A DNA stretch of 64,000 nt. Source: Phytophthora colocasiae. Lineage: Eukaryota; Oomycota; Peronosporomycetes; Peronosporales; Peronosporaceae. Position numbers and translations under genes: made by a program. The notes beneath the pieces were generated by a model that did not search any database, had not been told where the DNA came from, and worked only from the letters and a program-made list of their open reading frames with translations. Numbering within the stretch: the first letter of the stretch is position 1; each line of letters starts with the position of its first letter. The stretch lies in the NCBI GenBank assembly GCA_018806915.1, contig JAGKQI010000021.1, positions 1 to 64,000 on the forward strand, given 5' to 3'. This document shows, piece by piece, positions 1 through 64,000 of this stretch.

Positions 1-341
1 TTGCATTTTCTGTAGAGCAGAGAGGCTTTTCGTTGGCTTTTCACGTAAATGTATGGTGCTTTAAGAACTTAAATTGAAGAAAATTCTAATTCTTTAATTT
101 CATTTTATTGGGGAAATGTTTGAAACACTGCCAGTGACTGGAATTGTTCAAGTTTGGCGTATGAATGTTCGGGTTTTGGCGCTGATGCCTCCCAGTTTCA
201 TACATTTCTTAGCACATAATTAAGTCTTAACTTTTGTTAAAGACGCAAAAGTCTGTTTGCATAATTTACAATAGCCATTAAGTTGATTTTGCTTTCACAG
301 AGCCTTGAAATTAATCTGAGTTGTTGTATTGTTAACATGTT

Positions 342-490
342 ACAAGTTGTAGTTCTGTACCAGAGTAGTTCAGCTACAGCTTGGCATAAAGCCAAACAAG
401 AATTTGTTTTAATATTTTTTCTGTGATACAACAAGCCGTAGTTCTACTACCGTAGTTCGCTACAGCTTCTGGCATCAAGCCAGCAAGTTG
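342..490. repeat. Two imperfect ~60-bp direct repeats
   Basis: Two copies (about 342-409 and 430-490) share the order GTAGTTCT, GTAGTTC, GCTACAGCTT, GGCAT and AAGCCA, at a spacing of about 88 bp. They lie in A+T-rich DNA that also contains short palindromic runs of TAGTACTAC (540-810). No coding frame with recognisable homology is present here. The stretch may be terminal or flanking sequence of the MULE whose transposase lies further right, but no terminal inverted repeat was identified. Confidence 0.5.
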
Positions 491-1027
491 TGGTTGTACG
501 GGACTGGAATTCTACTACGTAGTACAGAGGGACATTATGACAATACTAGTAGTACTACTGTAGTAAAGTAGTTTTTAAGTGATCTCCTCGTAATACTGGC
601 AGCAAATGCTGCGTGGCAGACGCAAAAGACGGAATTTGCTTCTGCCTCAGTTTGTAAGAGCATGTATGTTTGAGTTGTAAGGGAGCAGAGATGTACACTT
701 TGTGCATACTCTATCTCATAACATGTTGTGAATACATTTCTTTCAGTCAAAAGTGTTGACGTATTACCATTGGTAGTAGTACTACGTAGACTGTCGTACT
801 ACTATATGAAATAGTAAATCATATACTGGAACGAGTATGCGAATGTAATTAGATGAACTACTGCATGGTGGTAGTATAGTATATGTAAAGGCAGTATGCC
901 ATGTCAGCTAGCCTTGCCTCCATGGGCGGTCTTACAGCGTGGTAGGCTCCAAGCTCAGTGGGTCATTGGCCTGAGGCTCAGCTCACTCCAGCACGTCGAG
1001 CGTGCGACGCCACAGCAACATTGCTGA
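491..1027. other. Non-coding, no gene recognised
   Basis: This is A+T-rich DNA with short palindromic TAGTACTAC/GTAGTAC runs. Small open frames exist on both strands but are short, low in complexity and resemble nothing recognised. Confidence 0.5.
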
Positions 1028-1228
1028 GGGGACATCGATGGCCTCCCAGCACGGCGTGCGTGCGATCTTCACAGCTCAGTGGCTGGAGCATAGGATAGAT
1101 GGCTGGAGTGACTGGGCCGTTGCGTGCGTGCAGCATGGCTACGCGGGGACACGATGGCCTCCCAGCACGAGGTGTGCGTGCGTCTTCACAGCTCAGTGGC
1201 TGGAACATAGGACAGATGGCTCGAGAAC
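1028..1228. repeat. Direct repeat, two ~85-bp copies
   Basis: Copies at about 1028-1112 and 1145-1228 share GATGGCCTCCCAGCACG, then CTTCACAGCTCAGTGGCTGG and a GGATAGATGGCT-like end. The period is about 117 bp. Parts of the motif also occur just upstream (900-1010). No function can be assigned. Confidence 0.65.
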
Positions 1229-2199
1229 TGGGCTGATGCGCGACAGCCGATGTACGTCTTGGCTTGGCTTGTGTCCGCGTGGCCTTGCTTCATCCCTTGT
1301 CGGTCTTTATCTCCACGCTGAGGGAGAGCGTTGGGGTCCATAAATCCTGCTTGAAGTAATGATTTGCGCAGAGATATTAGTACTGACAGGTAGGTCTTAA
1401 AAAAAAAAGAAGGAACAAAGTTAAAAAAAGGAGAAGCCTTGCGACTTGGAGATGGTAAAAGAAGAAGATGTGTGGGAGCTTGTAAAAACCACAAGTGATC
1501 AATTAGGAGAGTCTGGTGTTCTGGAGGAGTTATTCTTCCACCAACCAGTCCAGTTAGGTACGATTTCTCTATATGGAACTGCACAATTTAATACCCCTAG
1601 ATAGGTGTCATCACTGCAGAGATGGTAACTTCAACAGATGTTGAGTCTGACCTGGAACGTTTCGTCGGATCCACCAATGTTTATCAAAATCGCCCGGTTG
1701 TAGGTAGCGTGAGCCGTTAGACTCAATGATCGCGATGAGTTCGTGAATGCAAGGACGACTGTGGATAGATCTGGAACAAGCCCGAACGCATGCACTCCGC
1801 TCTATTCTGCTGTCTGCACCAATTGTTTTGGCATCGGTCCAGAGTTTATGCGCGTAGCCGCTGTCAGTGCCTACACAGAGATGATGCGCAACGACACGGG
1901 AGTCCTTGCTTTTGTAAAGACGTGAAGGTATGATCGTCGCATTTTGCTCCAGTTTCAAGTTTTTTTCGTTTCGCTAGCCGTTGAGTGACCACCAACTCTC
2001 TAGCTTCTGTTAAGAAAACGGTAAGGCGAGGTCCCCTTGACTTGTTTTCTGAGCTTCGGGCCTGTGATGGTGCATGAGTTCCCTCAAGCAGTTGACGTAT
2101 CCTCGGATCCCATAGTGGCGGTAGCGGTTAGTACAGTTAACGCTTTGCTATGCGAGTTTTATACTTCCACCAATGTCGATCGAGATAATCCGGAGACAA
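1229..2199. other. Probable decayed tail of the split MULE; no clear gene
   Basis: This stretch follows the 3' end of the recognisable MULE transposase fragment on the minus strand. Short minus-strand frames include an HWW motif near 2150-2190 in a shifted frame, which may be decayed transposase. No continuous frame and no terminal inverted repeat were found. Confidence 0.35.
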
Positions 2200-2418
2200 T
2201 CAGAACTCTTTCTGCTTGAGTTCAAGTCGCTTCTCTTCGGAACTCTGTCTCTGTTTCGGCCTCTCCACCTGCTTCAGGTAAAATGTTGCCATGAACGAAT
2301 CCGTTTGCCACGAATTCTCCTTTTTCGGTTGTCCGGGAGCTGGATTAGGAACATCGACCTGCCCTAAGTGCTTCCTTGCTTTGGCCTCGACATTCTTGTT
2401 CATGTGCCAGCGGCATAC
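2200..2418 (-). pseudogene. MULE transposase, C-terminal fragment (split gene, part 3)
   Basis: Minus-strand frame with the CRWHMNKNVEAKARKHLG segment, typical of the MULE/FAR1 transposase core just after the second catalytic Asp (C-x-WH-x2-KN). It ends in a Lys/Glu-rich stretch and a stop at 2200. Its upstream half lies 16.9 kb away at 19,318-20,094. The four bases ATAC at 2415-2418 recur at 19,318-19,321. Keeping one copy and removing Gypsy-1 gives PAMV-CRWHMNKN with no frame break. The insertion therefore cut this gene. The remaining C-terminus is decayed. Confidence 0.85.
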
Positions 2419-4041
2419 TGTGAAGATGTGGCTCCAGTTTTTACGGAGTAAATACCCCAGCTACGCTCTGATTGGCTCTGAAAGTACTATATTGGGACGC
2501 TGCGAGCCAAGGAGGATTGAATGGACAAAATGAATGTGGATTCCGGAGAGCCCAGAGCGAAAGTCAGTCCAAGATCTCCAGTTTGGGACTCCAAGTGGTA
2601 TATGTCCGGTCTGGACGTACATACTCAAGTCAAGTGATTTCCTGGACTGCCGCCCTTCGCCCAGTTGGATACAGTTACCTGATTTCGAGATATTGGAGTT
2701 ACTTTTGGATGTCCAAGTGGAAGATGGTTGTTTGATGGAACAGGGTCCAACCGGTCGCCAGTCCAGATTTGTACCCATAGAGTCCAACCGGACTAGCCCT
2801 CCTGATTTGTACCCCAGAGTCAAACCGGGATTAGTCCCTGATTTTGTACCCACAATCGGCTGTTGAAGATCCGACCATACTAGACTCCAAGTGTTTTCCT
2901 GGACCGACCAAGACCGACTGACCATGATCTGTTCGGCACAGCTGGAATTCGGCCATGTTCTTCGGTGTTCTTCGGATGTGTCAGGTCGCCTCCGGATAAG
3001 CACGCCTCTACCTATAGTGAAACCAAGTTCGTATTTTGGCCAATGTTTAGCTTTACAACGGATAGTTATATATTAAAGAGAGTTCAATTTGCCACCAAGG
3101 GCGCAAGTGGGAAGAGCGGGAGGTTTCCATAAGCTTTACCACTGTGAGCACTGCCGACCAGCCTCGGAAGTCAGAGGGCTTTCGGAGTCAGCGAACAAGC
3201 TGGTCAGGCCGCGTCGACTATCGTCACCGCCGCGTGAATCTCCGCCAGGTTAAGACCAAGTTGGGAAGGTGATCCGGGCGGCGATTCACTGGGCGTGACC
3301 TCCCATTTCATATCCCAGTTGGACATTCCAAACGGTCGTTTGGTTTGTACATTTCATATTACAAATCATGCGTTTTAGGAGGTTATTAGTAGTCACCCCT
3401 GAAATTGATCCTCAGATTGACTGCTGTGTGATTGGACTGTATTTGTGTGTGTGTGTATTTTGGGAGTGCTCTATAGTATTCCTGGTACATTTGGATAATT
3501 GTCTTCTGGGAGTCCAAGTGGACTTGCCAGAAGTGGTGCGCCAAAGCGACTCCGGGATTGTGCCAGTGTCCCGGTTGGAGTGCGTCCAACGTCGTACTGG
3601 CATTTGCAGAGTGCACCCACCGCTCAAGCGGGGCCGGAAAGAATACAGAAGGGCTGTATATTTGCATTTAACTCTCTTGTATATTGGTTATCTGTTGTTG
3701 GAAGGCTTTGCTAATAGTCTCTCACCTGCATTCAGACTCAACCATCTGCATTTGGAAGTGCATTAGCACTCTAAGCATCTGGATCCAGTCAAGCTTTTGG
3801 AAGTAACTCATCCGGAAAGGTGGAACTCTCGCATGATTCGAAGACAAACGACAATTTCTACGAGGGTAGCTCACAAGGTCACACGCCAACCCTCTTTCCG
3901 GATACCCATTTGGATCCCGGGTTGGAGGTTCTGACTTTCGTTAGTCTGACCGGACATCTTTCCAGTCGGACTTATTTTTTCCGGAAGACACGCTACGCAC
4001 GCACCATGGGCGGAAAAGTGAGTTCACCCACTTTCGCCACA
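2419..4041 (+). repeat. Gypsy-1 5' LTR
   Basis: About 1,623 bp, beginning TGTGAAGATG and ending CGCCACA. It matches 17,787-19,317 along its whole length, but this copy is about 92 bp longer because of many scattered one- to few-base insertions. Substitutions are few. Confidence 0.93.
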
Positions 4042-4043
4042 GC

Positions 4044-4067
4044 TGGTGCGCGTGCCCGGATTCGAAA
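4044..4067 (+). other. Gypsy-1 primer binding site
   Basis: TGGTGCGCGTGCCCGGATTC, followed by GAAA, starts 2 bp after the LTR. It is the complement of a tRNA 3' end: TGG pairs with CCA, and GGATTCGAA corresponds to the T-loop. The match is unusually long for a PBS. The tRNA identity was not determined. Confidence 0.8.
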
Positions 4068-4454
4068 CCGAGGATATTTCACTGAGTTATTTTTTATATT
4101 TTGATTAGTTTCGGGGTTTGGAGTACTTCAACTGACTTTCTGATCGTTAGGTTGTTATGGACTGGAAGTGAAACTACATGCGAAGGAGAGAGGCGACGCG
4201 TCTGGAAGCGAGTATGGCTACGAGAGCGTCGGGAGAGAAGGTTGCTGAAAGGGCAGCAGCCTTGAGGAGCACATGAAGATTTGGAAACCATTGTGAGAAG
4301 AAATCGTCAGGCGAACGCTGCGAAGCGGAAGAGCTGCCCTTGAGGGCAAAGGGAATTGCTGGAAACGTGAAGAAGTCCAGTCGGAGGCCGACCAGTTGGA
4401 CGCGCACCACGCGTGTCAAGACGGAAGATAGCCTTCCTGAGGAAGCTTCGGCGG

Positions 4455-7328
4455 ATGGAGAAGGCGATCCCTGAGCAGGAGGAGTTCGGGTCCGAGGAGG
4501 ATCCGGATGGAGAAGAGGAGTCTGGATCGGATGTCGACCCGGACGAAGACCCTTCAGATGAGTCCGGTCAGGAGGTGTCCGAAGGGGAGGAGATCGAAGC
4601 TGTGGAAAACGAGGCTGAGGACTCCGATGGAGAGGACGCGTTTGAAGATGTCCAGGTGGAGGATCGAGTTCCGGATTCTCCTCCCTTGGAAGGTTTTCAT
4701 TTGGATGCTGATGCCCCCGTTGGAATGGCCTCAGTCAAACAGGGGTATCGACCATTGTCACCGGTCCGGGAGGACATTGCGCTGGAAGACACGATCGTGA
4801 CTTCGCCAATGACTCCGGACGTCCAAGTGCCACCGCTGATTCCGGACGAATCACCTGTTGTGGAACAGTCTGGGACGACGGCTCAACAAGCATCTGGAGT
4901 TTACATCCCGGATGCCCAAATGTTCGAACCTCCGAATGTTCAGCCGAGAGTTCAACCGGCACCGTCGGAATTCGAGATGACGGAAGTTCAAGCGAAGGCG
5001 TATGTGGCCGATCAAGTACGACGTTGGGAGCGTGATGGTTCCGAAAGGAATATCCCACCCGAGGCCCGATTCGACTGGCCGCAAGTCAGGCTGAACTGTG
5101 AACCGTTCATTCAGGCGGCGTCCATGACCTCGCAGTATTTGGATCGCCGGATGTCGATGCCAGCTCAGACTGACGCTTGGATCTCCGAGTTGCAGATACA
5201 CCGTCGAACGTTCGGAATGGCTCGGGACATCCAAGCGGCGTTGATTCCACCTTCGGAGTTTTCTCCGCGAGAATGTATTGCTGTTCTTCAGACATTACTT
5301 TTCGAAGCTGGATTTGGATTTGTCAACCTCGTCCCGGGATGGTTCCGGACGCGTGTCTACAAAGTGCATCCGGATTTGGTCCGTCAAGTGGTCGGAGACA
5401 TGCTCCAGCTATTGGTGGTCGAATTGGTCGAATGGAGGCAAGTGGTTGTGCAAGCGACAGAGTTTAACCGGATATTGGCAACTTCTGGGAGACAAAGCTT
5501 ATACGAACAACATCCAGAAGTGTTCAGCCAAGATGAAGGTGTGTTTATTTCGGGTTACGAAGTATCGCTGTTTGGATGGGAATTCGCGAGGCTGCTGAAG
5601 TCGGCTGGATTCCGGAAGGTACGCAGTCCAAGAGGACCCGTCCAGCCAGAGGTTCAACCGAAGCGTGTTCAGCGAGTGATGCCCCGAGCGCCACCATCGT
5701 CTATCCCGTCGCCCGTTGCATCATCGTTCCCATCGGCACCATCGTCGTTATTCCAGAGTTTGGGGTCCAGCCGGACTGGGTCGTCTAGAAGCGGCATGAC
5801 TTCTCAACAGAGCATGTCCGATCAGACAAATCCATCCGAACGAACGCGTTCGATTGAAGAGTCAAGCTTGTTTGGAACCTCCGGAGGGTCGAGTGAGTCG
5901 ATGGCTAGCGCTTCGTCAGGGACGCGGACTTCCAGGGAGAGCACGTCAGATTCGTCAGGGTTTGGAATGAGTCGATCCGCCGGATCGCATATGCCGTTCC
6001 CCAGGTTCACTCCGATGGTCATGTCCGCTCGAACTTCAGGAGGCGCTATGCCCATGGAATCCGGAATGGCTTTCCAGATTACTCACGAGAATCCTCGTGG
6101 ACGCTCAAGTGTCGTCCAACAAGATGATGTTGATCTGGAAGAGTCTAAACCGGAGAAGCCGAAGAAGAAGCATCCGAGGCGACGTGAAGCGGCCCGCGCA
6201 GACAAGTCTTCGAAATCCAAAGAACGTGGAGGTCGAAAGTCCGAACGGCGCCATGAGACTCCAACTGAATCAGTGCGGTCCGAGCGGTCCTCCAAGTCTG
6301 CAAGTTCCGGATCTACCCAGGTCGCGTTGAACACCATGTACCAGCTTCAGAAGGTCATGGCGCGGATGGAGGACCAGCAAGGCTCTGCACTGGAGAAGAT
6401 GTCTGGAGACCTGGACAGCAAGCTGGACCGACTGTTGGACTCCAAGTTCAAGAAGCTGTTCCCGAAGCAGGAGCCGACCCAAGTGTTCACTGCGCGTCCG
6501 GAAGTCCGAGCCGATTTTGGACGTCCAGATGGCCCCTCGTTGGAACTCGAACAGGACCAGAGGGACACCACTCGGGACGTCAAGTCCAAGTCCAAGCCAT
6601 CGAAGGAGCTCCGCAGACTACGGCGAGAACTGGAAGAATCGGAAGCTACCCGGAAGAAGGAGCGCGAGGCATCTTTGGCTGTCCAGAAGTTCCTAGCTAC
6701 GCAAGTCCGAGATCTTCGGGCAACGACAGCCAAGGAATTTGTGAAGCCAAAGGCGTCCGGACGCACTCCGGATATTCAAGATCGTCAGCCGTCTGGTCCA
6801 ACGTCTTTGCACCAAGTATCCAGCGGCACATCCCAGGGAGCATCTTCAGCCGGTTCCCAGAAAACAGATGTTTTGGATCCGGATGGATTGCTGGCCGCTC
6901 AACTTGCGGCCGCCCTCCAAGTTGTCACACGGGAGACGAAAGCGCCCAAGACTCACGAGGCGAAGGCGCCGACGCAGCAGGCTCTGGTGGCGAGGAAAGA
7001 TGCAGACGCTGGACGACGAAGTATGTCCGGACGGAGCTCGCGTGATGTCCGGAAGGGGTCGAAGGACACGTCCGAACAGAGCTCCTCGAGACGTTCAGGT
7101 GTACCGAAGAAGACCTCGTCGAGGAAGGACAAGTCGTTGAGGAAGCCGTCCTCCACCCGGAGGAAGAGATACTCCGACGATGATCCAAGTTCTTCCGGTT
7201 CGAGTTCGAGTTCGAGCAGTGATTCTGACTCTGAAGCTCCGATAGCAGCTCGTTTGAAGACGCAACCTGACTCACGACAACGACTGGTCCGAATGGGACG
7301 ACTACGTACCTGTTCAAGCCTTTCGTAA
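4455..7328 (+). CDS. Gypsy-1 Gag-like protein, N-terminal frame
   Basis: An open frame of about 957 codons from ATG 4455. The first ~110 residues are strongly acidic (Asp/Glu/Ser). A globular part follows at roughly residues 175-420, with an aromatic-rich segment (VPGWFRTRVYKVHPDL). After that come long Ser/Pro-rich and Lys/Arg-rich regions and an acidic-basic coiled-coil-like stretch (SKPSKELRRLRRELEESEAT). It ends just before the recognisable retrotransposon Gag core in another frame, so it is probably the N-terminal part of an oversized Gag. TCCGGA occurs about 16 times here, against fewer than one expected. Confidence 0.65.
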   Translation: MEKAIPEQEEFGSEEDPDGEEESGSDVDPDEDPSDESGQEVSEGEEIEAVENEAEDSDGEDAFEDVQVEDRVPDSPPLEGFHLDADAPVGMASVKQGYRPLSPVREDIALEDTIVTSPMTPDVQVPPLIPDESPVVEQSGTTAQQASGVYIPDAQMFEPPNVQPRVQPAPSEFEMTEVQAKAYVADQVRRWERDGSERNIPPEARFDWPQVRLNCEPFIQAASMTSQYLDRRMSMPAQTDAWISELQIHRRTFGMARDIQAALIPPSEFSPRECIAVLQTLLFEAGFGFVNLVPGWFRTRVYKVHPDLVRQVVGDMLQLLVVELVEWRQVVVQATEFNRILATSGRQSLYEQHPEVFSQDEGVFISGYEVSLFGWEFARLLKSAGFRKVRSPRGPVQPEVQPKRVQRVMPRAPPSSIPSPVASSFPSAPSSLFQSLGSSRTGSSRSGMTSQQSMSDQTNPSERTRSIEESSLFGTSGGSSESMASASSGTRTSRESTSDSSGFGMSRSAGSHMPFPRFTPMVMSARTSGGAMPMESGMAFQITHENPRGRSSVVQQDDVDLEESKPEKPKKKHPRRREAARADKSSKSKERGGRKSERRHETPTESVRSERSSKSASSGSTQVALNTMYQLQKVMARMEDQQGSALEKMSGDLDSKLDRLLDSKFKKLFPKQEPTQVFTARPEVRADFGRPDGPSLELEQDQRDTTRDVKSKSKPSKELRRLRRELEESEATRKKEREASLAVQKFLATQVRDLRATTAKEFVKPKASGRTPDIQDRQPSGPTSLHQVSSGTSQGASSAGSQKTDVLDPDGLLAAQLAAALQVVTRETKAPKTHEAKAPTQQALVARKDADAGRRSMSGRSSRDVRKGSKDTSEQSSSRRSGVPKKTSSRKDKSLRKPSSTRRKRYSDDDPSSSGSSSSSSSDSDSEAPIAARLKTQPDSRQRLVRMGRLRTCSSLS

Positions 7329-7339
7329 ACGCAAGCACG

Positions 7340-8032
7340 TTGGAAGACTTCGACGAGAAGGCCGCGTTGTCCAACCGGATGCGCTGGTTAGAGCGATTTC
7401 AAAGTATGGCGGTTCAAGGCGGCTGGGCGGACAATGTCAAGATCTACGAAATGAAGTTGAAGATGTCCCCGGCTGTCCGGAATTGGCGTGCGAATTTGGA
7501 CTCCAAAGTGCGTCGGAAGTGGAAGCCCTTCTTGAAGGCATTCCGAGAGCGATATTGCAAGGCGAAGACTTCGGATGCGGAACGCTATTACACGATGATC
7601 CAAAAGAAGTCGGAGACCCCGTTGGAGTTCTACTACCGGTTGAACAAGGTGGCGGACCGAGCGGGTATTGAAACCGATGGATCGAGTAAGCGCCGCGAAG
7701 ACCATCTGAAGGTTTTCATGAAGAAGCTTTTAGACTCCCGCCTCCGGACAACACTCCAAGGTCAGCGTCTCCGAAGTCTGAAGGACGTCGAGTATGTCTT
7801 GAAACAGCACGAAGACTTGAATTTGGATGACGACTACGATACCCCTCCTCCAAAACGGGACTTCCGGGCGGACAATGTGTCCCGTGACAAACTCCGGTTG
7901 AAGCGGTCCGGACGGGCATATCTCACTCGGAGTGACGATACTTCGGACGATGATGACCGTCATGTGACGTTCCAAGAAGATGAAGCCACAACCACTCCGG
8001 AAGCGAATGCGACTTCGACACCTGAACTCTGA
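7340..8032 (+). CDS. Gypsy-1 Gag core (retrotransposon Gag family)
   Basis: The frame reads through a classical Gag core: W-L-E-RFQSMAVQGGWADN, then VRNWRANLDSKVRRKWKPFL and YYTMIQKKSETPLEFYYRLN, which is the usual W..W...F..F spacing. The frame is open for some codons before 7340 and overlaps the end of the preceding Gag-like frame, which implies a frameshift near 7250-7300. It overlaps the start of the next frame (CCHC region). Its role is assembly of virus-like particles. Confidence 0.75.
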   Translation: MEDFDEKAALSNRMRWLERFQSMAVQGGWADNVKIYEMKLKMSPAVRNWRANLDSKVRRKWKPFLKAFRERYCKAKTSDAERYYTMIQKKSETPLEFYYRLNKVADRAGIETDGSSKRREDHLKVFMKKLLDSRLRTTLQGQRLRSLKDVEYVLKQHEDLNLDDDYDTPPPKRDFRADNVSRDKLRLKRSGRAYLTRSDDTSDDDDRHVTFQEDEATTTPEANATSTPEL

Positions 8033-8483
8033 GAGTTCAAACGTCACTTTTCCAACTATGGATGATCTTTCGGACGCAGTGTTCAAGATCCTTCAGGAAG
8101 GTGGATGGAAGTCTCGAAGTCCGAATGACCATACGGATTCCGGACGTCAAGGCCGTCCGAACTCCAAGCGACAAGGATTCCGGAATCCGAATTACTCCGC
8201 GAGATATTGCGAGAATTGCCGGGGTTTTGGACATGTCAAGGAAGATTGCTGGGCGGACATTGAGTGTGAAAGATGCCATCGAAAGGGACATCCGCCCCGC
8301 TTCTGCCGGACTCGACAGTGTGAATTCTGCAACAAGTATCATGAAGGACCGTGTGGAGAGTTCAAGGCGTTCCAAGATATCAAGAACCTGATCCGACAAG
8401 GTGCGCTAGACATACCGACTGCCATCCGGAACCAACTTTTGGATCCGGAGGACAATTCAGGGGAACAGCCGTCAAACCAATAA
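7980..8483 (+). CDS. Gypsy-1 Gag C-terminus with zinc knuckles
   Basis: A frame of 167 codons overlapping the Gag core by about 50 bp. It carries C-x2-C-x4-H-x4-C (CENCRGFGHVKEDC), then a second knuckle (CERCHRKGHPPRFC) and a third Cys cluster (CEFCNKYHEGPC). It is the RNA-binding nucleocapsid part of Gag. The frame differs from that of the Gag core, by either a frameshift mutation or a programmed shift. Confidence 0.75.
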   Translation: MKPQPLRKRMRLRHLNSESSNVTFPTMDDLSDAVFKILQEGGWKSRSPNDHTDSGRQGRPNSKRQGFRNPNYSARYCENCRGFGHVKEDCWADIECERCHRKGHPPRFCRTRQCEFCNKYHEGPCGEFKAFQDIKNLIRQGALDIPTAIRNQLLDPEDNSGEQPSNQ

Positions 8484-8674
8484 GCCCGCTGGATGGGGAT
8501 CCAGAACGCGCCGGGCTGAAGAAACCCCCGAATTGTGTGTGTGTTAGCGTATGTTGGACCAGAGTTGAAGCGACTGGTTAACCATAATTGCATGACTAAA
8601 TTTATCTATGACGACTCTCTTACTCCGTTTGGTAGTGACTTTGGCGATCCGGTCGGAGATGAACTTTCAGACGA

Positions 8675-9126
8675 TTGAATCCAGACAATCTGGAAGACAC
8701 CCCGTTGGAGTTCAGACTGAAACCGGGAGAAGGTTACGGATGGTGGAAGAACAATTGCCGTTCGGACAGTTCAAAGAGAGTTGCGATGGTGCATGGTGCA
8801 GTGAACAACTGTCGGACTGACATCGTTTTGGACTCCGGAGCTTCTGTGAGTATAAGTTGAGCTTAGACCTTGCGCGTAGGCTCAAGCTCAAATTGAACTT
8901 TGAGAAGCAGCTCCGTGTCCGATTGGGTGGAGTTCCAACCGTGATTACCGCCCGGACCGAAGTGAAGATCACCTTGGACTGGAACGTGGTTTACGTTCTG
9001 GAATTATGGGTGGTGAACATCGGTGAAGGTGTTGACGTGTTACTTGAATGGACTTCATGTACTCAGCTGGAGTACGACTGTGCGTTCGAGAAGGATTGGT
9101 TCAGTTGCCGGATGAAGAAAACGTGA
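8675..9126 (+). pseudogene. Gypsy-1 aspartic protease, broken
   Basis: The catalytic loop reads IVLDSGASVSI near 8820-8855 (D-S-G-A), followed at once by a stop (TGA at 8858). The downstream half continues in the next frame (SLDLARRLKLKLNFE, then V-N-I-G-E-G-V-D-V-L-L in place of the usual I-L-G). A one-base shift at about 8857 separates the halves. The enzyme would process Gag-Pol in intact relatives. Confidence 0.7.
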
Positions 9127-9268
9127 TGTTGTCTGGTCGGACATTCGACCAGCAAAGGAAAGGACTACGGTTGGACGCGTTCGACCGTCAGGGACGATAT
9201 GCCTCCAACCGGGTGAGCAGACTGTCATTCGGATTAACTACGGTCAGAGTAACCCACAGCGCGAAGTT

Positions 9269-10027
9269 GTGTGGGCTGGTCGTGGTGACCGTTGGGTGAC
9301 TCAACTCATCTATGGAGCGAAGTCCTGGGCGGTTGCAGTCCGAGTGGTGAATATCTCGGAGAAGGATGTCTGGCTTGGGACGAATACTACTGTGGCTCAG
9401 ATTGTAGAGTATGGGTGTTACCCGTTCGGAAGATTTGTTCGGCCCGGACTTCGGAGGTACCGTGAGTGGGAAGTGCTCATTTTCGAGAATACGAATTCCA
9501 GACAGGAGCAGCTCCGACAGGAGAAGTACCTCCAAATGATGTCCGAGTCTGCGCCGCCGTCGGTCCAAAGACCGAAATACCCATGGCCGAAGAAGTTGTT
9601 GACACGGTCGCTGCGTGGGAGTACCAGGGTTCATATGGTCCAACTGCAGATTCCACCGTCGGAAGTTCAGAAGGTGTTACATCCAGAAGTTGCAGATTCT
9701 GTTACCAAACAGCCAGAAGATGCTGGAGTCACCCCCGATGAAGTGTCTGATGGAGACAGTAATGATTGTCCTACCAACGATGAATCTGTTGGAAGTTCGG
9801 ATGATGAGGATTTTTTCGATGTGATTAGCATGGATGACGAAGGTGTACCCGTGGAACGATCGACAAAATTGACGATTTTGGAAAGATCAGATGGTGATCC
9901 AACTGGAGATGAATTTTTCGACGCGATTAGTATGCTGACGGAGAACGCTTTCCGGAAGAAAAGTTGGTTGAAGAACTCGAATCTGAAGATGTCCAGTCGG
10001 AGGCTGAGTCCAAGTTGGACGTGGTAA
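9269..10027 (+). pseudogene. Gypsy-1 protease-RT linker
   Basis: A frame of 252 codons containing a beta-rich segment (AKSWAVAVRVVNISEKDVWL) of the sort that follows the protease in some Gypsy polyproteins. A long acidic linker follows (repeats of DEFFDAISM and EDFFDVISMDDEG). The RT frame begins by overlap at 9964 in another phase, so a frameshift separates the two. Confidence 0.55.
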
Positions 10028-13000
10028 ATCGAGCCATCCGGAAGCTAGAGACCAAGTTCGTCCGATGCCTGCACGTGAATGCCGAAGAGTTGAACTTGGA
10101 GCCTGCTGTATATGTACATGAGGGAAGCGACATGTTGTCCCAGTTGCGTGAGCAGCTGGTTATGCTTCCGGAAATACATGAGCTGACTCCAAAGTGTGAT
10201 ATCGAATCGGCCGATGTAGGTGAACCGGGAAAAACTACTCCAGAAGAGGAACGTAAACTTCGGGACATTCTGAAGCGCCATCGGAGTATTTTCTTGGGGG
10301 ACGGTAATGCGGCTCCTGCTCCGGCCAGAGGTGTGATATGCGTGGACGTCGGGTCAGCAAAACCTGTCGCTCAACGACCCCGATCGATAGCTCCTCACTT
10401 GGCGATCAAGGTGTACGAGTTGCTCAAGAAGCTTCTGGAGACAGGTCTGATTGAACATTCCGAAAGCCCATGGGCCTCTCCAATCGTCATTGTTCTGAAG
10501 AAGAATGGGGTCGACATCCGGATGTGCATCGACTACCGGGTCGTGAATGGATTCATTTTACTGTCGAACTACCCGCTACCTCTGATCGACGATTTGCTGA
10601 TTGGATTCGAAAGTGCGATGTGGTTTATGAGTCTTGACATGGCCAGTGGATTCTGGGCCATCCGGATGTCCGAGAGGGCGAAACTGATCTCGGCTTTCGT
10701 ATGTCCGTTTGGACACTTCCAATGGGTGAGAATGCCATTTGGACTGAAGAATGCTCCACTAGTCTACCAGGCGGTTATCAACAATTGTCTGTGGGGTTTT
10801 GTCCGACTCCCGCCAGAGGAAGAAGCTGAAGTTCAACCGGAGGTTATGGAATTTCTGGGATTGGTCCGACCTGAGCATTCACTTTTGGACGATCGACCCG
10901 TTGGAGTTCAAGTGCCGAACCTGTCGGACACCATGACAGTCTTCCAACGGAACATCCCTGCTCCGTCACAGATGAGCCCGGTGTTAGGTCGAAGTTCGTA
11001 TATCGACGACATTGTTCATGGTGCTCCAACATGGGACCAGCTATGCGAAGACTTGAACGCACTTCTGTTTCGACTCCGATATTGGAACATCTCGGTGAGC
11101 CTTCCGAAGAGCGAGTTTGGAAAACTGACCATCCCGTACTTGTCCCACGAGATCAGTGCGGAGGGTATCAGAGCGACTCCAAAAATCGCGAAGGGCGTTT
11201 TGGACCTACCATTTCCGAACACTCTGAAAGGGGTCCAATCGTTCCTTGGAAGTTTGAACTATTACCACAAGTTCATCGAAGATTTTCCCGTGGTCGCCGC
11301 AGTGTTGTATGAGTTAACTGATGAGCAGATTCAAGTCCGGCCGGAACTTGATCAGGCCAAGGAAGCGTTCGGACTTCTGAAGCACAAGATCGTTTCGACT
11401 CCACTGCTTCGACACCCCGACCGGACTCGACCGTTCGTGATCATCCCGCATGCAAATGCTTGGGCGGCTTGCGCTGTCTTGGGCCAGGAGTATGATGGTG
11501 TTATCCATCCGGTCAGATATACCGGTCGCGTTCTGAACGACTCTGAACTGCGATATCACATTGCGGAAAAGGAGGTCATCGCAATACTGAGAGTACTCCA
11601 AGTTTTCCGGACGCTGGTTGAACAGTCCAAGTTGATCGTGTACACACGGTATTCCGTCTTGAAGTGGGTTATCAATTCCAAGTCGGCGGATGGACGATGG
11701 GTACCCTGGGGACTCACACTGTCCCACTGGAATTTGGACATTCGGAAGGTCCAACGGGATGAAGATGGTTTGGCGGCCATTATGGGCGCCGGAATCACTC
11801 GTGAACACTTGGACGAAATCTCAGAGTCGTTGATTCCACTGAAGGGACGCATCCGGAAACCACCAGTGATGAGTATCGAGATGTTGGAGTCCGACTACGA
11901 AGGCGTCGTTCTGAGTTTCGACGGAGCTGCCAAGACCTCCAACCGGAAGGGCAGTTGTGGATGCATCCTTTGGAAGTTACCCGGTTGGACTATCCTCGAG
12001 GCTCGAGGTTTCATCTTGGAAGATGTCACCGTGAACGATGCCGAGTACCACGGCCTTCTGAAAGGTATGCTGATGGCGTCCGATCGGAAGATCCAAGAGT
12101 TGGTTATCGTTGGAGATTCTCGGATCGTGATTCAACAAGTTCAGGGTCTGATCAACTGCAATCAACCGCACCTCCAAAAACACCTTGCGGAGGCGGAGGT
12201 TTTGAAGGCAAAGTTCCAGAGGGTCCGACTGGTGCATCTCAAGCGAGACTACAACCAGGCCGCCGACTATCTCACTTCCAAGACTTTACTCTTGGGAGCG
12301 TCATGGGATGTCGAGGACGAAAGTGACCTACGTCATTTGGAGTACGTATCCAAGATTCCGGAAAAGTTGATGAAGCCTGAGGTTCCGGAAGTCAAGATCA
12401 CTCCAAAAGACAACGGACCAGTTGAACCTCCGGATGGTCATACTCTGAAAGATGAACCGCCAGATGATCAGCCTTCAAGTTCTGTGCGCATGAGTGCCCA
12501 GGGGCCAGCGGACGACATCCAAGTTGGTGGAAGGTTAGATGACAATCCTCCGGTTGGAGAAAATCTCGCTGGATCAGAATCTGCCCCCCTGACGTTCGCC
12601 GCTCGAGTCATGGCTGTGATAGCTCAGAATAATGATGAACCGGTTGGACGTCCAGATGGACCTCCAATGGGACCACTGGAGTTCCAGGCAGAGCGATGGC
12701 GGAGGATCAAGGTCCACCAAGACGCTGACGAGTACTTGTCTGAGCTGAAGTCATTTCTGAAAGGAGAGTTCCAACGGTTCTCCCCCCGGAGACTCCGAAA
12801 GATTGCCAAGGTCGCAGACCTGTTCACGTTGGACAGTCGAGATGTGCTGTACCGGATGACCACTGTCGCCCAGAAGCGTCCACGCGATTTTTTGGGTGAT
12901 TTGAGGTTGGTTGTTCCGGAGTCACTCCGGTCGGATATGCTACATTATGCCCATGAGGATTTCCAAGGTGGTCACCAAGGTATCCGTCGGACTCACGAAA

Positions 13001-13650
13001 AGTTACTCTTGGAGTTCTACTGGCCTGAAATGTATGCGGATGTTGAACGGCATGTGAAGGAGTGTGTAGATTGTGCCAGTGGAAAGGGACGACCTCCAAA
13101 TGGAGGACCGTCGCCTGGAAACATCGAACCGGCATATCCATTCCAAGTGGTGTCGATGGATTTCGTCACTCATCTTCCGAAGTCGGCTCGTGGGAATACG
13201 TTCTTATTATTGTTCCAAGATATGTTCTCTGGATATGTCATGTGCAAACCAATGAGTTCAACGACTGCCCAAGATGTTGCTGAAGTCTACGAGCAAGTGG
13301 TCTTCCAAAAGTTTGGTGCCAGTTCGATGATCCGACATGACCAAGATCCAAGGTTCATGAGTGCGGTGTTCGGATGTTTCCGAAATCTACTTGGAAGTCT
13401 CCAACGGGCTACTTTGGGATATCGCCCTCAGGCGAACGGTCAACAAGAACGGTCAGTCCAAACGGTCGTCCGAAGTATCCGAGGTTACATCATGGAAGCG
13501 GATCAGTCCGACTGGGACGACCATGTTGAACGGTTGATGTTCGCTTTGAACACTTCGTTCGATGCCACCCGGTTGGAGACTCCCTTTACTTGGTGCACGG
13601 CTGGGACGCCCGAGTACGATTTCGGCAATGTTGGGTCCAAAGGCCAATAG
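9964..13650 (+). CDS. pol: Gypsy-1 Pol: RT, RNase H, second RNase H, integrase
   Basis: A frame of 1,228 codons. RT: SPWASPIVIVLKKNG, MSLDMASGFW and the catalytic SYIDD near 11,000-11,010. The RT-linked RNase H follows (~11,340-11,800). A second type-I RNase H lies at about 11,905-12,300 with acidic residues in SFDGAAK, NDAEYHG, IVGDSRIV and YNQAADYL. The integrase has an H-H-C-C zinc domain (HEDFQGGHQG...CVDCASG) and a DDE core (VSMDFVTHL, RHDQDPRF, RPQANGQQERS). The RT palm contains an insert (LWGFVRLPPEEEAEV..., ~10,790-10,980) before SYIDD, which could impair it. The frame ends at a stop just after the integrase core, and the chromodomain tail continues in other frames. Confidence 0.88.
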   Translation: MVEELESEDVQSEAESKLDVVNRAIRKLETKFVRCLHVNAEELNLEPAVYVHEGSDMLSQLREQLVMLPEIHELTPKCDIESADVGEPGKTTPEEERKLRDILKRHRSIFLGDGNAAPAPARGVICVDVGSAKPVAQRPRSIAPHLAIKVYELLKKLLETGLIEHSESPWASPIVIVLKKNGVDIRMCIDYRVVNGFILLSNYPLPLIDDLLIGFESAMWFMSLDMASGFWAIRMSERAKLISAFVCPFGHFQWVRMPFGLKNAPLVYQAVINNCLWGFVRLPPEEEAEVQPEVMEFLGLVRPEHSLLDDRPVGVQVPNLSDTMTVFQRNIPAPSQMSPVLGRSSYIDDIVHGAPTWDQLCEDLNALLFRLRYWNISVSLPKSEFGKLTIPYLSHEISAEGIRATPKIAKGVLDLPFPNTLKGVQSFLGSLNYYHKFIEDFPVVAAVLYELTDEQIQVRPELDQAKEAFGLLKHKIVSTPLLRHPDRTRPFVIIPHANAWAACAVLGQEYDGVIHPVRYTGRVLNDSELRYHIAEKEVIAILRVLQVFRTLVEQSKLIVYTRYSVLKWVINSKSADGRWVPWGLTLSHWNLDIRKVQRDEDGLAAIMGAGITREHLDEISESLIPLKGRIRKPPVMSIEMLESDYEGVVLSFDGAAKTSNRKGSCGCILWKLPGWTILEARGFILEDVTVNDAEYHGLLKGMLMASDRKIQELVIVGDSRIVIQQVQGLINCNQPHLQKHLAEAEVLKAKFQRVRLVHLKRDYNQAADYLTSKTLLLGASWDVEDESDLRHLEYVSKIPEKLMKPEVPEVKITPKDNGPVEPPDGHTLKDEPPDDQPSSSVRMSAQGPADDIQVGGRLDDNPPVGENLAGSESAPLTFAARVMAVIAQNNDEPVGRPDGPPMGPLEFQAERWRRIKVHQDADEYLSELKSFLKGEFQRFSPRRLRKIAKVADLFTLDSRDVLYRMTTVAQKRPRDFLGDLRLVVPESLRSDMLHYAHEDFQGGHQGIRRTHEKLLLEFYWPEMYADVERHVKECVDCASGKGRPPNGGPSPGNIEPAYPFQVVSMDFVTHLPKSARGNTFLLLFQDMFSGYVMCKPMSSTTAQDVAEVYEQVVFQKFGASSMIRHDQDPRFMSAVFGCFRNLLGSLQRATLGYRPQANGQQERSVQTVVRSIRGYIMEADQSDWDDHVERLMFALNTSFDATRLETPFTWCTAGTPEYDFGNVGSKGQ

Positions 13651-14337
13651 CCTTCCGGAGCGCACAGCCTATGAGTGGAGACGTAGTGTGCAACGTGACT
13701 ACAGTTACGCTGTTGCGTTCGCTGAAGATCTCCAAAAGAAGGCCAAGAGGCGCCGGTCGGAGGCCCAAACGCAAAAGTGGAAGGAACTGGTCCGAACCGT
13801 TGAAGTCCCGGTTCGAAAAAGGGAGATTCAGTCTGGCTGTACATTCCGAAGGTTCAAACGGGACTTAGTCGAAAATTGGCTCACATGTGGCATGGACCTT
13901 TCCGGATTGAAGAGGTGCACGATGACTTCCGAGTGAAGCTCAAGGTTGAGGACACGGGTTATCGTGTCAACCCTTGGGTCCACATTAGTCGCCTGAAGCC
14001 ACGAGCCATCTTTCCGAAACGTCCAACCGTGGAAGTCCAACCGGACGATGACGATGATTTCGACGCTGCCTTGCTTCCCGAAGACAGTTGGGAACCGGAT
14101 GTCGGAAACAACGAGTATGAGGTCGAAAAGATCTTGGATCTCCGATGGTCCAAGCGGACCCGAACTTCCAAAAGAGTCCGAGAGTATCAGGTCAAGTGGA
14201 AAGGTTACGACGAACCAGAATGGCTACCTGTGTCGCAACTCAGCTGCGGTGCCCTGCTCTATGAGTTCAATCAAGGAGCAAGAGCGCGGGCGAGATTCCA
14301 AGCGATGCAGGCAGGGGACGATCATCCCCGGGCTTAG
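13590..14337 (+). pseudogene. Gypsy-1 integrase tail and chromodomain, frameshifted
   Basis: The integrase tail continues after 13,650 in two further frames. The last frame (13,876-14,337) has MWHGPFRIEEVHDDFRVKL and NPWVHISRLKPR, the usual GPY/F-like and 'H-x-S-x-LKP' region. A chromodomain follows (EYEVEKILDLRW...YQVKWKGYDEPEWLP). The chromodomain probably targets integration to histone-marked chromatin. At least one frameshift separates it from the integrase core. Confidence 0.8.
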
Positions 14338-14559
14338 ACATCCAACAAGTCTTATGGCATGTTGGATGTCCGGGTGGTGTGATTATTGGAACTGTTACGA
14401 CGGACATTGATTTGATTTTGATTGTACCTTTTGGGGTGTTCGAGTGACTGTGGACATGTTAGAGATTGGAGTTTTCGAATGGTGAAAATTGGAGACGAGA
14501 TGGCGAGCTATGACGAGATGGAACAGTGATGGAAATGAAGGTGAGTGTATTCTGGATGA

Positions 14560-17500
14560 TTAATGTGGGGTCACTACGTATGAAATATGCAAGACTACGA
14601 AAGGCATCCAGATGGAAAACACTCGCTTGGACTTGCATAGTGCCCACAGGTCAGAGAACTTCACGCGTTGTCCGGCCGGAATCAACTTGGCACGAACGTC
14701 TGGTGGGAGGTGCGCAATGCGCTCCTTGTCCGACTTGGAATGGCTCCATTGGGCTCGTCCAGGTTCACGCTTGTCCAAGATCTTCAACTGCTCTTGGACA
14801 GTATACGGCGCCGAAGTGTCCGGGTTGATGTGCTTCGGATCCATGAGAATCCAGTGGCACAGCTTGTGCGGGTACGCCCAGATGCCAGGCTCCATCCAAA
14901 GTGAGTCCGGGATGTCGGGATCCAGCTCCGTTTGGAGTGCGAGAACGCGCTTCCGGAAGGACGCTTGGTGGTTCGACCGATCGTTCTGCATCTGACGTAC
15001 GAGAGCGGGAGCATCGGCCGAACCATCCAATGTCAACCAGTGACCAGCGTTCCAGAACGACCGGACATTCCGTGAGACGAACTTGATCCACCGACCCAAC
15101 GCTTCCACCGTGTCATCCGAGAGGTCATCGCGCTTGTGAAAGAAGAACGTTTGGGTTCGGTTGGAGAACATCTCACTCCAAGGTGCGTCCGCCATGAGCT
15201 GCTGGATCTCTGAGAACTTGGTTGTCGAACGGGACTTCAAGATCTTGATGTCCCAACGATTGGGTGCGTAGTCCGGGAATCCAAACGTCTGGAGCGACAC
15301 CCCATACATGGGGTCCCCACGCTTCACCCGGACTCCGTAGTGCAGCCCCGACTTGTTCTCGTCGTCCGGGCTCTCGATCACTTCTTTCTCCGACTGGGTA
15401 AGGTCTTCGTAGTCCTTCCGAGCGAGAGCCGTCCGGGCAGACTTCGTCCGACGAGACTTCTTGGAGGATTTCGGCGTGGCAGGTGTACTGCTGGAGCTCA
15501 GACGACGGCGTGCAGAACGTGGAGGAGGAGTCTTGATATCTTCCTCCTCTTCTTCTTCTTCAGCATTTCCGTCGTCGTCCGGGTGGAAGTCCTCGTCCTT
15601 GGACTTGTCATCCTTGTCTTCGACCAGAGCGTCAGGATCGGGATCTTCTTCAACTCCAGACTCGCCTTCCACCATTGGACCCCAGAACTCCGGCTGAATA
15701 TCTTGCTCCACGAGATTAGCCAGAATGGCATCGGCCATACTGAAGTAGCGGCGAGGGACGTACTTTGTCCAGTGGACGTCGTCCAGTGCGTTCCAGTACA
15801 TCATCCGGACAAGCATCGAGAGTAGAACATCCAACTGGAAGCCAAAGTGAGCCGCACGATCATCGTTCAGCCACTCGATCACAGTTGGAAACGGGACACC
15901 CGTGCGAATCAGCATCTGGACGTCCAAACGGAGATCCTCCCAAGCAACCGGGTGATCTGCCAGAGACTTCCGAGCTTTCTCCACGGTCCAAGACAACGGG
16001 TACTTGTCGGAGAGACAGTCTTCGTTAGAGTGAGCAATCCACCCATCGGGTCGCTCTTGAACCTCCTCTGGAGCCTTTCGAGACTTCTTGCGGCGCTTGG
16101 AGCTTGAAGGACCGGTTGGAGGTCCAGACCGCTTCCTGGAGGACGACGAACCGGAAGACTTGGACGAATCCTTCGTCAGGTCGACCTCGTTGCCGGCCGG
16201 AGGATCGCTCTCCTTGGATTCATCACCGTCTTCCGAACGAGGAAGTTGCGTGAATGGCGGGAACGTGTGCCGAGTGTCATCTGGAGTCATCACAGTAATC
16301 ATGGTACGCCAGGACGACGGCACTGGGACCCCATCGCGAAAGTGAATCAAAAGTTCCAAGAGACGCTCCCAGTTCAACTGGAGCTCAGAATTTCCATTTC
16401 CACCGTGACCGAGAAAGTTCATGAGTCCAACTGGACTGAAGGATTGACGAGACTTGGCGGCGGCTAGTTGTTGTTGCAGGTCTCGAACCTGACGCTGGAG
16501 ACTTTGCTTGTCGCGCTTGTGTTCTTGGATGAGCTGTAAAGTGTCAGCTCGGAAGTTCTGCACGAGTTCCTCCTTCTCGGCTGCCGACATCGATACAAGC
16601 CGTTCCAGGGCTTGAATTTTCAGCTGAGACTCACGTTTCAAGTTGTCCAAGGAATCTTGGACAGCCAGTGCATCCGTCACCGCCGCGTCTGTATCTTCGA
16701 GCAGTGTCTGGTTCCGGGAGAGCTTCTGGATGACGCGACGAAGGTTAGAGACCGTCCCGAACACGCGACGCGCGAGACCTTCGGGTTCGAACTGCGTCAG
16801 GATAGACGCAAATTCCCGTCGGACCAGCAGGTTGTTCATCTCGGAATCCAGGGCATCCCCATCCAGAGGACGACCTCGGGGCACCAGCACGCGATAGTCC
16901 AAGTTCACTTTATCCTCGAAGAACTGAAACAACTCGGACTTCTCTGCAGTTGACAGACTCTCCAGCTGGACCATGCCCTCCAGACCACCATACCCATCTT
17001 GGACGAAGACACCAGGCTCCAAGTGGCGATCTGCCAATGGGATTCCAGCGATACGGACGCGCTCGTCGGAGCTCATGTCCTCCAAAATGTAACGACCGGG
17101 CCCCAACGTGAGAGTGGATACAGCCTTGCGCTTGAAAAATCCGATGCTGGAGGCCTCTCTGATGGTCACGAGCGAGCCAGGTACCTTCGCCGTGTCTGGG
17201 AAAGGAGGTGCAGGAGGCTCCGACGCGTGGCCACTGCCGCCGTCCTCCTCCCTGAAGTCATCCTCAGCCGTGGAACCGCTGGGAGCCGCTCCGGCAGACA
17301 CTTCCGTGCCGCCACCACCGTCGCCGTCGGCGCCAGTCGCCGCAGGAGCATTGGGAGATGCGTGTGAAGACGAGGCGCCTGTCGCAGGTGCGTCGGACGT
17401 CGAGGCGCTGCTTGGGGTCGCCATCGATGCGTTCAAGAGCTTGGAAATCGGGTTATGACTGGTGAACTGCCGTTTGGATTTGATTTGAGCCTTGATTGGG

Positions 17501-17727
17501 TAATTTGGGACGGGACGCAGAAAGGAAGCGACCTCCGCCAGTTGAAGAACGGAGTTGGAGTTTGCTGAGAAAGGAGATCTTCTGTTGTACTGAATTTTCG
17601 TGGACACAAAGCTCCTGCCGGACTGATAGACCTTTTCAGACTGAACATTCCGACCGAACCGACCTGAAGGTTTAGACCGACTGGGAGTTTTGGATGTCCA
17701 AGATGATGTCGCCCCACTTCGTCTCAT
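14560..17727 (-). CDS. Gypsy-1 antisense ORF, novel nuclear-type protein
   Basis: An intact minus-strand frame of 1,055 codons from ATG 17,727 (an internal ATG at 17,424 would give 954 aa) between pol and the 3' LTR. Visible parts, in order: an Ala/Ser/Pro/Gly-rich N-terminus; a globular block (LVTIREASSIGFF...LGPGRYILEDM); a ~100-residue coiled coil (about 14 residues of it being QSLQRQVRDLQQQL); a basic NLS-like KRRKKSRK; a globular block rich in Trp and Leu; an acidic run of Glu; and a Trp-rich C-terminal block (LGRWIKFVSRNVRSFWNAGHW). No family was recognised. Upstream, TCATTGAGAAATTTACT (17,763 to 17,747) matches the oomycete initiator. It is continuous while the sense genes are frameshifted, which suggests selection or recent acquisition. 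It could be a captured host gene or an accessory retrotransposon protein. Confidence 0.75.
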   Translation of the reverse strand: MRRSGATSSWTSKTPSRSKPSGRFGRNVQSEKVYQSGRSFVSTKIQYNRRSPFSANSNSVLQLAEVASFLRPVPNYPIKAQIKSKRQFTSHNPISKLLNASMATPSSASTSDAPATGASSSHASPNAPAATGADGDGGGGTEVSAGAAPSGSTAEDDFREEDGGSGHASEPPAPPFPDTAKVPGSLVTIREASSIGFFKRKAVSTLTLGPGRYILEDMSSDERVRIAGIPLADRHLEPGVFVQDGYGGLEGMVQLESLSTAEKSELFQFFEDKVNLDYRVLVPRGRPLDGDALDSEMNNLLVRREFASILTQFEPEGLARRVFGTVSNLRRVIQKLSRNQTLLEDTDAAVTDALAVQDSLDNLKRESQLKIQALERLVSMSAAEKEELVQNFRADTLQLIQEHKRDKQSLQRQVRDLQQQLAAAKSRQSFSPVGLMNFLGHGGNGNSELQLNWERLLELLIHFRDGVPVPSSWRTMITVMTPDDTRHTFPPFTQLPRSEDGDESKESDPPAGNEVDLTKDSSKSSGSSSSRKRSGPPTGPSSSKRRKKSRKAPEEVQERPDGWIAHSNEDCLSDKYPLSWTVEKARKSLADHPVAWEDLRLDVQMLIRTGVPFPTVIEWLNDDRAAHFGFQLDVLLSMLVRMMYWNALDDVHWTKYVPRRYFSMADAILANLVEQDIQPEFWGPMVEGESGVEEDPDPDALVEDKDDKSKDEDFHPDDDGNAEEEEEEEDIKTPPPRSARRRLSSSSTPATPKSSKKSRRTKSARTALARKDYEDLTQSEKEVIESPDDENKSGLHYGVRVKRGDPMYGVSLQTFGFPDYAPNRWDIKILKSRSTTKFSEIQQLMADAPWSEMFSNRTQTFFFHKRDDLSDDTVEALGRWIKFVSRNVRSFWNAGHWLTLDGSADAPALVRQMQNDRSNHQASFRKRVLALQTELDPDIPDSLWMEPGIWAYPHKLCHWILMDPKHINPDTSAPYTVQEQLKILDKREPGRAQWSHSKSDKERIAHLPPDVRAKLIPAGQRVKFSDLWALCKSKRVFSIWMPFVVLHISYVVTPH

Positions 17728-17746
17728 CGTGTCCTTTCACCTCGAG

Positions 17747-17763
17747 AGTAAATTTCTCAATGA
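17747..17763 (-). promoter_or_regulatory. Initiator/FPR-like core promoter of the antisense ORF
   Basis: On the minus strand TCATTGAGAAATTTACT has the same length and spacing as TCATTGTTCAATTTGCC before GH6-C. It lies 20-36 bp upstream of ATG 17,727, a normal distance for an oomycete initiator. It is outside the LTR, so transcription of this ORF need not use LTR signals. Confidence 0.55.
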
Positions 17764-17786
17764 GAGCACATGACGAGAGGGACGGT

Positions 17787-19317
17787 TGTGAAGATGTGGC
17801 TCCAGTTTTTACGGAGTAAATACCCCAGCTACGCTCTGATTGGCTCTGAAAGTACTATATTGGGACGCTGCGAGCCAAGGAGGATTGAATGGACAAAATG
17901 AATGTGGATTCCGGAGAGCCCAGGCGAAGTCAGTCCAAGATCTCCAGTTGGGACTCCAAGTGGTATATGTCCGGTCGGACGTACATACTCAAGTCAAGTG
18001 ATTTCCTGGACTGCCGCCTTCTGCCCAGTTGACCTGATTTCGAGATATTGGAGTTACTTTTGGATGTCCAAGTGGAAGATGGCTGTTTGATGGAACCGGT
18101 CCAACCGGACCAGTCCAGATTTGTACCCAGAGTCCAACCGGACTAGCCCTGATTTGTACCCAGAGTCAAACCGGATTAGCCCTGATTTGTACCCACAATC
18201 GGCCGTTGAAGATCCGACCATACTAGACCCAAGTGTTTTCCGACCGACCAAGACGACCGACCATGATCTGTTCGGCACAGCTGGAATTCGGCCATGTTCT
18301 TCGGTGTTCTTCGGATGTGTCAGGTCGCCTCCGGATAAGCACGCCTCTACCTATAGTGAAACCAAGTCTATTTTGCATGTTTAGCTTTACAACGGATAGT
18401 TATATATTAAAGAGAGTTCAATTTGCCACCAAGGGCGCAAGTGGAAGAGCGGGAGGTTTCCCATAAGCCACCACTGTGAGCACTGCCGACCAGCCTCGAA
18501 GTGAGTCAGCGAACAAGCGTCAGGCCGCGTCGACTATCGTCACCGCCGCGTGAATCTCCGCCAGGTTAAGACCAAGTTGGGAAGGTGATCCGGGCGGCGA
18601 TTCCTGGGCGTGACCCCTCCCATTTCATATCCCAGTTGGACATTCCAAACGGTCGTTTGGTTTGTACATTTCATATTACAACTGCGTTTTAGGAGGTTAT
18701 TAGTAGTCACCCCTGAAATTGATTGATTGACTGCTGTGTGATTGGACTGTATTTGTGTGTGTGTATTTTGGAGTGCTCTATAGTATTCCTGGTACATTTG
18801 GATAATTGTCTTCTGGGAGTCCAAGTGGACTTGCCAGAAGTGGTGCGCTAAAGGACCCCGGGATTGTGCCAGTGTCCCGGTTGGAGTGTCCAACGTCGTA
18901 CTGGCATTTGGAGTGCCCACCGCTCAAGGGCCGGAAAGAATAAGAAGCGGCTGTATATTTGCATTTAACTCTCTTGTATATTGGTTATCTGTTGTTGGAA
19001 GGCTTTGCTAATAGTCTCTCACCTGCATTCAGACTCAACCACTGCATTTGGAAGTGCATTAGCACTCTACATCTGGATCCAGTCAAGCTTTTGGAAGTAA
19101 CTCATCCAGGTGGAACTCCTCGCGTTCGAAGACAAACGACACCTACGAGGGTAGTCACAAGGTCACACGCCAACCCTCTTTCCGGATACCCATTTGGATC
19201 CCGGTTGGAGGTTCTGACTTTCGTTAGTCTGACCGGACATCTTTCCAGTCGGACTTATTTTCCGGAAGACACGCTATACGCACCTGGGCGGGAAAAGTGT
19301 TCACCCACTTCGCCACA
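17787..19317 (+). repeat. Gypsy-1 3' LTR
   Basis: About 1,531 bp, starting TGTGAAGATG and ending CGCCACA, matching 2,419-4,041. A purine-rich GACGAGAGGGACGG precedes it as a weak polypurine tract. ATAC follows at 19,318-19,321 as the target duplication. Confidence 0.93.
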
Positions 19318-20094
19318 ATACCATCGCCGGAGTGTCTGGAAACACTTTGTCTAGTGCATTCATGCAAGCTAGATCACGATCGGTCAGAATGACGTGAGGA
19401 CTGTCAATGTGGTACTCAATCATCAGAAGTCGAAGCATGTTAAAAGCCCACATGTAGTCGTCCGTCTCCTCACCAGGTAGCCAACATTGCGCTACTGGCA
19501 AGACCGTGTTACAACCTGTGATCGCTATGATGTTCAGCAATGGCAGCTTGTACTTGTTTGTCTTGTACGTGCAGTCTGCGATTAGGATGTCGCTGTGGTC
19601 TTTGTAGAGAGCTGTTGTAGCCGGATGCGCCCAAAACAGACGCTTCAACTCGTCGGTCTCCGGGTTAATAGTCCACTTGTAGAAAAACTTGTTAGCCTTG
19701 AGTTTCTTGAAAACCGCCTCTGTTACCGTCGACAAGGACAATTCCCTGCGTCGAGCGGCACTTTTGGCGTTAGCAATGTCCTTGGCAACCACTAATGTAC
19801 TGGGATTAGCGCTGCGTATCGTTGTTTGAATGCGCGATACCGTTACACCAGCGGCAGTTTGAATGTCTGCCAGGGATTGCATGTTGCTCACAGGCGCAAG
19901 TAGATTCGCAGCAGCATCTCGACGTCGATGAGCAGAATGCACACGAATATCTTGTGATGGCTCGTGGTTGTGTAGCTCGCTTCTCTTCGTGTGTACAATC
20001 TTCCAGGGACCAGAGACGTCATCTTTGCTGACAGCATGAATAGCGATTCGCATGGGGCATTTAGAGCGCTTAGATCCACGTTGTGTACGGACTC
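19318..20094 (-). pseudogene. MULE transposase, central fragment (split gene, part 2)
   Basis: A minus-strand frame from the end of a FAR1-type DNA-binding domain (KRSKCPMRIAIHAVSKDD, ELHNHEPS) into the MULE DDE core: ILIADCTYKTNKYKLP with the first catalytic Asp, then VILTDRDLACMNALDKVFP with the second. It stops where Gypsy-1 enters (19,317). Upstream it is cut by Gypsy-2 at 20,095, with GACTC duplicated at 20,090-20,094 and 28,032-28,036. The reading frame is continuous with the fragments at 28,032-28,265 and 2,200-2,418 once both retrotransposons are ignored. Confidence 0.9.
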
Positions 20095-20508
20095 TGTAAC
20101 GGGGTTACACGGCGCTGCGCGCCTTGGCTACAATAGGTGTGGTATACACCATCCAGGTCACAAGTCACAGATCCGTGTACGACACATAGTGTTTCTCACA
20201 CGTCACATATGTAGCCAGTTGCTGGCTGTTAGCTCAGAGCCACACATTGCATTTGATTAGGATTTAGTATGTTAGATACTAAATCCGTTACATTCAGGAT
20301 TAGGGCAATAAAATAAATAAAAATCAGTTTGCATTTTACATAATTAGTGTTAGTTCCTTTATTATAGGGACACTGATTGTGAGAGTCCCGTATTAAGTGG
20401 ACTACTTGGTTCTTGTATAGAACCGAAGGCTAGTGCCTTGCAAGCAGGACTCCTACAGAGTCAACCAAACTTCCTCTGTGCCGTGCACACCTACGCAGCC
20501 CCGCTGCA
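20095..20508 (+). repeat. Gypsy-2 5' LTR
   Basis: Starts TGTAACGGGG and ends CCGCTGCA. It matches 27,620-28,031 nearly base for base. It is followed by TCTGGTAGCA, of which TGGTAGCA is the likely PBS start. Confidence 0.95.
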
Positions 20509-20840
20509 TCTGGTAGCACTTGTAGTCAATCCAACTCCTGAGTTGGAAGACTGTTTCTCTGTGAGAATGGGAGCCAGAAGCATACGCTCACTTGACTCCG
20601 AGTCAGCGGGACACGCTTAACAAGCTTACGTCCTTGCTGGGCCCTAAAGGTATGGCGCACCTTGCGTCTCAAAGGCCAGAGGCCGTCAACGCGCGCCTGG
20701 AGGCATTTGCCTCGTACGAAAACGCTCTCGTTGAGCAGCATTCAGCGGAATGTAAAAGGAGTTAATCCTGCCTCCGAGAGCTAAGCCCGTCACGCTCAGC
20801 GTGAAGACCTTTCACGGGCAACGAAGGAGAGAACCTCCTA

Positions 20841-21539
20841 TTGTGGACCCGAGAGGTCGAAATGGCCATGGGGGCCGCTATGCTCCAGTTGGAAGGCCAA
20901 CGCGTGGCGTTCGCCATCTCTAAGCTCGAAGGTCGAGCACGAGAATGGGCCTTGACGTCTGGGACGTCGGTAGAAATGGCCTTCCCACTTGGGGTGAGCT
21001 TAAGGCCAAACTTACGCAAGTGTTTGCTCCACCTAACCAGGCGTATCGCGTGCGGTCACGCTTCCTTGCTTGCCGACAGGGCAAGAAGGATCTGGCGGAC
21101 TATGTCCAAGAGCTACGCACGCTCATTGCCGGCATGGCTGCCGATCCTCTACCTGAGGTGGTCACTGTGACTATCTTCATGGAAGGTCTGAGAGCTGGCG
21201 TGGCCAGGACGGAGGCATTCCGTCAGAATCCTCGCACCTTCGAGGACGCTGTTAGCGTGGCATTGAATGCTGAACACAACTTTAAGTTGTCGAGGGTCGG
21301 TGCTAACAGCACAGGTCCGGGGACCCGAGCCCATGGACCTCAGCTATGCTGAAGATGAAGTAGCCGAGCTACGAGCTGCGGTGCAGCGTATGAGCACTCG
21401 TCGGTGCTACACGTGTGGTAGTCCCACACACCTGAGGCCCAACTGCCCTCTGCGCAAAGAGCGCGCCGGCCAGACTGGCCGCAACCCTGCCGCGAGTCCC
21501 GCTTCGGGCTCTGCCCAGGGAAACGACGGCTCCCAGTAG
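20841..21539 (+). pseudogene. Gypsy-2 Gag with CCHC knuckle, frameshifted
   Basis: Three consecutive frames make up one Gag. REVEMAMGAAMLQLEGQRVA and KLEGRAREWAL start at 20,841. ELKAKLTQVFAPPNQAYRVR and QGKKDLADYVQELRTL continue from 20,945. A CCHC knuckle CYTCGSPTHLRPNC follows in the frame beginning 21,267. Two frameshifts therefore separate the N-terminal core, C-terminal core and nucleocapsid. The domain order is normal for a Gypsy Gag. Confidence 0.8.
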
Positions 21540-21575
21540 ACGCGGGCGGTCTACTGGGAAGAACTGAGTTCTGCA

Positions 21576-21764
21576 GTGCGTGATAGGCACTGGGGCTCAG
21601 CCCCGAAGAGCTCCGTGCTCTTGAACACGGAACGTGTGAGCAAGCAGGGCTTGCTGGTCGTCCATGTGGACGTGAAGGGCTTCGAGAAGCCGTGGATCGT
21701 GTTGATCGATTCAGGAGCGTCTGGCAACTACGTCAGACGCTCCACCGTTGAGGGTAGTCAGTAA
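21576..21764 (+). pseudogene. Gypsy-2 aspartic protease, interrupted
   Basis: The catalytic motif IVLIDSGASGNYVRR is followed by a stop at 21,762-21,764. The second half (YDLILGMAWLERHEPWIDW) lies in the next frame from 21,852, separated by a short break. ILGMAWL is the standard flap-side motif of Gypsy proteases. Confidence 0.8.
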
Positions 21765-21851
21765 TATGCTGAGGCGCTTCGAGCGCGAAGAGGTGACACC
21801 GTCACTGTCCGTCTAGCGACGGGCGTCCGTGTCACGGCAGCCAAGGTCCCC

Positions 21852-24109
21852 ATGGACCTACGGCTGAAGTTCCTGGACTTCGACAGCGTGGAACGCTGCT
21901 TGGTCTTGGACCTGGATTCGAGGTACGACCTCATCCTTGGTATGGCGTGGCTGGAGCGCCACGAGCCATGGATTGACTGGAGGTCGAAAACCTTAGGTGC
22001 TACGCACTTCTCTCCTAGTGGAGCTTTGGCGAGTCATGAACCCACCTCTGCTAGGAAGCAGAAGCGCTATTGGCGTGGGCATCGAGCCGAGTCGGCTATG
22101 ATGCTGAAAGTCGGTGTGTCCGAGTTAGTGGACAGCACCGATAGCGAGGACCGCAGTCCTGTTGAGCGCATAGCGCTGGTTGACAGTGAGTCAACGTGTG
22201 GGCAAAGCTCACGTAACCCCTGTGGGGCGGCACGTACTCCGTCGAGTGATACTGGTCGTGGACCAAGTCGATCGCTGAGTGTCTCTGACACTGGACCTGT
22301 TACGGTCATTGATTGTGCAGCGGCACGTACTCCGCTGAGCGGCATCGGTCGTCGACCGAGTGGATCGCTGAGTGTCTCTGATACTGGTTGTGGACCAAGT
22401 CGATCGCTGAGTGTCTCTGACACTGGACCTGTTACGGTCATTGATTGTGCAGCGGCACGTACTCCGCTGAGCGGCATCGGTCGTCGACCGAGTGGATCGC
22501 TGAGTGTCTCTGACACTGGGCCGAGAGAGGCCGAAACTTGTGCGACGGCACGTACTCCGTCGAGTAGACGCTCTTCGGCTAGGCGAAGACGTCGTAAGGC
22601 CCTTCGGGCGAGACGCTCGGCGTCTGAGTCATCCGTGACGTCAAGTGCCGACGCACCGGAGGGCTGTGGGCAGCTATACACTCTGGTTGATGGAGTGGGC
22701 GGTAGTGCCGAAGGCAGTGTCCTGCTGGACGACTTGCCAAGTGTTGACAAGCTCCTTGAGCTAGAGGAGATGTCCTTCGCCGACTTTGGCGATGCCTTGA
22801 AGGCTGGCGAACTCGCCGAGGTGGTCATCGTTCGACCTGAGGAGGAGTTAAACTCGTCGTCCCTCGTTGACGAGTCCGTCTTGGCCGAAGTCAAGAAGGC
22901 GTTGAACGCCAGGAGTGGATCGGAGATCCTCAAGAATCCCTCGGATCCCTTCTACTCCTTGCTGAAGGAATACGGAGACGTTGTCTCGAAGGAACCACCG
23001 AGTGGCCTGCCTCCCGACCGAGGCGTTCGTCATGAGATCGACTTAGTTCCCGGAACTAAATACTGCGTGACCCGGCAGTGGCCTCTTCCTAAAGAGCAAT
23101 GCGACGTCATTGACGCCTTCTTCCGTGCGAAGCACGCGGCGGGTCTCGTGCGCGAGAGCAAGTCTCCGCATTCCGCGCCAACGTTCTGTGTCAGAAAGCC
23201 GAATGGCAAGTGGCGTATCGTTCACGCTTTTAACAAGCTCAACGCTGCCACGATTCCGGCGCAGACGCCGATTCCTAGGAAGGATGTTCTTCAGAACAAC
23301 ATATGTACAGTGCGCTCGACTTAGTCGATGGGTACTATCAGCTGCTCATGCGAGCCAGTGATATTCCGCTTACAGCGGTGAGCACCCCGAGCGGTATGCT
23401 CTGGGAGTGGCTCGTCATGCCCCAAGGGCTGTCGAATGCGCCTGCAACGTTCAATCGTCTAGTGACGCAGTTGTTCAGGCCCCTACGGGCATTCGCACAG
23501 ACGTACTTTGACGACGTGTTCGTCCACAGTCAGGCCGAACACGGCAAGACTGACGTTGAGGTGCACGTGGAACACGTGAGAGCTGTGCTCGAGTGCATGC
23601 GCACGAACAAATTGTACGCCAACGCAGACAAGTGCGTCTTTGGCGCGGAAGAAATCCTCTTCCTAGGGTGCTTCATTGGGAAGCATGGCCTTCGTGCTGA
23701 TCCAGCAAAGGTCAAGGCCATTGTGGATTGGCCGGTTCCCTTGAACCAGAAGGACTTGCGTAAGTGGCTGGGCTTGGCTAACTACTTGCACAAGTATAGC
23801 GAGAACTACGCTGAGTTGGCTCGGCCACTGACGGATCTCCTTAAGAAGGATGCCGAGTGGGTATGGCGTGCCGAGCACGAGAATGCGTTCACTTGTATCA
23901 AGGATAGCCTGCTTCAGGCACCGATACTGGCGTTGCCAGACCCCGCTCGTCCGTTTATCGTCGTCTGTGACGCCTCGGACTTTGCCATCGCAGTGCTTTG
24001 CTACAAGCGGACGCCGAAGGGCGCGAACGCGTCATTGCGTTTGAGTCTCGGCAGCTCAAGGCTGCTGAGAAGAACTATCCAGTTCATGACAAGGAGCTAC
24101 TTGCGATGA
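21852..24109 (+). pseudogene. Gypsy-2 linker and reverse transcriptase, frameshifted
   Basis: The first frame (21,852-23,324) runs from the protease end through a Ser-rich repeat linker into RT (GLPPDRGVRHEIDL, PHSAPTFCVRKPNGKWR). A frameshift near 23,290 leads to the second frame (23,303-24,109) with YSALDLVDGYYQL, MPQGLSNAPATFNRL and TYFDDVFVHS, where FDD is the catalytic motif. A further shift near 24,000-24,050 leads into RNase H. Two frameshifts in an element with near-identical LTRs is notable. Confidence 0.85.
22260..22523 (+). repeat. Tandem repeat, 132-bp unit x2, within pol
   Basis: Two nearly identical 132-bp units start at 22,260 and 22,392. They encode a repeated Ser/Arg-rich peptide (SRSLSVSDTGPVTVIDCAAA, then RTPLSGIGRRPSGSLSVSDT). 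Partial further units flank them. The array forms the linker between protease and RT. Confidence 0.85.
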
Positions 24110-26301
24110 AGTACGCTCTCGTCAAATTCAGGGTTCACCTGCTCGGCTCCAAGCCGTTTGTGATCTACACGGATCATGCGTCACTACGCACAGCGACGCA
24201 GTCGCCTCACCTCTCGCAGAGGATGGCCCGATGGCTCTCCTTCTTTGCGGAGTATAACTTCGAGGTGAAGTACAAGCCTGGCAGGCAGAACGTCCTCGCT
24301 GACGCGTTATCACGTCGCCCGGACTATGAGTTATCTCATGTCACCTCGGTGACGTCGTCCGTGACGGACATGGTTCGAGCAGCGTACGCTCAGGACGACT
24401 CTTGTGTCGCGCTGCTTCAAGCTCTGGGGAGCGATGAGTTTAAAGACTCAAAGGTGACTCTGTCACGACGCCTAAAGGCGAGACTCCAACGCTACAGCCT
24501 GGAAGGCGGTCTGCTGTACTACAGCACGGGTCAGGATGACCCACCACGAGTGGTGGTTCCTCACGATGAGGATCTGAAGTACCGTATCCTCTATGAGGCC
24601 CTGGACACACCCACAGGCGGCCACCTCGGTCGCGAGAAGACGTACGGCTCGGTGAGCTCCATGTACTGGTGGCCGAAGATGTACAAGTGGGTCAGCACAT
24701 ATGTGCGCACGTGCGAGACGTGTCAGCGGGTTAAACCCTCGCCGCATGCGGCTGCGCCTTTGGTGAGCTTACCTGTACCCTCTGGGTGTTGGCAGTCCAT
24801 AAGTATGGACTTTGTGTTTGGCCTGCCGAAGGACTCGGCAGGCAACACGGGCGTGGTGGTCTTTGTTGACCGTCTGAGCAAGATGGCTCACCTAGCGGCT
24901 GTGCCGGACACCGTCGATGGCGCTGGTACAGCGACGATCTTCATCGATCGGGTCTTCCGCCAGCATGGGCTGCCTGAGACCATTGTCTCGGATCGAGATC
25001 CCCGTTTCACGGGTCACTTCTGGACGTCCGTCTTCAAGGTGCTGGGCACTCGACTGGACATGTCCACGGCGGACCATCCGCAGACCGACGGTCAGACCGA
25101 ACGCGTGAACCGCGTTCTGGAGGACATCCTCCGCAGCGTATGCGCTGAAACGCCGAAGCGTTGGAGCGCTATGCTCCCTCTCGTTGAGTTCTCCATGAAC
25201 AATGCGGTGCATGCCTCGACAGGCTTCACCCCGTTCTACGTGAACGGCCTTGCGCATCCGCGCGTCCTGCTCACTCCGCCTCGCGGTAGCCTTGGGCTTA
25301 GTGGGGGAGAGGCTGTGTCGTCGCTCGACTCCGAGCTTGCTGATATAAGCCCTTCTGCTGTGCGTAAACAAGTCGATGACTTCCTCTCGGTAAGATTGAG
25401 CGTTTTACGCCGTGTGCGTGACGCGATGGCCGAAAGCCAAGACGTTCAGAAAGAACAAGCTGATGCAAAAGGCAGAGGCAATGTATGGGAATTTAAGGTC
25501 GGTGACCAGGTTTTATTAAACGCTAAGAACCTACCTACACATGCAGTGTCCAGTGTCTTTAAGACGAAATTGCGTCCGCGTTTCATCGAACCATTTACGG
25601 TCGTGGCCAAGAAGGGCCTGGCATACACGCTTGACTTGCCAAAGCGGATGAGAACACACCCGGTGTTCTACGTCGGCTTGCTCAAGCCATATCGGGACCC
25701 CGCGGGGGTGAGCGCGGAGGCGCTGGCACCGACGACACGTGCCCAGGCTGCGTCATCTGCAGCAGCAACGTCACCTGGCCCCGCAACTCAGCGAGCTGAA
25801 GCTCCTGCTGGTGCAGGCGAGCAGTCAGGGACTGAGGACCTTCGAGCCAAGCCATCCGGCTTTCAATCTCCTCCATGTCATGAGCGAGACGGGCATGCGA
25901 ATGCCAAACGCTCTCCAGGTTCCCCTGAAGAGACTGAGTCTGACTCTGGAGAGTACCGATCGAGTGATCGAGTTGATACCACGCGCGCCGCGACAAATAG
26001 CGCTCATCACACTCGTCGAGTATTGCGTTCCGCAGCGAATCGGCCTCCTCCGCCGTTGCTCGATGAGCAGGGGACTCCCCACTACCACGTGGAGCGCCTG
26101 ATGGCGCGGCGTCGCCACCGTAGTCAAAACCAGTATCTGGTGAAGTGGCGTGGATATCCTCATTCCCAAAACTCGTGGGAGTTTGAAGGGCCCCTGAGGC
26201 AGGACTGCCCTGACGTCGTGGACGCTTTTGATCGCGAAGATCGGGGGCGCCCGAAGGGCTCGAGGTCGACCACTCGGTCGACACCCGCTTCTCACCACTA
26301 G
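23998..26301 (+). CDS. Gypsy-2 RNase H, integrase and chromodomain
   Basis: A frame of 767 codons. RNase H: RERVIAFESRQLKAAEKNYP, VHDKELLAMKYAL, IYTDHASLRT, NVLADALSRRPD. Integrase: zinc domain (GGHLGREKTYGSV...CETCQRVK), DDE core (ISMDFVFGLP, IVSDRDPRFTGHFW, HPQTDGQTERVNR) and HPVFYVGLLKPYRD. After a ~120-residue Ala/Ser/Pro-rich spacer comes a chromodomain (HYHVERLMARRRHRSQNQYL, VKWRGYPHSQNSWEF). The spacer is the sense complement of the coiled-coil part of the antisense ORF, so the same bases may code on both strands. Confidence 0.9.
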   Translation: MLQADAEGRERVIAFESRQLKAAEKNYPVHDKELLAMKYALVKFRVHLLGSKPFVIYTDHASLRTATQSPHLSQRMARWLSFFAEYNFEVKYKPGRQNVLADALSRRPDYELSHVTSVTSSVTDMVRAAYAQDDSCVALLQALGSDEFKDSKVTLSRRLKARLQRYSLEGGLLYYSTGQDDPPRVVVPHDEDLKYRILYEALDTPTGGHLGREKTYGSVSSMYWWPKMYKWVSTYVRTCETCQRVKPSPHAAAPLVSLPVPSGCWQSISMDFVFGLPKDSAGNTGVVVFVDRLSKMAHLAAVPDTVDGAGTATIFIDRVFRQHGLPETIVSDRDPRFTGHFWTSVFKVLGTRLDMSTADHPQTDGQTERVNRVLEDILRSVCAETPKRWSAMLPLVEFSMNNAVHASTGFTPFYVNGLAHPRVLLTPPRGSLGLSGGEAVSSLDSELADISPSAVRKQVDDFLSVRLSVLRRVRDAMAESQDVQKEQADAKGRGNVWEFKVGDQVLLNAKNLPTHAVSSVFKTKLRPRFIEPFTVVAKKGLAYTLDLPKRMRTHPVFYVGLLKPYRDPAGVSAEALAPTTRAQAASSAAATSPGPATQRAEAPAGAGEQSGTEDLRAKPSGFQSPPCHERDGHANAKRSPGSPEETESDSGEYRSSDRVDTTRAATNSAHHTRRVLRSAANRPPPPLLDEQGTPHYHVERLMARRRHRSQNQYLVKWRGYPHSQNSWEFEGPLRQDCPDVVDAFDREDRGRPKGSRSTTRSTPASHH

Positions 26302-27590
26302 TGTGAGAAGCTGACGGACTAGCAGCCGAGCTCAGGCTCTGGTCCGTGGCTGGCACAGCCAGCGAGTCTCACTCGGAGACTGAAGGAGCATCCTGCGAAG
26401 CAGGGATAGTGGCCTGAGAGGCGGGAGCCACTGCCGTCGTGTGACGAGGAAAGCGGCCGGGCCGCACGCGTATCTTCGCGTACTGGAAGAGTAGACCTCG
26501 GGCGAGGCGGACGTCCACCTCGGCGCAGCTCTCCATGAGCCGGTCAAACGACGCGAGCTTCCGTGAAGCCTCGGCCCAGGTGGCCACATGGATCATGTAG
26601 TCCCGGGTGGTCTCTCCGGCTTGGAGCAGGAGTGGATAAGTCCTCATCTGAGGCACAGACTCCCGTCGTCGTTGCTTATCTAAGCGTTGCCGATACTCGG
26701 CGAGTGTGCACACCTGTGGGGTCAGGAAACGCTCATGGAGCCCCTGTCGCTGCTGAGTCTCAGCCACCGTACGTGGAGGATCGCCTATGGCGTAACCATG
26801 CAGGTTTGGCTGCGCCATCAACTGCTTCACCTGCTCGACAGGGTCGCGAGGCTCGAAGCCGTAGTCGCGCCGCGACGAAGTCCCCACGATGTCCCGTTGG
26901 ACAGGTCGACGTGACTCTGGAGCACCGCTCATGGAAGCCTCCTGTGCCTCATCCAGAGGGTTGGTGATCGCGTCTTCGACTCCCTTGAGTGACTCTGGCT
27001 CATCGCGAGCAGGAAGTGGTGGTGCGTTGCGCAACGCGTTGAGCACGAGGCTCGAAGGTCCCTCCGGGAACGGATTGGCTGCCGCAGCTGCCGAGGAATT
27101 GAGTACCGACGCGGATCGCGTGGAGAGCGCAGCTCAGCTCGGGTCGTCCGAGGGCTCGCAGGAGCAGGAGACGCATGGGCATCGCCCTGTTCGGACTCCT
27201 CGTAGTCCACTTCGACCTCGCCTTCCTCCGTAGGAGAGCGACGTGGGTCGCGCGTCGGCGACGCTGTCGTGTACTCGAAGGGTGAGCCACCGCTACCACT
27301 TGACGTCGGGCTGGCCTTGAACATCGCTCCGTAGCGAAGGCGAGACGCCGCGAAATACTCCGAAACGGAGAGCGTGAGAGGAGCCGAGGGCTCAGACCGG
27401 AAAGCGCTGAGGCGCTGGGGCGTAGACGCCTGGTCACTGGACACCTCAGGAGCGGTTGGCTCGCTGGGGAGAATTGGAGAATGTGCTCGTTGAGCCAGCG
27501 CGCCCGCGCACTCTCGTTGAGAGATTTCTATTATCGGAAAGTTGCCGGTGACAGGCCTTGACAAGGCAGTTATGTCTACAGTTGTAGATA
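25682..27590 (-). pseudogene. Gypsy-2 antisense ORF, broken
   Basis: The minus-strand coding trace has three parts. From about 27,590 to 26,929: Ser/Pro-rich sequence with an acidic patch (EEGEVEVDYEESEQGDAH). From 27,046 to 26,369, after a frameshift: LHGYAIGDPPRTVAETQQRQ, RTYPLLLQAGETTRDYMIHV and LARGLLFQYAKIRVRPGRFP. From 26,368 to 25,682, after one in-frame TGA: a coiled coil (QLDHSIGTLQSQTQSLQGNL, HDMEEIESRMAWLEGPQSL). Total about 640 codons with one shift and one stop. It overlaps the sense pol frame by about 620 bp. No family was recognised. Position, orientation and coiled-coil content parallel the Gypsy-1 antisense ORF, but sequence similarity between them is not evident by eye. Confidence 0.6.
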
Positions 27591-27610
27591 CTCCGTATCC
27601 ACGGTTTGGT

Positions 27611-27619
27611 GGGGGAGGG
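27611..27619 (+). other. Gypsy-2 polypurine tract
   Basis: GGGGGAGGG directly abuts the 3' LTR (TGAAACGGGG at 27,620), the expected site for plus-strand priming. Confidence 0.85.
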
Positions 27620-28031
27620 TGAAACGGGGTTACACGGCGCTGCGCGCCTTGGCTACAATAGGTGTGGTATACACCATCCAGGTCACAAGTCACAGATCCG
27701 TGTACGACACATAGTGTTTCTCACACGTCACATATGTAGCCAGTTGCTGGCTGTTAGCTCAGAGCCACACATTGCATTTGATTAGGATTTAGTATGTTAG
27801 ATACTAAATCCGTTACATTCAGGATTAGGGCAATAAAATAAATAAAAATCAGTTTGCATTTTACATAATTAGTGTTAGTTCCTTTATTATAGGGACACTG
27901 ATTGTGAGAGTCCCGTATTAAGTGGACTACTTGGTTCTTGTATAGAACCGAAGGCTAGTGCCTTGCAAGCAGGACTCTACGAGTCAACCAAACTTCCTCT
28001 GTGCCGTGCACACCTACGCAGCCCCGCTGCA
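27620..28031 (+). repeat. Gypsy-2 3' LTR
   Basis: A 412-bp copy of 20,095-20,508. It begins TGAAACGGGG (one substitution) and ends CCGCTGCA. The target duplication GACTC follows at 28,032-28,036. Confidence 0.95.
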
Positions 28032-28265
28032 GACTCTGTCTTCCTCCGCAAGCCGCTGGGTGTTTTTAGGTGCTCCTGCACGATCACATTCGTAGTTACG
28101 CGCCCATACATCGCCTGCGGAGGATGTCCTGCGTACTCGACGGCGCGATACATTGTATCCGTGTATTTTGGTCCACTCATGAAGCGGCTCTGCCTCATCG
28201 TGAGAAGAATGTACAATAGCCGGCGGAGGGGCTATGAGAACCGCTCTATCAGCGATAGTGTCCAT
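28032..28265 (-). pseudogene. MULE transposase, N-terminal FAR1 fragment (split gene, part 1)
   Basis: From ATG 28,265 the minus strand encodes the start of a FAR1-type DNA-binding domain (HEWTKIHGYNVSRRRVRR, YECDRAGAPKNTQRLAEEDR). Removing Gypsy-2 and one GACTC copy continues the frame as EEDRV-RTQRGSKRSKCPMR, a typical FAR1 Cys segment. The transposase should therefore start here and run leftward to ~2,200. Confidence 0.85.
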
Positions 28266-29153
28266 TACAGAGTGTATTTAATTGTGGTCACTCGTATTCA
28301 GAGTGTACCATCGCTCTAGCTCCAACCATTTTGGAAACATTTGGTGTACGACGTTTTAGTCGTCTACAGATATCATAACCGGTATTTACCGGTTTCGTCT
28401 ATCCTTTTATGGGCTTTTATGTGCGAGGGCTCTCCCGATGAGGGCCCTCGTTAGTTTCTCCCGTTAAAAGACACGCTCGTGCATCTGTAGAGCAGGAAAT
28501 GACTCTGCCATCTTCACCCAAGCAGATGGTTCAGCGACTGTGTCGAACAACGAGCCACCGCATTGCTATCGACGATAGCCTATCGTAGCATGAAGGACCG
28601 GCTGGATGCGAAGCAAGCTCTCTCTTTTGGTCTGCGCTGCGCTGCGGTTCCTTCGCACCAAAGGACGTGCAAAGTCAAGTTTCCAGGCAACCGAGAGAGC
28701 TCGTGCTCGAACTTAGAGCCTAAAAGTGGGCACTTAACTGAAAGAGTGATAAGCGGTACCGACGATGCTCGCAAGCAATGTTCACGGACCATGGTAATCT
28801 TGCAATTCGTTTGCTATACGCGAAGGATTCGGGATGGGCGAAGCCGAGGTGTTCTGGTCGCGGGGTGATTGACCTGTCAAGTTGACTGTGTCAACAGTGT
28901 TGACAGCACAATGGTCGACCCGGTTGCCACACTTGAGTTTCCGCTGTAGCAGACGGTCTCGGCATCTGCCGTTGTCGATGATAACTACGAGTGCTTTGAC
29001 GATCATGGGCATACAAACTCCTACTGTTTGAGCACGGACACCAAAGACACGAGCTGTTTTTTGACATCGCAGCGCAGCACGGACGTCAGTTTGACTGGCG
29101 CTGCCTATAATTTCTTCTCCTTCGCTTTGCGGCGCTCAATTCCTCTACGAGTA
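28266..29153. other. Intergenic, no gene recognised
   Basis: This covers the probable 5' flank of the split MULE and the region before GH6-A. Both strands have only short frames without homology. A MULE terminal inverted repeat was sought but not found. Confidence 0.4.
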
Positions 29154-29172
29154 GCTCATTCTCCATTTCGCC
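29154..29172 (+). promoter_or_regulatory. Initiator + FPR core promoter of GH6-A
   Basis: GCTCATTCTCCATTTCGCC fits the oomycete core promoter (initiator TCATT followed by an ATTT flanking element). It ends about 32 bp before the ATG at 29,205. Confidence 0.7.
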
Positions 29173-29787
29173 GCGCATCGCACAGCTTGTCTACTCCGCC
29201 AATGATGGTCAAGATTTTTGCGTTCGGCCGCTGTGGCTGCGCTTGCCTTAAGCATGTCCGCGATCAATGTCGCGCAAAGCGAAGAGCTTTGCTCTATCAC
29301 TCCTATGTCGTACGCCACAGCCAAAACTGACTATCCGGACCTCGCGTTTGCACTCAGCACCGTTGAAGACTACTCCATTGCTGCTTGGTACACCGATCGC
29401 CTCTCGACAACCGACAGAGCCACAATGCTCAAAGACATCACGTTAAGTGCTCCGAAGACTCCCGAATGACAATCGTCGTGTACGGAATTCCCAACAAGGA
29501 CTGCAACGCCGGATATTCGTCCGGCGGATCTGTGTCGAACACAGCGGACTATAAGACGTTCCTTTCGGACCTGACTACCGCAGTCGGCAACCGTAAGGTG
29601 CTGTATGTTGTCGAACCTGATGCCGTTGGTCTTCTCGCAGAGGATGGAGGCTGCGGTTCTTCAGCTGGGTACCTCGACAACCTCAAGGTTGCCATCAAGG
29701 TAGACTTTTAAATGGATCATATTCCGATCAACACAAAAAAGGTCAACCCCATATTTTTGCACTGGTCAAGGGATTTGGTCAAATCTA

Positions 29788-30297
29788 TTGGTTGACCTTG
29801 CCCGACATTCCATCTTTGGCTCTGTGCCCACACTTCTTCCTACCCAGTCCCTCCGACCCACAATGCGGCAAGAAGGCTATCCGTCTTCAGTATCGACGCT
29901 GGAACTATCTCACCGTCATCCGCTGACAGTCACGACAGCCGGCAGCACTCACTTGGAAGGCGTTCAGGACGAAGCAGGAGCTCGGAGCGCAGAAGCCTCT
30001 CAAGTCGGAGCTCGAACCCTCAACATGATCGAAGCAGACGTTGGCGTTCAGGGCGTGAGCGACACTGAAGGAAGTCCCGGAGACCTGCGGGAGGGCGAAG
30101 AAGATGGAGTTCTGGGCGTGGGCGACACCGATGCAGGAGCCGGAGCCGGAGATTCGAACGAAGCAGGAGCCGGGGACGGAATACTAGGCGTGAGCGCCGA
30201 TGAAGGAGCTGGAGTTTGGAAAGAAGCAGAAGCCGGAGCTCTGGATGTGGTTAAGGTAGGAGCCGAAGGCGGAATTCCAGGAGTCGGCGACGCCTAA
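29788..30297 (+). CDS. Repetitive Gly/Ala/Glu-rich frame inside the Pack-MULE
   Basis: A 169-codon frame. From about 30,030 it is built of degenerate repeats of the form (V/I)LGVGDTDAGAGAGDS, coming back as ILGVSADEGAGVWKEA and IPGVGDA. The underlying DNA repeats GGCGTGAGCG/GATGAAGGAGC with a loose period. It may be a captured host minisatellite or gene piece. No function is assigned, and it may not be expressed. Confidence 0.3.
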   Translation: MVDLARHSIFGSVPTLLPTQSLRPTMRQEGYPSSVSTLELSHRHPLTVTTAGSTHLEGVQDEAGARSAEASQVGARTLNMIEADVGVQGVSDTEGSPGDLREGEEDGVLGVGDTDAGAGAGDSNEAGAGDGILGVSADEGAGVWKEAEAGALDVVKVGAEGGIPGVGDA

Positions 30298-30533
30298 GAA
30301 GGAGTTCGGAGATTGAACGTCACGCATGTCTGAGCAGGGGGGAGACAAACCCTTGGCGATCGGTGGACAATACCTACTCTTCCCAGGCTAAACCCTGCAA
30401 CAGCAGAACCGCAGTACCAACCACTACAGTAGCACCTGTTGAAGTAAGAGCGGCACCTACCAGGCGCAGGTATACTGTGTTTTAAGCGCTAGACACGCAT
30501 TTACACGCAACAACCAGTCCGACGTCAGGACGT

Positions 30534-30775
30534 CGTACAGGTATAGCACATACAGAAGCGCAAAATGCAAAGTCAAACTGCAATTTATTCACAAGAAGAA
30601 CGAGTACGAGTTTCGCGATGAGCACACGTGTCAGCGTGGCCGGCGTGCCACTTTGCCACCGGAACTGGTTGTGACTGAAGATATGGAAGAGACGATACGT
30701 ATGGATCGTACTCCGGAACTTATTTGGAATCAAGTACGCGATGGCTTCTACCCTGAATCTCTCTGTCTTTAGTTA
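30534..30775 (+). pseudogene. MULE transposase N-terminal remnant (zinc-finger region)
   Basis: The plus-strand frame reads YRYSTYRSAKCKVKLQFIHK, then EYEFRDEHTCQR and DRTPELIWNQVRDGFYPES before a stop. The C-x-H-x-C-type core followed by the 'DRTP-x-x-IW' segment is typical of the region before the DDE core in oomycete MULEs. It shows that this element derives from an autonomous MULE. Confidence 0.65.
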
Positions 30776-31118
30776 AGTATGGGCTTACATGCGAACAAGT
30801 AATCCAGCGTGGGCATCGGACTCGGCGGAGCCATTTCGATCCAGACCTGCATGGTGTAGTGGAAGCCCCTCTGTTATCATTGGTGCCAGGTAGCAGGCAG
30901 CCATTTCTCCAATTCTACAGCAATAAACCTCTAGAGTGATATCAACGCATTGCCGTCTCCCCACCCGTCACTACCTGCTTTCATCGACACTATTCAAATC
31001 CTCTCCCAATGCCACGTCGATCGAATCGATGACATGGCGAAGTGTCATGCCACCAGTGAATCTCTCTGAATCTGTAGTCTTGGAATAGTGTCAATAAACT
31101 TATGTACGGTCATTTACA

Positions 31119-31508
31119 GGCAAGGGGACGTCCAAGCAACTCTCGCAGGTACAGGAGAACGACGAGATTATACTGGTGAACAACATATCGGTCAAGGAGT
31201 ACGGATTCCACGAGACCATGCAGTACATTATGAACGTGCCCAAGCCGGCAGTGATCCGATTCCGCCGACCTCCAGCAAACAGACTTAAGGCTGGCGGCTC
31301 GCCTCCTAAGCTGACAGAGAGCGCATCGCTGCCAACGTCTCAGATGGCGGCGATAAACATTGTTGCACAGCCACAACGGGCGCCATCTCCAGGACGTTCA
31401 TCCAGTAATGCCGGCCCGCCACCAGCTCCTGTACGGAGTCAGTCTGCGAGCACGTACTACAATTTAGATATTCACGAGCACATACCGTCGTGTTACTGTA
31501 CCTGATGT
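31119..31508 (+). pseudogene. Captured host exon: C-terminal half of a PDZ domain plus Pro/Ser linker
   Basis: After an intron-like end (TACGGTCATTTACAG, acceptor at 31,118) the frame reads LSQVQENDEIILVNNISVKE, then GFHETMQYIMNVPKPAVIRF and RRP. This matches the second half of a PDZ domain (GD-x-I-L-x-VN, helix, final V-x-x-x-R strand). A Pro/Ser-rich linker follows (QRAPSPGRSSSNAGPPPAPV) and the frame stops at 31,508. The 5' half of the domain would lie in a preceding exon that was not captured, so this is a gene fragment carried by the transposon. Confidence 0.7.
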
Positions 31509-32553
31509 TCATGTATTTTTTAGGCGATCAACTTTGGTCAACGTTTTTTGAAGTGGTCAACGGATTTGGTCATTGACCTTTTTTGTTTTGATCGGATGAT
31601 CCATTTATAATCCTTCGGCCATCAAGGCTCTTTCTGCCAACGCTAATGCTGAACTGTACGTGGATGTTGGATACTGGACGCTCGAGTACGATTCGCAGCG
31701 CTCGAAGGTGGTGACCACCATGAAGGAGCTGGCCTCGTCCGGCACTCTCAAGGGAGTCGCCATCAACACGTCCAACTACCGTTCAACATCGCAGCTCTCC
31801 GAGTTGTGTACCAACTTCCAGACTGCAATGGGGTCGAAAACCATGTCCTGTATCGCGGACACGAGTCGCAACTATGTGGCACCTACAACAACCGACTGGT
31901 GCAACGTTCTCACTGCAGGTATCGGTGCGCCTCCGACATCGGAGACAAACGTGAGCAACCTTGACTACTTCATGTGGATTAAACCGCCTGGAGAGAGCGA
32001 CGGCACTTGCAACGGCGGCCCGGCAGCCGGTTCGTTCTTCGAAACGGGCTTCCAGAAGCTCTGGGACCAGGGCTACTTCGTCAACAAGCTCGGCAAGAAC
32101 ACAATCGCGGAGGGTGGCTCCGACACCTCAGCTTCTCAGACGTCATCTCAGTCGAAGGGCAGCAGTGCTCAGACCACTTCGACTCCGGCGACGGATGACA
32201 GCGCGTCCAAGAGCAAGCCGACGGATGACAGTGCATCACAGACTCAACAAACGAAGGACGACAGCGCCTCTCAGACCACGCAGCAGACATCGGATAGCAC
32301 TGCGGGTGAGGCGGACACCGGTTCCTCCCAGTTAACTGAGACCAGCGCCTCCGAGAGCGTCGCAAGCAGTGCGTCTCAGACAACGGACACAAGCGCGTCG
32401 GAAAGCAGTGCGTCTCAAACTACTGAGACCACGGCCCCAACAGCGACAACTACAGCCCCAACGGCGACTACCGCGACACCTTCAGCTATGACCACCGAGG
32501 CTCCTGCATCGCAGACCAGCAACTGCAAGGTGAAACGTTTCCGCAAGCTTTAA

Positions 32554-33208
32554 GCAGTTTTGGTTCGTACATGTAGTCAAAATAACGTCTAGTATGTTTG
32601 TACAGCACGGGGTGACTCCTCTAAAATGCGTGAGTAGTGTTGCTAGAACAACTACTGTATACCTCCTTTTTTCGTGAGTAAAACCTCCATTTGTAAATTT
32701 TCCCTGTACACTGAACCAATTGAAGGCAAAATCAACTATACTCAACGCAGAAAATCGAGGACCGACTTGAGTGGCGTCACCAATATGTTATAATACGACT
32801 GCCTCTGCATGTACAATGTACGAATCGTACGGTGCTACACGCGGACCAATCGAGCTTTTACAGCCTGGGCGGACAAGTCCTGTGCCAGAACTCCTGCAAC
32901 TGCGTAGCGCAGTTTAGCCATTTCTTTGCGTGACAACAAGAGCAGACACTGGTGCCTTCATATGTTGCTCGCTTGATTCAGCAGTTGAGTTGTAAACAGG
33001 AGGAAGCTGTCGTGACTCGACACAGAAGCCATCTGCATTCATACAATTCCCGTGCAATGTGGTCTTATCCCGCACTCGTATGGCCAAATACAGGATTTAT
33101 CTCTGTTGAACAGGAAGCAAACGAGCTATCCATAGCTGATACCTTTGGTAGAGGGCTACAGCATTCCAACCGCAGTCTGCTTGTTCGAACACCAAGACGC
33201 AAACGATC
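32554..33208. other. Intergenic between GH6-A and GH6-B
   Basis: No recognisable gene. It contains the 3' flank of GH6-A and the upstream region of GH6-B. Confidence 0.5.
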
Positions 33209-33227
33209 TATCATTGTGCAATTTGCC
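33209..33227 (+). promoter_or_regulatory. Initiator + FPR core promoter of GH6-B
   Basis: TATCATTGTGCAATTTGCC, nearly the same as the element before GH6-C, ends 29 bp before the ATG at 33,257. Confidence 0.75.
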
Positions 33228-33256
33228 TCAGCTCGTCGACGCTCCAATCTACACAA

Positions 33257-34576
33257 ATGGTGTTCGGTTCTTCGTTCTCGCGCTTGGTTCTCGCTGCCAC
33301 AGCACTGGCGTTGACGTCAAGCCTCGTCCAAGCTGAGGACTTGTGCTCCATTGCACCGAACTCGTACTCCAAAGCTAAGACGGATCACCCGGAGCTGTCA
33401 AAAGCTCTAGAAGCTCTCGAACAACACGCCATCGCGTCTTGGTTCACGGACCGGATGACAACCGACGAGCGATCCACCATGATCTCCAGTATGCTAAGCC
33501 AGTGCGCTGAGGACACTCGCCTTAGTATTGTCGTGTACGGAATTCCCAACAAAGACTGTGACGCTGGTTACTCCTCGGGAGGAAACGTCAAGAGCACAGA
33601 CGACTACAAGGCCTTCTTGAAGGAACTCACGGATGCTGTCGGTGACCGCAAGGTGCTCTACGTCGTCGAACCGGATGCAGTCGGCCTACTTGCTAAAGAG
33701 GGCAGTTGCGGCGCATCGGCAGGGTATCTTGATAACCTCAAGGTTGCTGTAACAGCGCTGTCTGCCAACGCCAACGCCGAGTTATACGTTGATGTCGGCT
33801 ATTGGATGCTCGCGGACTCGGCGAACGCGGCCAAGATCGCACCGATCATGCAGGAGCTCGGGTCGTGTGGAAAAGTCAAGGGCGTGACCATCAACACATC
33901 CAATTATCGCTCCAACGACGAGTGTGCCACGTACTGCACCAACTTCCAGACAGCTATGGGCAAGAGCGACATGTCCTGCGTTGTCGACACTAGTCGTAAC
34001 TATGCTGGAAACCCTACAAGTGACTGGTGCAACGTGGCTACTGCTGGTATCGGCAAGCCGCCGTCATCAGAGACGGGAGTCTCGAACCTGGACTACTTCA
34101 TGTGGATCAAGCCGCCCGGAGAGAGCGACGGTGAGTGTTCGGGTGGAACTGCTGCTGGTTCGTTCTACGCTGAAGGATTCACTAAGCTTTGGGATCAAGG
34201 GTACTTTGTGAGCGAAGGAGGTATGAAGACGATCAAGGATGGCACAGGCGATGTGACGCAGCAGAATGATAGCCAAACGGCTGCAGGCAGCAGTGTGGAT
34301 CAAACGTCCTTTGTGGGTCAGCAAAGTCAGGCTGGCAATAGTGTGGAACAGACGTCCTCAATTGGCCAAGACTACGACAGTTCTAGTGAGTCTGGTGCCG
34401 GTACGGTTGCCCCTCCAGCGCCGCAAACCCCGTCACCGACGCCGGCCCTAGTCGACACAGGTGCTAGTCAGACACCTGTGGGTAGTAATACTCCTTCTCC
34501 AACTGATACTCCGACCCAAGCTCCGACTGCAGACGGCGCAAAATGCAAGGCGAAACTCCGTAGACGTAACCTGTAA
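33257..34576 (+). CDS. GH6-B: secreted GH6 glucanase/cellobiohydrolase
   Basis: 439 aa, single exon. A signal peptide of about 27 residues ends in LVQA before EDLCSIAP. GH6 landmarks in order: SWFTDR (Asp near the catalytic site), VVYGIPNKDCDAGYSSGG (the position of the acid/base Asp in fungal Cel6A), YVVEPDAVGLL, ELYVDVGYW, INTSNY, DWCNV and FMWIKPPGESDGEC (the conserved Asp of the KP-x-G-E-x-DG motif). It has no fungal CBM1. From about residue 325 the protein is a Gln/Ser/Thr/Pro-rich tail ending in CKAKLRRRNL. It likely cleaves beta-1,4-glucan outside the cell, in host or own cell wall. It is the nearest intact paralogue downstream of broken GH6-A, and a MULE lies 270 bp downstream. Confidence 0.92.
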   Translation: MVFGSSFSRLVLAATALALTSSLVQAEDLCSIAPNSYSKAKTDHPELSKALEALEQHAIASWFTDRMTTDERSTMISSMLSQCAEDTRLSIVVYGIPNKDCDAGYSSGGNVKSTDDYKAFLKELTDAVGDRKVLYVVEPDAVGLLAKEGSCGASAGYLDNLKVAVTALSANANAELYVDVGYWMLADSANAAKIAPIMQELGSCGKVKGVTINTSNYRSNDECATYCTNFQTAMGKSDMSCVVDTSRNYAGNPTSDWCNVATAGIGKPPSSETGVSNLDYFMWIKPPGESDGECSGGTAAGSFYAEGFTKLWDQGYFVSEGGMKTIKDGTGDVTQQNDSQTAAGSSVDQTSFVGQQSQAGNSVEQTSSIGQDYDSSSESGAGTVAPPAPQTPSPTPALVDTGASQTPVGSNTPSPTDTPTQAPTADGAKCKAKLRRRNL

Positions 34577-34839
34577 GCGATCGATTGCGTTGATGTAGTG
34601 TAAAAGTTGCCTGTGAATAATGACCCAACGTCTTGCATGCCATTCCCTCTCCGCCAGCAAACTCTACTGGACACCTAGGTACATGTGCATGCGCTTGGGA
34701 GTGTGCAAACCGTAAAAGCTGAGCTTGCTAGTCGATGGCGAGCCACTCCCGTACGTGTGGAAGTGTGCAATCGGATCTGCCGTCGCGTCGTCGAGTCAAG
34801 TGGTGGACCACCCCTGTCCAACAGGTTGAAGTGCCTGTC
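34577..34839. other. GH6-B 3' flank
   Basis: Short non-coding spacer up to the target duplication of the following MULE. Nothing recognised. Confidence 0.5.
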
Positions 34840-34848
34840 ACCGAAATG

Positions 34849-34870
34849 GGAGTCATTACTACAACTAGTG
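34849..34870 (+). repeat. MULE left terminal inverted repeat
   Basis: GGAGTCATTACTACAAC directly after the target duplication pairs with the complement of the right end (41,592-41,610), sharing TTACTACAAC and the GG start. Confidence 0.75.
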
Positions 34871-35350
34871 TTGTTAATTACCGTGGTATTACCTCCTAAT
34901 AACTACCACGTGGGAATTTGGCAGGTATTACTGAACGGTAATAGGCCCAGGTGTATTGTAAAATTTGCATTTGGGTCGACAATTATCACATTCCGATGTG
35001 AACTTCAACGATGTCGTAAGCTAATATTCCTTGCCACACCACTATTACACAAAAGGTAATCCCACTACTACCGTGGTATGGAGAGGTAATACCGGCGAAA
35101 TGGTATTCCCACGGTATTGATTTCATCCAATACTAACTACAACCTAATTACAACTAGACGATACATCACTGAGAGCAACGCAAAGCAGATTTATGTTGCT
35201 GGGTAAGCTATTCATGTAAATTTTGCTGGTAAGCTATTCATTCAAAATATTTGAAATTCAAATTTGTCGGTTCTTAAGTACGACGAGGGACTGCCTCCTA
35301 TTTTCTCCATAACCCGAGGAAGGGAGAAGGATCGCACGTCAGGCGCTGCC

Positions 35351-38300
35351 ATGGGGAAGCTGTACAAGCAGCAACAGACCCAAGTCATACCTAATATGAA
35401 GGGGAAGAAGAAGCCACAGGCGGACAATGTGGGTAATGCAGGTAAGCTACAGCAACACCAGTCAATAGTAGTATAAGTGCTAATTCTTGGTTACAGAACG
35501 TCGTGCCAGTTTGCGCCCTCGGGGGCGCATTGACTATCTGGTGGCTAACCAAGGCATCACAAAGGACAATCTAAATGACGAAGACTACATTGATGGATCG
35601 GATGGATCGTTAGACTCTGTTCAGGAAGCTGAGCCCGGCTCCAGGGATAACGAAGCGCCCCAAGAAGAAAATGGTGGTGTACTAATCGACGACGCAAATG
35701 GTGGAGCTTTCGATGTAGCTACACAAGAAAGAGAGGCAGTGGACGGTGCTGAAGAGGTCTGTATGAACGAGTTGAGCTCCAGCAACGATGATATTGACGG
35801 ATTAGGCAATAATGGGAGTGTTGCCGCGGCGCTGAACGTTACTAAGAATACTGTAGACACGGGGAACGTAGTGGCTAACGTCAACACTACACCAGACAAT
35901 ACTGACAACAATTTCAGCTTGGGGAGTGCTGAGCAGAAGGCGCATGGGGAGAAGAAGAACGAAGAGAAGAAGAACGAAGAGAAGAACATCGAAGAAAAGG
36001 CGCTTGACGAGAAGAAGAACAAAGATATGAACATCAAAGAGAAGGCGCATGAAGAGAAGAAGAAGAATGAGAAGAGCATCCAAGAGAAGGCGCGTGAAGA
36101 CGAGAAGGAATACGAGAAAGAGGTCGGCAAGAGTGAAAGCAACATTACGTTGGACAACTTGTCGGAGAGTGAGAGGACCAGCGACATGTCGCTTGATTCT
36201 GCAACAAAAAGTAAGGGTATGCTGTGTTACTTGCTGTGTTGTTTGATTTTTTGCTACTGTTGCTAATATAGTCTATGGAAAATCGAGTTACAGAGGCGAA
36301 GAGGGCTATTTTACCACCGCGACATCCTACAAACAACGTTGCTGAAATACCGTTTGAGAAAAAGAGACCTCGACCAGTTCAAGAAGAAGTGGATGCAGAT
36401 AGCGATGAGGTGGATCTTTCGTCGAAGCGGAGCAGGACTTGTGAGCCCAATACTTCTGCCGATTTTGCTGGGTCTCCGATACGAAAACTTTCTCGCCGCA
36501 AAAGTAAAACGTGGGAAGATCGCAAAAAGTTGCTCAAGTCCCACAACCCAGTCGAAAATTTGGTGCCTGAACTTCCACAGGATACGTTCGATACATGGGA
36601 AGCGTTTCACACGATGCTCAAGGAATACGAGCAAAACTTTTTCCTCCACTACCGGATTCGTAGCTCCGAAACGTGCGCCAAGTTCAACAGGTGATGTAGA
36701 CTGCTTCGTGAGTTGGATCACTACTACTGATAACTATGTTGTTTGTTCTGTTGCTTCATATGTTGCTTCATATGGTGCTTCAAATGTTGCTCCGTATGTT
36801 GCATCGTATGTTGTTTGTCAATGTTGCTTTAATATTTTAGCACCCACGATGGCATCGCAAAGATCCCAGATTATTTTTCGCACAGCTACAAGCGTTTGTG
36901 GTGTACTCACGCCGCCACACAGAAAGGTCGTGGTGCAGGTCGGCGTAGTCATGACCAGCGTTATACGGGGTGTGAAGCAAGCTTTGTTGCTCGTGTGGTG
37001 AAGGTTTTGAAAGGTGGCATTGCAAAATGGAAGGTTTGCATTGATCGTGAAAAGGAGGTACAAGTAAACTTTTCTGAGATGATATTTATGATTATCATTT
37101 TCTGACCAGTGTTGCTTAGATTTCCAGACACAACCATCGAACAACCAAGACTATATTTGAGTCGTACCGAGGTGCCAAGTCAATGCCTCTGTCACGCCAA
37201 GTCCGTCAAGATCTCGGTCTCCTTGCTGAAATGAAGACAAGCACAGCTGATGTGAATCGCTATCTTTCTGATAAACTGGGTGGGTAGCAGACTAGTGCTT
37301 CTTGTTCATGTGTATTTACTTTTAATTGAAACTTGATGTGAACGTCTCTTTACGAAACAGACATGACAATTACTCCACAGCAAACACGAAACATGATGCG
37401 GCACTTATTGGGGGCTTCAACAACTGAGCTGAAGTGGAAGGCAATGATGTGCTTTTTGTCCAAGATCAGATGGACATCACGTGTGTCATTGCAATTCAAA
37501 CACGTGTACAAAAGACCTGTTTTGGACAGTGGGGAGACACGTTAGTGATGGACTGGACTCACGGTACCAATAACTTGGGGTACCACTTAGGTAGGGCGTT
37601 TTATTTATCGTTACTATTATCCTGGACTAACACTGTTTAAACTTTTTCAGGCAGCCTTCTCGTGACATCAGCTACAGGACGAGGGGTGCCTGTTATTGAG
37701 TTTCTTGCCTTGGATCAGAAGGCTACAACCATGGAGACAATTATTGACTTCTTCAAGCGGCATAATCCGACCTGGGATAAGATTGAAACTGTCGTTATCG
37801 ACAAAGATTTTGTCGAATGGCGCGTATTAGAGGCTTCCTTCCCTGGTACGAAGATCATTCTTTGTCAGTTCCATGCCATCACGTACTGGAGGAAAGTTTG
37901 TCGCCGATCCAAGTTCGATTTAAAGGTGTCACAACGAGATTTGATGGAAGCAGCATTTGCTAAGCTCGTCTACTGGTAGGTGTTGCTTATTATGTTGCTG
38001 CTTTTGTTGCTTACTATGTTGTTTGCTCTGTTGCTTACTATGTTGCTTCAATGAAACTTGACCTATAGCGAAACACAGCGATCGTTCAACTTGGAGTTGG
38101 AAGCATTTACAAGAGCTTGCGAGAAGGAGTCTCCTCAACTACTCCAGTATTTCACAGCAAATTGGAAAACTTGCGACTCCATGTGGGCAAATTACATCAG
38201 GGGCAAATACTTTTCTGCGGGAAACACCACAACAAACCGGATCGAATCCAATTGGAATCAAGTGAAGCTACTGCTGGGTAAACGTCCACGACTGGATGCA

Positions 38301-38930
38301 ACAATCAGCGGTCTTATGGCTCACCAAACAACAATAATTCGACAACTTCTCGCATCTATAAGGAAACATTCAACCTCTACGCGACAGGCCGACAGCATTC
38401 CGGAATTCCTGGTACGAGTATCGAAGCACCTGAGTGACTATTGCATGGCTAAAGTTCGTTCCCAATGGGACTACTTCGTGGTGTACTTGGCGGATACAGT
38501 TTGCACGAAGAACAGTGGAGTTTTGGGAGAGTGGAAAATTTGTACGCGGGGCCATACGTACACCTGTAATGACTTCCAGTGGTCCTGCAGCTGTCTGTTC
38601 TACTGTAGCCACCACCTGCCATGCCAGCACCTGATGTATATTGCCCAGTGTGTCCATCGATTTGAAAATCTACCGCCGTCTACAATTGCTTTGCGGTGGG
38701 ATATGCTGGCAATGGCCGACATGGAGAACGAGTTCGTTGAAGGCATTTCTTCACTTGTAGACGTTCAAGACACGATGAAAGTAGCTGTCGACTCATTTAC
38801 TCATGACGGTTTAACGCAACCTAGCGTTCCTAACGAGAGAGTTGAAGAATCACCGCGGACCTTAACAATCCAAGACGCTACAGATGCAACCCAGAAGCAA
38901 CATTTGAAGCAACCAAGAAGCAACATTTGA
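35351..38930 (+). pseudogene. MULE transposase with SWIM zinc finger (multi-exon, one frameshift)
   Basis: Exons inferred from splice sites and frame: 35351-35441, 35497-36210, 36294-36690, 36841-37063, 37120-37279, 37361-37590, 37651-37975, 38069-38930. The N-terminus is Lys/Glu-rich with repeated KKNEEK units. A FAR1-like zinc cluster follows (RLWCTHAATQ...YTGCEASF, ISRHNHRTTK). DDE core: MDWTHGTNNLGYHL with the first Asp, VVIDKDFVEW with the second, then LCQFHAITYWRK. SWIM finger: CNDFQWSCSCLFYCSHHLPCQH. A one-base deletion near 37,430 (after TTELK, before VEGNDVLFVQD) breaks an otherwise continuous protein. The frame closes at 38,930 within an AAGCAAC tandem repeat, and related coding resumes in another frame. 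Confidence 0.8.
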
Positions 38931-38955
38931 AGCAACCCAAACAGCAACACTGATA
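38895..38955 (+). repeat. Tandem AAGCAAC repeat at the end of the transposase frame
   Basis: Two copies of a ~26-bp unit (AGAAGCAACATTTGAAGCAA plus CC) plus part of a third. It is the reverse complement of the GTTGCTT words that fill the introns of this element. It causes the frame to stop, so the break here may be due to repeat-unit change. Confidence 0.7.
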
Positions 38956-38959
38956 AAGG

Positions 38960-39965
38960 ACCGAAACAAATGTACTTCTAGGAGCCCCAAGCGCAGCATT
39001 CAACGACACAAGACCAAACGCGGCATTGTTTACGTGAAAATCCGCCGTCAAGAGCGAGCCAATGTAGTTGTTCTGTCTGCTGAGGAAAAATATTGCTACG
39101 CTAAAGCGGTATTTGAGCCAGTCATGGAGTATTTATCTGGGTTGTCCAGCCCAGCGTTTTTGTCTGCTCTTCGCACCTGGAAGGAAACCGTGCGAAATGG
39201 ACTGCGTGAACATAGTGGAGCTGGAGTTGATGTCTCGGGCATTACCGAAGCAGTTGACGAAACAGATAGGTCAAATTCGTCTGATGCTGAATCGGAAATT
39301 GCACCTGCAGAACTTATTGATACCATGCATTTGATCAAGGGAATGGAGCAACGTAGCGCAATTCCTTCGCCAGCGGAAACAGTACGATTGGAGAGTGAAA
39401 AAGCGCCATCTGAACCAGCTTTGCCTGCCCAAGGTATTACCTACGAGTCTGACACAGGCGCAACACCGCAAAACTTTGCAAGCACAAAAGATAAAATGTC
39501 TACTGGAGTCGAAGTGATTCGATTGCCGCAACGGAAGCCTCGCCACAACCAGCGGAAGAAACTGAAACAAGGCACAATAGACAAGAGCGCGAAACCACGA
39601 AAACTAGCTGCCATCTCGCTTCCAGACAAACGCATACCTTCTCTGTCCCGTGTGTTGGAGTGGGCCAGTCACATGGTTGATCCTCATCACGTCAGGGAAA
39701 TCCTCGCAAACTATCCTTTGATTATGGACGACGAATTCATAGCTGCACGTGACGCTAAGAGCAAACGTGAATTTGTTTCAAGTGCTGACTACGACTACAA
39801 CTTCGTGGTCCCCCACAAACTTGTCATCAAGTTGAAAGCTGTGGTGAAACTGAGAAGAAAACATGTCCAAATTCAACGTTCTTTAATGCTGAAGAAGAGC
39901 ACGCTGAAGGTACAACAGAAGAAGTCATCGCTTTTATTCCAGGTGGTTCGCCACGTTTTACCAGA
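38960..39965 (+). CDS. MULE region between transposase and protease, unknown domain
   Basis: The frame starts CTSRSPKRSIQRHKTKRG and continues with IRRQERANVVVLSAEEKYCY and VFEPVMEYLSGLSSPAFLSA. An acidic-to-basic linker follows, then SRVLEWASHMVDPHHVREIL and DYDYNFVVPHKLVIKLK. It probably continues the transposase polypeptide after the SWIM finger and leads into the protease exon after an intron starting near 39,969. The segment is Ser/Ala/Glu-rich with two helical blocks. No family was recognised. Confidence 0.55.
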
Positions 39966-39968
39966 GTT

Positions 39969-40059
39969 AGTAGTATGCTGTGTTGCTTGTTTTGTTGCTA
40001 ACCGCTTGTGTTGCTTGTTATGTTGTTAACCACTTGTGTTGCTTGTTATGTTGATACAG
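39969..40059 (+). other. Intron composed of TGTTGCTT repeats
   Basis: A probable intron from GTAGTATGC to TTGATACAG. Nearly all of it is TGTTGCTTGT/TATGTTG words. Introns at 36,211-36,293, 36,691-36,840 and 37,976-38,068 are made of the same words. The exact 5' site is uncertain. Confidence 0.55.
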
Positions 40060-40125
40060 TGCAGCAGTCTACAGGATGTCACAGTACTATAATATAATGC
40101 GGGAAGCTCAGGGCTTAGATTGCAG

Positions 40126-40982
40126 ACGTCGAGTGGGTCCGGTCGACAAGCTGGGGTGATATTCGCTCGCACCCAGAGCTATTCGATGAAGAAACGGAAA
40201 CCGCGGCGTTAAAGCCTCACTTTGTACCGACGCAACATCAACAATTGGCTGATGATGTCGTGAAGACACTTGAGGGATGTTGCTTGAGCTCAATCTATCG
40301 GTTAAGTGGAGGAGAGTGTGCTGTTATGGTGGATAATTTGGTGGGAAGGCTAGCTCGCGACTGTATGCTGAACGATACCGTTCTTGATTTCGGAATTCGA
40401 TGCATTGCTGAATCAATTGGCGGTTGCTATGTGCTAAGTCCGTTTGCACCGACATTGGGTTGCCCTCCGCCGCCACAAGCTCCAATATCAAGCTACAAGA
40501 GCGTTGTGCTGCCTGTACACCTGGCCGATATTCATTGGGGCGTCATCATCGCCAGCTTTTCGTACGCTACGACGACACCGACAATTACACCATATTTCTA
40601 TGAGCCATTGTGCTCTACCTCATATCGAGCGTCGATGGAATCGACGTACAAAAGCGTTGTGGGAAAATTCCTGAAGGACTGGCATGCTAATTCCATGTCA
40701 GATGAAGATGATCCTGTGGTAGAAAAAAGTGCGTGGATAACTGGGCCTAAACAGCCAGATGGAAGTTCATGTGGAGTCTTGGTGATCGCCCAAGTTTACT
40801 CAATGCTGAAGAAGAGCTTCCAATTCTCGAGAACCACTGTAACGAGAAACGACGTAGCTATTATGCGGTTACGAATTATGTGGATGATTTTACAACTGCC
40901 TGAGGTTAGCACGAGGGCGAACAAAGTTGCTAGAGAAGTTGCTGGGACTGACATTGAACTCTTGGCGACGGTACCCACTTAA
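40126..40982 (+). CDS. Ulp1/C48-type cysteine protease domain of the MULE
   Basis: The exon follows a TTGCAG acceptor at 40,125; the frame is open from GTCGAGTGG to the stop at 40,980. Ulp1-family landmarks: RLARDCMLNDTVLDFGIRCI (substrate-binding segment), IHWGVIIASF with the catalytic His, FYEPL (Glu where Asp or Asn is usual) and GPKQPDGSSCGVLVI with the oxyanion Gln and catalytic Cys. Such proteases remove SUMO or related modifiers. Ulp1 domains carried by MULEs are known from plants (Kaonashi elements). Whether this exon is joined to the transposase message or made separately cannot be told. It appears intact. Confidence 0.8.
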
Positions 40983-41016
40983 GAAAATTGAATTTCGTCT
41001 CAACATACATATTGGC

Positions 41017-41391
41017 TCAACTTTCGTCTAGTAAAGCGTTGCAGGATTCCTCCAGCGCTATAGGGTAAGACATGATATAGCCTGCGCTGCGAATTGGGAC
41101 GCCAGCTGCGGTAGCAATGCGTGTTGTTTCTTGTTTCTCTCGGGAAATTAGCATAGCCAACTCATCATGCGCATTAAGAATCTTCAGCGAGTACTTCGAC
41201 ATTTTCTCGAGCTTTTCTTCCATTTCTGAAAGGTGTTGAAGTCGGGACCGCAAAAGCCGGTGGCAAATAGCTGATCGGTGGCTTCGAGGGGCGTCTGGTT
41301 CAGCGCTCGCAGTTGCCTGTGGGTCTGGGATCGCTGTATTATCTTCAGGACCACGAGGGCTGGCGCAGCCTCTGGTGGTATCTTCGTTCAT
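41017..41391 (-). CDS. Small convergent ORF of the MULE (coiled coil)
   Basis: 124 codons from ATG 41,391, inside the element and facing the protease gene tail to tail, with stops only 34 bp apart. The N-terminal third is polar and Pro-rich. The middle is a heptad-like helix (LQHLSEMEEKLEKMSKYSLK) followed by a second helical stretch. No family recognised. The convergent arrangement recalls mudrA/mudrB of maize MuDR. This is a positional comparison only, not homology. Confidence 0.5.
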   Translation of the reverse strand: MNEDTTRGCASPRGPEDNTAIPDPQATASAEPDAPRSHRSAICHRLLRSRLQHLSEMEEKLEKMSKYSLKILNAHDELAMLISREKQETTRIATAAGVPIRSAGYIMSYPIALEESCNALLDES

Positions 41392-41591
41392 GTTTGTTTT
41401 TGAAACAGCTGCTCTCAGGTATTTGCAAAATTCACGTTTACAATCGGTAACTTTCAATGTTGCACTAATATCTTCAAGAATATTTTACGCCACTGGCTCT
41501 ATTCATCAATCTTGTGTTGTTTGTTAAGTCGCTTGTTAAGTCATAAGTCCTCCATATGTTGCTGCAAGACGTGTCGTCTTGTCGGTATTAG

Positions 41592-41610
41592 GTTGTAGTA
41601 ACGCCGTCCC
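41592..41610 (-). repeat. MULE right terminal inverted repeat
   Basis: GTTGTAGTAACGCCGTCCC lies immediately before the second ACCGAAATG copy. Its complement shares TTACTACAAC with the left end. Confidence 0.75.
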
Positions 41611-41619
41611 ACCGAAATG

Positions 41620-42079
41620 CAGGACGATCTTTATGATCCGTCTCAAAGCTCTGCACAACAGTTTTAGCATTTTGCCAGCGCCACGCCGTCTGAGTGGAGA
41701 TAAACCACTGGCTATCGATAGCTTCAGAGCCGAGGCCGAAGCTAGAGGCAAGACGCGCTTCTTATCGCCAGCCCACTGATCACCATCTGTCTCGGCACGT
41801 GGCGCCGAGAGCTTTGATGTTCGTCAAGCTGGTATTGTGTCGAGTCAAGTGAGACTGGTCCGACAGCGTCGGCTGTCCTGTACGACGGCGCGAAATCAGA
41901 ACTCCAGCACATCTTGGTGGCGTTGGCCCGGACGATAGCAATGCCATTCCCACTCGCAGTTTTTCAGCTGGCGCTTGCGTCAATGCGTATCATGTACCAC
42001 GATAGCTGCAGAGCTATCGCCGTCAAGACCATCAATCCCCACATCTCGGTGCATAAGACTCTTGCCGCTCGCTGCAGTT
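41620..42079. other. Intergenic before GH6-C
   Basis: No gene recognised between the MULE and the GH6-C promoter. Confidence 0.5.
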
Positions 42080-42098
42080 GTTCATTGTTCAATTTGCC
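42080..42098 (+). promoter_or_regulatory. Initiator + FPR core promoter of GH6-C
   Basis: GTTCATTGTTCAATTTGCC is the clearest match in the window to the oomycete initiator/FPR element. It ends 14 bp before the ATG at 42,113, which supports that ATG over in-frame upstream codons. Confidence 0.8.
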
Positions 42099-42112
42099 TC
42101 AAGCTACTCAAT

Positions 42113-43477
42113 ATGGTCAAGATCCTCCACCTGCCGCTCGCCATGGCTGCGCTGGCCTGGTCTGCCGTCTCCTCCGCTGAAGATTTGTGCTCCATCACGC
42201 CGTCGTCGTACTCTGGTGCTAAGACGACTTACCCGCAGCTTGCAACGGCATTGGAGACAATGGAGCAGTACTCTATTGCGGCCTGGTACACGGATCGACT
42301 GTCTGACTCGGACAGGTCCACCATGTTGTCTAGCCTAACGTCCGAGTGCAGTGAAGACACTCGCATGACGATCGCGGTCTACGGCATCCCGGACAAGGAC
42401 TGCAACGCCGGACTGTCTTCTTCTGGGACCGTTCAAAGCACCAGTGACTACCAGTCATTCCTCTCGCAGTTGACGACTGCCGTGGGTAATCGGAAGGTGC
42501 TGTACATTGTTGAGCCAGACGCCGTCGGTCTCCTCGCCAACGGTGGCTGTGGAGAATCCGCTGGTTACCTGGACAACTTGAAAATCGCAGTGGCAGCTCT
42601 GTCAGCGAACTCGAACGCTGAGCTGTATGTGGATGTTGGCTATTGGCTGCTCGCGGACTCGACGAACGCTGCTGCGGTGGCGACGATCATCAACGAGCTA
42701 AGTGCGTCTGGGACTCTTAAGGGCGTCACTATCAACACGTCGAACTACCGTTCAAATGACGAGTGCTCCACGTACTGCAACAACTTCCAGACCGCGATGG
42801 GGTCGACCTCGATGACGTGCATTATCGATACGTCGAGGAACTACAATGGTTCTCCCTCAAGTGACTGGTGCAACGTCAAGACTGCTGGTATCGGTAAGCC
42901 GCCTACGTCGGAGACAGGTATCAGTAATATCGACTATTTCATGTGGATCAAACCACCTGGAGAGAGCGACGGCATTTGCACGGACACGTCGTACTCCAGC
43001 GAATCCCTTACTGGAGTGACGGCTGGCACGTTTTACGAGGAGGGATTCCAGGTGCTTTGGGACCAAGGCTACTTCGTCAGTGAGAAGGGTATGTCTACGA
43101 TCTCTGGTACCAGTAGTAACAGCACGAGTCAAACCAGTCAAACCAGTCAGACCCAGACCAGTAGCCAAACAGGCACTCAAACGAGCAGTCAAGCGGGGAC
43201 CCAGACGGCAGGCAGCGGTGTAGACCAAACCTCTTCGGTTGCTCAGGACTACGATAGTTCTACTCAGTCTACAGCAGGGACAGTTGCTCCAGCAGACACT
43301 GAATCGTCCCAAAGCACCACTGCAGCTCCAGCTATCACTACAGCATCGCCTACTGCTGCAACGTCCACGCCTATTGCTACTACCACGGCGCCTACCGCGA
43401 CTCCGACTGCGACTGAATCGAATACTTCGCAGACCAGCGCCTCGTGCAAGGCCAAGAAGCGTCTGCGCAAGCTGTAG
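42113..43477 (+). CDS. GH6-C: secreted GH6 glucanase/cellobiohydrolase
   Basis: 454 aa from ATG 42,113; the frame is open upstream, but the core promoter lies there. Signal peptide MVKILHLPLAMAALAWSAVS, then SAEDLCSITP. GH6 motifs: AWYTDR, AVYGIPDKDCNAGLSSSG (the only paralogue here with PDKDC, closest to fungal PDRDC), YIVEPDAVGLL, INTSNYRS, DWCNV, FMWIKPPGESDGIC. It carries a slightly longer insert after that motif (TDTSYSSESLTGVT) than GH6-B or D. The tail is Ser/Thr/Gln-rich with SQTSQTSQT/TQTSSQ repeats and ends CKAKKRLRKL. It is predicted to be secreted and O-glycosylated. Confidence 0.93.
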   Translation: MVKILHLPLAMAALAWSAVSSAEDLCSITPSSYSGAKTTYPQLATALETMEQYSIAAWYTDRLSDSDRSTMLSSLTSECSEDTRMTIAVYGIPDKDCNAGLSSSGTVQSTSDYQSFLSQLTTAVGNRKVLYIVEPDAVGLLANGGCGESAGYLDNLKIAVAALSANSNAELYVDVGYWLLADSTNAAAVATIINELSASGTLKGVTINTSNYRSNDECSTYCNNFQTAMGSTSMTCIIDTSRNYNGSPSSDWCNVKTAGIGKPPTSETGISNIDYFMWIKPPGESDGICTDTSYSSESLTGVTAGTFYEEGFQVLWDQGYFVSEKGMSTISGTSSNSTSQTSQTSQTQTSSQTGTQTSSQAGTQTAGSGVDQTSSVAQDYDSSTQSTAGTVAPADTESSQSTTAAPAITTASPTAATSTPIATTTAPTATPTATESNTSQTSASCKAKKRLRKL

Positions 43478-44141
43478 AGGAATGTTGAAGTGTTTGTTTT
43501 GTCTGCATAATGTGACGTAGAATCCGTGGTTGTACGCATAAAATACAACATTTGTTACACAAGTTGAAGTTGAAGCGAAAAGATACTTTAGCACACATCT
43601 ACCATACCAGAGCCAATTATAAAAGCCCAGTGACACTGGTTCGTGTTTGATGTTCAGGAGCAAGGTTACGATCATCTGGTTTCGGCGCTGTGGCTCTCTA
43701 ATGCGTCTTCTCTGAGTGGCTTGAAACGGTCTCTGGAATGCGATGCGTCCAGTCACGTGTGCCCTCTTTCAAGCGAAAGCAGTGCATTTGTGGCGTTCAT
43801 GTCAGGACAGGCAGCAGCAAGACAAAAACATTCGAGGATCCGTCAAGTGTCGCCGAACTTGAGCGCATGATCGCGCGTGCCTCAGATAACTTTTCGCGTT
43901 TCGGCGCGTTCTACTCGAGCAGCTGGCGCAACGAACAACAAAAACCTTAACTCAACTCGCATGAGCTTCATGGTGAGGCGTTGGATGGTGCAACAAGGAG
44001 CGGCGGTCGAGCTTTATCCAGTCCAGAAAACTAAGAGCGAAACTTGACTCTTTTCCCCGTGAAACGACCACTTTTGCATGACAGTCACTGCGAATGCTCG
44101 GACAACGCGCGCATGGTCGTAGCCTTTGACTGCTGCCAATA
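43478..44141. other. Intergenic between GH6-C and GH6-D, possible gene fragment
   Basis: A frame from about 43,738 to 43,950 (KRKQCICGVHVRTGSSKTKT, then a helical VAELERMIARASDNFSRFGA) has protein-like composition. It has no recognised family and no upstream continuation, so it may be a relic. Nothing else was seen. Confidence 0.3.
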
Positions 44142-44160
44142 GATCATTCTGCAATTAGCC
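44142..44160 (+). promoter_or_regulatory. Initiator-like core promoter of GH6-D
   Basis: GATCATTCTGCAATTAGCC keeps the initiator TCATT and the spacing, but has ATTAG instead of ATTTG. It ends 31 bp before the ATG at 44,192. Confidence 0.6.
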
Positions 44161-44191
44161 AAGCACTACACAACATCTTACAAAGTAATCG

Positions 44192-45580
44192 ATGCTCGGT
44201 AACATGCTGCATTCTCCTCTAGCGGCTATGGCTGTGTCCTGCATGGCTCTCGCGTTATCCAGCCTCGTTAGCGCTGAAGACCTGTGCTCCATTACGCCGG
44301 CCTCGTACACGGGGGCAAAGGCGGATCATCCCGAGCTTATGACGGCCATTGAGACGCTCGAAAACTACGCAATCGCTTCGTGGTTCACCGACCGACAGAC
44401 TACCCAAGAACACACGGATATGATGTCTGGCTTGCTGAGTCAATGTTCCGAGGAAACGAGGCTCAGTATTGTCGTGTATGGCATTCCGAACAAGGACTGT
44501 GCTGCTGGTTTGTCGTCCGATGGAAGTGTCAAGAGCACAGACGACTACAAGGCCTTCTTGAAGGAACTTACGGATGCCGTTGGTGATCGAAAGGTGCTCT
44601 ACGTCGTGGAACCGGACGCACTGGGTCTACTGACGCAGGACGGAAGCTGCGGCGCATCGGCTGGGTACCTTGATAATCTTAAAGTTGCCGTGGAAGCACT
44701 GTCCGCCAACCCCAATGCTGAGTTGTATTTAGATATTGGCTACTGGATGTTGGAATACGATGCCAGCGCGGGCAAGGTCGCTACGGCTATGAAGGATATC
44801 AGCGCTTGTGGTCGAGTAAAGGGCGTGACAATCAACACGTCTAACTACCGCTCCAACGACGAATGTACCACGTACTGTACGAACTTCCAGAACGCCATGG
44901 GCTCCAATGACATGAGGTGTATCGTGGACACGAGCCGCAACTACAATGGAAACCCTACGACCGATTGGTGCAACGTCCCCACTGCTGGTATCGGCAAGCC
45001 CCCTACATCAGAGACCGACGTCTCGAACATCGACTACTTCATGTGGATCAAGCCACCTGGAGAGAGTGACGGGGAGTGCGCTACTACTGGCGGTCCTTCG
45101 GCCGGTTCTTTTTACCTGGAGGGTTTCAAGCAGCTCTGGGACCAAGGGTATTTTGTGAAGGAACAGGGGATGCCGAAGATCGGCGATACTTTAAGTACTG
45201 TCACTCAATCGTCCCCAAGCTCAAGTGCTGGTAGCGTAAACCAGAACCAGGATGAGGAAACTTCAACGCCCACCTCCACTCCGGTTGCCGGTAGCTCCAG
45301 TTGGAATCAGGAACAAAGTGTGGGGACTGTTGCTCCAGCAGACACCATCTCGACTGAAGCTCTTACCAGCACATCGACACCAGAAACAACAAGCCCATCC
45401 ACAATGGCGCCCGTAATGGAGACTTCGGCTCCTTACATTCTCACCACGCCTCCTATTACTAGTTCACCGTCTACCACAGCCCCGACCGAAGAGGCTACAA
45501 TCACGGAGCAGACCGGTCCTATCCAATCACGCAGCTCCTGCAAGGCGAAGAAGTCCAAGAAGCGTTTGCGTTCGTTGTAA
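44192..45580 (+). CDS. GH6-D: secreted GH6 glucanase/cellobiohydrolase
   Basis: 462 aa. The signal peptide is about 29 residues (MAVSCMALALSSLVSA core) before EDLCSITP. GH6 motifs: SWFTDR, VVYGIPNKDCAAGLSSDG, YVVEPDALGLL, ELYLDIGYW, INTSNYRS, DWCNV, FMWIKPPGESDGEC. The catalytic module is close to GH6-B; both share KSTDDYKAFLKELTDAVGDR. The tail is Thr/Pro/Ser-rich and ends CKAKKSKKRLRSL. An alternative start is the Met 4 codons on. It likely cleaves beta-1,4-glucan outside the cell. Confidence 0.93.
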   Translation: MLGNMLHSPLAAMAVSCMALALSSLVSAEDLCSITPASYTGAKADHPELMTAIETLENYAIASWFTDRQTTQEHTDMMSGLLSQCSEETRLSIVVYGIPNKDCAAGLSSDGSVKSTDDYKAFLKELTDAVGDRKVLYVVEPDALGLLTQDGSCGASAGYLDNLKVAVEALSANPNAELYLDIGYWMLEYDASAGKVATAMKDISACGRVKGVTINTSNYRSNDECTTYCTNFQNAMGSNDMRCIVDTSRNYNGNPTTDWCNVPTAGIGKPPTSETDVSNIDYFMWIKPPGESDGECATTGGPSAGSFYLEGFKQLWDQGYFVKEQGMPKIGDTLSTVTQSSPSSSAGSVNQNQDEETSTPTSTPVAGSSSWNQEQSVGTVAPADTISTEALTSTSTPETTSPSTMAPVMETSAPYILTTPPITSSPSTTAPTEEATITEQTGPIQSRSSCKAKKSKKRLRSL

Positions 45581-45822
45581 TAACTGTACATTGTAGCGTA
45601 AGTACATGTAGTTTAAACTGTCGTAGATTCCTGTGAAAGTGTTGAACATCGTTCTAACCGTGCAAACCTTATCCATTTTTGCGTCGGCTCCGTTGGGCGA
45701 CGTATCTAGGAAATCTGTCAACTTGAACGAATACGCCATGAGCTCTAGCTTACGGAATTGCTTTAAACCAAGTGAACTTCATCCGTGCACCACTGCATTT
45801 ATCAAAACACCAACTTCAAACC

Positions 45823-46758
45823 ATGTCGACTATCCCTTCAACGTTCAAGGTCGCTTCGGTGAGGATCCTCCCAAACAAATCAAACTGATTCCGAATGCTG
45901 CTCAGAAACCTCTACGTCCGAATGAGGTGCGTGTCAAGGTCTTCAGTGCCGCCTTGAACCCGATCGACTACAAGATGATCCAGTACGGACCTGCCCTGGT
46001 GTCCACGCACCCGACCCCGGAGAATCCATTCCGTCTCGGCTTCGATCTGGCCGGTAAGGTCGTCGAGCTTGGCGACGACGTCAAGGATTACAAGATCAAC
46101 GGCGAGGTGTACGCCATGCCCTGGCTCGACGCTATCGGCAGCTTCGGCAAATACATTAACATGGACACCAAGTTTCTCGCGCACAAGCCGACCAACATGA
46201 CGTGGAAAGAAGCAGCGGGTGTGCCGTTGGCTGGTCAAACGAGCCCGCAGGCGATCCACACGTACGGGAAGCTCCGAAAGGGTCAACGCGTGTTGATCAT
46301 TGGCGGAAGCAGTGGCACCGGCGTGTTTGCCATCCAGATCTCCAAAGCTTCTGGTGCTGAAGTGTTCGTGACGTGCAGCGCTCGTAACGTGGAGCTGGTC
46401 AAGTCTCTGGGCGCTGACCAAGTCATCGACTACACGAAAGAGAAGTGGAGCGAGGCGCTGGCCGACCACTCCATTGACCTCATTTATGACTGCGGATATG
46501 ATGCTGCGTCGTGGAACGATGTCGCGCAGAAGAAGCTCAAGGAACAAACGGGCATCTTCGTGACGATTCTGACGGTGGACAAGCCCATCGAGTCGCCAAT
46601 TGCTCCATCAGATCTTTAACGCCCCGTGCACCGAATTCTTGGTGGAATTAAATAAACTAGCTGAAGCTATCATCGACTCGGTCCACCCGCTGGAGGATGT
46701 CCCTGAGGCGGTGAAAATCTGTATGTCACACCGTGCCAAGGGCAAGATCATCGTTTAG
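45823..46758 (+). pseudogene. Quinone oxidoreductase-like (MDR family), broken copy
   Basis: MDR/zeta-crystallin-type gene. The likely start is MSTIPSTFKV at 45,823, but a frameshift near 45,850 puts the body (RFGEDPPKQIKLI...) in another frame. The body has RPNEVRVKVFSAALNPIDYK, FRLGFDLAGKVVELGDDV, the nucleotide-binding VLIIGGSSGTGVFAIQIS and GADQVIDYTKEKW. Near 46,600 a deletion plus frameshift removes part of the C-terminal domain. The normal end (LAEAIIDSVHPLEDVPEAVK, HRAKGKIIV) is in a third frame, stopping at 46,758. It is about 40-50% like the intact neighbour by eye. Two independent lesions make it a pseudogene unless they are assembly errors. Confidence 0.8.
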
Positions 46759-46913
46759 GTGGCCAAACAATAATGGTAAGTGCAAAACTTCCCAATCACT
46801 CGATGCATTTGCTTGCATTGAGTCTCAGCAATTGTCAAAATCAATTGTACACACCCAGGATGTGCACTTCGATTCCGTTAAAATGTACGCAACACATAAC
46901 TCCCCACCTCCTC

Positions 46914-47939
46914 TTACGCCTGGGTTTCAGGGTTCACCTTGATCACGAGTTTCCCACGTGAGTGTCTCCCCTTGAGCTTTGTCAAGGCCGTGTGGAGCTT
47001 CTCAAACTCGTACACCGTGTCGATGATAGGGACAATCGTACCTTTTTCCAGGTACGTCGTGATCTCATCGAGTCCCTTTGCCGTCGGGTACACGAGCACA
47101 TTTCCACAATTCTTGGCTCCGAACTTCGCAGGTTGCACCGGTTCCGTCAGTGGCAGCAGCGACACAAAACGTCCAGTGTTCTGCTTCAGAATCGACTGCG
47201 CATCAGTGTTCCAAGCGTCGGCCTCCATGCCACAGTCGTAGATCACATCCACCGAGTGGGGTTCCAGTTCTTCCCCCCACTTTTGCGTGTGGTAATTAAT
47301 GACTTGATCCGCGCCAAGGCCCTGGATAAACTCTGCATTCTTAGCGCTCGTAGTGGCGACCACACGAGCTCCCATCGTGTGCGCCAATTGGATAGCGAAC
47401 ATGCCGACAGCACTGCAACCACCAAGAACGAGCACCTTCTCATCCTTCTGGAGCTTCGCGTGTTCCACAAGAGCTTGATAGCTCGTAAGACCAATCAAGG
47501 GAATACTTGCAGCCTGATCGAACGTCAAGTTCTTAGGTTTTAACGCTACGAGGTCCTCCTTAAAGATCGCGTAGTCGGCCACAGTGCCGCGCGTCATGGC
47601 GTACACTTGGTCACCCACTTTAAGTCGATTCGTCTCACTTCCCACCTCAACAACAGTGCCAGAAGCATCGAAGCCGATGCCGAATGGCTTCTCAGGAGTT
47701 GGCACTTTGCCCGTGAAGGCTTCACCTGCCACTTCAAGGAGGATATAGTCGATGGGGTTAATGGCGGCGCTGGCCACTTTAATGCGGACCTCATTGGGTC
47801 CGAGCTCTGGACGCTTCACGGAAAGACGCAGCTTCAGCTCCTCTGCCTGAGGGTCGTAGTTGTCGTACTGGTACGCGCGATAGGTCTGCGGAATTGGCAT
47901 CGTTTGGTGAAGATCTTGCAAATCGGAGAATGACTTCAT
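46914..47939 (-). CDS. Quinone oxidoreductase-like protein (zinc-independent MDR family)
   Basis: 341 aa from ATG 47,939; an ATG 13 codons later (MPIPQTYRAYQYDNYD) is also plausible and fits the usual start of the family better. GroES-like N-terminal domain (LGPNEVRIKVASAAINPIDY, FGIGFDASGTVVEVGS), Rossmann motif VLVLGGCSAVGMFAIQLAHT and GADQVINYHTQKW, and a C-terminal VYEFEKLHTALTKLKGRHSR. The zinc ligands of true alcohol dehydrogenases are absent. It is expected to use NADPH to reduce quinones or enones in the cytosol. It is convergent with the broken copy. A degenerate initiator (TTATTCTGCCACAATTAACC) lies just upstream. Confidence 0.9.
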   Translation of the reverse strand: MKSFSDLQDLHQTMPIPQTYRAYQYDNYDPQAEELKLRLSVKRPELGPNEVRIKVASAAINPIDYILLEVAGEAFTGKVPTPEKPFGIGFDASGTVVEVGSETNRLKVGDQVYAMTRGTVADYAIFKEDLVALKPKNLTFDQAASIPLIGLTSYQALVEHAKLQKDEKVLVLGGCSAVGMFAIQLAHTMGARVVATTSAKNAEFIQGLGADQVINYHTQKWGEELEPHSVDVIYDCGMEADAWNTDAQSILKQNTGRFVSLLPLTEPVQPAKFGAKNCGNVLVYPTAKGLDEITTYLEKGTIVPIIDTVYEFEKLHTALTKLKGRHSRGKLVIKVNPETQA

Positions 47940-48634
47940 TGTGGTAAGGGTTAATTGTGGCAGAATAACTCGTCAAAAACCTGCCGTTTTCTTGTGCTTA
48001 TATTGCGGTGGTGCACTTGATACATGCGCTCCTCCGCTTGTACCACCAGGCAGGTATGTTCATGAGCATGCTTTCTATCTGTATGCCAAGTTTCGCCGCT
48101 GATTTCGCGGTATTGGGCGCGCTGTGTGCTTGGGGAATTTCCACCAAGTATCACTGGAGTCAAACTTTATCTATAGACTCAAGGATAAATTATTGAAAAT
48201 TGCAGTACTCCATGAAGCGTTCCAGCCTGGTCCTACCTCTGACAGAAACTCCATCAGCTTTTGAGGGTGCGGAGTCCGTAGCTGGCAAGGAAGGCCCTGC
48301 TCGTACAACGGATTCTCTACGGAGTTCTCGGTGGTTTACAAGCGAAGGTTGGCACACCACGTGGCTGGGTTATTCTACGATCCTCCACATCGTCATGGAG
48401 CAGGAGTGATCTACGTTCTACACTGTGGATCAAATGTCAGCATTCAACCACAACACGACTGCTGACCCCAATTTCATCCTTGAAGGTTGGGCATTTCAAA
48501 AACATCCTCCATCGACTTCACGAGCAGTTCAAATCTACACATACACGGCGAGGTGAAATTCCTGTTTGGAATGGAGATAGACAAATGCGATCGAGTCCCT
48601 GCGGAGTCTTTGCTCAGCGGACGTGTTTTTTTTA
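47940..48634. other. Intergenic, no gene recognised
   Basis: Upstream region of the oxidoreductase and 3' flank of GH6-E. Only short frames without homology. Confidence 0.5.
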
Positions 48635-50203
48635 TTAGAGGATGTTGGGGTTATTCGCCAGGGTCGTTCTATGCGGGCGGAAATCCACGATCGTCGTTGG
48701 CAACGGGGCCAACGCAGACAACTCTGGAGTCTTTGCTGCGTTCACCATCTTCTTCTGCCGGCGGCGGATACTTACAATGGCGGCTAGAGCCACCACTGCA
48801 GCAGCCACCAGAGCAATCAGAACGATGACCCCCGCCCCCATCTTGGTAGTGTTTGAGCTCTCGGTTGAGATCTGCTGACTATCGGCTGCCTTCGACACGG
48901 GGGTCGGCGTTGAAGTCATCGTTGGTGCTGGTGCTGAGTCTCCTCCAGCCTGTAGATTAGTTTGAGCTCCAGCCGACTTGTAGATGGTCTGATCGGCAGG
49001 AGTCGAAGTAGCCGTAGAAGGTGTTGTCGTTGGAGCTGATGCATTGTAGGTGGCAACCTCCTGGTCCTTGTTTTGATTTTGGTTTTGGCTCTGTTGTTGA
49101 CCAATTGACGAACCTGTTGAGCTGCGAACCGTACCGTCAATGGCTGGAAATCCCTTCTCAGTAACCATGATACCCTGGTTCCAGAGTGACTGGAACAAGT
49201 CGTTGAAGAAGACTCCAGCACCAGGTCCCTGCATGGAATCCGACGTCCGACCGTCGCAAGTGCCGTCACTGTCTCCTGGTGGCTTGGCCCAAATGAAGTA
49301 GTCGACGTTGCTGATTCCAGTCTCACTGGACGGCAGACTTCCAATACCTGCTGACTTGACGTTGCACCATTCATTAGAAGAAGGTCCGCCTGTTGACAGT
49401 CAAGAACAAGTTTAGTCGATGTTTCCAACAACATCTTCGCACCACTCACCATGATAATTCCTTGACGTGTCGAAGATACAATGGAGATCCGTCGAGCCAA
49501 CCGCAGTCTGGAAATTACTGCAGAGCGTTGATAACTTAGCGGTGGACTGATAGTTCGATGTGTTTAGCATAATCCCCTTGACCTTCGACCCAGCAGACAC
49601 AAGCTGTTTCACAACGCTCGCTACCGCTGTAAGTGTAGCAGGGTATTCCAGGGTCCAGTATCCCACATCCAAGTAAATGTCGGCGTTCGCATTCTGGGAC
49701 AACAAGCCAATAGCAGTCTGCAGATTCGCCAAATACCCCGCACCTTGGCCGCAACCGGTCGTGTCGGCGAGCAGTCCAATGGCATCCGGTTCGAGGATGT
49801 AGAGTACCTTTCTGTTACCGATAGCCGTCGTCAGGGTGTTCAGGAAGGACACGTAGTCCGAAGCGGACTGCACTGTACTACCCACCGACGATTCCTTGGC
49901 TGCACAGTCCTTGTTGGGCAACCCGTAGACTACAACACTGATTCGTGAGTCTTCGGAGCAGGACGCCACGAGGTCGGCAGCAGTCTGAGCGTAGTCTCCA
50001 TTCTCAGTACGATCCGAGTACCAGGTCGCGATACCGTATTTCTCCAAAGCCTCAATGGCATATGCTGATGCTGGGTATGCTTTCTTGGCCTTCGCGTACG
50101 TCACTGGAGGCAACGAACACAAAGTGTCTGCTTGGACAAGTTCCGTTCCAGCCACTGCCAGCAAGAACGAAGCTGCTACTGCCGAACGAAACGAACGCAG
50201 CAT
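48635..50203 (-). CDS. GH6-E: membrane-anchored GH6 enzyme (two exons)
   Basis: Exon 1 is 50,203-49,450 and exon 2 is 49,389-48,635, joined across a 60-bp intron (GTGAGT...CAACAG), giving 502 aa. Splicing joins RNYHG to GPSSNEWCNV in frame. Signal peptide (AVAASFLLAVAGTELVQA) before DTLCSLPP. GH6 motifs: TWYSDR, VVYGLPNKDCAAKES, YILEPDAIGLL, DIYLDVGYW, LNTSNYQS, FIWAKPPGDSDGTC. After a Gln/Asn- and Ser/Thr/Pro-rich spacer comes a transmembrane helix (VIVLIALVAAAVVALAAIV), stop-transfer RRRQKK and a ~35-residue cytosolic tail ending NPNIL. This differs from the basic Cys-Lys end of GH6-A to D. It is predicted to work at the cell surface. Confidence 0.93.
49390..49449 (-). other. Intron of GH6-E (60 bp)
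   Basis: Donor GTGAGT, acceptor CAACAG, phase 1. Without removal the frame ends at a stop after EWCEDVVGNID. With removal it continues into the conserved EWCNV motif. Confidence 0.9.
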
Positions 50204-50773
50204 GATCTAAACTTGCGCACTCACACCTCACAGACAGCAAGTTGGCGAGTGCTACTGCAGCAAGGGTACAAGAAGCGCGGTGGAAGAACGTTGCCACCAT
50301 CGCGAAATACTATCCTAGCCAATCCAGGGAGGCCCAACATGACCCGCGCCCAGATGGAAGTCGCCGTGTCCGCAGCTGGCTCCAGTAGCTTGTGGCTTTG
50401 GAACTGTACAACAAGGCATGTTCACGTTTCCAATGCGGTGGCGTTGGTGTTACAGCCTCAAACACAAAGATCAATGCCACCTCGAACTTTTCGATGCACT
50501 GTGGTGGTCCGCCCCGTGTGCTACCGTTCGCTTTGCTCTATGGCGAGCCTAGCCTGAAGTTGTGCTGAAGCCAGACAGTTAGTAGTGGTACAAATGCCTG
50601 TATGAACGGAATGAAGAGCCAAAACCATGCATTGGAATGCAGTCTACCTCGCAGTCCTCATTCAATGCGTTCAAAACTCGCTGGGGAGAAGCTACATAAG
50701 GAGAAAGCTAACCTTATCCACTTGGGTTAGCCTAGACAACAAACCTCATACACAAAGAGGGAGATACGACGCC
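50204..50773. other. Intergenic, upstream of GH6-E
   Basis: No gene recognised. A CACTCGCCAACTTGC element on the minus strand, about 35 bp before the GH6-E ATG, is a poor match to the initiator/FPR consensus. Confidence 0.4.
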
Positions 50774-51880
50774 TTACAGGATCGTGCTTCCGCCGGCAGG
50801 CGTACGCTTAATCTCAATGTGGATGTTCTCGCTGTCACCCGGGGTCGCGAGAGCGGCATCGGCGTCACGAGCCTTCTTCATACGCGAAGCGGCGGTACCG
50901 ACCGCGGCCACAGCAGCCACCGTGGCGACAAGGGCAACGGCAATGGTGCCGCCGTTGTTACCAGTCTCGGGGTTATTGTCACCGGATTTAGTGTTAGTCT
51001 GCTGGGCGGTCTGTTCGATGTTGTCGCTGCCCGATTCCTCGGTGGTCGAGGCCGATTCAGCCTTCGAAGCCGAGCTGTCCACACTGGTCGACGTGGTGGC
51101 GGCGGGGGTAGCCTCAGGCGCCTTCGTGGACGGGGTTGTGGCAGCAGGGGTCACGGCAGGGGTTGACGTCGTAACGGCCGGGGTAGCGGCAGGAGCCTCC
51201 GTCTCCTCAGTGGGGAAGTTCGGGTTGCAGTCCGAAGTGTGCGAGCCCTGCTCACCCGTAGGGGTCGTTGGGGTCGAAGCAGCGGGGGTAGCGACCGGAG
51301 CCTTAGTACCGGTCGATCCCTCCTCATCCGTCGGCGTGGTAGGAGCCGGCGTCACCACAGGCGCTTTAGTGCCGGTCGTAGGCACCGAAGGGGTGGTGAT
51401 AGCAGGGGTAGTCGAAGGCGTCGTGGTCGTAGCAGCCGGCGTTGCAACGGGCGCCTTGGTGCCGGTCGTGGGGACCGACGGTGTCGTGATAGCGGGGGTA
51501 GTCGACGGAGTCGTGGTCGTAGCGGCAGGGGTAGCAACCGGGGCTTCCGTTTCTGGAGCAGGCGTAGTAGCCGCGGGGGTAGCGACCGGGGCGGGTGTCG
51601 TAGCCGCAGGGGTTGCGACCGGAGCCGGCGTAGTAGCCATAGGGGTAACTGGAGCAGGCGTCGTCGCGGCAGGCGTGACAGCCGGAGCGGTGGTGGCCGG
51701 CACCGTCGTGGTGGGGGTCTGCGTGGTCACAACGGGCGCCTTGGTGCCCGTCGTAGTGTACGAGTCGTCCTGGTTGCCGCCGGTCGTCGGGGTGAACGAT
51801 CCGCCCTGCTGCAGGGCCAACGCTTCGTTGGAGAGTACGGCCACCAGCACGGCCGTGCAGACAGCTAACTTACGGAACAT
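50774..51880 (-). CDS. Mucin-like type I membrane protein
   Basis: 368 aa. Signal peptide (KLAVCTAVLVAVLSNEALA), then a Thr/Pro/Ala-rich extracellular region. It includes two copies of a ~30-residue unit (VATPAATTTTPSTTPAITTP, SVPTTGTKAP) and many TTPAPV units, likely heavily O-glycosylated. A short acidic Ser/Asn-rich stem follows, then a transmembrane helix (IAVALVATVAAVAAVGTAAS), a basic stop (RMKKAR) and a short tail ending GGSTIL. It resembles the mucin-like surface proteins described from Phytophthora cysts in composition only. It lies between two anchored GH6 genes on the same strand, so a shared surface role is possible. Confidence 0.85.
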   Translation of the reverse strand: MFRKLAVCTAVLVAVLSNEALALQQGGSFTPTTGGNQDDSYTTTGTKAPVVTTQTPTTTVPATTAPAVTPAATTPAPVTPMATTPAPVATPAATTPAPVATPAATTPAPETEAPVATPAATTTTPSTTPAITTPSVPTTGTKAPVATPAATTTTPSTTPAITTPSVPTTGTKAPVVTPAPTTPTDEEGSTGTKAPVATPAASTPTTPTGEQGSHTSDCNPNFPTEETEAPAATPAVTTSTPAVTPAATTPSTKAPEATPAATTSTSVDSSASKAESASTTEESGSDNIEQTAQQTNTKSGDNNPETGNNGGTIAVALVATVAAVAAVGTAASRMKKARDADAALATPGDSENIHIEIKRTPAGGSTIL

Positions 51881-52865
51881 CTTTGCTGTCGAGGTCTTTT
51901 TCGAGTCTGCCGCTGGAGCTGCTTCCCGACATCGCCGTAGGGAGCGGCACCGATCAGCCGAGCCGTGTCAATTGCGTGGTCTGCAGAGGCGGGTTCGGTA
52001 AAAGTGCGGGAAGCCCAGTCTTTATTGCGTTATGCACCTTCTTAGATCGCCTCAACGCTGCGACGGTCGCCGTTCGTAATTGACATGTGGAGGAGATCCG
52101 GCTAAAGACGCCCACATCTCGAGCTCTGCACGCTGGGGCAACGTGTATTGTTCCCGTGTTTTTATTCCTTGAGCCGCTGCGTTGGCAATGTCATTGCTGC
52201 CAGCAATGCTTCAATGCGAAGCATGAGACGTTGCCCGCGTACCATCGAACTGGCTGAATTTCAGCGCCAACATCGCCCATGTGGTGCTGCCGTGCGTCCA
52301 CCTTGCCATTATGAAATCTGCGCATGCAAGTCCACACTCGAGGCTTGAACTTCCGGCGTCTTGGCCTGCACGACTTGGTCCCTCTGCACTGGCGTACGTT
52401 CGCTAGCACCTCGCTTCGAACAGCGTAGCATCATGCTACGTTCTCTAGCTCGAACATCGAAGCCGCACCCGGATAGCGTGCGAGCTGTCATACTTCTAGC
52501 TCGCACAGGTTTGTCTCGAAACGAAAAGCATTCTGTACCCAACACTGTCGTCCTCCGCATTCGATCCTTCTCAACGAGCTCACGACCATGGATCATTTTG
52601 TTCGCGGTTTGTCGGTTTTCAGTTTCTCGGTGAAAACTTTTCACCGAGAAACTGTGCTGTCAGCTCTTGCTCGAATGAGTCAGGACTTGACGCTTGTTGC
52701 TCATTCATAAGATCGCTATCTTTACAGTATCTTGGCGGCTGGCTAAACGGAAGCTAAACAAATTTGATGCACCGACACTGATAAGATTCAATGCGATATA
52801 TTGTCAGTACCCGCTGATCAGCAGGTCAATGTACGTGGCAGGATTGCCATCTCTGTCAGATCCAG
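51881..52865. other. Intergenic, contains a 35-bp palindrome
   Basis: No coding sequence recognised on either strand. The only notable structure is the near-perfect palindrome at 52,620-52,654. Confidence 0.5.
52620..52654. repeat. Near-perfect 35-bp palindrome
   Basis: Arms of 17 bp (CAGTTTCTCGGTGAAAA and its complement) around a single C. It lies about 210 bp past the 3' end of GH6-F. It could form a cruciform or bind a dimeric protein. It could also be a short MITE remnant. Confidence 0.85.
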
Positions 52866-53951
52866 CTAACGTATGACCAGGCAAAGCGTACTGAGCACAG
52901 TAATAACCCATGCAATTGATACCTGCCCAGCAGTACCAGAAGTCTCAGCGTTCGGGTCGTATATAGTCGCCATACTCTGCGTGTTGACAAAGTATCCTTG
53001 GTTCCAAAGTTTAATGAAATGGTCGTTGAAGAACTCACCGGCCGGAGGTCCACGCATCGCGTCTGCTGATTGATCAACGCACGTTCCATCACTATCTCCT
53101 GGAGGCTTCACGTACAGCCAGTAGTCAATGTTGCCCAGGTCGGTGATGTTCGTAGGCGGCGCCCCAATTCCTGCTTTCCTCACGTTGCACCACTCTGGGC
53201 TTGATGCATTGGCGAACTCTTGGAAATTCCTCGAGCTATCGATCACGCAGTGCATGTCTGTAGATTGCACGGCTGTCTGGAAATTCGTACAGAGGTCAGC
53301 GATCTGTGTGGTGGAGCGATAGTTCGACGTGTTGAGTGCGATCCCCTTAACACGGACACTTTGAGCGAGTTCCTTGACAATCCGAGCCACGATATCCGCC
53401 CAATCCGAGCGCTCCAACGTCCAAAAGCCAACGTCAAGGTATATTTCAGCGTTCGGGTTCTCCGACAACAGTGAGATCGCAGTGGTCAGATTGCTCTGGT
53501 ATCCGAATTCCACTGCGCAGCCTTCGTTAGCGAGCAACCCCACAGCATCCGGCTCCAATACGTAGAGAACCTTGCGTACCCCTACTAGAGCTGTCAAATT
53601 AGTGATGAACTCTTCGTAGTCTTCTCCTGTCTTCACCGTGCTATTCCCGTTGGAGTACCCTGCGCTACAGTCCTTGTTGGGCAATCCGTAGACCACCACA
53701 CTCAATCTCGAAGACTCTGGACACGCTGCGAGGAGATCCACTGCTGTCTGCGTTGCGTTACCGTTGACATCACGATCCGAGTACCAAGTGGCGATACCCA
53801 ATGTCTCGAGATGGTTTAGCGCGAACGCAGAGTCCGGGTAAGCCACTTTTGCGTCGGCGTACGTGACGGGTGGGAGTGAGCAGAGCGTATCGGCGCCGCG
53901 CGTTATGCTGCATACCAAACCAAATAGTACCAGGAAGAACAGCTTCGACAT
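52866..53951 (-). CDS. GH6-F: GH6 enzyme with GPI-type C-terminus
   Basis: 361 aa from ATG 53,951, chosen because the signal peptide begins MSKLFFLVLFGLVCSITRGA; an upstream in-frame ATG exists at 53,978. Mature start DTLCSLPP, as in GH6-E. Motifs: TWYSDR, VVYGLPNKDCSAGYSNGN, YVLEPDAVGLL, EIYLDVGFW, LNTSNYRS, EWCNV, LYVKPPGDSDGTC. The long Ser/Thr tail is missing. The protein ends soon after the catalytic module with small residues (ETSGTAG) and a hydrophobic end (SIAWVITVLSTLCLVIR), typical of a GPI-anchor signal. It is the shortest paralogue. No intron, unlike GH6-E. Confidence 0.92.
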   Translation of the reverse strand: MSKLFFLVLFGLVCSITRGADTLCSLPPVTYADAKVAYPDSAFALNHLETLGIATWYSDRDVNGNATQTAVDLLAACPESSRLSVVVYGLPNKDCSAGYSNGNSTVKTGEDYEEFITNLTALVGVRKVLYVLEPDAVGLLANEGCAVEFGYQSNLTTAISLLSENPNAEIYLDVGFWTLERSDWADIVARIVKELAQSVRVKGIALNTSNYRSTTQIADLCTNFQTAVQSTDMHCVIDSSRNFQEFANASSPEWCNVRKAGIGAPPTNITDLGNIDYWLYVKPPGDSDGTCVDQSADAMRGPPAGEFFNDHFIKLWNQGYFVNTQSMATIYDPNAETSGTAGQVSIAWVITVLSTLCLVIR

Positions 53952-54464
53952 GGTCGCGTCAAACATGTAGGGGAACAAGGAAGAGCTCTGGCGCTGCTTG
54001 GGAACTGGTCAACGGAGACGATTGATGACGGCGACTGCTGGCTAACGATGTGCCGACAATTCGTCAATGCACACTCTATGACAACCTAGAATGTAGCCAT
54101 GTCAACGACGATCAGATCTTTTGCTGCTCGAAAGCTGAAGCAAGTTGTAGTAGTGGCTACAACTATAGTCAATATGCGGATCGACAGTAACAAAACAGAC
54201 AATCTGAGGTAGTTTGCCAGTCAGACACGTTCTGTTCACGCTCTCCACTTATACGAGCTCTACTGCGTAGTGTATAGTTTGATGCACGGACTTTAGTTTG
54301 CTGCCGATAATGCTTTTTGAAAAGGGTTTCTCACGAAAACTTGCAACTTATTTAAGAGGCGCAAAAAGCAATCCTACTATCAAGTTTGTTCCTGCTCTCA
54401 AACCGAACTCGTTTACCACTCCGTTTTGTGTCGCGTGCTCGTCGCGTACCGCTCGATTTCGCAG
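53952..54464. other. Intergenic with relic sequence
   Basis: No complete gene. From about 54,300 the minus strand continues the relic described next (RNRAVRDEHATQNGVVNEFG) after a stop. Confidence 0.35.
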
Positions 54465-54686
54465 CTACCGGTATTGGTTCAGGTTGGGCGATTTTAATTC
54501 ATCTGTAGCGAAGTATACGCGAACAGGTTCCATGCTATCAGTGACACCTGCAAATTGTTCAGGTCTACGGGATCCCAAGGATGTTGATGCTTCGGCGGTA
54601 ATGGCAGGGATAGACCTGCAATCACGTCCCAATGAAGGCGCTTTCCAAATACCAGTCGTTTGACTTATTCTAAATAATTGCCCCAT
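54465..54686 (-). pseudogene. Unidentified protein relic
   Basis: A minus-strand frame (MGQLFRISQTTGIWKAPSLG, AGVTDSMEPVRVYFATDELK) that reads on past a TAG stop into further protein-like sequence to ~54,345. No family recognised. It may be a transposon or host gene fragment. Confidence 0.3.
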
Positions 54687-55290
54687 ACAAATTCGACCGC
54701 GAGTCTCTCACTCATTTTCTGTGTCATCCAGGGTTTGGTAATTTTCCGTAACTATTGCCGATATTGGCAATATCATATTGCCATAATTTATTGCTCCTCA
54801 ACCCCAATAACATGCAATTTTTTTACACAGGTCAATCTTGGCTATAGCCAAATGTCGTTGACATGTGTGGTTGTTTTGGCAATGGATGATAGCGAGAACT
54901 ATCGCCAAACGGGTGGTGTGGCCATGTTTGCACACAGGGCACACGGGTTATTACAGTTGCTTGTCATTTCCTAACTGAAATATATTATATCTGTGTTGTA
55001 TGTATGATGTCGAGGAATTCGGACTATGACTTGTGTGTGTTGGTTGGAGAGGTTGGACGCGGTGGGAGGGTTCTCGAGGTAACCCCTCCTGAATCCAGGC
55101 GCATCGACAGCAACCAACTCGTTCAAAAACTCATGAGAAAAGACGACATAGTGTCACATATTCATGTGACCTACTGACTTGGTTGACATTGTCGAAAAAA
55201 TTGGCAATAACTCAATTATTTATTGGCTTGGATGAAGGCCTCCAATCCGTATGATATTGTATTTTTCCTATCCCTGGTGTCATCAGCAAG
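54687..55290. other. Intergenic, no gene recognised
   Basis: A+T-rich, only short frames. TTGCCGATATTGGCAATATC-like palindromic runs occur near 54,760. Confidence 0.4.
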
Positions 55291-56084
55291 TCACGCTGTT
55301 TTTTTTCTGGGATCCAGAAGAATTGACGGGATCAATGTCCACGCCCTTACAGTTCTTAGGCAGTGGCTCCATTCGCTCGAATCGCTCTTCGATTCGCGTC
55401 TGGACCTCGGGTGCATCCTTCCAGTATCGGACGATATTTCAGGCGTGGGTTTTAGCTTCTCGGGTGTTTCACTTGATGATTGCGAGTTTTGCTTCGATCT
55501 CTCTTCAAATTGGTTTAAAGACCATCCGTCGGACCATTTCATTCGGCTGGAAAATCATCGCTATCAGCAGCAGCAGCAGAATCCGTTTCAGCATCGTCAG
55601 CCTCAATGTTAGCTGAACTACCTGCTGGGAAGTTGCTTGTATCTGCCTCGAATCGATACAACTGATCTGGAGAAAACGCTGATGGAGGTGAGTTGCCTCC
55701 CTCCATCTCCTGGTGGTCCGGTTGGATGGGGGTCACGGTAAGAAGGCGATTCTTACCTCCTTGGGTGTCAGTTTGAGCACCTGTGGCCTCTTCGTCCCGA
55801 GCTTTTTCCACATCGTGTTGCTTTCTCGCGTATTCAATTATGCCGATTATCATGGTATTCGCGCTTGAATTCGCATCGAGAAAAAAACTCCAGAATTGCT
55901 TTTTCAAAGCCTTAAAGAGGCCGCACATTACCGAGTTCCTTTGGAAACGGCGGCCGTGGCGACCTTTATCATTTGCTGAAAGTGCTGGGCCACCTCTGTA
56001 GACATTAGATGTGGTGTAGCGAGGAACTCGACAAACTCCGTGAGTTTTTCGATTCCGGCAAGGTGGCTCGTTGCTTATCCGCAC
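55291..56084 (-). pseudogene. Unidentified degraded gene
   Basis: The minus strand from 56,084 to 55,539 is a 181-codon frame rich in Asp/Ser/Ala at its end. A shifted frame continues with NEMVRRMVFKPI, REIEAKLAIIK, NTREAKTHA, NIVRYWKDAPEVQTRIEERF and EPLPKNCKGVDIDPVNSSGS. These blocks are separated by three TGA codons. The helix-rich blocks look like one former protein. No family recognised. Confidence 0.35.
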
Positions 56085-56182
56085 AAGTCTTTGTTTCCTT
56101 GATCCATTTGACCACTGATCTTATTGGTATGATCATATCCATGGCTGGTATGGTAGGTGAGGCACGACGTTACCACAAGTGA
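56009..56182 (+). CDS. Short hypothetical frame
   Basis: 57 codons from ATG 56,009 with protein-like content (CSEELDKLREFFDSGKVARC, LSAQVFVSLIHLTTDLIGMI). It overlaps the relic on the other strand. It may be a fragment of a larger plus-strand gene broken upstream by a stop. No function assigned. Confidence 0.25.
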   Translation: MWCSEELDKLREFFDSGKVARCLSAQVFVSLIHLTTDLIGMIISMAGMVGEARRYHK

Positions 56183-56711
56183 GGAAGACTGAAAGCGAGA
56201 CGATGTGCAGGCAAAAAATGATAGTATCATGTTAAGATGTACTGGCATGCATGCATGATAGTCTAACACCAATAAAGACACTGTACCAAAAGCAGTGCGG
56301 GCTCTGGAATGACGAATACGGATGGCAAAAAAGCGAGTACATGTATCTTGTGAGTAGAGGTATCTTGAGGTACATCGTATTAAAAAAAATGCTGATGCTT
56401 CGTAAGCTGATACATGTACAGTCGAATTGAGAACGGCGGGCTCAGAATTGCATAGACTGTATTAAGAGCTGGCAGGAATTACTCTAAAATGCCAGTTGCG
56501 TGAGATTTTGGAATAGCACCCTCAAAATATGAGGATAATTGTTAGAGCGACGAACTGTGCAGCTCTCATCGACGAAGTGGATCTGTTGAATTTTGAATTC
56601 CGGTTCTTTCTTAGTTAGATGTACTCTACTCAGCTCTGGTCTGCATCTGTGATCCTGCTCGTTTCGACTCCCTCTTGGATGACCTTGGCCTAACCAGAGC
56701 AGGATCGTAAC
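56183..56711. other. Intergenic before Gypsy-3
   Basis: No gene recognised. Confidence 0.45.
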
Positions 56712-57234
56712 TGTAACGGTTAGATGGTTTCTCGCTAGCAGTGTCCCGTATCCGGGATTGAAGGGGTTAATCCAGCGGTGTTGGACCCCGGTCGGGCTAC
56801 GAAAAGACCCAAGCGGCCTCGGCGTCTGGGTGACTCTGGCCAAGGTACCGCCCCAATGGTACTCGGTCTTCGAGGAGGCGACTTCCCGCAATGATGGCGC
56901 TAGGAGGCGACGTGGAGGTCCAAGGTTGGAGTTAAGTGAGACTGAGCTCCTTGCGAAGCGGAACTGCAAGGACGGAGGGCATGTCGACGGTGCCCGGTGA
57001 GTATGAGAGGTGAGGTGTCACCCCCAAGGGCGTGGTACCATACTGCGCTTTTCATTTTTTTTAGTTAGTTACGAATTTCCCTAGTCAAGTGAAGAACAAG
57101 AACAAGAAATCTACGTTTATTACATTTACCTGAAGACTTACACCTTTCTCTTCCTACTCTACTCTAGACCCCGCCCAGGACCGTACTCATCTAACAGCCA
57201 CAGGTACCGACCCCGACAAGGGAGGTGCGTGACA
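56712..57234 (+). repeat. Gypsy-3 5' LTR
   Basis: Inferred as 523 bp from TGTAACGG to GTGCGTGACA. The boundaries rest on the TG/CA ends and on the PBS that follows; the second LTR is outside the window. Confidence 0.7.
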
Positions 57235-57236
57235 TT

Positions 57237-57254
57237 TGGTGGAGAAGCAGGGTA
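57237..57254 (+). other. Gypsy-3 primer binding site
   Basis: TGGTGGAGAAGCAGGGTA begins two bases after the LTR end, the normal position of a tRNA-primed PBS. The tRNA was not identified. Confidence 0.65.
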
Positions 57255-57517
57255 CCTGTTTGCTGGAGAAGGTCTCCGTCGGGAAGTAAGAGGAGCAAGG
57301 AAGAACTCCAAGAAGAGGCTAGCAACTCCAGGAGGCGGAACGGTTCCGCCGGGTTGCGAACGCGTAAGAACCGACCAGACCAGTGCCCGAGAACGGTAGC
57401 AGAGGCTACTGAGGACCAAGTGCTGTGCGCTACTTATTAGAGTATATTCCCTGGGTGGGATCTAGGCTCTACAAAGAAGACGAGAAGCTCCTGGAAGACT
57501 ATATCGCGGAGGCGAAG

Positions 57518-59536
57518 ATGGAGTCGATAGGACCAGGAGAGGTCCAAAGCGTGGGTCAAGCGTTCCCCGCAGGAGCTGGGAACGGAAGCGAAGAGCGCTC
57601 CTGGGGTGCAAACACGCCTACGTCGCAGAGAAGCGTTCGAGGAGAACAGGGTGGGTCCCCAGACGTGACGACGGCGGCCGGCCTTAGCGCCGTGAGAACT
57701 AACGTGCTGCAGTGGGCGGCCGGAGCCGGAGGCGAACAAATGGTAGCGACGGGAAGACGCCCTGGTGGGGGTGCAAGTACTGCCTCGTCGAGGACGGGAA
57801 CGCCTCGAGAGAGGAACGCTTCGAGAACCGTTCCTCCCCGTCAAGATGACCCTTTCGAAATGAAGCCCCCCGCGACGCGATCGATGGAGAGTCCCCCAGG
57901 AGGTAGGCCACCGCAAGCGACCCTCTCACCTCGAAGCTACTACAACTTGATGGGATTCCTGCCTTCGGAGCAGACTGTGTCGAGCCAGACGTGGGCCGCC
58001 CCCAGAGAAGAGCGAACCGTTCCAGCCTCGTGGGCCCAGGGATACGCCAATCCCCCTACGCAAGCGTTCCCTGGAGGAGCGTTCCGACCGTCCATCCCTG
58101 CTTGGACTGGAACGAGCGAGCCAGTGGTGAGCGCCTCACGTTCCACGAGGACGCCTCAAACGAGAGGAGCCATTGCAAGTTACCGCAACGTCACGATGAA
58201 GGATTTCTCCAGTCCAGCGGACTATGGGTTGAAGGGACTGTTTTCGTCGCACGTTCAGGAGCCGCCGGCTACGCACGTGATAACTCCTGCGTACGTCGCC
58301 CAGAACCCAGCATCGACAAGTGTACCGAGAACGCTACCGCAGCATTACTCGACCACGGAGTCACAACCGTTCCTGACGGCCTCGCAAGCGTTGCCTGTAA
58401 CGCTTGCGTCGTCGGGGCAATTACCGGTACGTCCTGTAGGTGTGTCTGCTGGAACTCCGGTAGTCCCGCCGGTCGAGCAATTACGACAAGGAGTTCCGAT
58501 GCTACCGGGACATACCTCCTCCCTACAGCCTGCTATGACGAGTGCTCCATACTCTATCCGACCGTTCGGACCAGGAACGGTTCCTGCCTCCGTGCCGCGA
58601 GTAGATAACCGAGCTGGGAACGCTTATGGACAAGCCCCGCCCCAGTATGGATATTCCGCACCGCCGGGAAGGCCTCAACCTGCGCCTTTGGGAATGCCCA
58701 CGAGTATCAGGAACGCTATTCGGATGTTGCAACCGTACTATTCGGACGACTCTACTGCCGAGCGTGCAGGAAGCTTTTGGGAAACGTTCGAGCGTGCCAC
58801 GGAGGGTTTGGATGACACGCTTCGGCTGAGTGCGTTCCGTGAATGTTTGAAGGGCAAGACTGGAGAACAGTGGTGGGTGCATTCGCGTATCGACGACTTT
58901 GACACTCTTAAGACTCGTTTCTATAACCAGTTTATCTGCCAGACGCCTCAGCAGCGAATTGAACTTTTGAAGAAGACGACTCGGTCACGTGGGATGTCAG
59001 CCGAGGTTTGGGGAGACTTGATTTCAAGGTTGTGTGACGATGCTCGGTGCTATGACTCCGACATGAGATACCAATATTTCCTGTCGGGCTTACGCAATCG
59101 CGAGTGGAAGGCTACGCTTTCGAACGCTATAGTCGACTCGATTCCGCAAGCGGTAACAGTTCTACTTTATAAGAACATGCACATTCCTGTGGAGAATGAC
59201 GCTGACTTTGAAGACACTCCCCAGTCGAAGAGCTCTGAGAACGCGATGATGCAACAAATGCTCACGCTAATGCAACAGACGCAGCACATGTTGGCGCAGC
59301 AGCAGCAGCAGCAGTACGCTCAGACAAGCGTTCCTCCGAACGCTACACCGACGATTGCGGTGGCACATTACGAAGACCCCGCGTTAGGGCACGCTTCGAC
59401 GACCGTGGCGGCGGTGGCGCCTGAGACCCCCGTTAGAGGAATTCGCCAGGGCCCCGACATGCACACCCAAGAAGGTCAGGTCGTGTGTGGTCGCTGCCAT
59501 ACGCTAGGATGCAACCGACTCAGTTGCCGTCGATAA
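57518..59536 (+). CDS. Gypsy-3 Gag
   Basis: About 672 codons from ATG 57,518; the frame is open upstream without ATG. The N-terminal half is Ser/Pro/Ala/Arg-rich. The Gag core is at about residues 390-560 (AGSFWETFERATEGLDDTLR, GKTGEQWWVHSRIDDFDTLK, FYNQFICQTPQQRIELLKKT). A Gln-rich stretch follows, with a first Cys/His knuckle (CGRCHTLGCNRLSC). The frame stops at 59,534-59,536. The remaining knuckles are in the +1 frame, so a one-base frameshift (mutation, assembly error or programmed) occurs at about 59,530. Confidence 0.85.
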   Translation: MESIGPGEVQSVGQAFPAGAGNGSEERSWGANTPTSQRSVRGEQGGSPDVTTAAGLSAVRTNVLQWAAGAGGEQMVATGRRPGGGASTASSRTGTPRERNASRTVPPRQDDPFEMKPPATRSMESPPGGRPPQATLSPRSYYNLMGFLPSEQTVSSQTWAAPREERTVPASWAQGYANPPTQAFPGGAFRPSIPAWTGTSEPVVSASRSTRTPQTRGAIASYRNVTMKDFSSPADYGLKGLFSSHVQEPPATHVITPAYVAQNPASTSVPRTLPQHYSTTESQPFLTASQALPVTLASSGQLPVRPVGVSAGTPVVPPVEQLRQGVPMLPGHTSSLQPAMTSAPYSIRPFGPGTVPASVPRVDNRAGNAYGQAPPQYGYSAPPGRPQPAPLGMPTSIRNAIRMLQPYYSDDSTAERAGSFWETFERATEGLDDTLRLSAFRECLKGKTGEQWWVHSRIDDFDTLKTRFYNQFICQTPQQRIELLKKTTRSRGMSAEVWGDLISRLCDDARCYDSDMRYQYFLSGLRNREWKATLSNAIVDSIPQAVTVLLYKNMHIPVENDADFEDTPQSKSSENAMMQQMLTLMQQTQHMLAQQQQQQYAQTSVPPNATPTIAVAHYEDPALGHASTTVAAVAPETPVRGIRQGPDMHTQEGQVVCGRCHTLGCNRLSCRR

Positions 59537-59792
59537 CGCTGTCTGCTCGAATTGTCAGACAAAGGGACATGTCTACGTGGAGTGCGAGCAGCCCCGTGGA
59601 CAGAATCAATCGAACCGTTCTTCTCAGCAGGCCTCCAACCGTACTCAGAACGGTTATAAGCGTACCTGTTTCCTGTGCGATAGTCCTGACCATCGGGTGG
59701 CCAACTGCCCTACAAAGCTACTTCTCTCTCGACTCTCCGTCCAGGAGAAGGCCGGAGCCACGACAGGAGGGGACTCATCCGCGGGTCGCTAA
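59537..59792 (+). CDS. Gypsy-3 Gag C-terminus, zinc knuckles in shifted frame
   Basis: This frame continues Gag: CSNCQTKGHVYVEC and, 30 residues later, CFLCDSPDHRVANC, both CCHC-type. It ends GDSSAGR followed by TAA and directly by TGA. The pol frame then opens in the same phase from 59,796. So Gag and Pol are in one frame separated by a double stop. Confidence 0.75.
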
Positions 59793-59795
59793 TGA

Positions 59796-62700
59796 TGGGG
59801 GCAGGAGGAAGGGGAAGGGAGTGTCGACCCTTCTTCTTGTCTAAGTGATGACACCCCTGGGAACGCTTCTATATTGGAACTGGATGAAGTCGAAGCGTAC
59901 CCAGGCGACGAAAGAACGGTTAACGCTTTAAGGAGCGTGAGTGAACGGATTGAAACGGATGTGAAAATGACGAATATTGAAGAAGAGAACGGGACGGAGC
60001 GTTCCGCTGAGGAAGACGAGCGCGAGAACTCGTCTGGGGCTGAAAGAAAGAGTGTTACCAGAAGGGAATTTATCTACGATTATCGCGCAGGGAATACGCG
60101 AGAAGAAGAGAACATGATGGCTGAAGCGTTATTACCATTGGAGAGTCGAGTAGCAGAGGCTACCACTGAAGAGAAGGACTATTTTTGCGATTACTATGCT
60201 GACTACAAGGAGATGGTCAGCCTAGAAGAGGGACAGCCTGTCGAGGTGACGGCGTCCGCTAGGGTGGCGAGCAGCGTTTGCACGGAAAATGGGGAGCCGC
60301 TAGGGGAAGAAACCATGAACAGTGAAGAACGGAAAGAAGAGCACGGAGAACGGTCAACGACTGAAATTGAGGAAAGTGGGAACGGTGGAACAGAGGAACC
60401 GTACCCCTCAGAAACAGAACGCGGGTCCCTAAAGCCAGAGGTTATAAGAGCTTTGGAGGAACGGTTCGAGAGTGAGGTGAGTGCGGTACGGGTGTTGTTC
60501 CACTGGCCACCCTACAAGCCTAAGGGGAAGCGTGAAGTAGTGCACGTGCAGTTCATGGATTCGGGTAGAAAGGGAACGGAGAACGCTTCCGAGGATGAAG
60601 ACTCCCGAAGAGAAGAAGCGACGGAAGAGCAAGAAAGGCCGCCTCCCGATCCCGGTGAAGGCGATGACGCGGTGAGGCTCAAGGAAGAAGCTATCTCTAC
60701 GAAGGACGCTGGCAGACTGGCTGGAATAGACCTGCCAGAAAAAGAGAACGCTGGTGGCGGGACGGTTGGAACCGTTCCCGAGTCGGAGGGCTCAACTAAC
60801 GGTCGCAGTGTAACGCCTGCGGGGATCGAACCCGAACCGCCGCCCGAAGAGACACCGGCTGTGGAAGGGCGCCCCACTACTAAACTCTTCACAGCTGAAG
60901 AATTGGACGCCCTGGAAGATGGAGCCGAGTCGCCCATCGACGAAGAGAAGGAAGAGTACGAGAAGGAGTCGGAGGAACGCTTATTCCCTCTGGATGAAGT
61001 CGAACTAAAGAGGCGCATGAAGGCCAGTGCTGAACAGAAGAAGGAGCTATCGTTGACTGAGTTGAGTTGTATTCTCAATGTACCGGAAGAAACCCTTGAG
61101 AGGACGCGAGATTCTTCGCCTGGAGAACTGTCCACCCCTGAGTACTGGATAAGATGGTACGCTTCTACGCGTGCGAACCGAAACTTTAGTGAAACTCCGA
61201 CCGATGGGGACGCTGTAGCAAGCGTTCTGTATAACGCTGATGGATACTTGGATGCGAAGGATTACCCTGGGAGGAAGAAGAAACACCGAAGGTCTCATAA
61301 GCGTGAAAAGGCTAGGGCGAAGAAGTTTGCGAAGCCTAAGGAGAAGGCAGTCCCAGTGACGATTCTCGACAACATTGGACTCCCTCTTGTGAACCGAAAG
61401 CCTAGAGAAATTACGGAACGGTTATCAAGCGTTCCCGAGAAGGCACGTCGAAGCGTTCGACACCAATGGAGAGGACTTATTCGACGAATCGTCCACCAAC
61501 TAGTGTTCGAGGAGGAGACGTTAGACCCTCGGTGCGGCACCTGCCAGATGAAACTGAGTGACCGGAGGGATCCCCGCGAGAAGTATAGTCGGGAGTTCCT
61601 TCTGAAGGAGAAGGAGCTTGAAATGCGAGCAAGGGCGTACTTGGAGCGTTCCGTGGATCACTTGGAGAAGAGTATCGTGGGCATTTTGATACAAGGAATT
61701 AAGTACCGATACGTGCTGGACTCCGACGAGATTCGCAGGAAGCTAACGGATCGTACTCCTACGTGCGAACTGTGTCGCATTTTGTCTAAGCGTTCTTCGC
61801 GAAGAGGTCGCGTCTGCAACGTTCGGTTTGACCATTCTGCGTTACTCGCTAACCGTTCTGAAGCGTTGGGAACGCTTAGCTCGAGTGAAGATCAGCCGGG
61901 AGGCATGTATGAGTACGCCCACGCCGTGTCGGATGCGACGGGCAAGAGTCCTGAGCCTGAGGAACTGAGCGGAGTGTCCGAATCCGAAGTGCTCAGTGAG
62001 GATGGGGACGACGCAGTCGTTCCAGAAGGCAAACGTATTATCGGTTCTGTGGGTGGGGTGGAGGCCGTCTCTACGGGCTATATCGACTGTCTGCCTACCG
62101 CTATGCTCATCGATTCAGGAGCTGTTGCCAGTCTAATCGACAACCGCGTGCTGAAGAGGTTAGGGATGACGGACGCTCCATTGGAACCGTACCCTCAGGA
62201 ACTGAAAGGCGTGTCGGGTCAAGCGTTACGAGTTAAGGGAATCGTCCGCCTACCCATGCGACTGGGGTCGAAGGAACTAATTCGGCCGTTCGTGGTAATT
62301 GAGAAGCTGCATGTGGATGTGATCCTTGGAACGGACACGCTTAGAGCGTACCGAGCCGTCGTCGACCTGGATGAAAGTACGGTAACGCTTAAGGATACAG
62401 GAGAAGCGTTCGCCATCGGGTCGCCGCGGGTGGAGGAAATGTACACCACTCGTATTAGCTCTACGGTACGGTTATGTCCGGGAGGGCAAGCGTTGGTGGT
62501 GACCGATGTGCAAGGAAAAGCGGCCGATGACTCTACTGTGCTCGTCGAAGGATATGTGGACCTGGACGACACGGTGAAAGTGGCTCGAACGTTGTGTACT
62601 GTGAAGGAAGGCAAGGTCGTGGTGGAAGTGTGTAACGCTTCGGAAGAAGACGTGATCATTAAAAAGGGAACGCTTATTGCCGCGGCTACGGTAGTGCCGG

Positions 62701-64000
62701 CGACCGCCTTTGCTTACGAGAAAAACAATGTGGATGACCGGAACGCTTCCGCAAATGGAACGGATTGGGTAAGTTCCGTGCTGGGAACAGTTAGTTCGCG
62801 TTCTGAACCGTCCCGAGACCCCATGCCTGCCTTGGACGAAGCGTTACGACAAGAGTTTAAGGTGGACTTTACGGGATCGAAGTTGAGCTCTGAGCAGCAA
62901 GGGCTGTTCTCTTCTCTATTGGAGTCTTTCGCTGACATGTTCGTGGAAACCTCGATGAAGCCGGGTCGAACCAACCTTCTAGAGTTCTCTATAGATACGG
63001 GAGGCAATGCTCCGATCAAACAGAGACCGTACCGGGTTTCTAAGGCCGAAGGTGATGTGATGGAAGCTGAAATCCAGCAATACCTCGACTTGGGGATAAT
63101 ACAACCGTCCTCGAGCCCATGGGCGAGTCCGGTGCTTATGATACGGAAACCTGATGGGGGCATACGCTTCTGCATTGACTACCGGAGGCTGAACGCCGTT
63201 ACGATTAAGGACTGCTACCCAATGCCGCTAATTGATGACATATTGGACGTTCTAGGGAACGCTAAACTGTTCTCTACTATGGACATCGCCTCCGGGTATT
63301 GGAACGTTCCGATGGCAAAAGGAAGCGTGGAGAAAACAGCGTTCACTTGCAAGTACGGACTGTTCGAGTGGTTGGTGATGCCCTTTGGCTTATGCAACGC
63401 GGTGCCAGCTTTCGAGCGACTAATGGAGAACGTGCTAGTGGATCTTAAGTGGCGAACTTGCTTGGTGTATCTCGATGATTGTGTGGTGTTCAGCGAGGAC
63501 TTTCCTACCCACTTAATACGGTTAAAACAAGTCTTGGAACGGTTCCGTGCGGCAGGGTTTAAACTCAAAATGAAGAAGTGCAAGTGGGAACGGGACCAGG
63601 TGGCGTTCCTAGGGCACATAGTAACGCCTTCAGGGATACTGACCAACCCGGAGAAGGTGAAGTCGGTGATGACTTTGAAGAACCCGCACGACTTGCATAC
63701 CGTTCGAGCGTTTCTAGGACTGACTAGTTATTTCCGACGGTACATTCCGGGGTACGCTGCGATCACCGCTCCCATAGAACGCTTAAAAGGAAAAGGCGTT
63801 CCGTTCGAGTGGTCAGAGGACTGTGAGTCAGCGTTCCGACAATTGAAACGGAGACTAGTGGAACCCCCGATCCTGGTGTACCCGGATTTCTCGAAGCGTT
63901 TCAAATTGTACGTGGACTCTTCCACGATGGCTATTGGAGCGTGCCTCATGCAGACCGTGGACGGACGGGAGCGTGTGGTAGCTTACGCAAGCAAATTGCT
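59796..64000 (+). CDS. pol: Gypsy-3 Pol (partial at window end)
   Basis: Open without stop to the edge; first ATG 59,967. The first ~700 residues are an acidic, Glu/Ser-rich linker, a basic patch (GRKKKHRRSHKREKARAKKF) and a helical block with paired Cys (CGTC, CELC). Protease: AMLIDSGAVASLIDNRVLKR (62,101) and VDVILGTDTLRAYRAVVDL. RT: SSPWASPVLMIRKPDGGIRF, STMDIASGYWNVPMAKGSVE, MPFGLCNAVPAFERLM and the catalytic VYLDDCVVF near 63,465. The RNase H start LYVDSSTMAIGACLM is at the edge. Synthesis of cDNA is the expected role. The pre-protease region is not recognised. Confidence 0.9.

What the first reader, a model, noticed from the sequence alone, without database searches (positions are those of the whole stretch)
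14560..17727. Intact 1,055-codon antisense ORF with its own oomycete-type promoter inside a Gypsy element
The minus strand between pol and the 3' LTR carries one uninterrupted long frame while every sense gene of the element is frameshifted. It encodes a coiled coil, NLS-like and acidic segments and Trp-rich blocks, with no recognised family. TCATTGAGAAATTTACT lies just upstream of its ATG and has the spacing of the oomycete initiator/FPR. Antisense additional ORFs are known in some plant LTR elements; I know of none described like this in oomycetes. TCCGGA, which I count about 26 times in gag plus pol, is seen only about twice here, which hints at a separate origin.
Basis: partly seen in the sequence, partly recalled or inferred. 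Interest (0 to 1): 0.88.

Follow-up and report, generated by a model that had tools for sequence, protein, structure and literature searches.

The report
Antisense third gene in Phytophthora retrotransposons
A family of mobile elements in Phytophthora, relatives of the potato-blight organism, carries a large, conserved third gene on the strand opposite its other genes; plant mobile elements have a comparable arrangement with an unrelated protein, so it may answer a shared need.

Summary
The antisense frame is real and is a gene of its element. It lies between the chromodomain and the 3' LTR of a 16.9-kb Ty3/Gypsy element that fits the oomycete group "Chronos" (dual RNase H plus chromodomain). 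Relatives sit at the same antisense place in 20 of 20 other copies fetched with pol-side flank. Of 150 listed chromodomain matches in this genome, 95 have one downstream on the opposite strand, 0 downstream on the same strand, 55 none listed. Five subtypes (A-E), about 30-54% identical, keep frames of about 1,020-1,118 codons. 23 of 24 related database proteins carry Phytophthora names (eight species). In-frame substitutions show purifying selection (median omega 0.38, against 0.89 and 1.43 in shifted frames), weaker than on pol. A 16-nt initiator+FPR-like block 36-37 nt before the ATG is kept across subtypes A-D. Corrections: the family protein here has 1,030 codons (this copy lost its stop); the "broken" sense genes probably reflect sequencing error at a contig end; the TCCGGA argument fails. 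Transcription and function are untested. Best guess: a nuclear accessory protein acting in trans, like the antisense ORFs of plant Grande/Retand elements but without their TRP28 domain.

The parts
14638..17727 (-). Antisense gene as it exists in the family: 1,030 codons, ATG at 17727
   Evidence: start MRRS kept in A, B, C and D types; stop TGA at codon 1031 in 14 of 14 other A-type copies
14560..14637 (-). Stop-loss extension private to this copy (codons 1031-1055 and stop); the family stop would lie at 14635-14637
17748..17763 (-). INR+FPR-like core promoter block TCATTGA-GA-AATTTAC, 36 nt before the ATG
   Evidence: definitions from PMC3599244
17772..17785 (+). Purine-rich tract next to the 3' LTR (probable polypurine tract), also kept across subtypes
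   Evidence: by eye
2419..4041 (+). 5' LTR (carries the error-like insertions)
17787..19317 (+). 3' LTR
4371..8483 (+). gag side: open stretches 4371-7328, 7271-8032, 7968-8483 in different frames
9931..13650 (+). pol open stretch: RT, gRNH, aRNH, integrase
11419..11727 (+). Ty3-type RNase H (RT_RNaseH); catalytic residues partly replaced, by eye
11917..12279 (+). second RNase H of aRNH type (RVT_3), D-E-D-R-D present by eye
13876..14337 (+). chromodomain ORF (within open stretch 13804-14337)
16345..16647 (-). coiled-coil-like segment, residues 361-461 (weak FlgN match, E 0.005, below cut-off)
16075..16098 (-). basic NLS-like cluster KRRKKSRK, residues 544-551
15541..15561 (-). acidic run, residues 723-729, followed by a second basic cluster (KKSRRTK, 756-762)

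Best explanation
It is a third, antisense protein gene of Chronos-type Ty3/Gypsy elements, carried with the element since before the split into subtypes A-E. Steps shown: a conserved long frame at a fixed place, on the strand opposite gag-pol, between chromodomain and 3' LTR; purifying selection in that frame; a conserved INR+FPR-like block in front of it. Steps inferred: it is transcribed from that internal promoter towards pol and makes a roughly 1,030-residue, probably nuclear protein (coiled-coil-like stretch, two basic clusters, acidic run, several conserved Trp-containing modules) that acts in trans on the element's own cycle, most likely on its transcription, silencing or nuclear entry, rather than as an enzyme or capsid. 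Because it would be transcribed against pol, the antisense RNA may add a second, RNA-level brake. The confidence given is for the gene itself; the inferred nuclear, trans-acting role I put at about 0.4.
For: Homologues: 9 + 2 + 13 proteins (each search scored about 8,000 candidates). 23 of the 24 carry Phytophthora names: palmivora, ramorum, fragariaefolia, megakarya, oleae, citrophthora, capsici, sojae; P0003 has no species name. 46 matches in the own genome, itself included. Context: 20 of 20 loci L009-L028 carry the chromodomain on the opposite strand. 95 of 150 chromodomain rows have an antisense relative downstream on the opposite strand and 0 downstream on the same strand. Distance is regular: 20 of 32 A-D sites lie 261-282 bp from the chromodomain; most of the 58 E-type rows lie 3.50-3.56 kb from N-terminal piece to chromodomain. 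Open frames: B 1,020 (2 of 5 fetched), C 1,063; D 1,077 and 1,090 without a stop; E 1,118 in 13 of 150 matches. E-type homology by sequence: 31.7% identity to C-type, E 3e-70. Selection: median omega 0.38 over 105 pairs of 15 copies (range 0.19-1.10) against 0.89 and 1.43 in shifted frames; shared variants give 0.35 with 0 shared stops, against 3 and 8 shared stops in shifted frames. Age: synonymous sites near saturation in both genes between A and B (pS about 0.70 pol, 0.76-0.77 antisense gene), pN 0.07 and 0.35. Promoter block: same distance to the ATG (36 nt in A, B, C; 37 in D) and the same 2-nt gap, while the adjoining LTR is poorly alignable between types.
Against: No transcript or protein evidence. 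The INR half of the motif departs from YCAYTYY at its last two positions in the types seen; C-type departs from the FPR consensus at one position; 2 of 13 A-type copies (L011, L015), 1 of 4 B-type copies (L026) and the one C-type copy miss the pattern. The block adjoins the polypurine tract, so its conservation may serve reverse transcription instead. Singleton variants are no less constrained than shared ones (0.40 against 0.35, Fisher p 0.64), which is not what simple post-insertion neutrality predicts. 55 of 150 chromodomain rows have no listed antisense gene; only the best-scoring candidates were scored, so this is undecided. 10 of 14 other A-type copies are broken. Three of eight C/D-type loci (L031-L033) have a cut-down gene and no chromodomain beside it. 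Some copies have a deleted antisense gene beside a long pol frame, so the gene is not needed in cis at every insertion. Subtype grouping agrees only roughly between genes: in chromodomain identity C-type is marginally nearer to A than to D. Element context in other species was not seen. No structure could be predicted.
Confidence: 0.85

Rival explanations
1. The antisense RNA, not the protein, is what matters: transcription against pol makes double-stranded RNA that limits copy number, and the open frame is incidental.
For: In P. infestans small RNAs map to Gypsy elements in both orientations (PMC3522703, passages); antisense promoters of plant elements are discussed in these terms (PMC7264820).
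Against: Selection follows the reading frame, not the strand; frames of about 1,020-1,118 codons persist in five subtypes, with near-saturated synonymous sites where measured, among A, B and C. Both effects may coexist.
Confidence: 0.08
2. A host gene recently captured by, or lying beside, an element.
For: LTR elements can transduce host genes (PMC7264820).
Against: 20 of 20 loci with pol-side flank, of three subtypes, have the chromodomain on the opposite strand; the subtype splits are old in both genes. No element-free relative was noticed, but the searches would not score a distant single-copy gene, so an ancient capture remains open.
Confidence: 0.03
3. The gene has been taken over for a host function and the element copies are its debris.
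For: Window copy and others keep the frame open.
Against: It is multi-copy at element positions, pol frames are kept in some of the same copies (C75:37820 and C75:94950 have pol 1,916 and antisense 1,118 codons open), and selection is seen among element copies.
Confidence: 0.02
4. A spurious antisense frame caused by base composition or by the codon use of a sense gene.
For: GC of 56% in this stretch lengthens chance frames.
Against: No sense ORF above 161 aa lies there; homologues at about 24-45% identity keep frame and motifs.
Confidence: 0.01

Closest known systems
aORF-3R of plant Grande, RIRE2 and Retand elements (Ty3/Gypsy)
   Same: [quoted passage not shown] own promoter and nuclear protein reported for Grande (PMC7264820, two of three text parts; PMC11963269, abstract and passages). 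That Retand lies among the aRNH-bearing plant Tat elements is recalled.
   Different: No TRP28 (PF04195) match at E up to 1 for the window protein; host is an oomycete; the element has a chromodomain; the protein has about 1,020-1,118 residues.
Chronos Ty3/Gypsy elements of oomycetes (Ustyantsev et al. 2017, PMC5348765)
   Same: RT, dual RNase H with a degenerate first and an aRNH-type second domain, chromodomain after integrase, Phytophthora relatives as hosts (paper parts 1-3 of 5).
   Different: A word search of the paper's main text gives 0 for 'antisense', 'additional orf' and 'orf3'; figures and supplements were not seen.
Boty (Botrytis) antisense ORF
   Same: Cited as a non-plant aORF-3R (PMC7264820).
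   Different: Host and element; sequence not compared here.
HBZ / APH-2 antisense genes of HTLV
   Same: Antisense genes of a retrovirus encoding nuclear proteins (as told in PMC11963269).
   Different: The HTLV antisense promoter lies in the 3' LTR (PMC7264820), here the block lies just inside it; no sequence relation is claimed.

Membership tests
Chronos LTR retrotransposons | Ty3/Gypsy pol with RT and integrase | tested here: met
   RVT_1 1.5e-17, Integrase_H2C2 7.8e-18; rve 1.1e-5 is below its cut-off
Chronos LTR retrotransposons | aRNH next to the Ty3 RNase H, D-E-D-R-D active site | tested here: met
   RVT_3 2.4e-17 after RT_RNaseH; best solved match Rv2228c, 7.5e-11; archaeal 3aly at 0.001; residues read by eye
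Chronos LTR retrotransposons | catalytic residues of the original RNase H lost | tested here: inconclusive
   by eye two aspartates look replaced; no alignment to a reference was made
Chronos LTR retrotransposons | chromodomain at the 3' end of pol | tested here: met
   PF00385 1.2e-7 above cut-off; lies in open sense frames of up to 2,002 codons in other copies
Chronos LTR retrotransposons | groups with Chronos in an RT tree | not tested
   no Chronos reference sequence held
antisense aORF-3R class | ORF antisense to gag-pol between pol and 3' LTR | tested here: met
antisense aORF-3R class | present in most copies and in several species | tested here: inconclusive
   95 of 150 chromodomain rows, the other 55 undecided; proteins from eight named species, their element context unseen
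antisense aORF-3R class | own antisense promoter active | not testable with these tools
   motif only
Retand TRP28 proteins | PF04195 domain | tested here: not met
   not listed at E up to 1 for the window protein, up to 0.05 in 16 members, up to 0.01 in 23 members

The most novel reading that the evidence does not exclude
Retroelements that gained a second, archaeal-type RNase H in plants (Tat/Retand) and in oomycetes (Chronos) also independently gained a large antisense nuclear gene at the same spot. The oomycete protein evolves several times faster than pol because it is a trans-acting counter to host silencing, and elements with the gene deleted still spread by using the protein made by others.
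Probability: 0.25. Interest if true: 0.87.

Novelty: new variant of a known kind. Interest (0 to 1): 0.72.

Why it matters
Chronos is counted at 1,555 copies in P. infestans and is found in all ten Phytophthora genomes of the table in PMC5348765. If its third gene has been overlooked, a set of "hypothetical proteins" in Phytophthora annotations are retrotransposon proteins, and a regulator of an abundant element group becomes testable. The parallel with plant dual-RNase-H elements suggests that antisense accessory genes may answer a recurrent need of such elements, and copies with and without the gene in one genome give a ready comparison.

Tried and rejected
Relatives elsewhere: phage records by tblastn, viral and prokaryote contigs: none. 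Pfam on 16 and 23 family members: for the window protein only FlgN, below its cut-off; for other members weak matches, best YL1 at 0.00097 in 3 of 23 and Nmad5 at 0.011 in 3 of 16, whose cut-offs the table does not show. P0007 and P0009 were left out of the 23-member alignment A4. Profile against PDB sequences: best E 0.15. LTR divergence as a clock: dropped. TCCGGA as an origin marker: dropped. Structure prediction was never accepted: queue full on 24 of 24 tries, so no fold search was made. The idea that E-type elements lack the gene, taken from one copy, was overturned. The census used a shortened E list (93 of 150); one search repeated it with all 150 E rows (95 of 150). Notebook entry 3 miscounts as 30 and 21; its output shows 32 and 19.
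Full report
THE OBSERVATION. The minus-strand ATG frame of 1,055 codons at 14560-17727 is present as described. Blastn of the region against the window finds the LTR pair 2419-4041 / 17787-19317, so the element spans about 16.9 kb and the frame fills the space between the chromodomain ORF (13876-14337) and the 3' LTR. No sense ORF above 161 aa overlaps it. Pfam finds RT, two RNase H domains, integrase parts and chromodomain in the sense ORFs, and nothing above cut-off in the antisense one.

IT IS A FAMILY. A protein search returned 9 relatives, a profile search 2 more, and a search with the E-type piece 13. 23 of the 24 carry Phytophthora names, from eight species; P0003 has none. Clusters stand for up to 30 member sequences (P0014, P. 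capsici). In the own genome (G000, 92.5 Mb, 105 contigs, window = C11:1-64000) the frame has 46 matches. Of 39 other sites then counted, 20 were taken with pol-side flank (L009-L028: 14 A-type, 5 B-type, 1 C-type); 20 of 20 have the chromodomain on the opposite strand and 17 of 20 also show pol. Of eight loci given by the C-type search, 5 show the chromodomain on the opposite strand; L031-L033 do not and carry a cut-down gene. Searches with C-type, P. ramorum and B-type queries, and with an E-type piece, added sites and subtypes. Three rows have a same-strand E piece on the other side within 6.5 kb, as a neighbouring element would give. 37 of 63 A-D sites have a listed chromodomain. Both lists are capped and the gene searches scored only the best candidates. 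Spacing is regular: 20 of 32 A-D sites lie 261-282 bp from the chromodomain, and most E-type N-terminal pieces lie 3.50-3.56 kb from it.

TRUE ENDS. The start MRRS is kept in A, B, C and D. The stop is TGA at codon 1031 in 14 of 14 other A-type copies; the window copy has lost it and runs 25 codons further. Most of the database proteins first found start near residue 105 of the window frame.

INTACTNESS. Of 14 other A-type copies, 2 (L009, L011) have neither frameshift nor stop over codons 1-1030, and 2 more (L010, L012) have lesions only within the first 51 codons; the other 10 are broken. Of 5 B copies, L022 and L023 are open for 1,020 codons, the others are cut or broken; C copy L028 is open for 1,063. 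D copies are open for up to 1,090. E-type pieces lie in frames of exactly 1,118 codons in 13 of 150 matches and of at least 1,000 in 25.

CONTIG-END ARTEFACT. The window's 5' LTR has 35 extra-base events against 1 for the 3' LTR, and of 65 mismatches only 2 are isolated. Against six LTR stretches of other copies it shows 30-31 gap events in each, while the 3' LTR shows 2-7 in all. As the window begins at base 1 of its contig, low-coverage sequencing error is the simplest reading (inference).

SELECTION. Among 15 A-type copies the median pairwise dN/dS is 0.38 in frame (105 pairs, not independent, range 0.19-1.10), 0.89 and 1.43 in the shifted frames. Variants shared by at least two copies give 0.35 with no shared stop, against 0.89 and 1.63 with 3 and 8 shared stops in shifted frames. 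In the same 11 copies pol gives 0.05 for shared variants and the antisense gene 0.27. Singletons give 0.40, not different from shared variants (p 0.64), so post-insertion relaxation is not visible. Between window and B copy L022 both genes are near synonymous saturation (pS 0.71 pol, 0.77 antisense gene) while pN is 0.07 and 0.36. The antisense gene thus looks as old in the element as pol but changes about five to seven times faster in protein sequence.

CO-INHERITANCE. The antisense tree joins A with B and C with D. Chromodomain identity also puts A and B nearest each other and D nearest C, but C is marginally nearer A (88.9-90.2%) than D (87.6-89.5%); integrase puts C with D and does not resolve the rest. 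This is roughly compatible with shared descent; it is not a formal test. C-type is 78% identical to a P. palmivora protein and B-type 57% to a P. oleae one, so the subtypes predate these species or moved between them.

E-TYPE. One E-type copy (L037) has only a 118-codon antisense stretch before the chromodomain. That piece as query showed that many other E copies carry it at the start of a much longer frame. The last 608 codons of one of them (L038) match C-type at 31.7% identity, E 3e-70. Eight rows have a short distance (348-612 bp); four of these on four contigs (C8:543144, C75:181480, C30:911067, C27:190877) share 610-612 bp, two of them with pol open for 1,916 codons. This suggests a deletion derivative that still spread, as expected if the protein acts in trans; whether the four deletions are identical in sequence was not checked.

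PROMOTER. The block TCATTGAG-N-[A/G]ATTT[A/G]C lies 36 nt before the ATG in A, B and C and 37 in D. A published analysis defines INR as YCAYTYY, FPR as MWTTTNC, nearly always 2 nt apart, with hits commonest within 50-100 nt of the start codon, and INR+FPR in an estimated 13% of P. infestans promoters (PMC3599244, passages). Here the FPR half fits in A, B and D and misses by one in C; the INR half misses its last two positions. A loose pattern occurs in 0.65% of 2,000 random 170-nt window segments but upstream of 14 of 18 aligned starts. The alternative, that the block serves the adjacent polypurine tract, is open.

WHAT IT IS. The element meets most tested Chronos features: dual RNase H, aRNH-type second domain, chromodomain after integrase (PMC5348765, three of five text parts read); no RT tree was made. 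A word search of that paper's main text finds no mention of an antisense ORF. Antisense ORFs at this position are known in plant Grande, RIRE2 and Retand and in fungal Boty (PMC7264820; PMC11963269, abstract and passages). Ours has no TRP28 match. Literature searches for an oomycete precedent found none in their listings: 0 papers; 1, a giant virus; 1; 4; 3; 11; 4; 19, 10 listed; 10, 8 listed. Beyond the listings I opened only PMC11963269, PMC7264820, PMC5348765, PMC3599244 and PMC3522703, and the library lacks most subscription journals. I therefore call it a new variant of a known kind.

MECHANISM. Shown: gene, position, selection, promoter-like block. Inferred: transcription, nuclear location (basic clusters KRRKKSRK and KKSRRTK, acidic run, coiled-coil-like stretch), action in trans on transcription, silencing or nuclear entry. 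The fast protein change fits either weak constraint or conflict with a host factor; I cannot separate these.

Noticed in passing
window 31660-34576, 41975-45580 (+); 49412-50203, 52866-53978 (-): Cluster of glycosyl hydrolase family 6-like genes, about 68-75% identical in DNA over stretches; two of them checked against Pfam (PF01341, 1e-48 and 3e-51).
   Followed up: partly
window 20095-28031: Probably a second Gypsy element directly after the Chronos element: a 414-bp repeat, 99% identical, at both ends, gag-like ORFs between and a tandem 132-bp repeat at 22247-22510.
   Followed up: no
window 19301-20053 (-): MULE transposase fragment touching the outer edge of the 3' LTR (PF10551).
   Followed up: no
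window 40245-40982 (+): Ulp1-protease-like ORF (PF02902, just under its cut-off).
   Followed up: no
window 45633-46619 (+) and 46914-47939 (-): Two facing zinc-type dehydrogenase-like genes; only the second was checked (ADH_zinc_N_2).
   Followed up: partly
L031, L032, L033: C-type antisense gene cut at about residue 715 and followed on the opposite strand by a stretch 32-37% identical to the N-terminus of the pol ORF: possibly non-autonomous derivatives.
   Followed up: no
G000 C28:54003, C100:3912082, C50:634219: Chromodomain copies (83-84% identical) in sense frames of 1,909 codons with no antisense relative listed: either a subtype with a still more diverged gene or one without it.
   Followed up: no
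G000 C34:267879-366103: A dense run of E-type N-terminal pieces on one strand, many about 3.56 kb apart, as if part of the element had become a tandem array.
   Followed up: no
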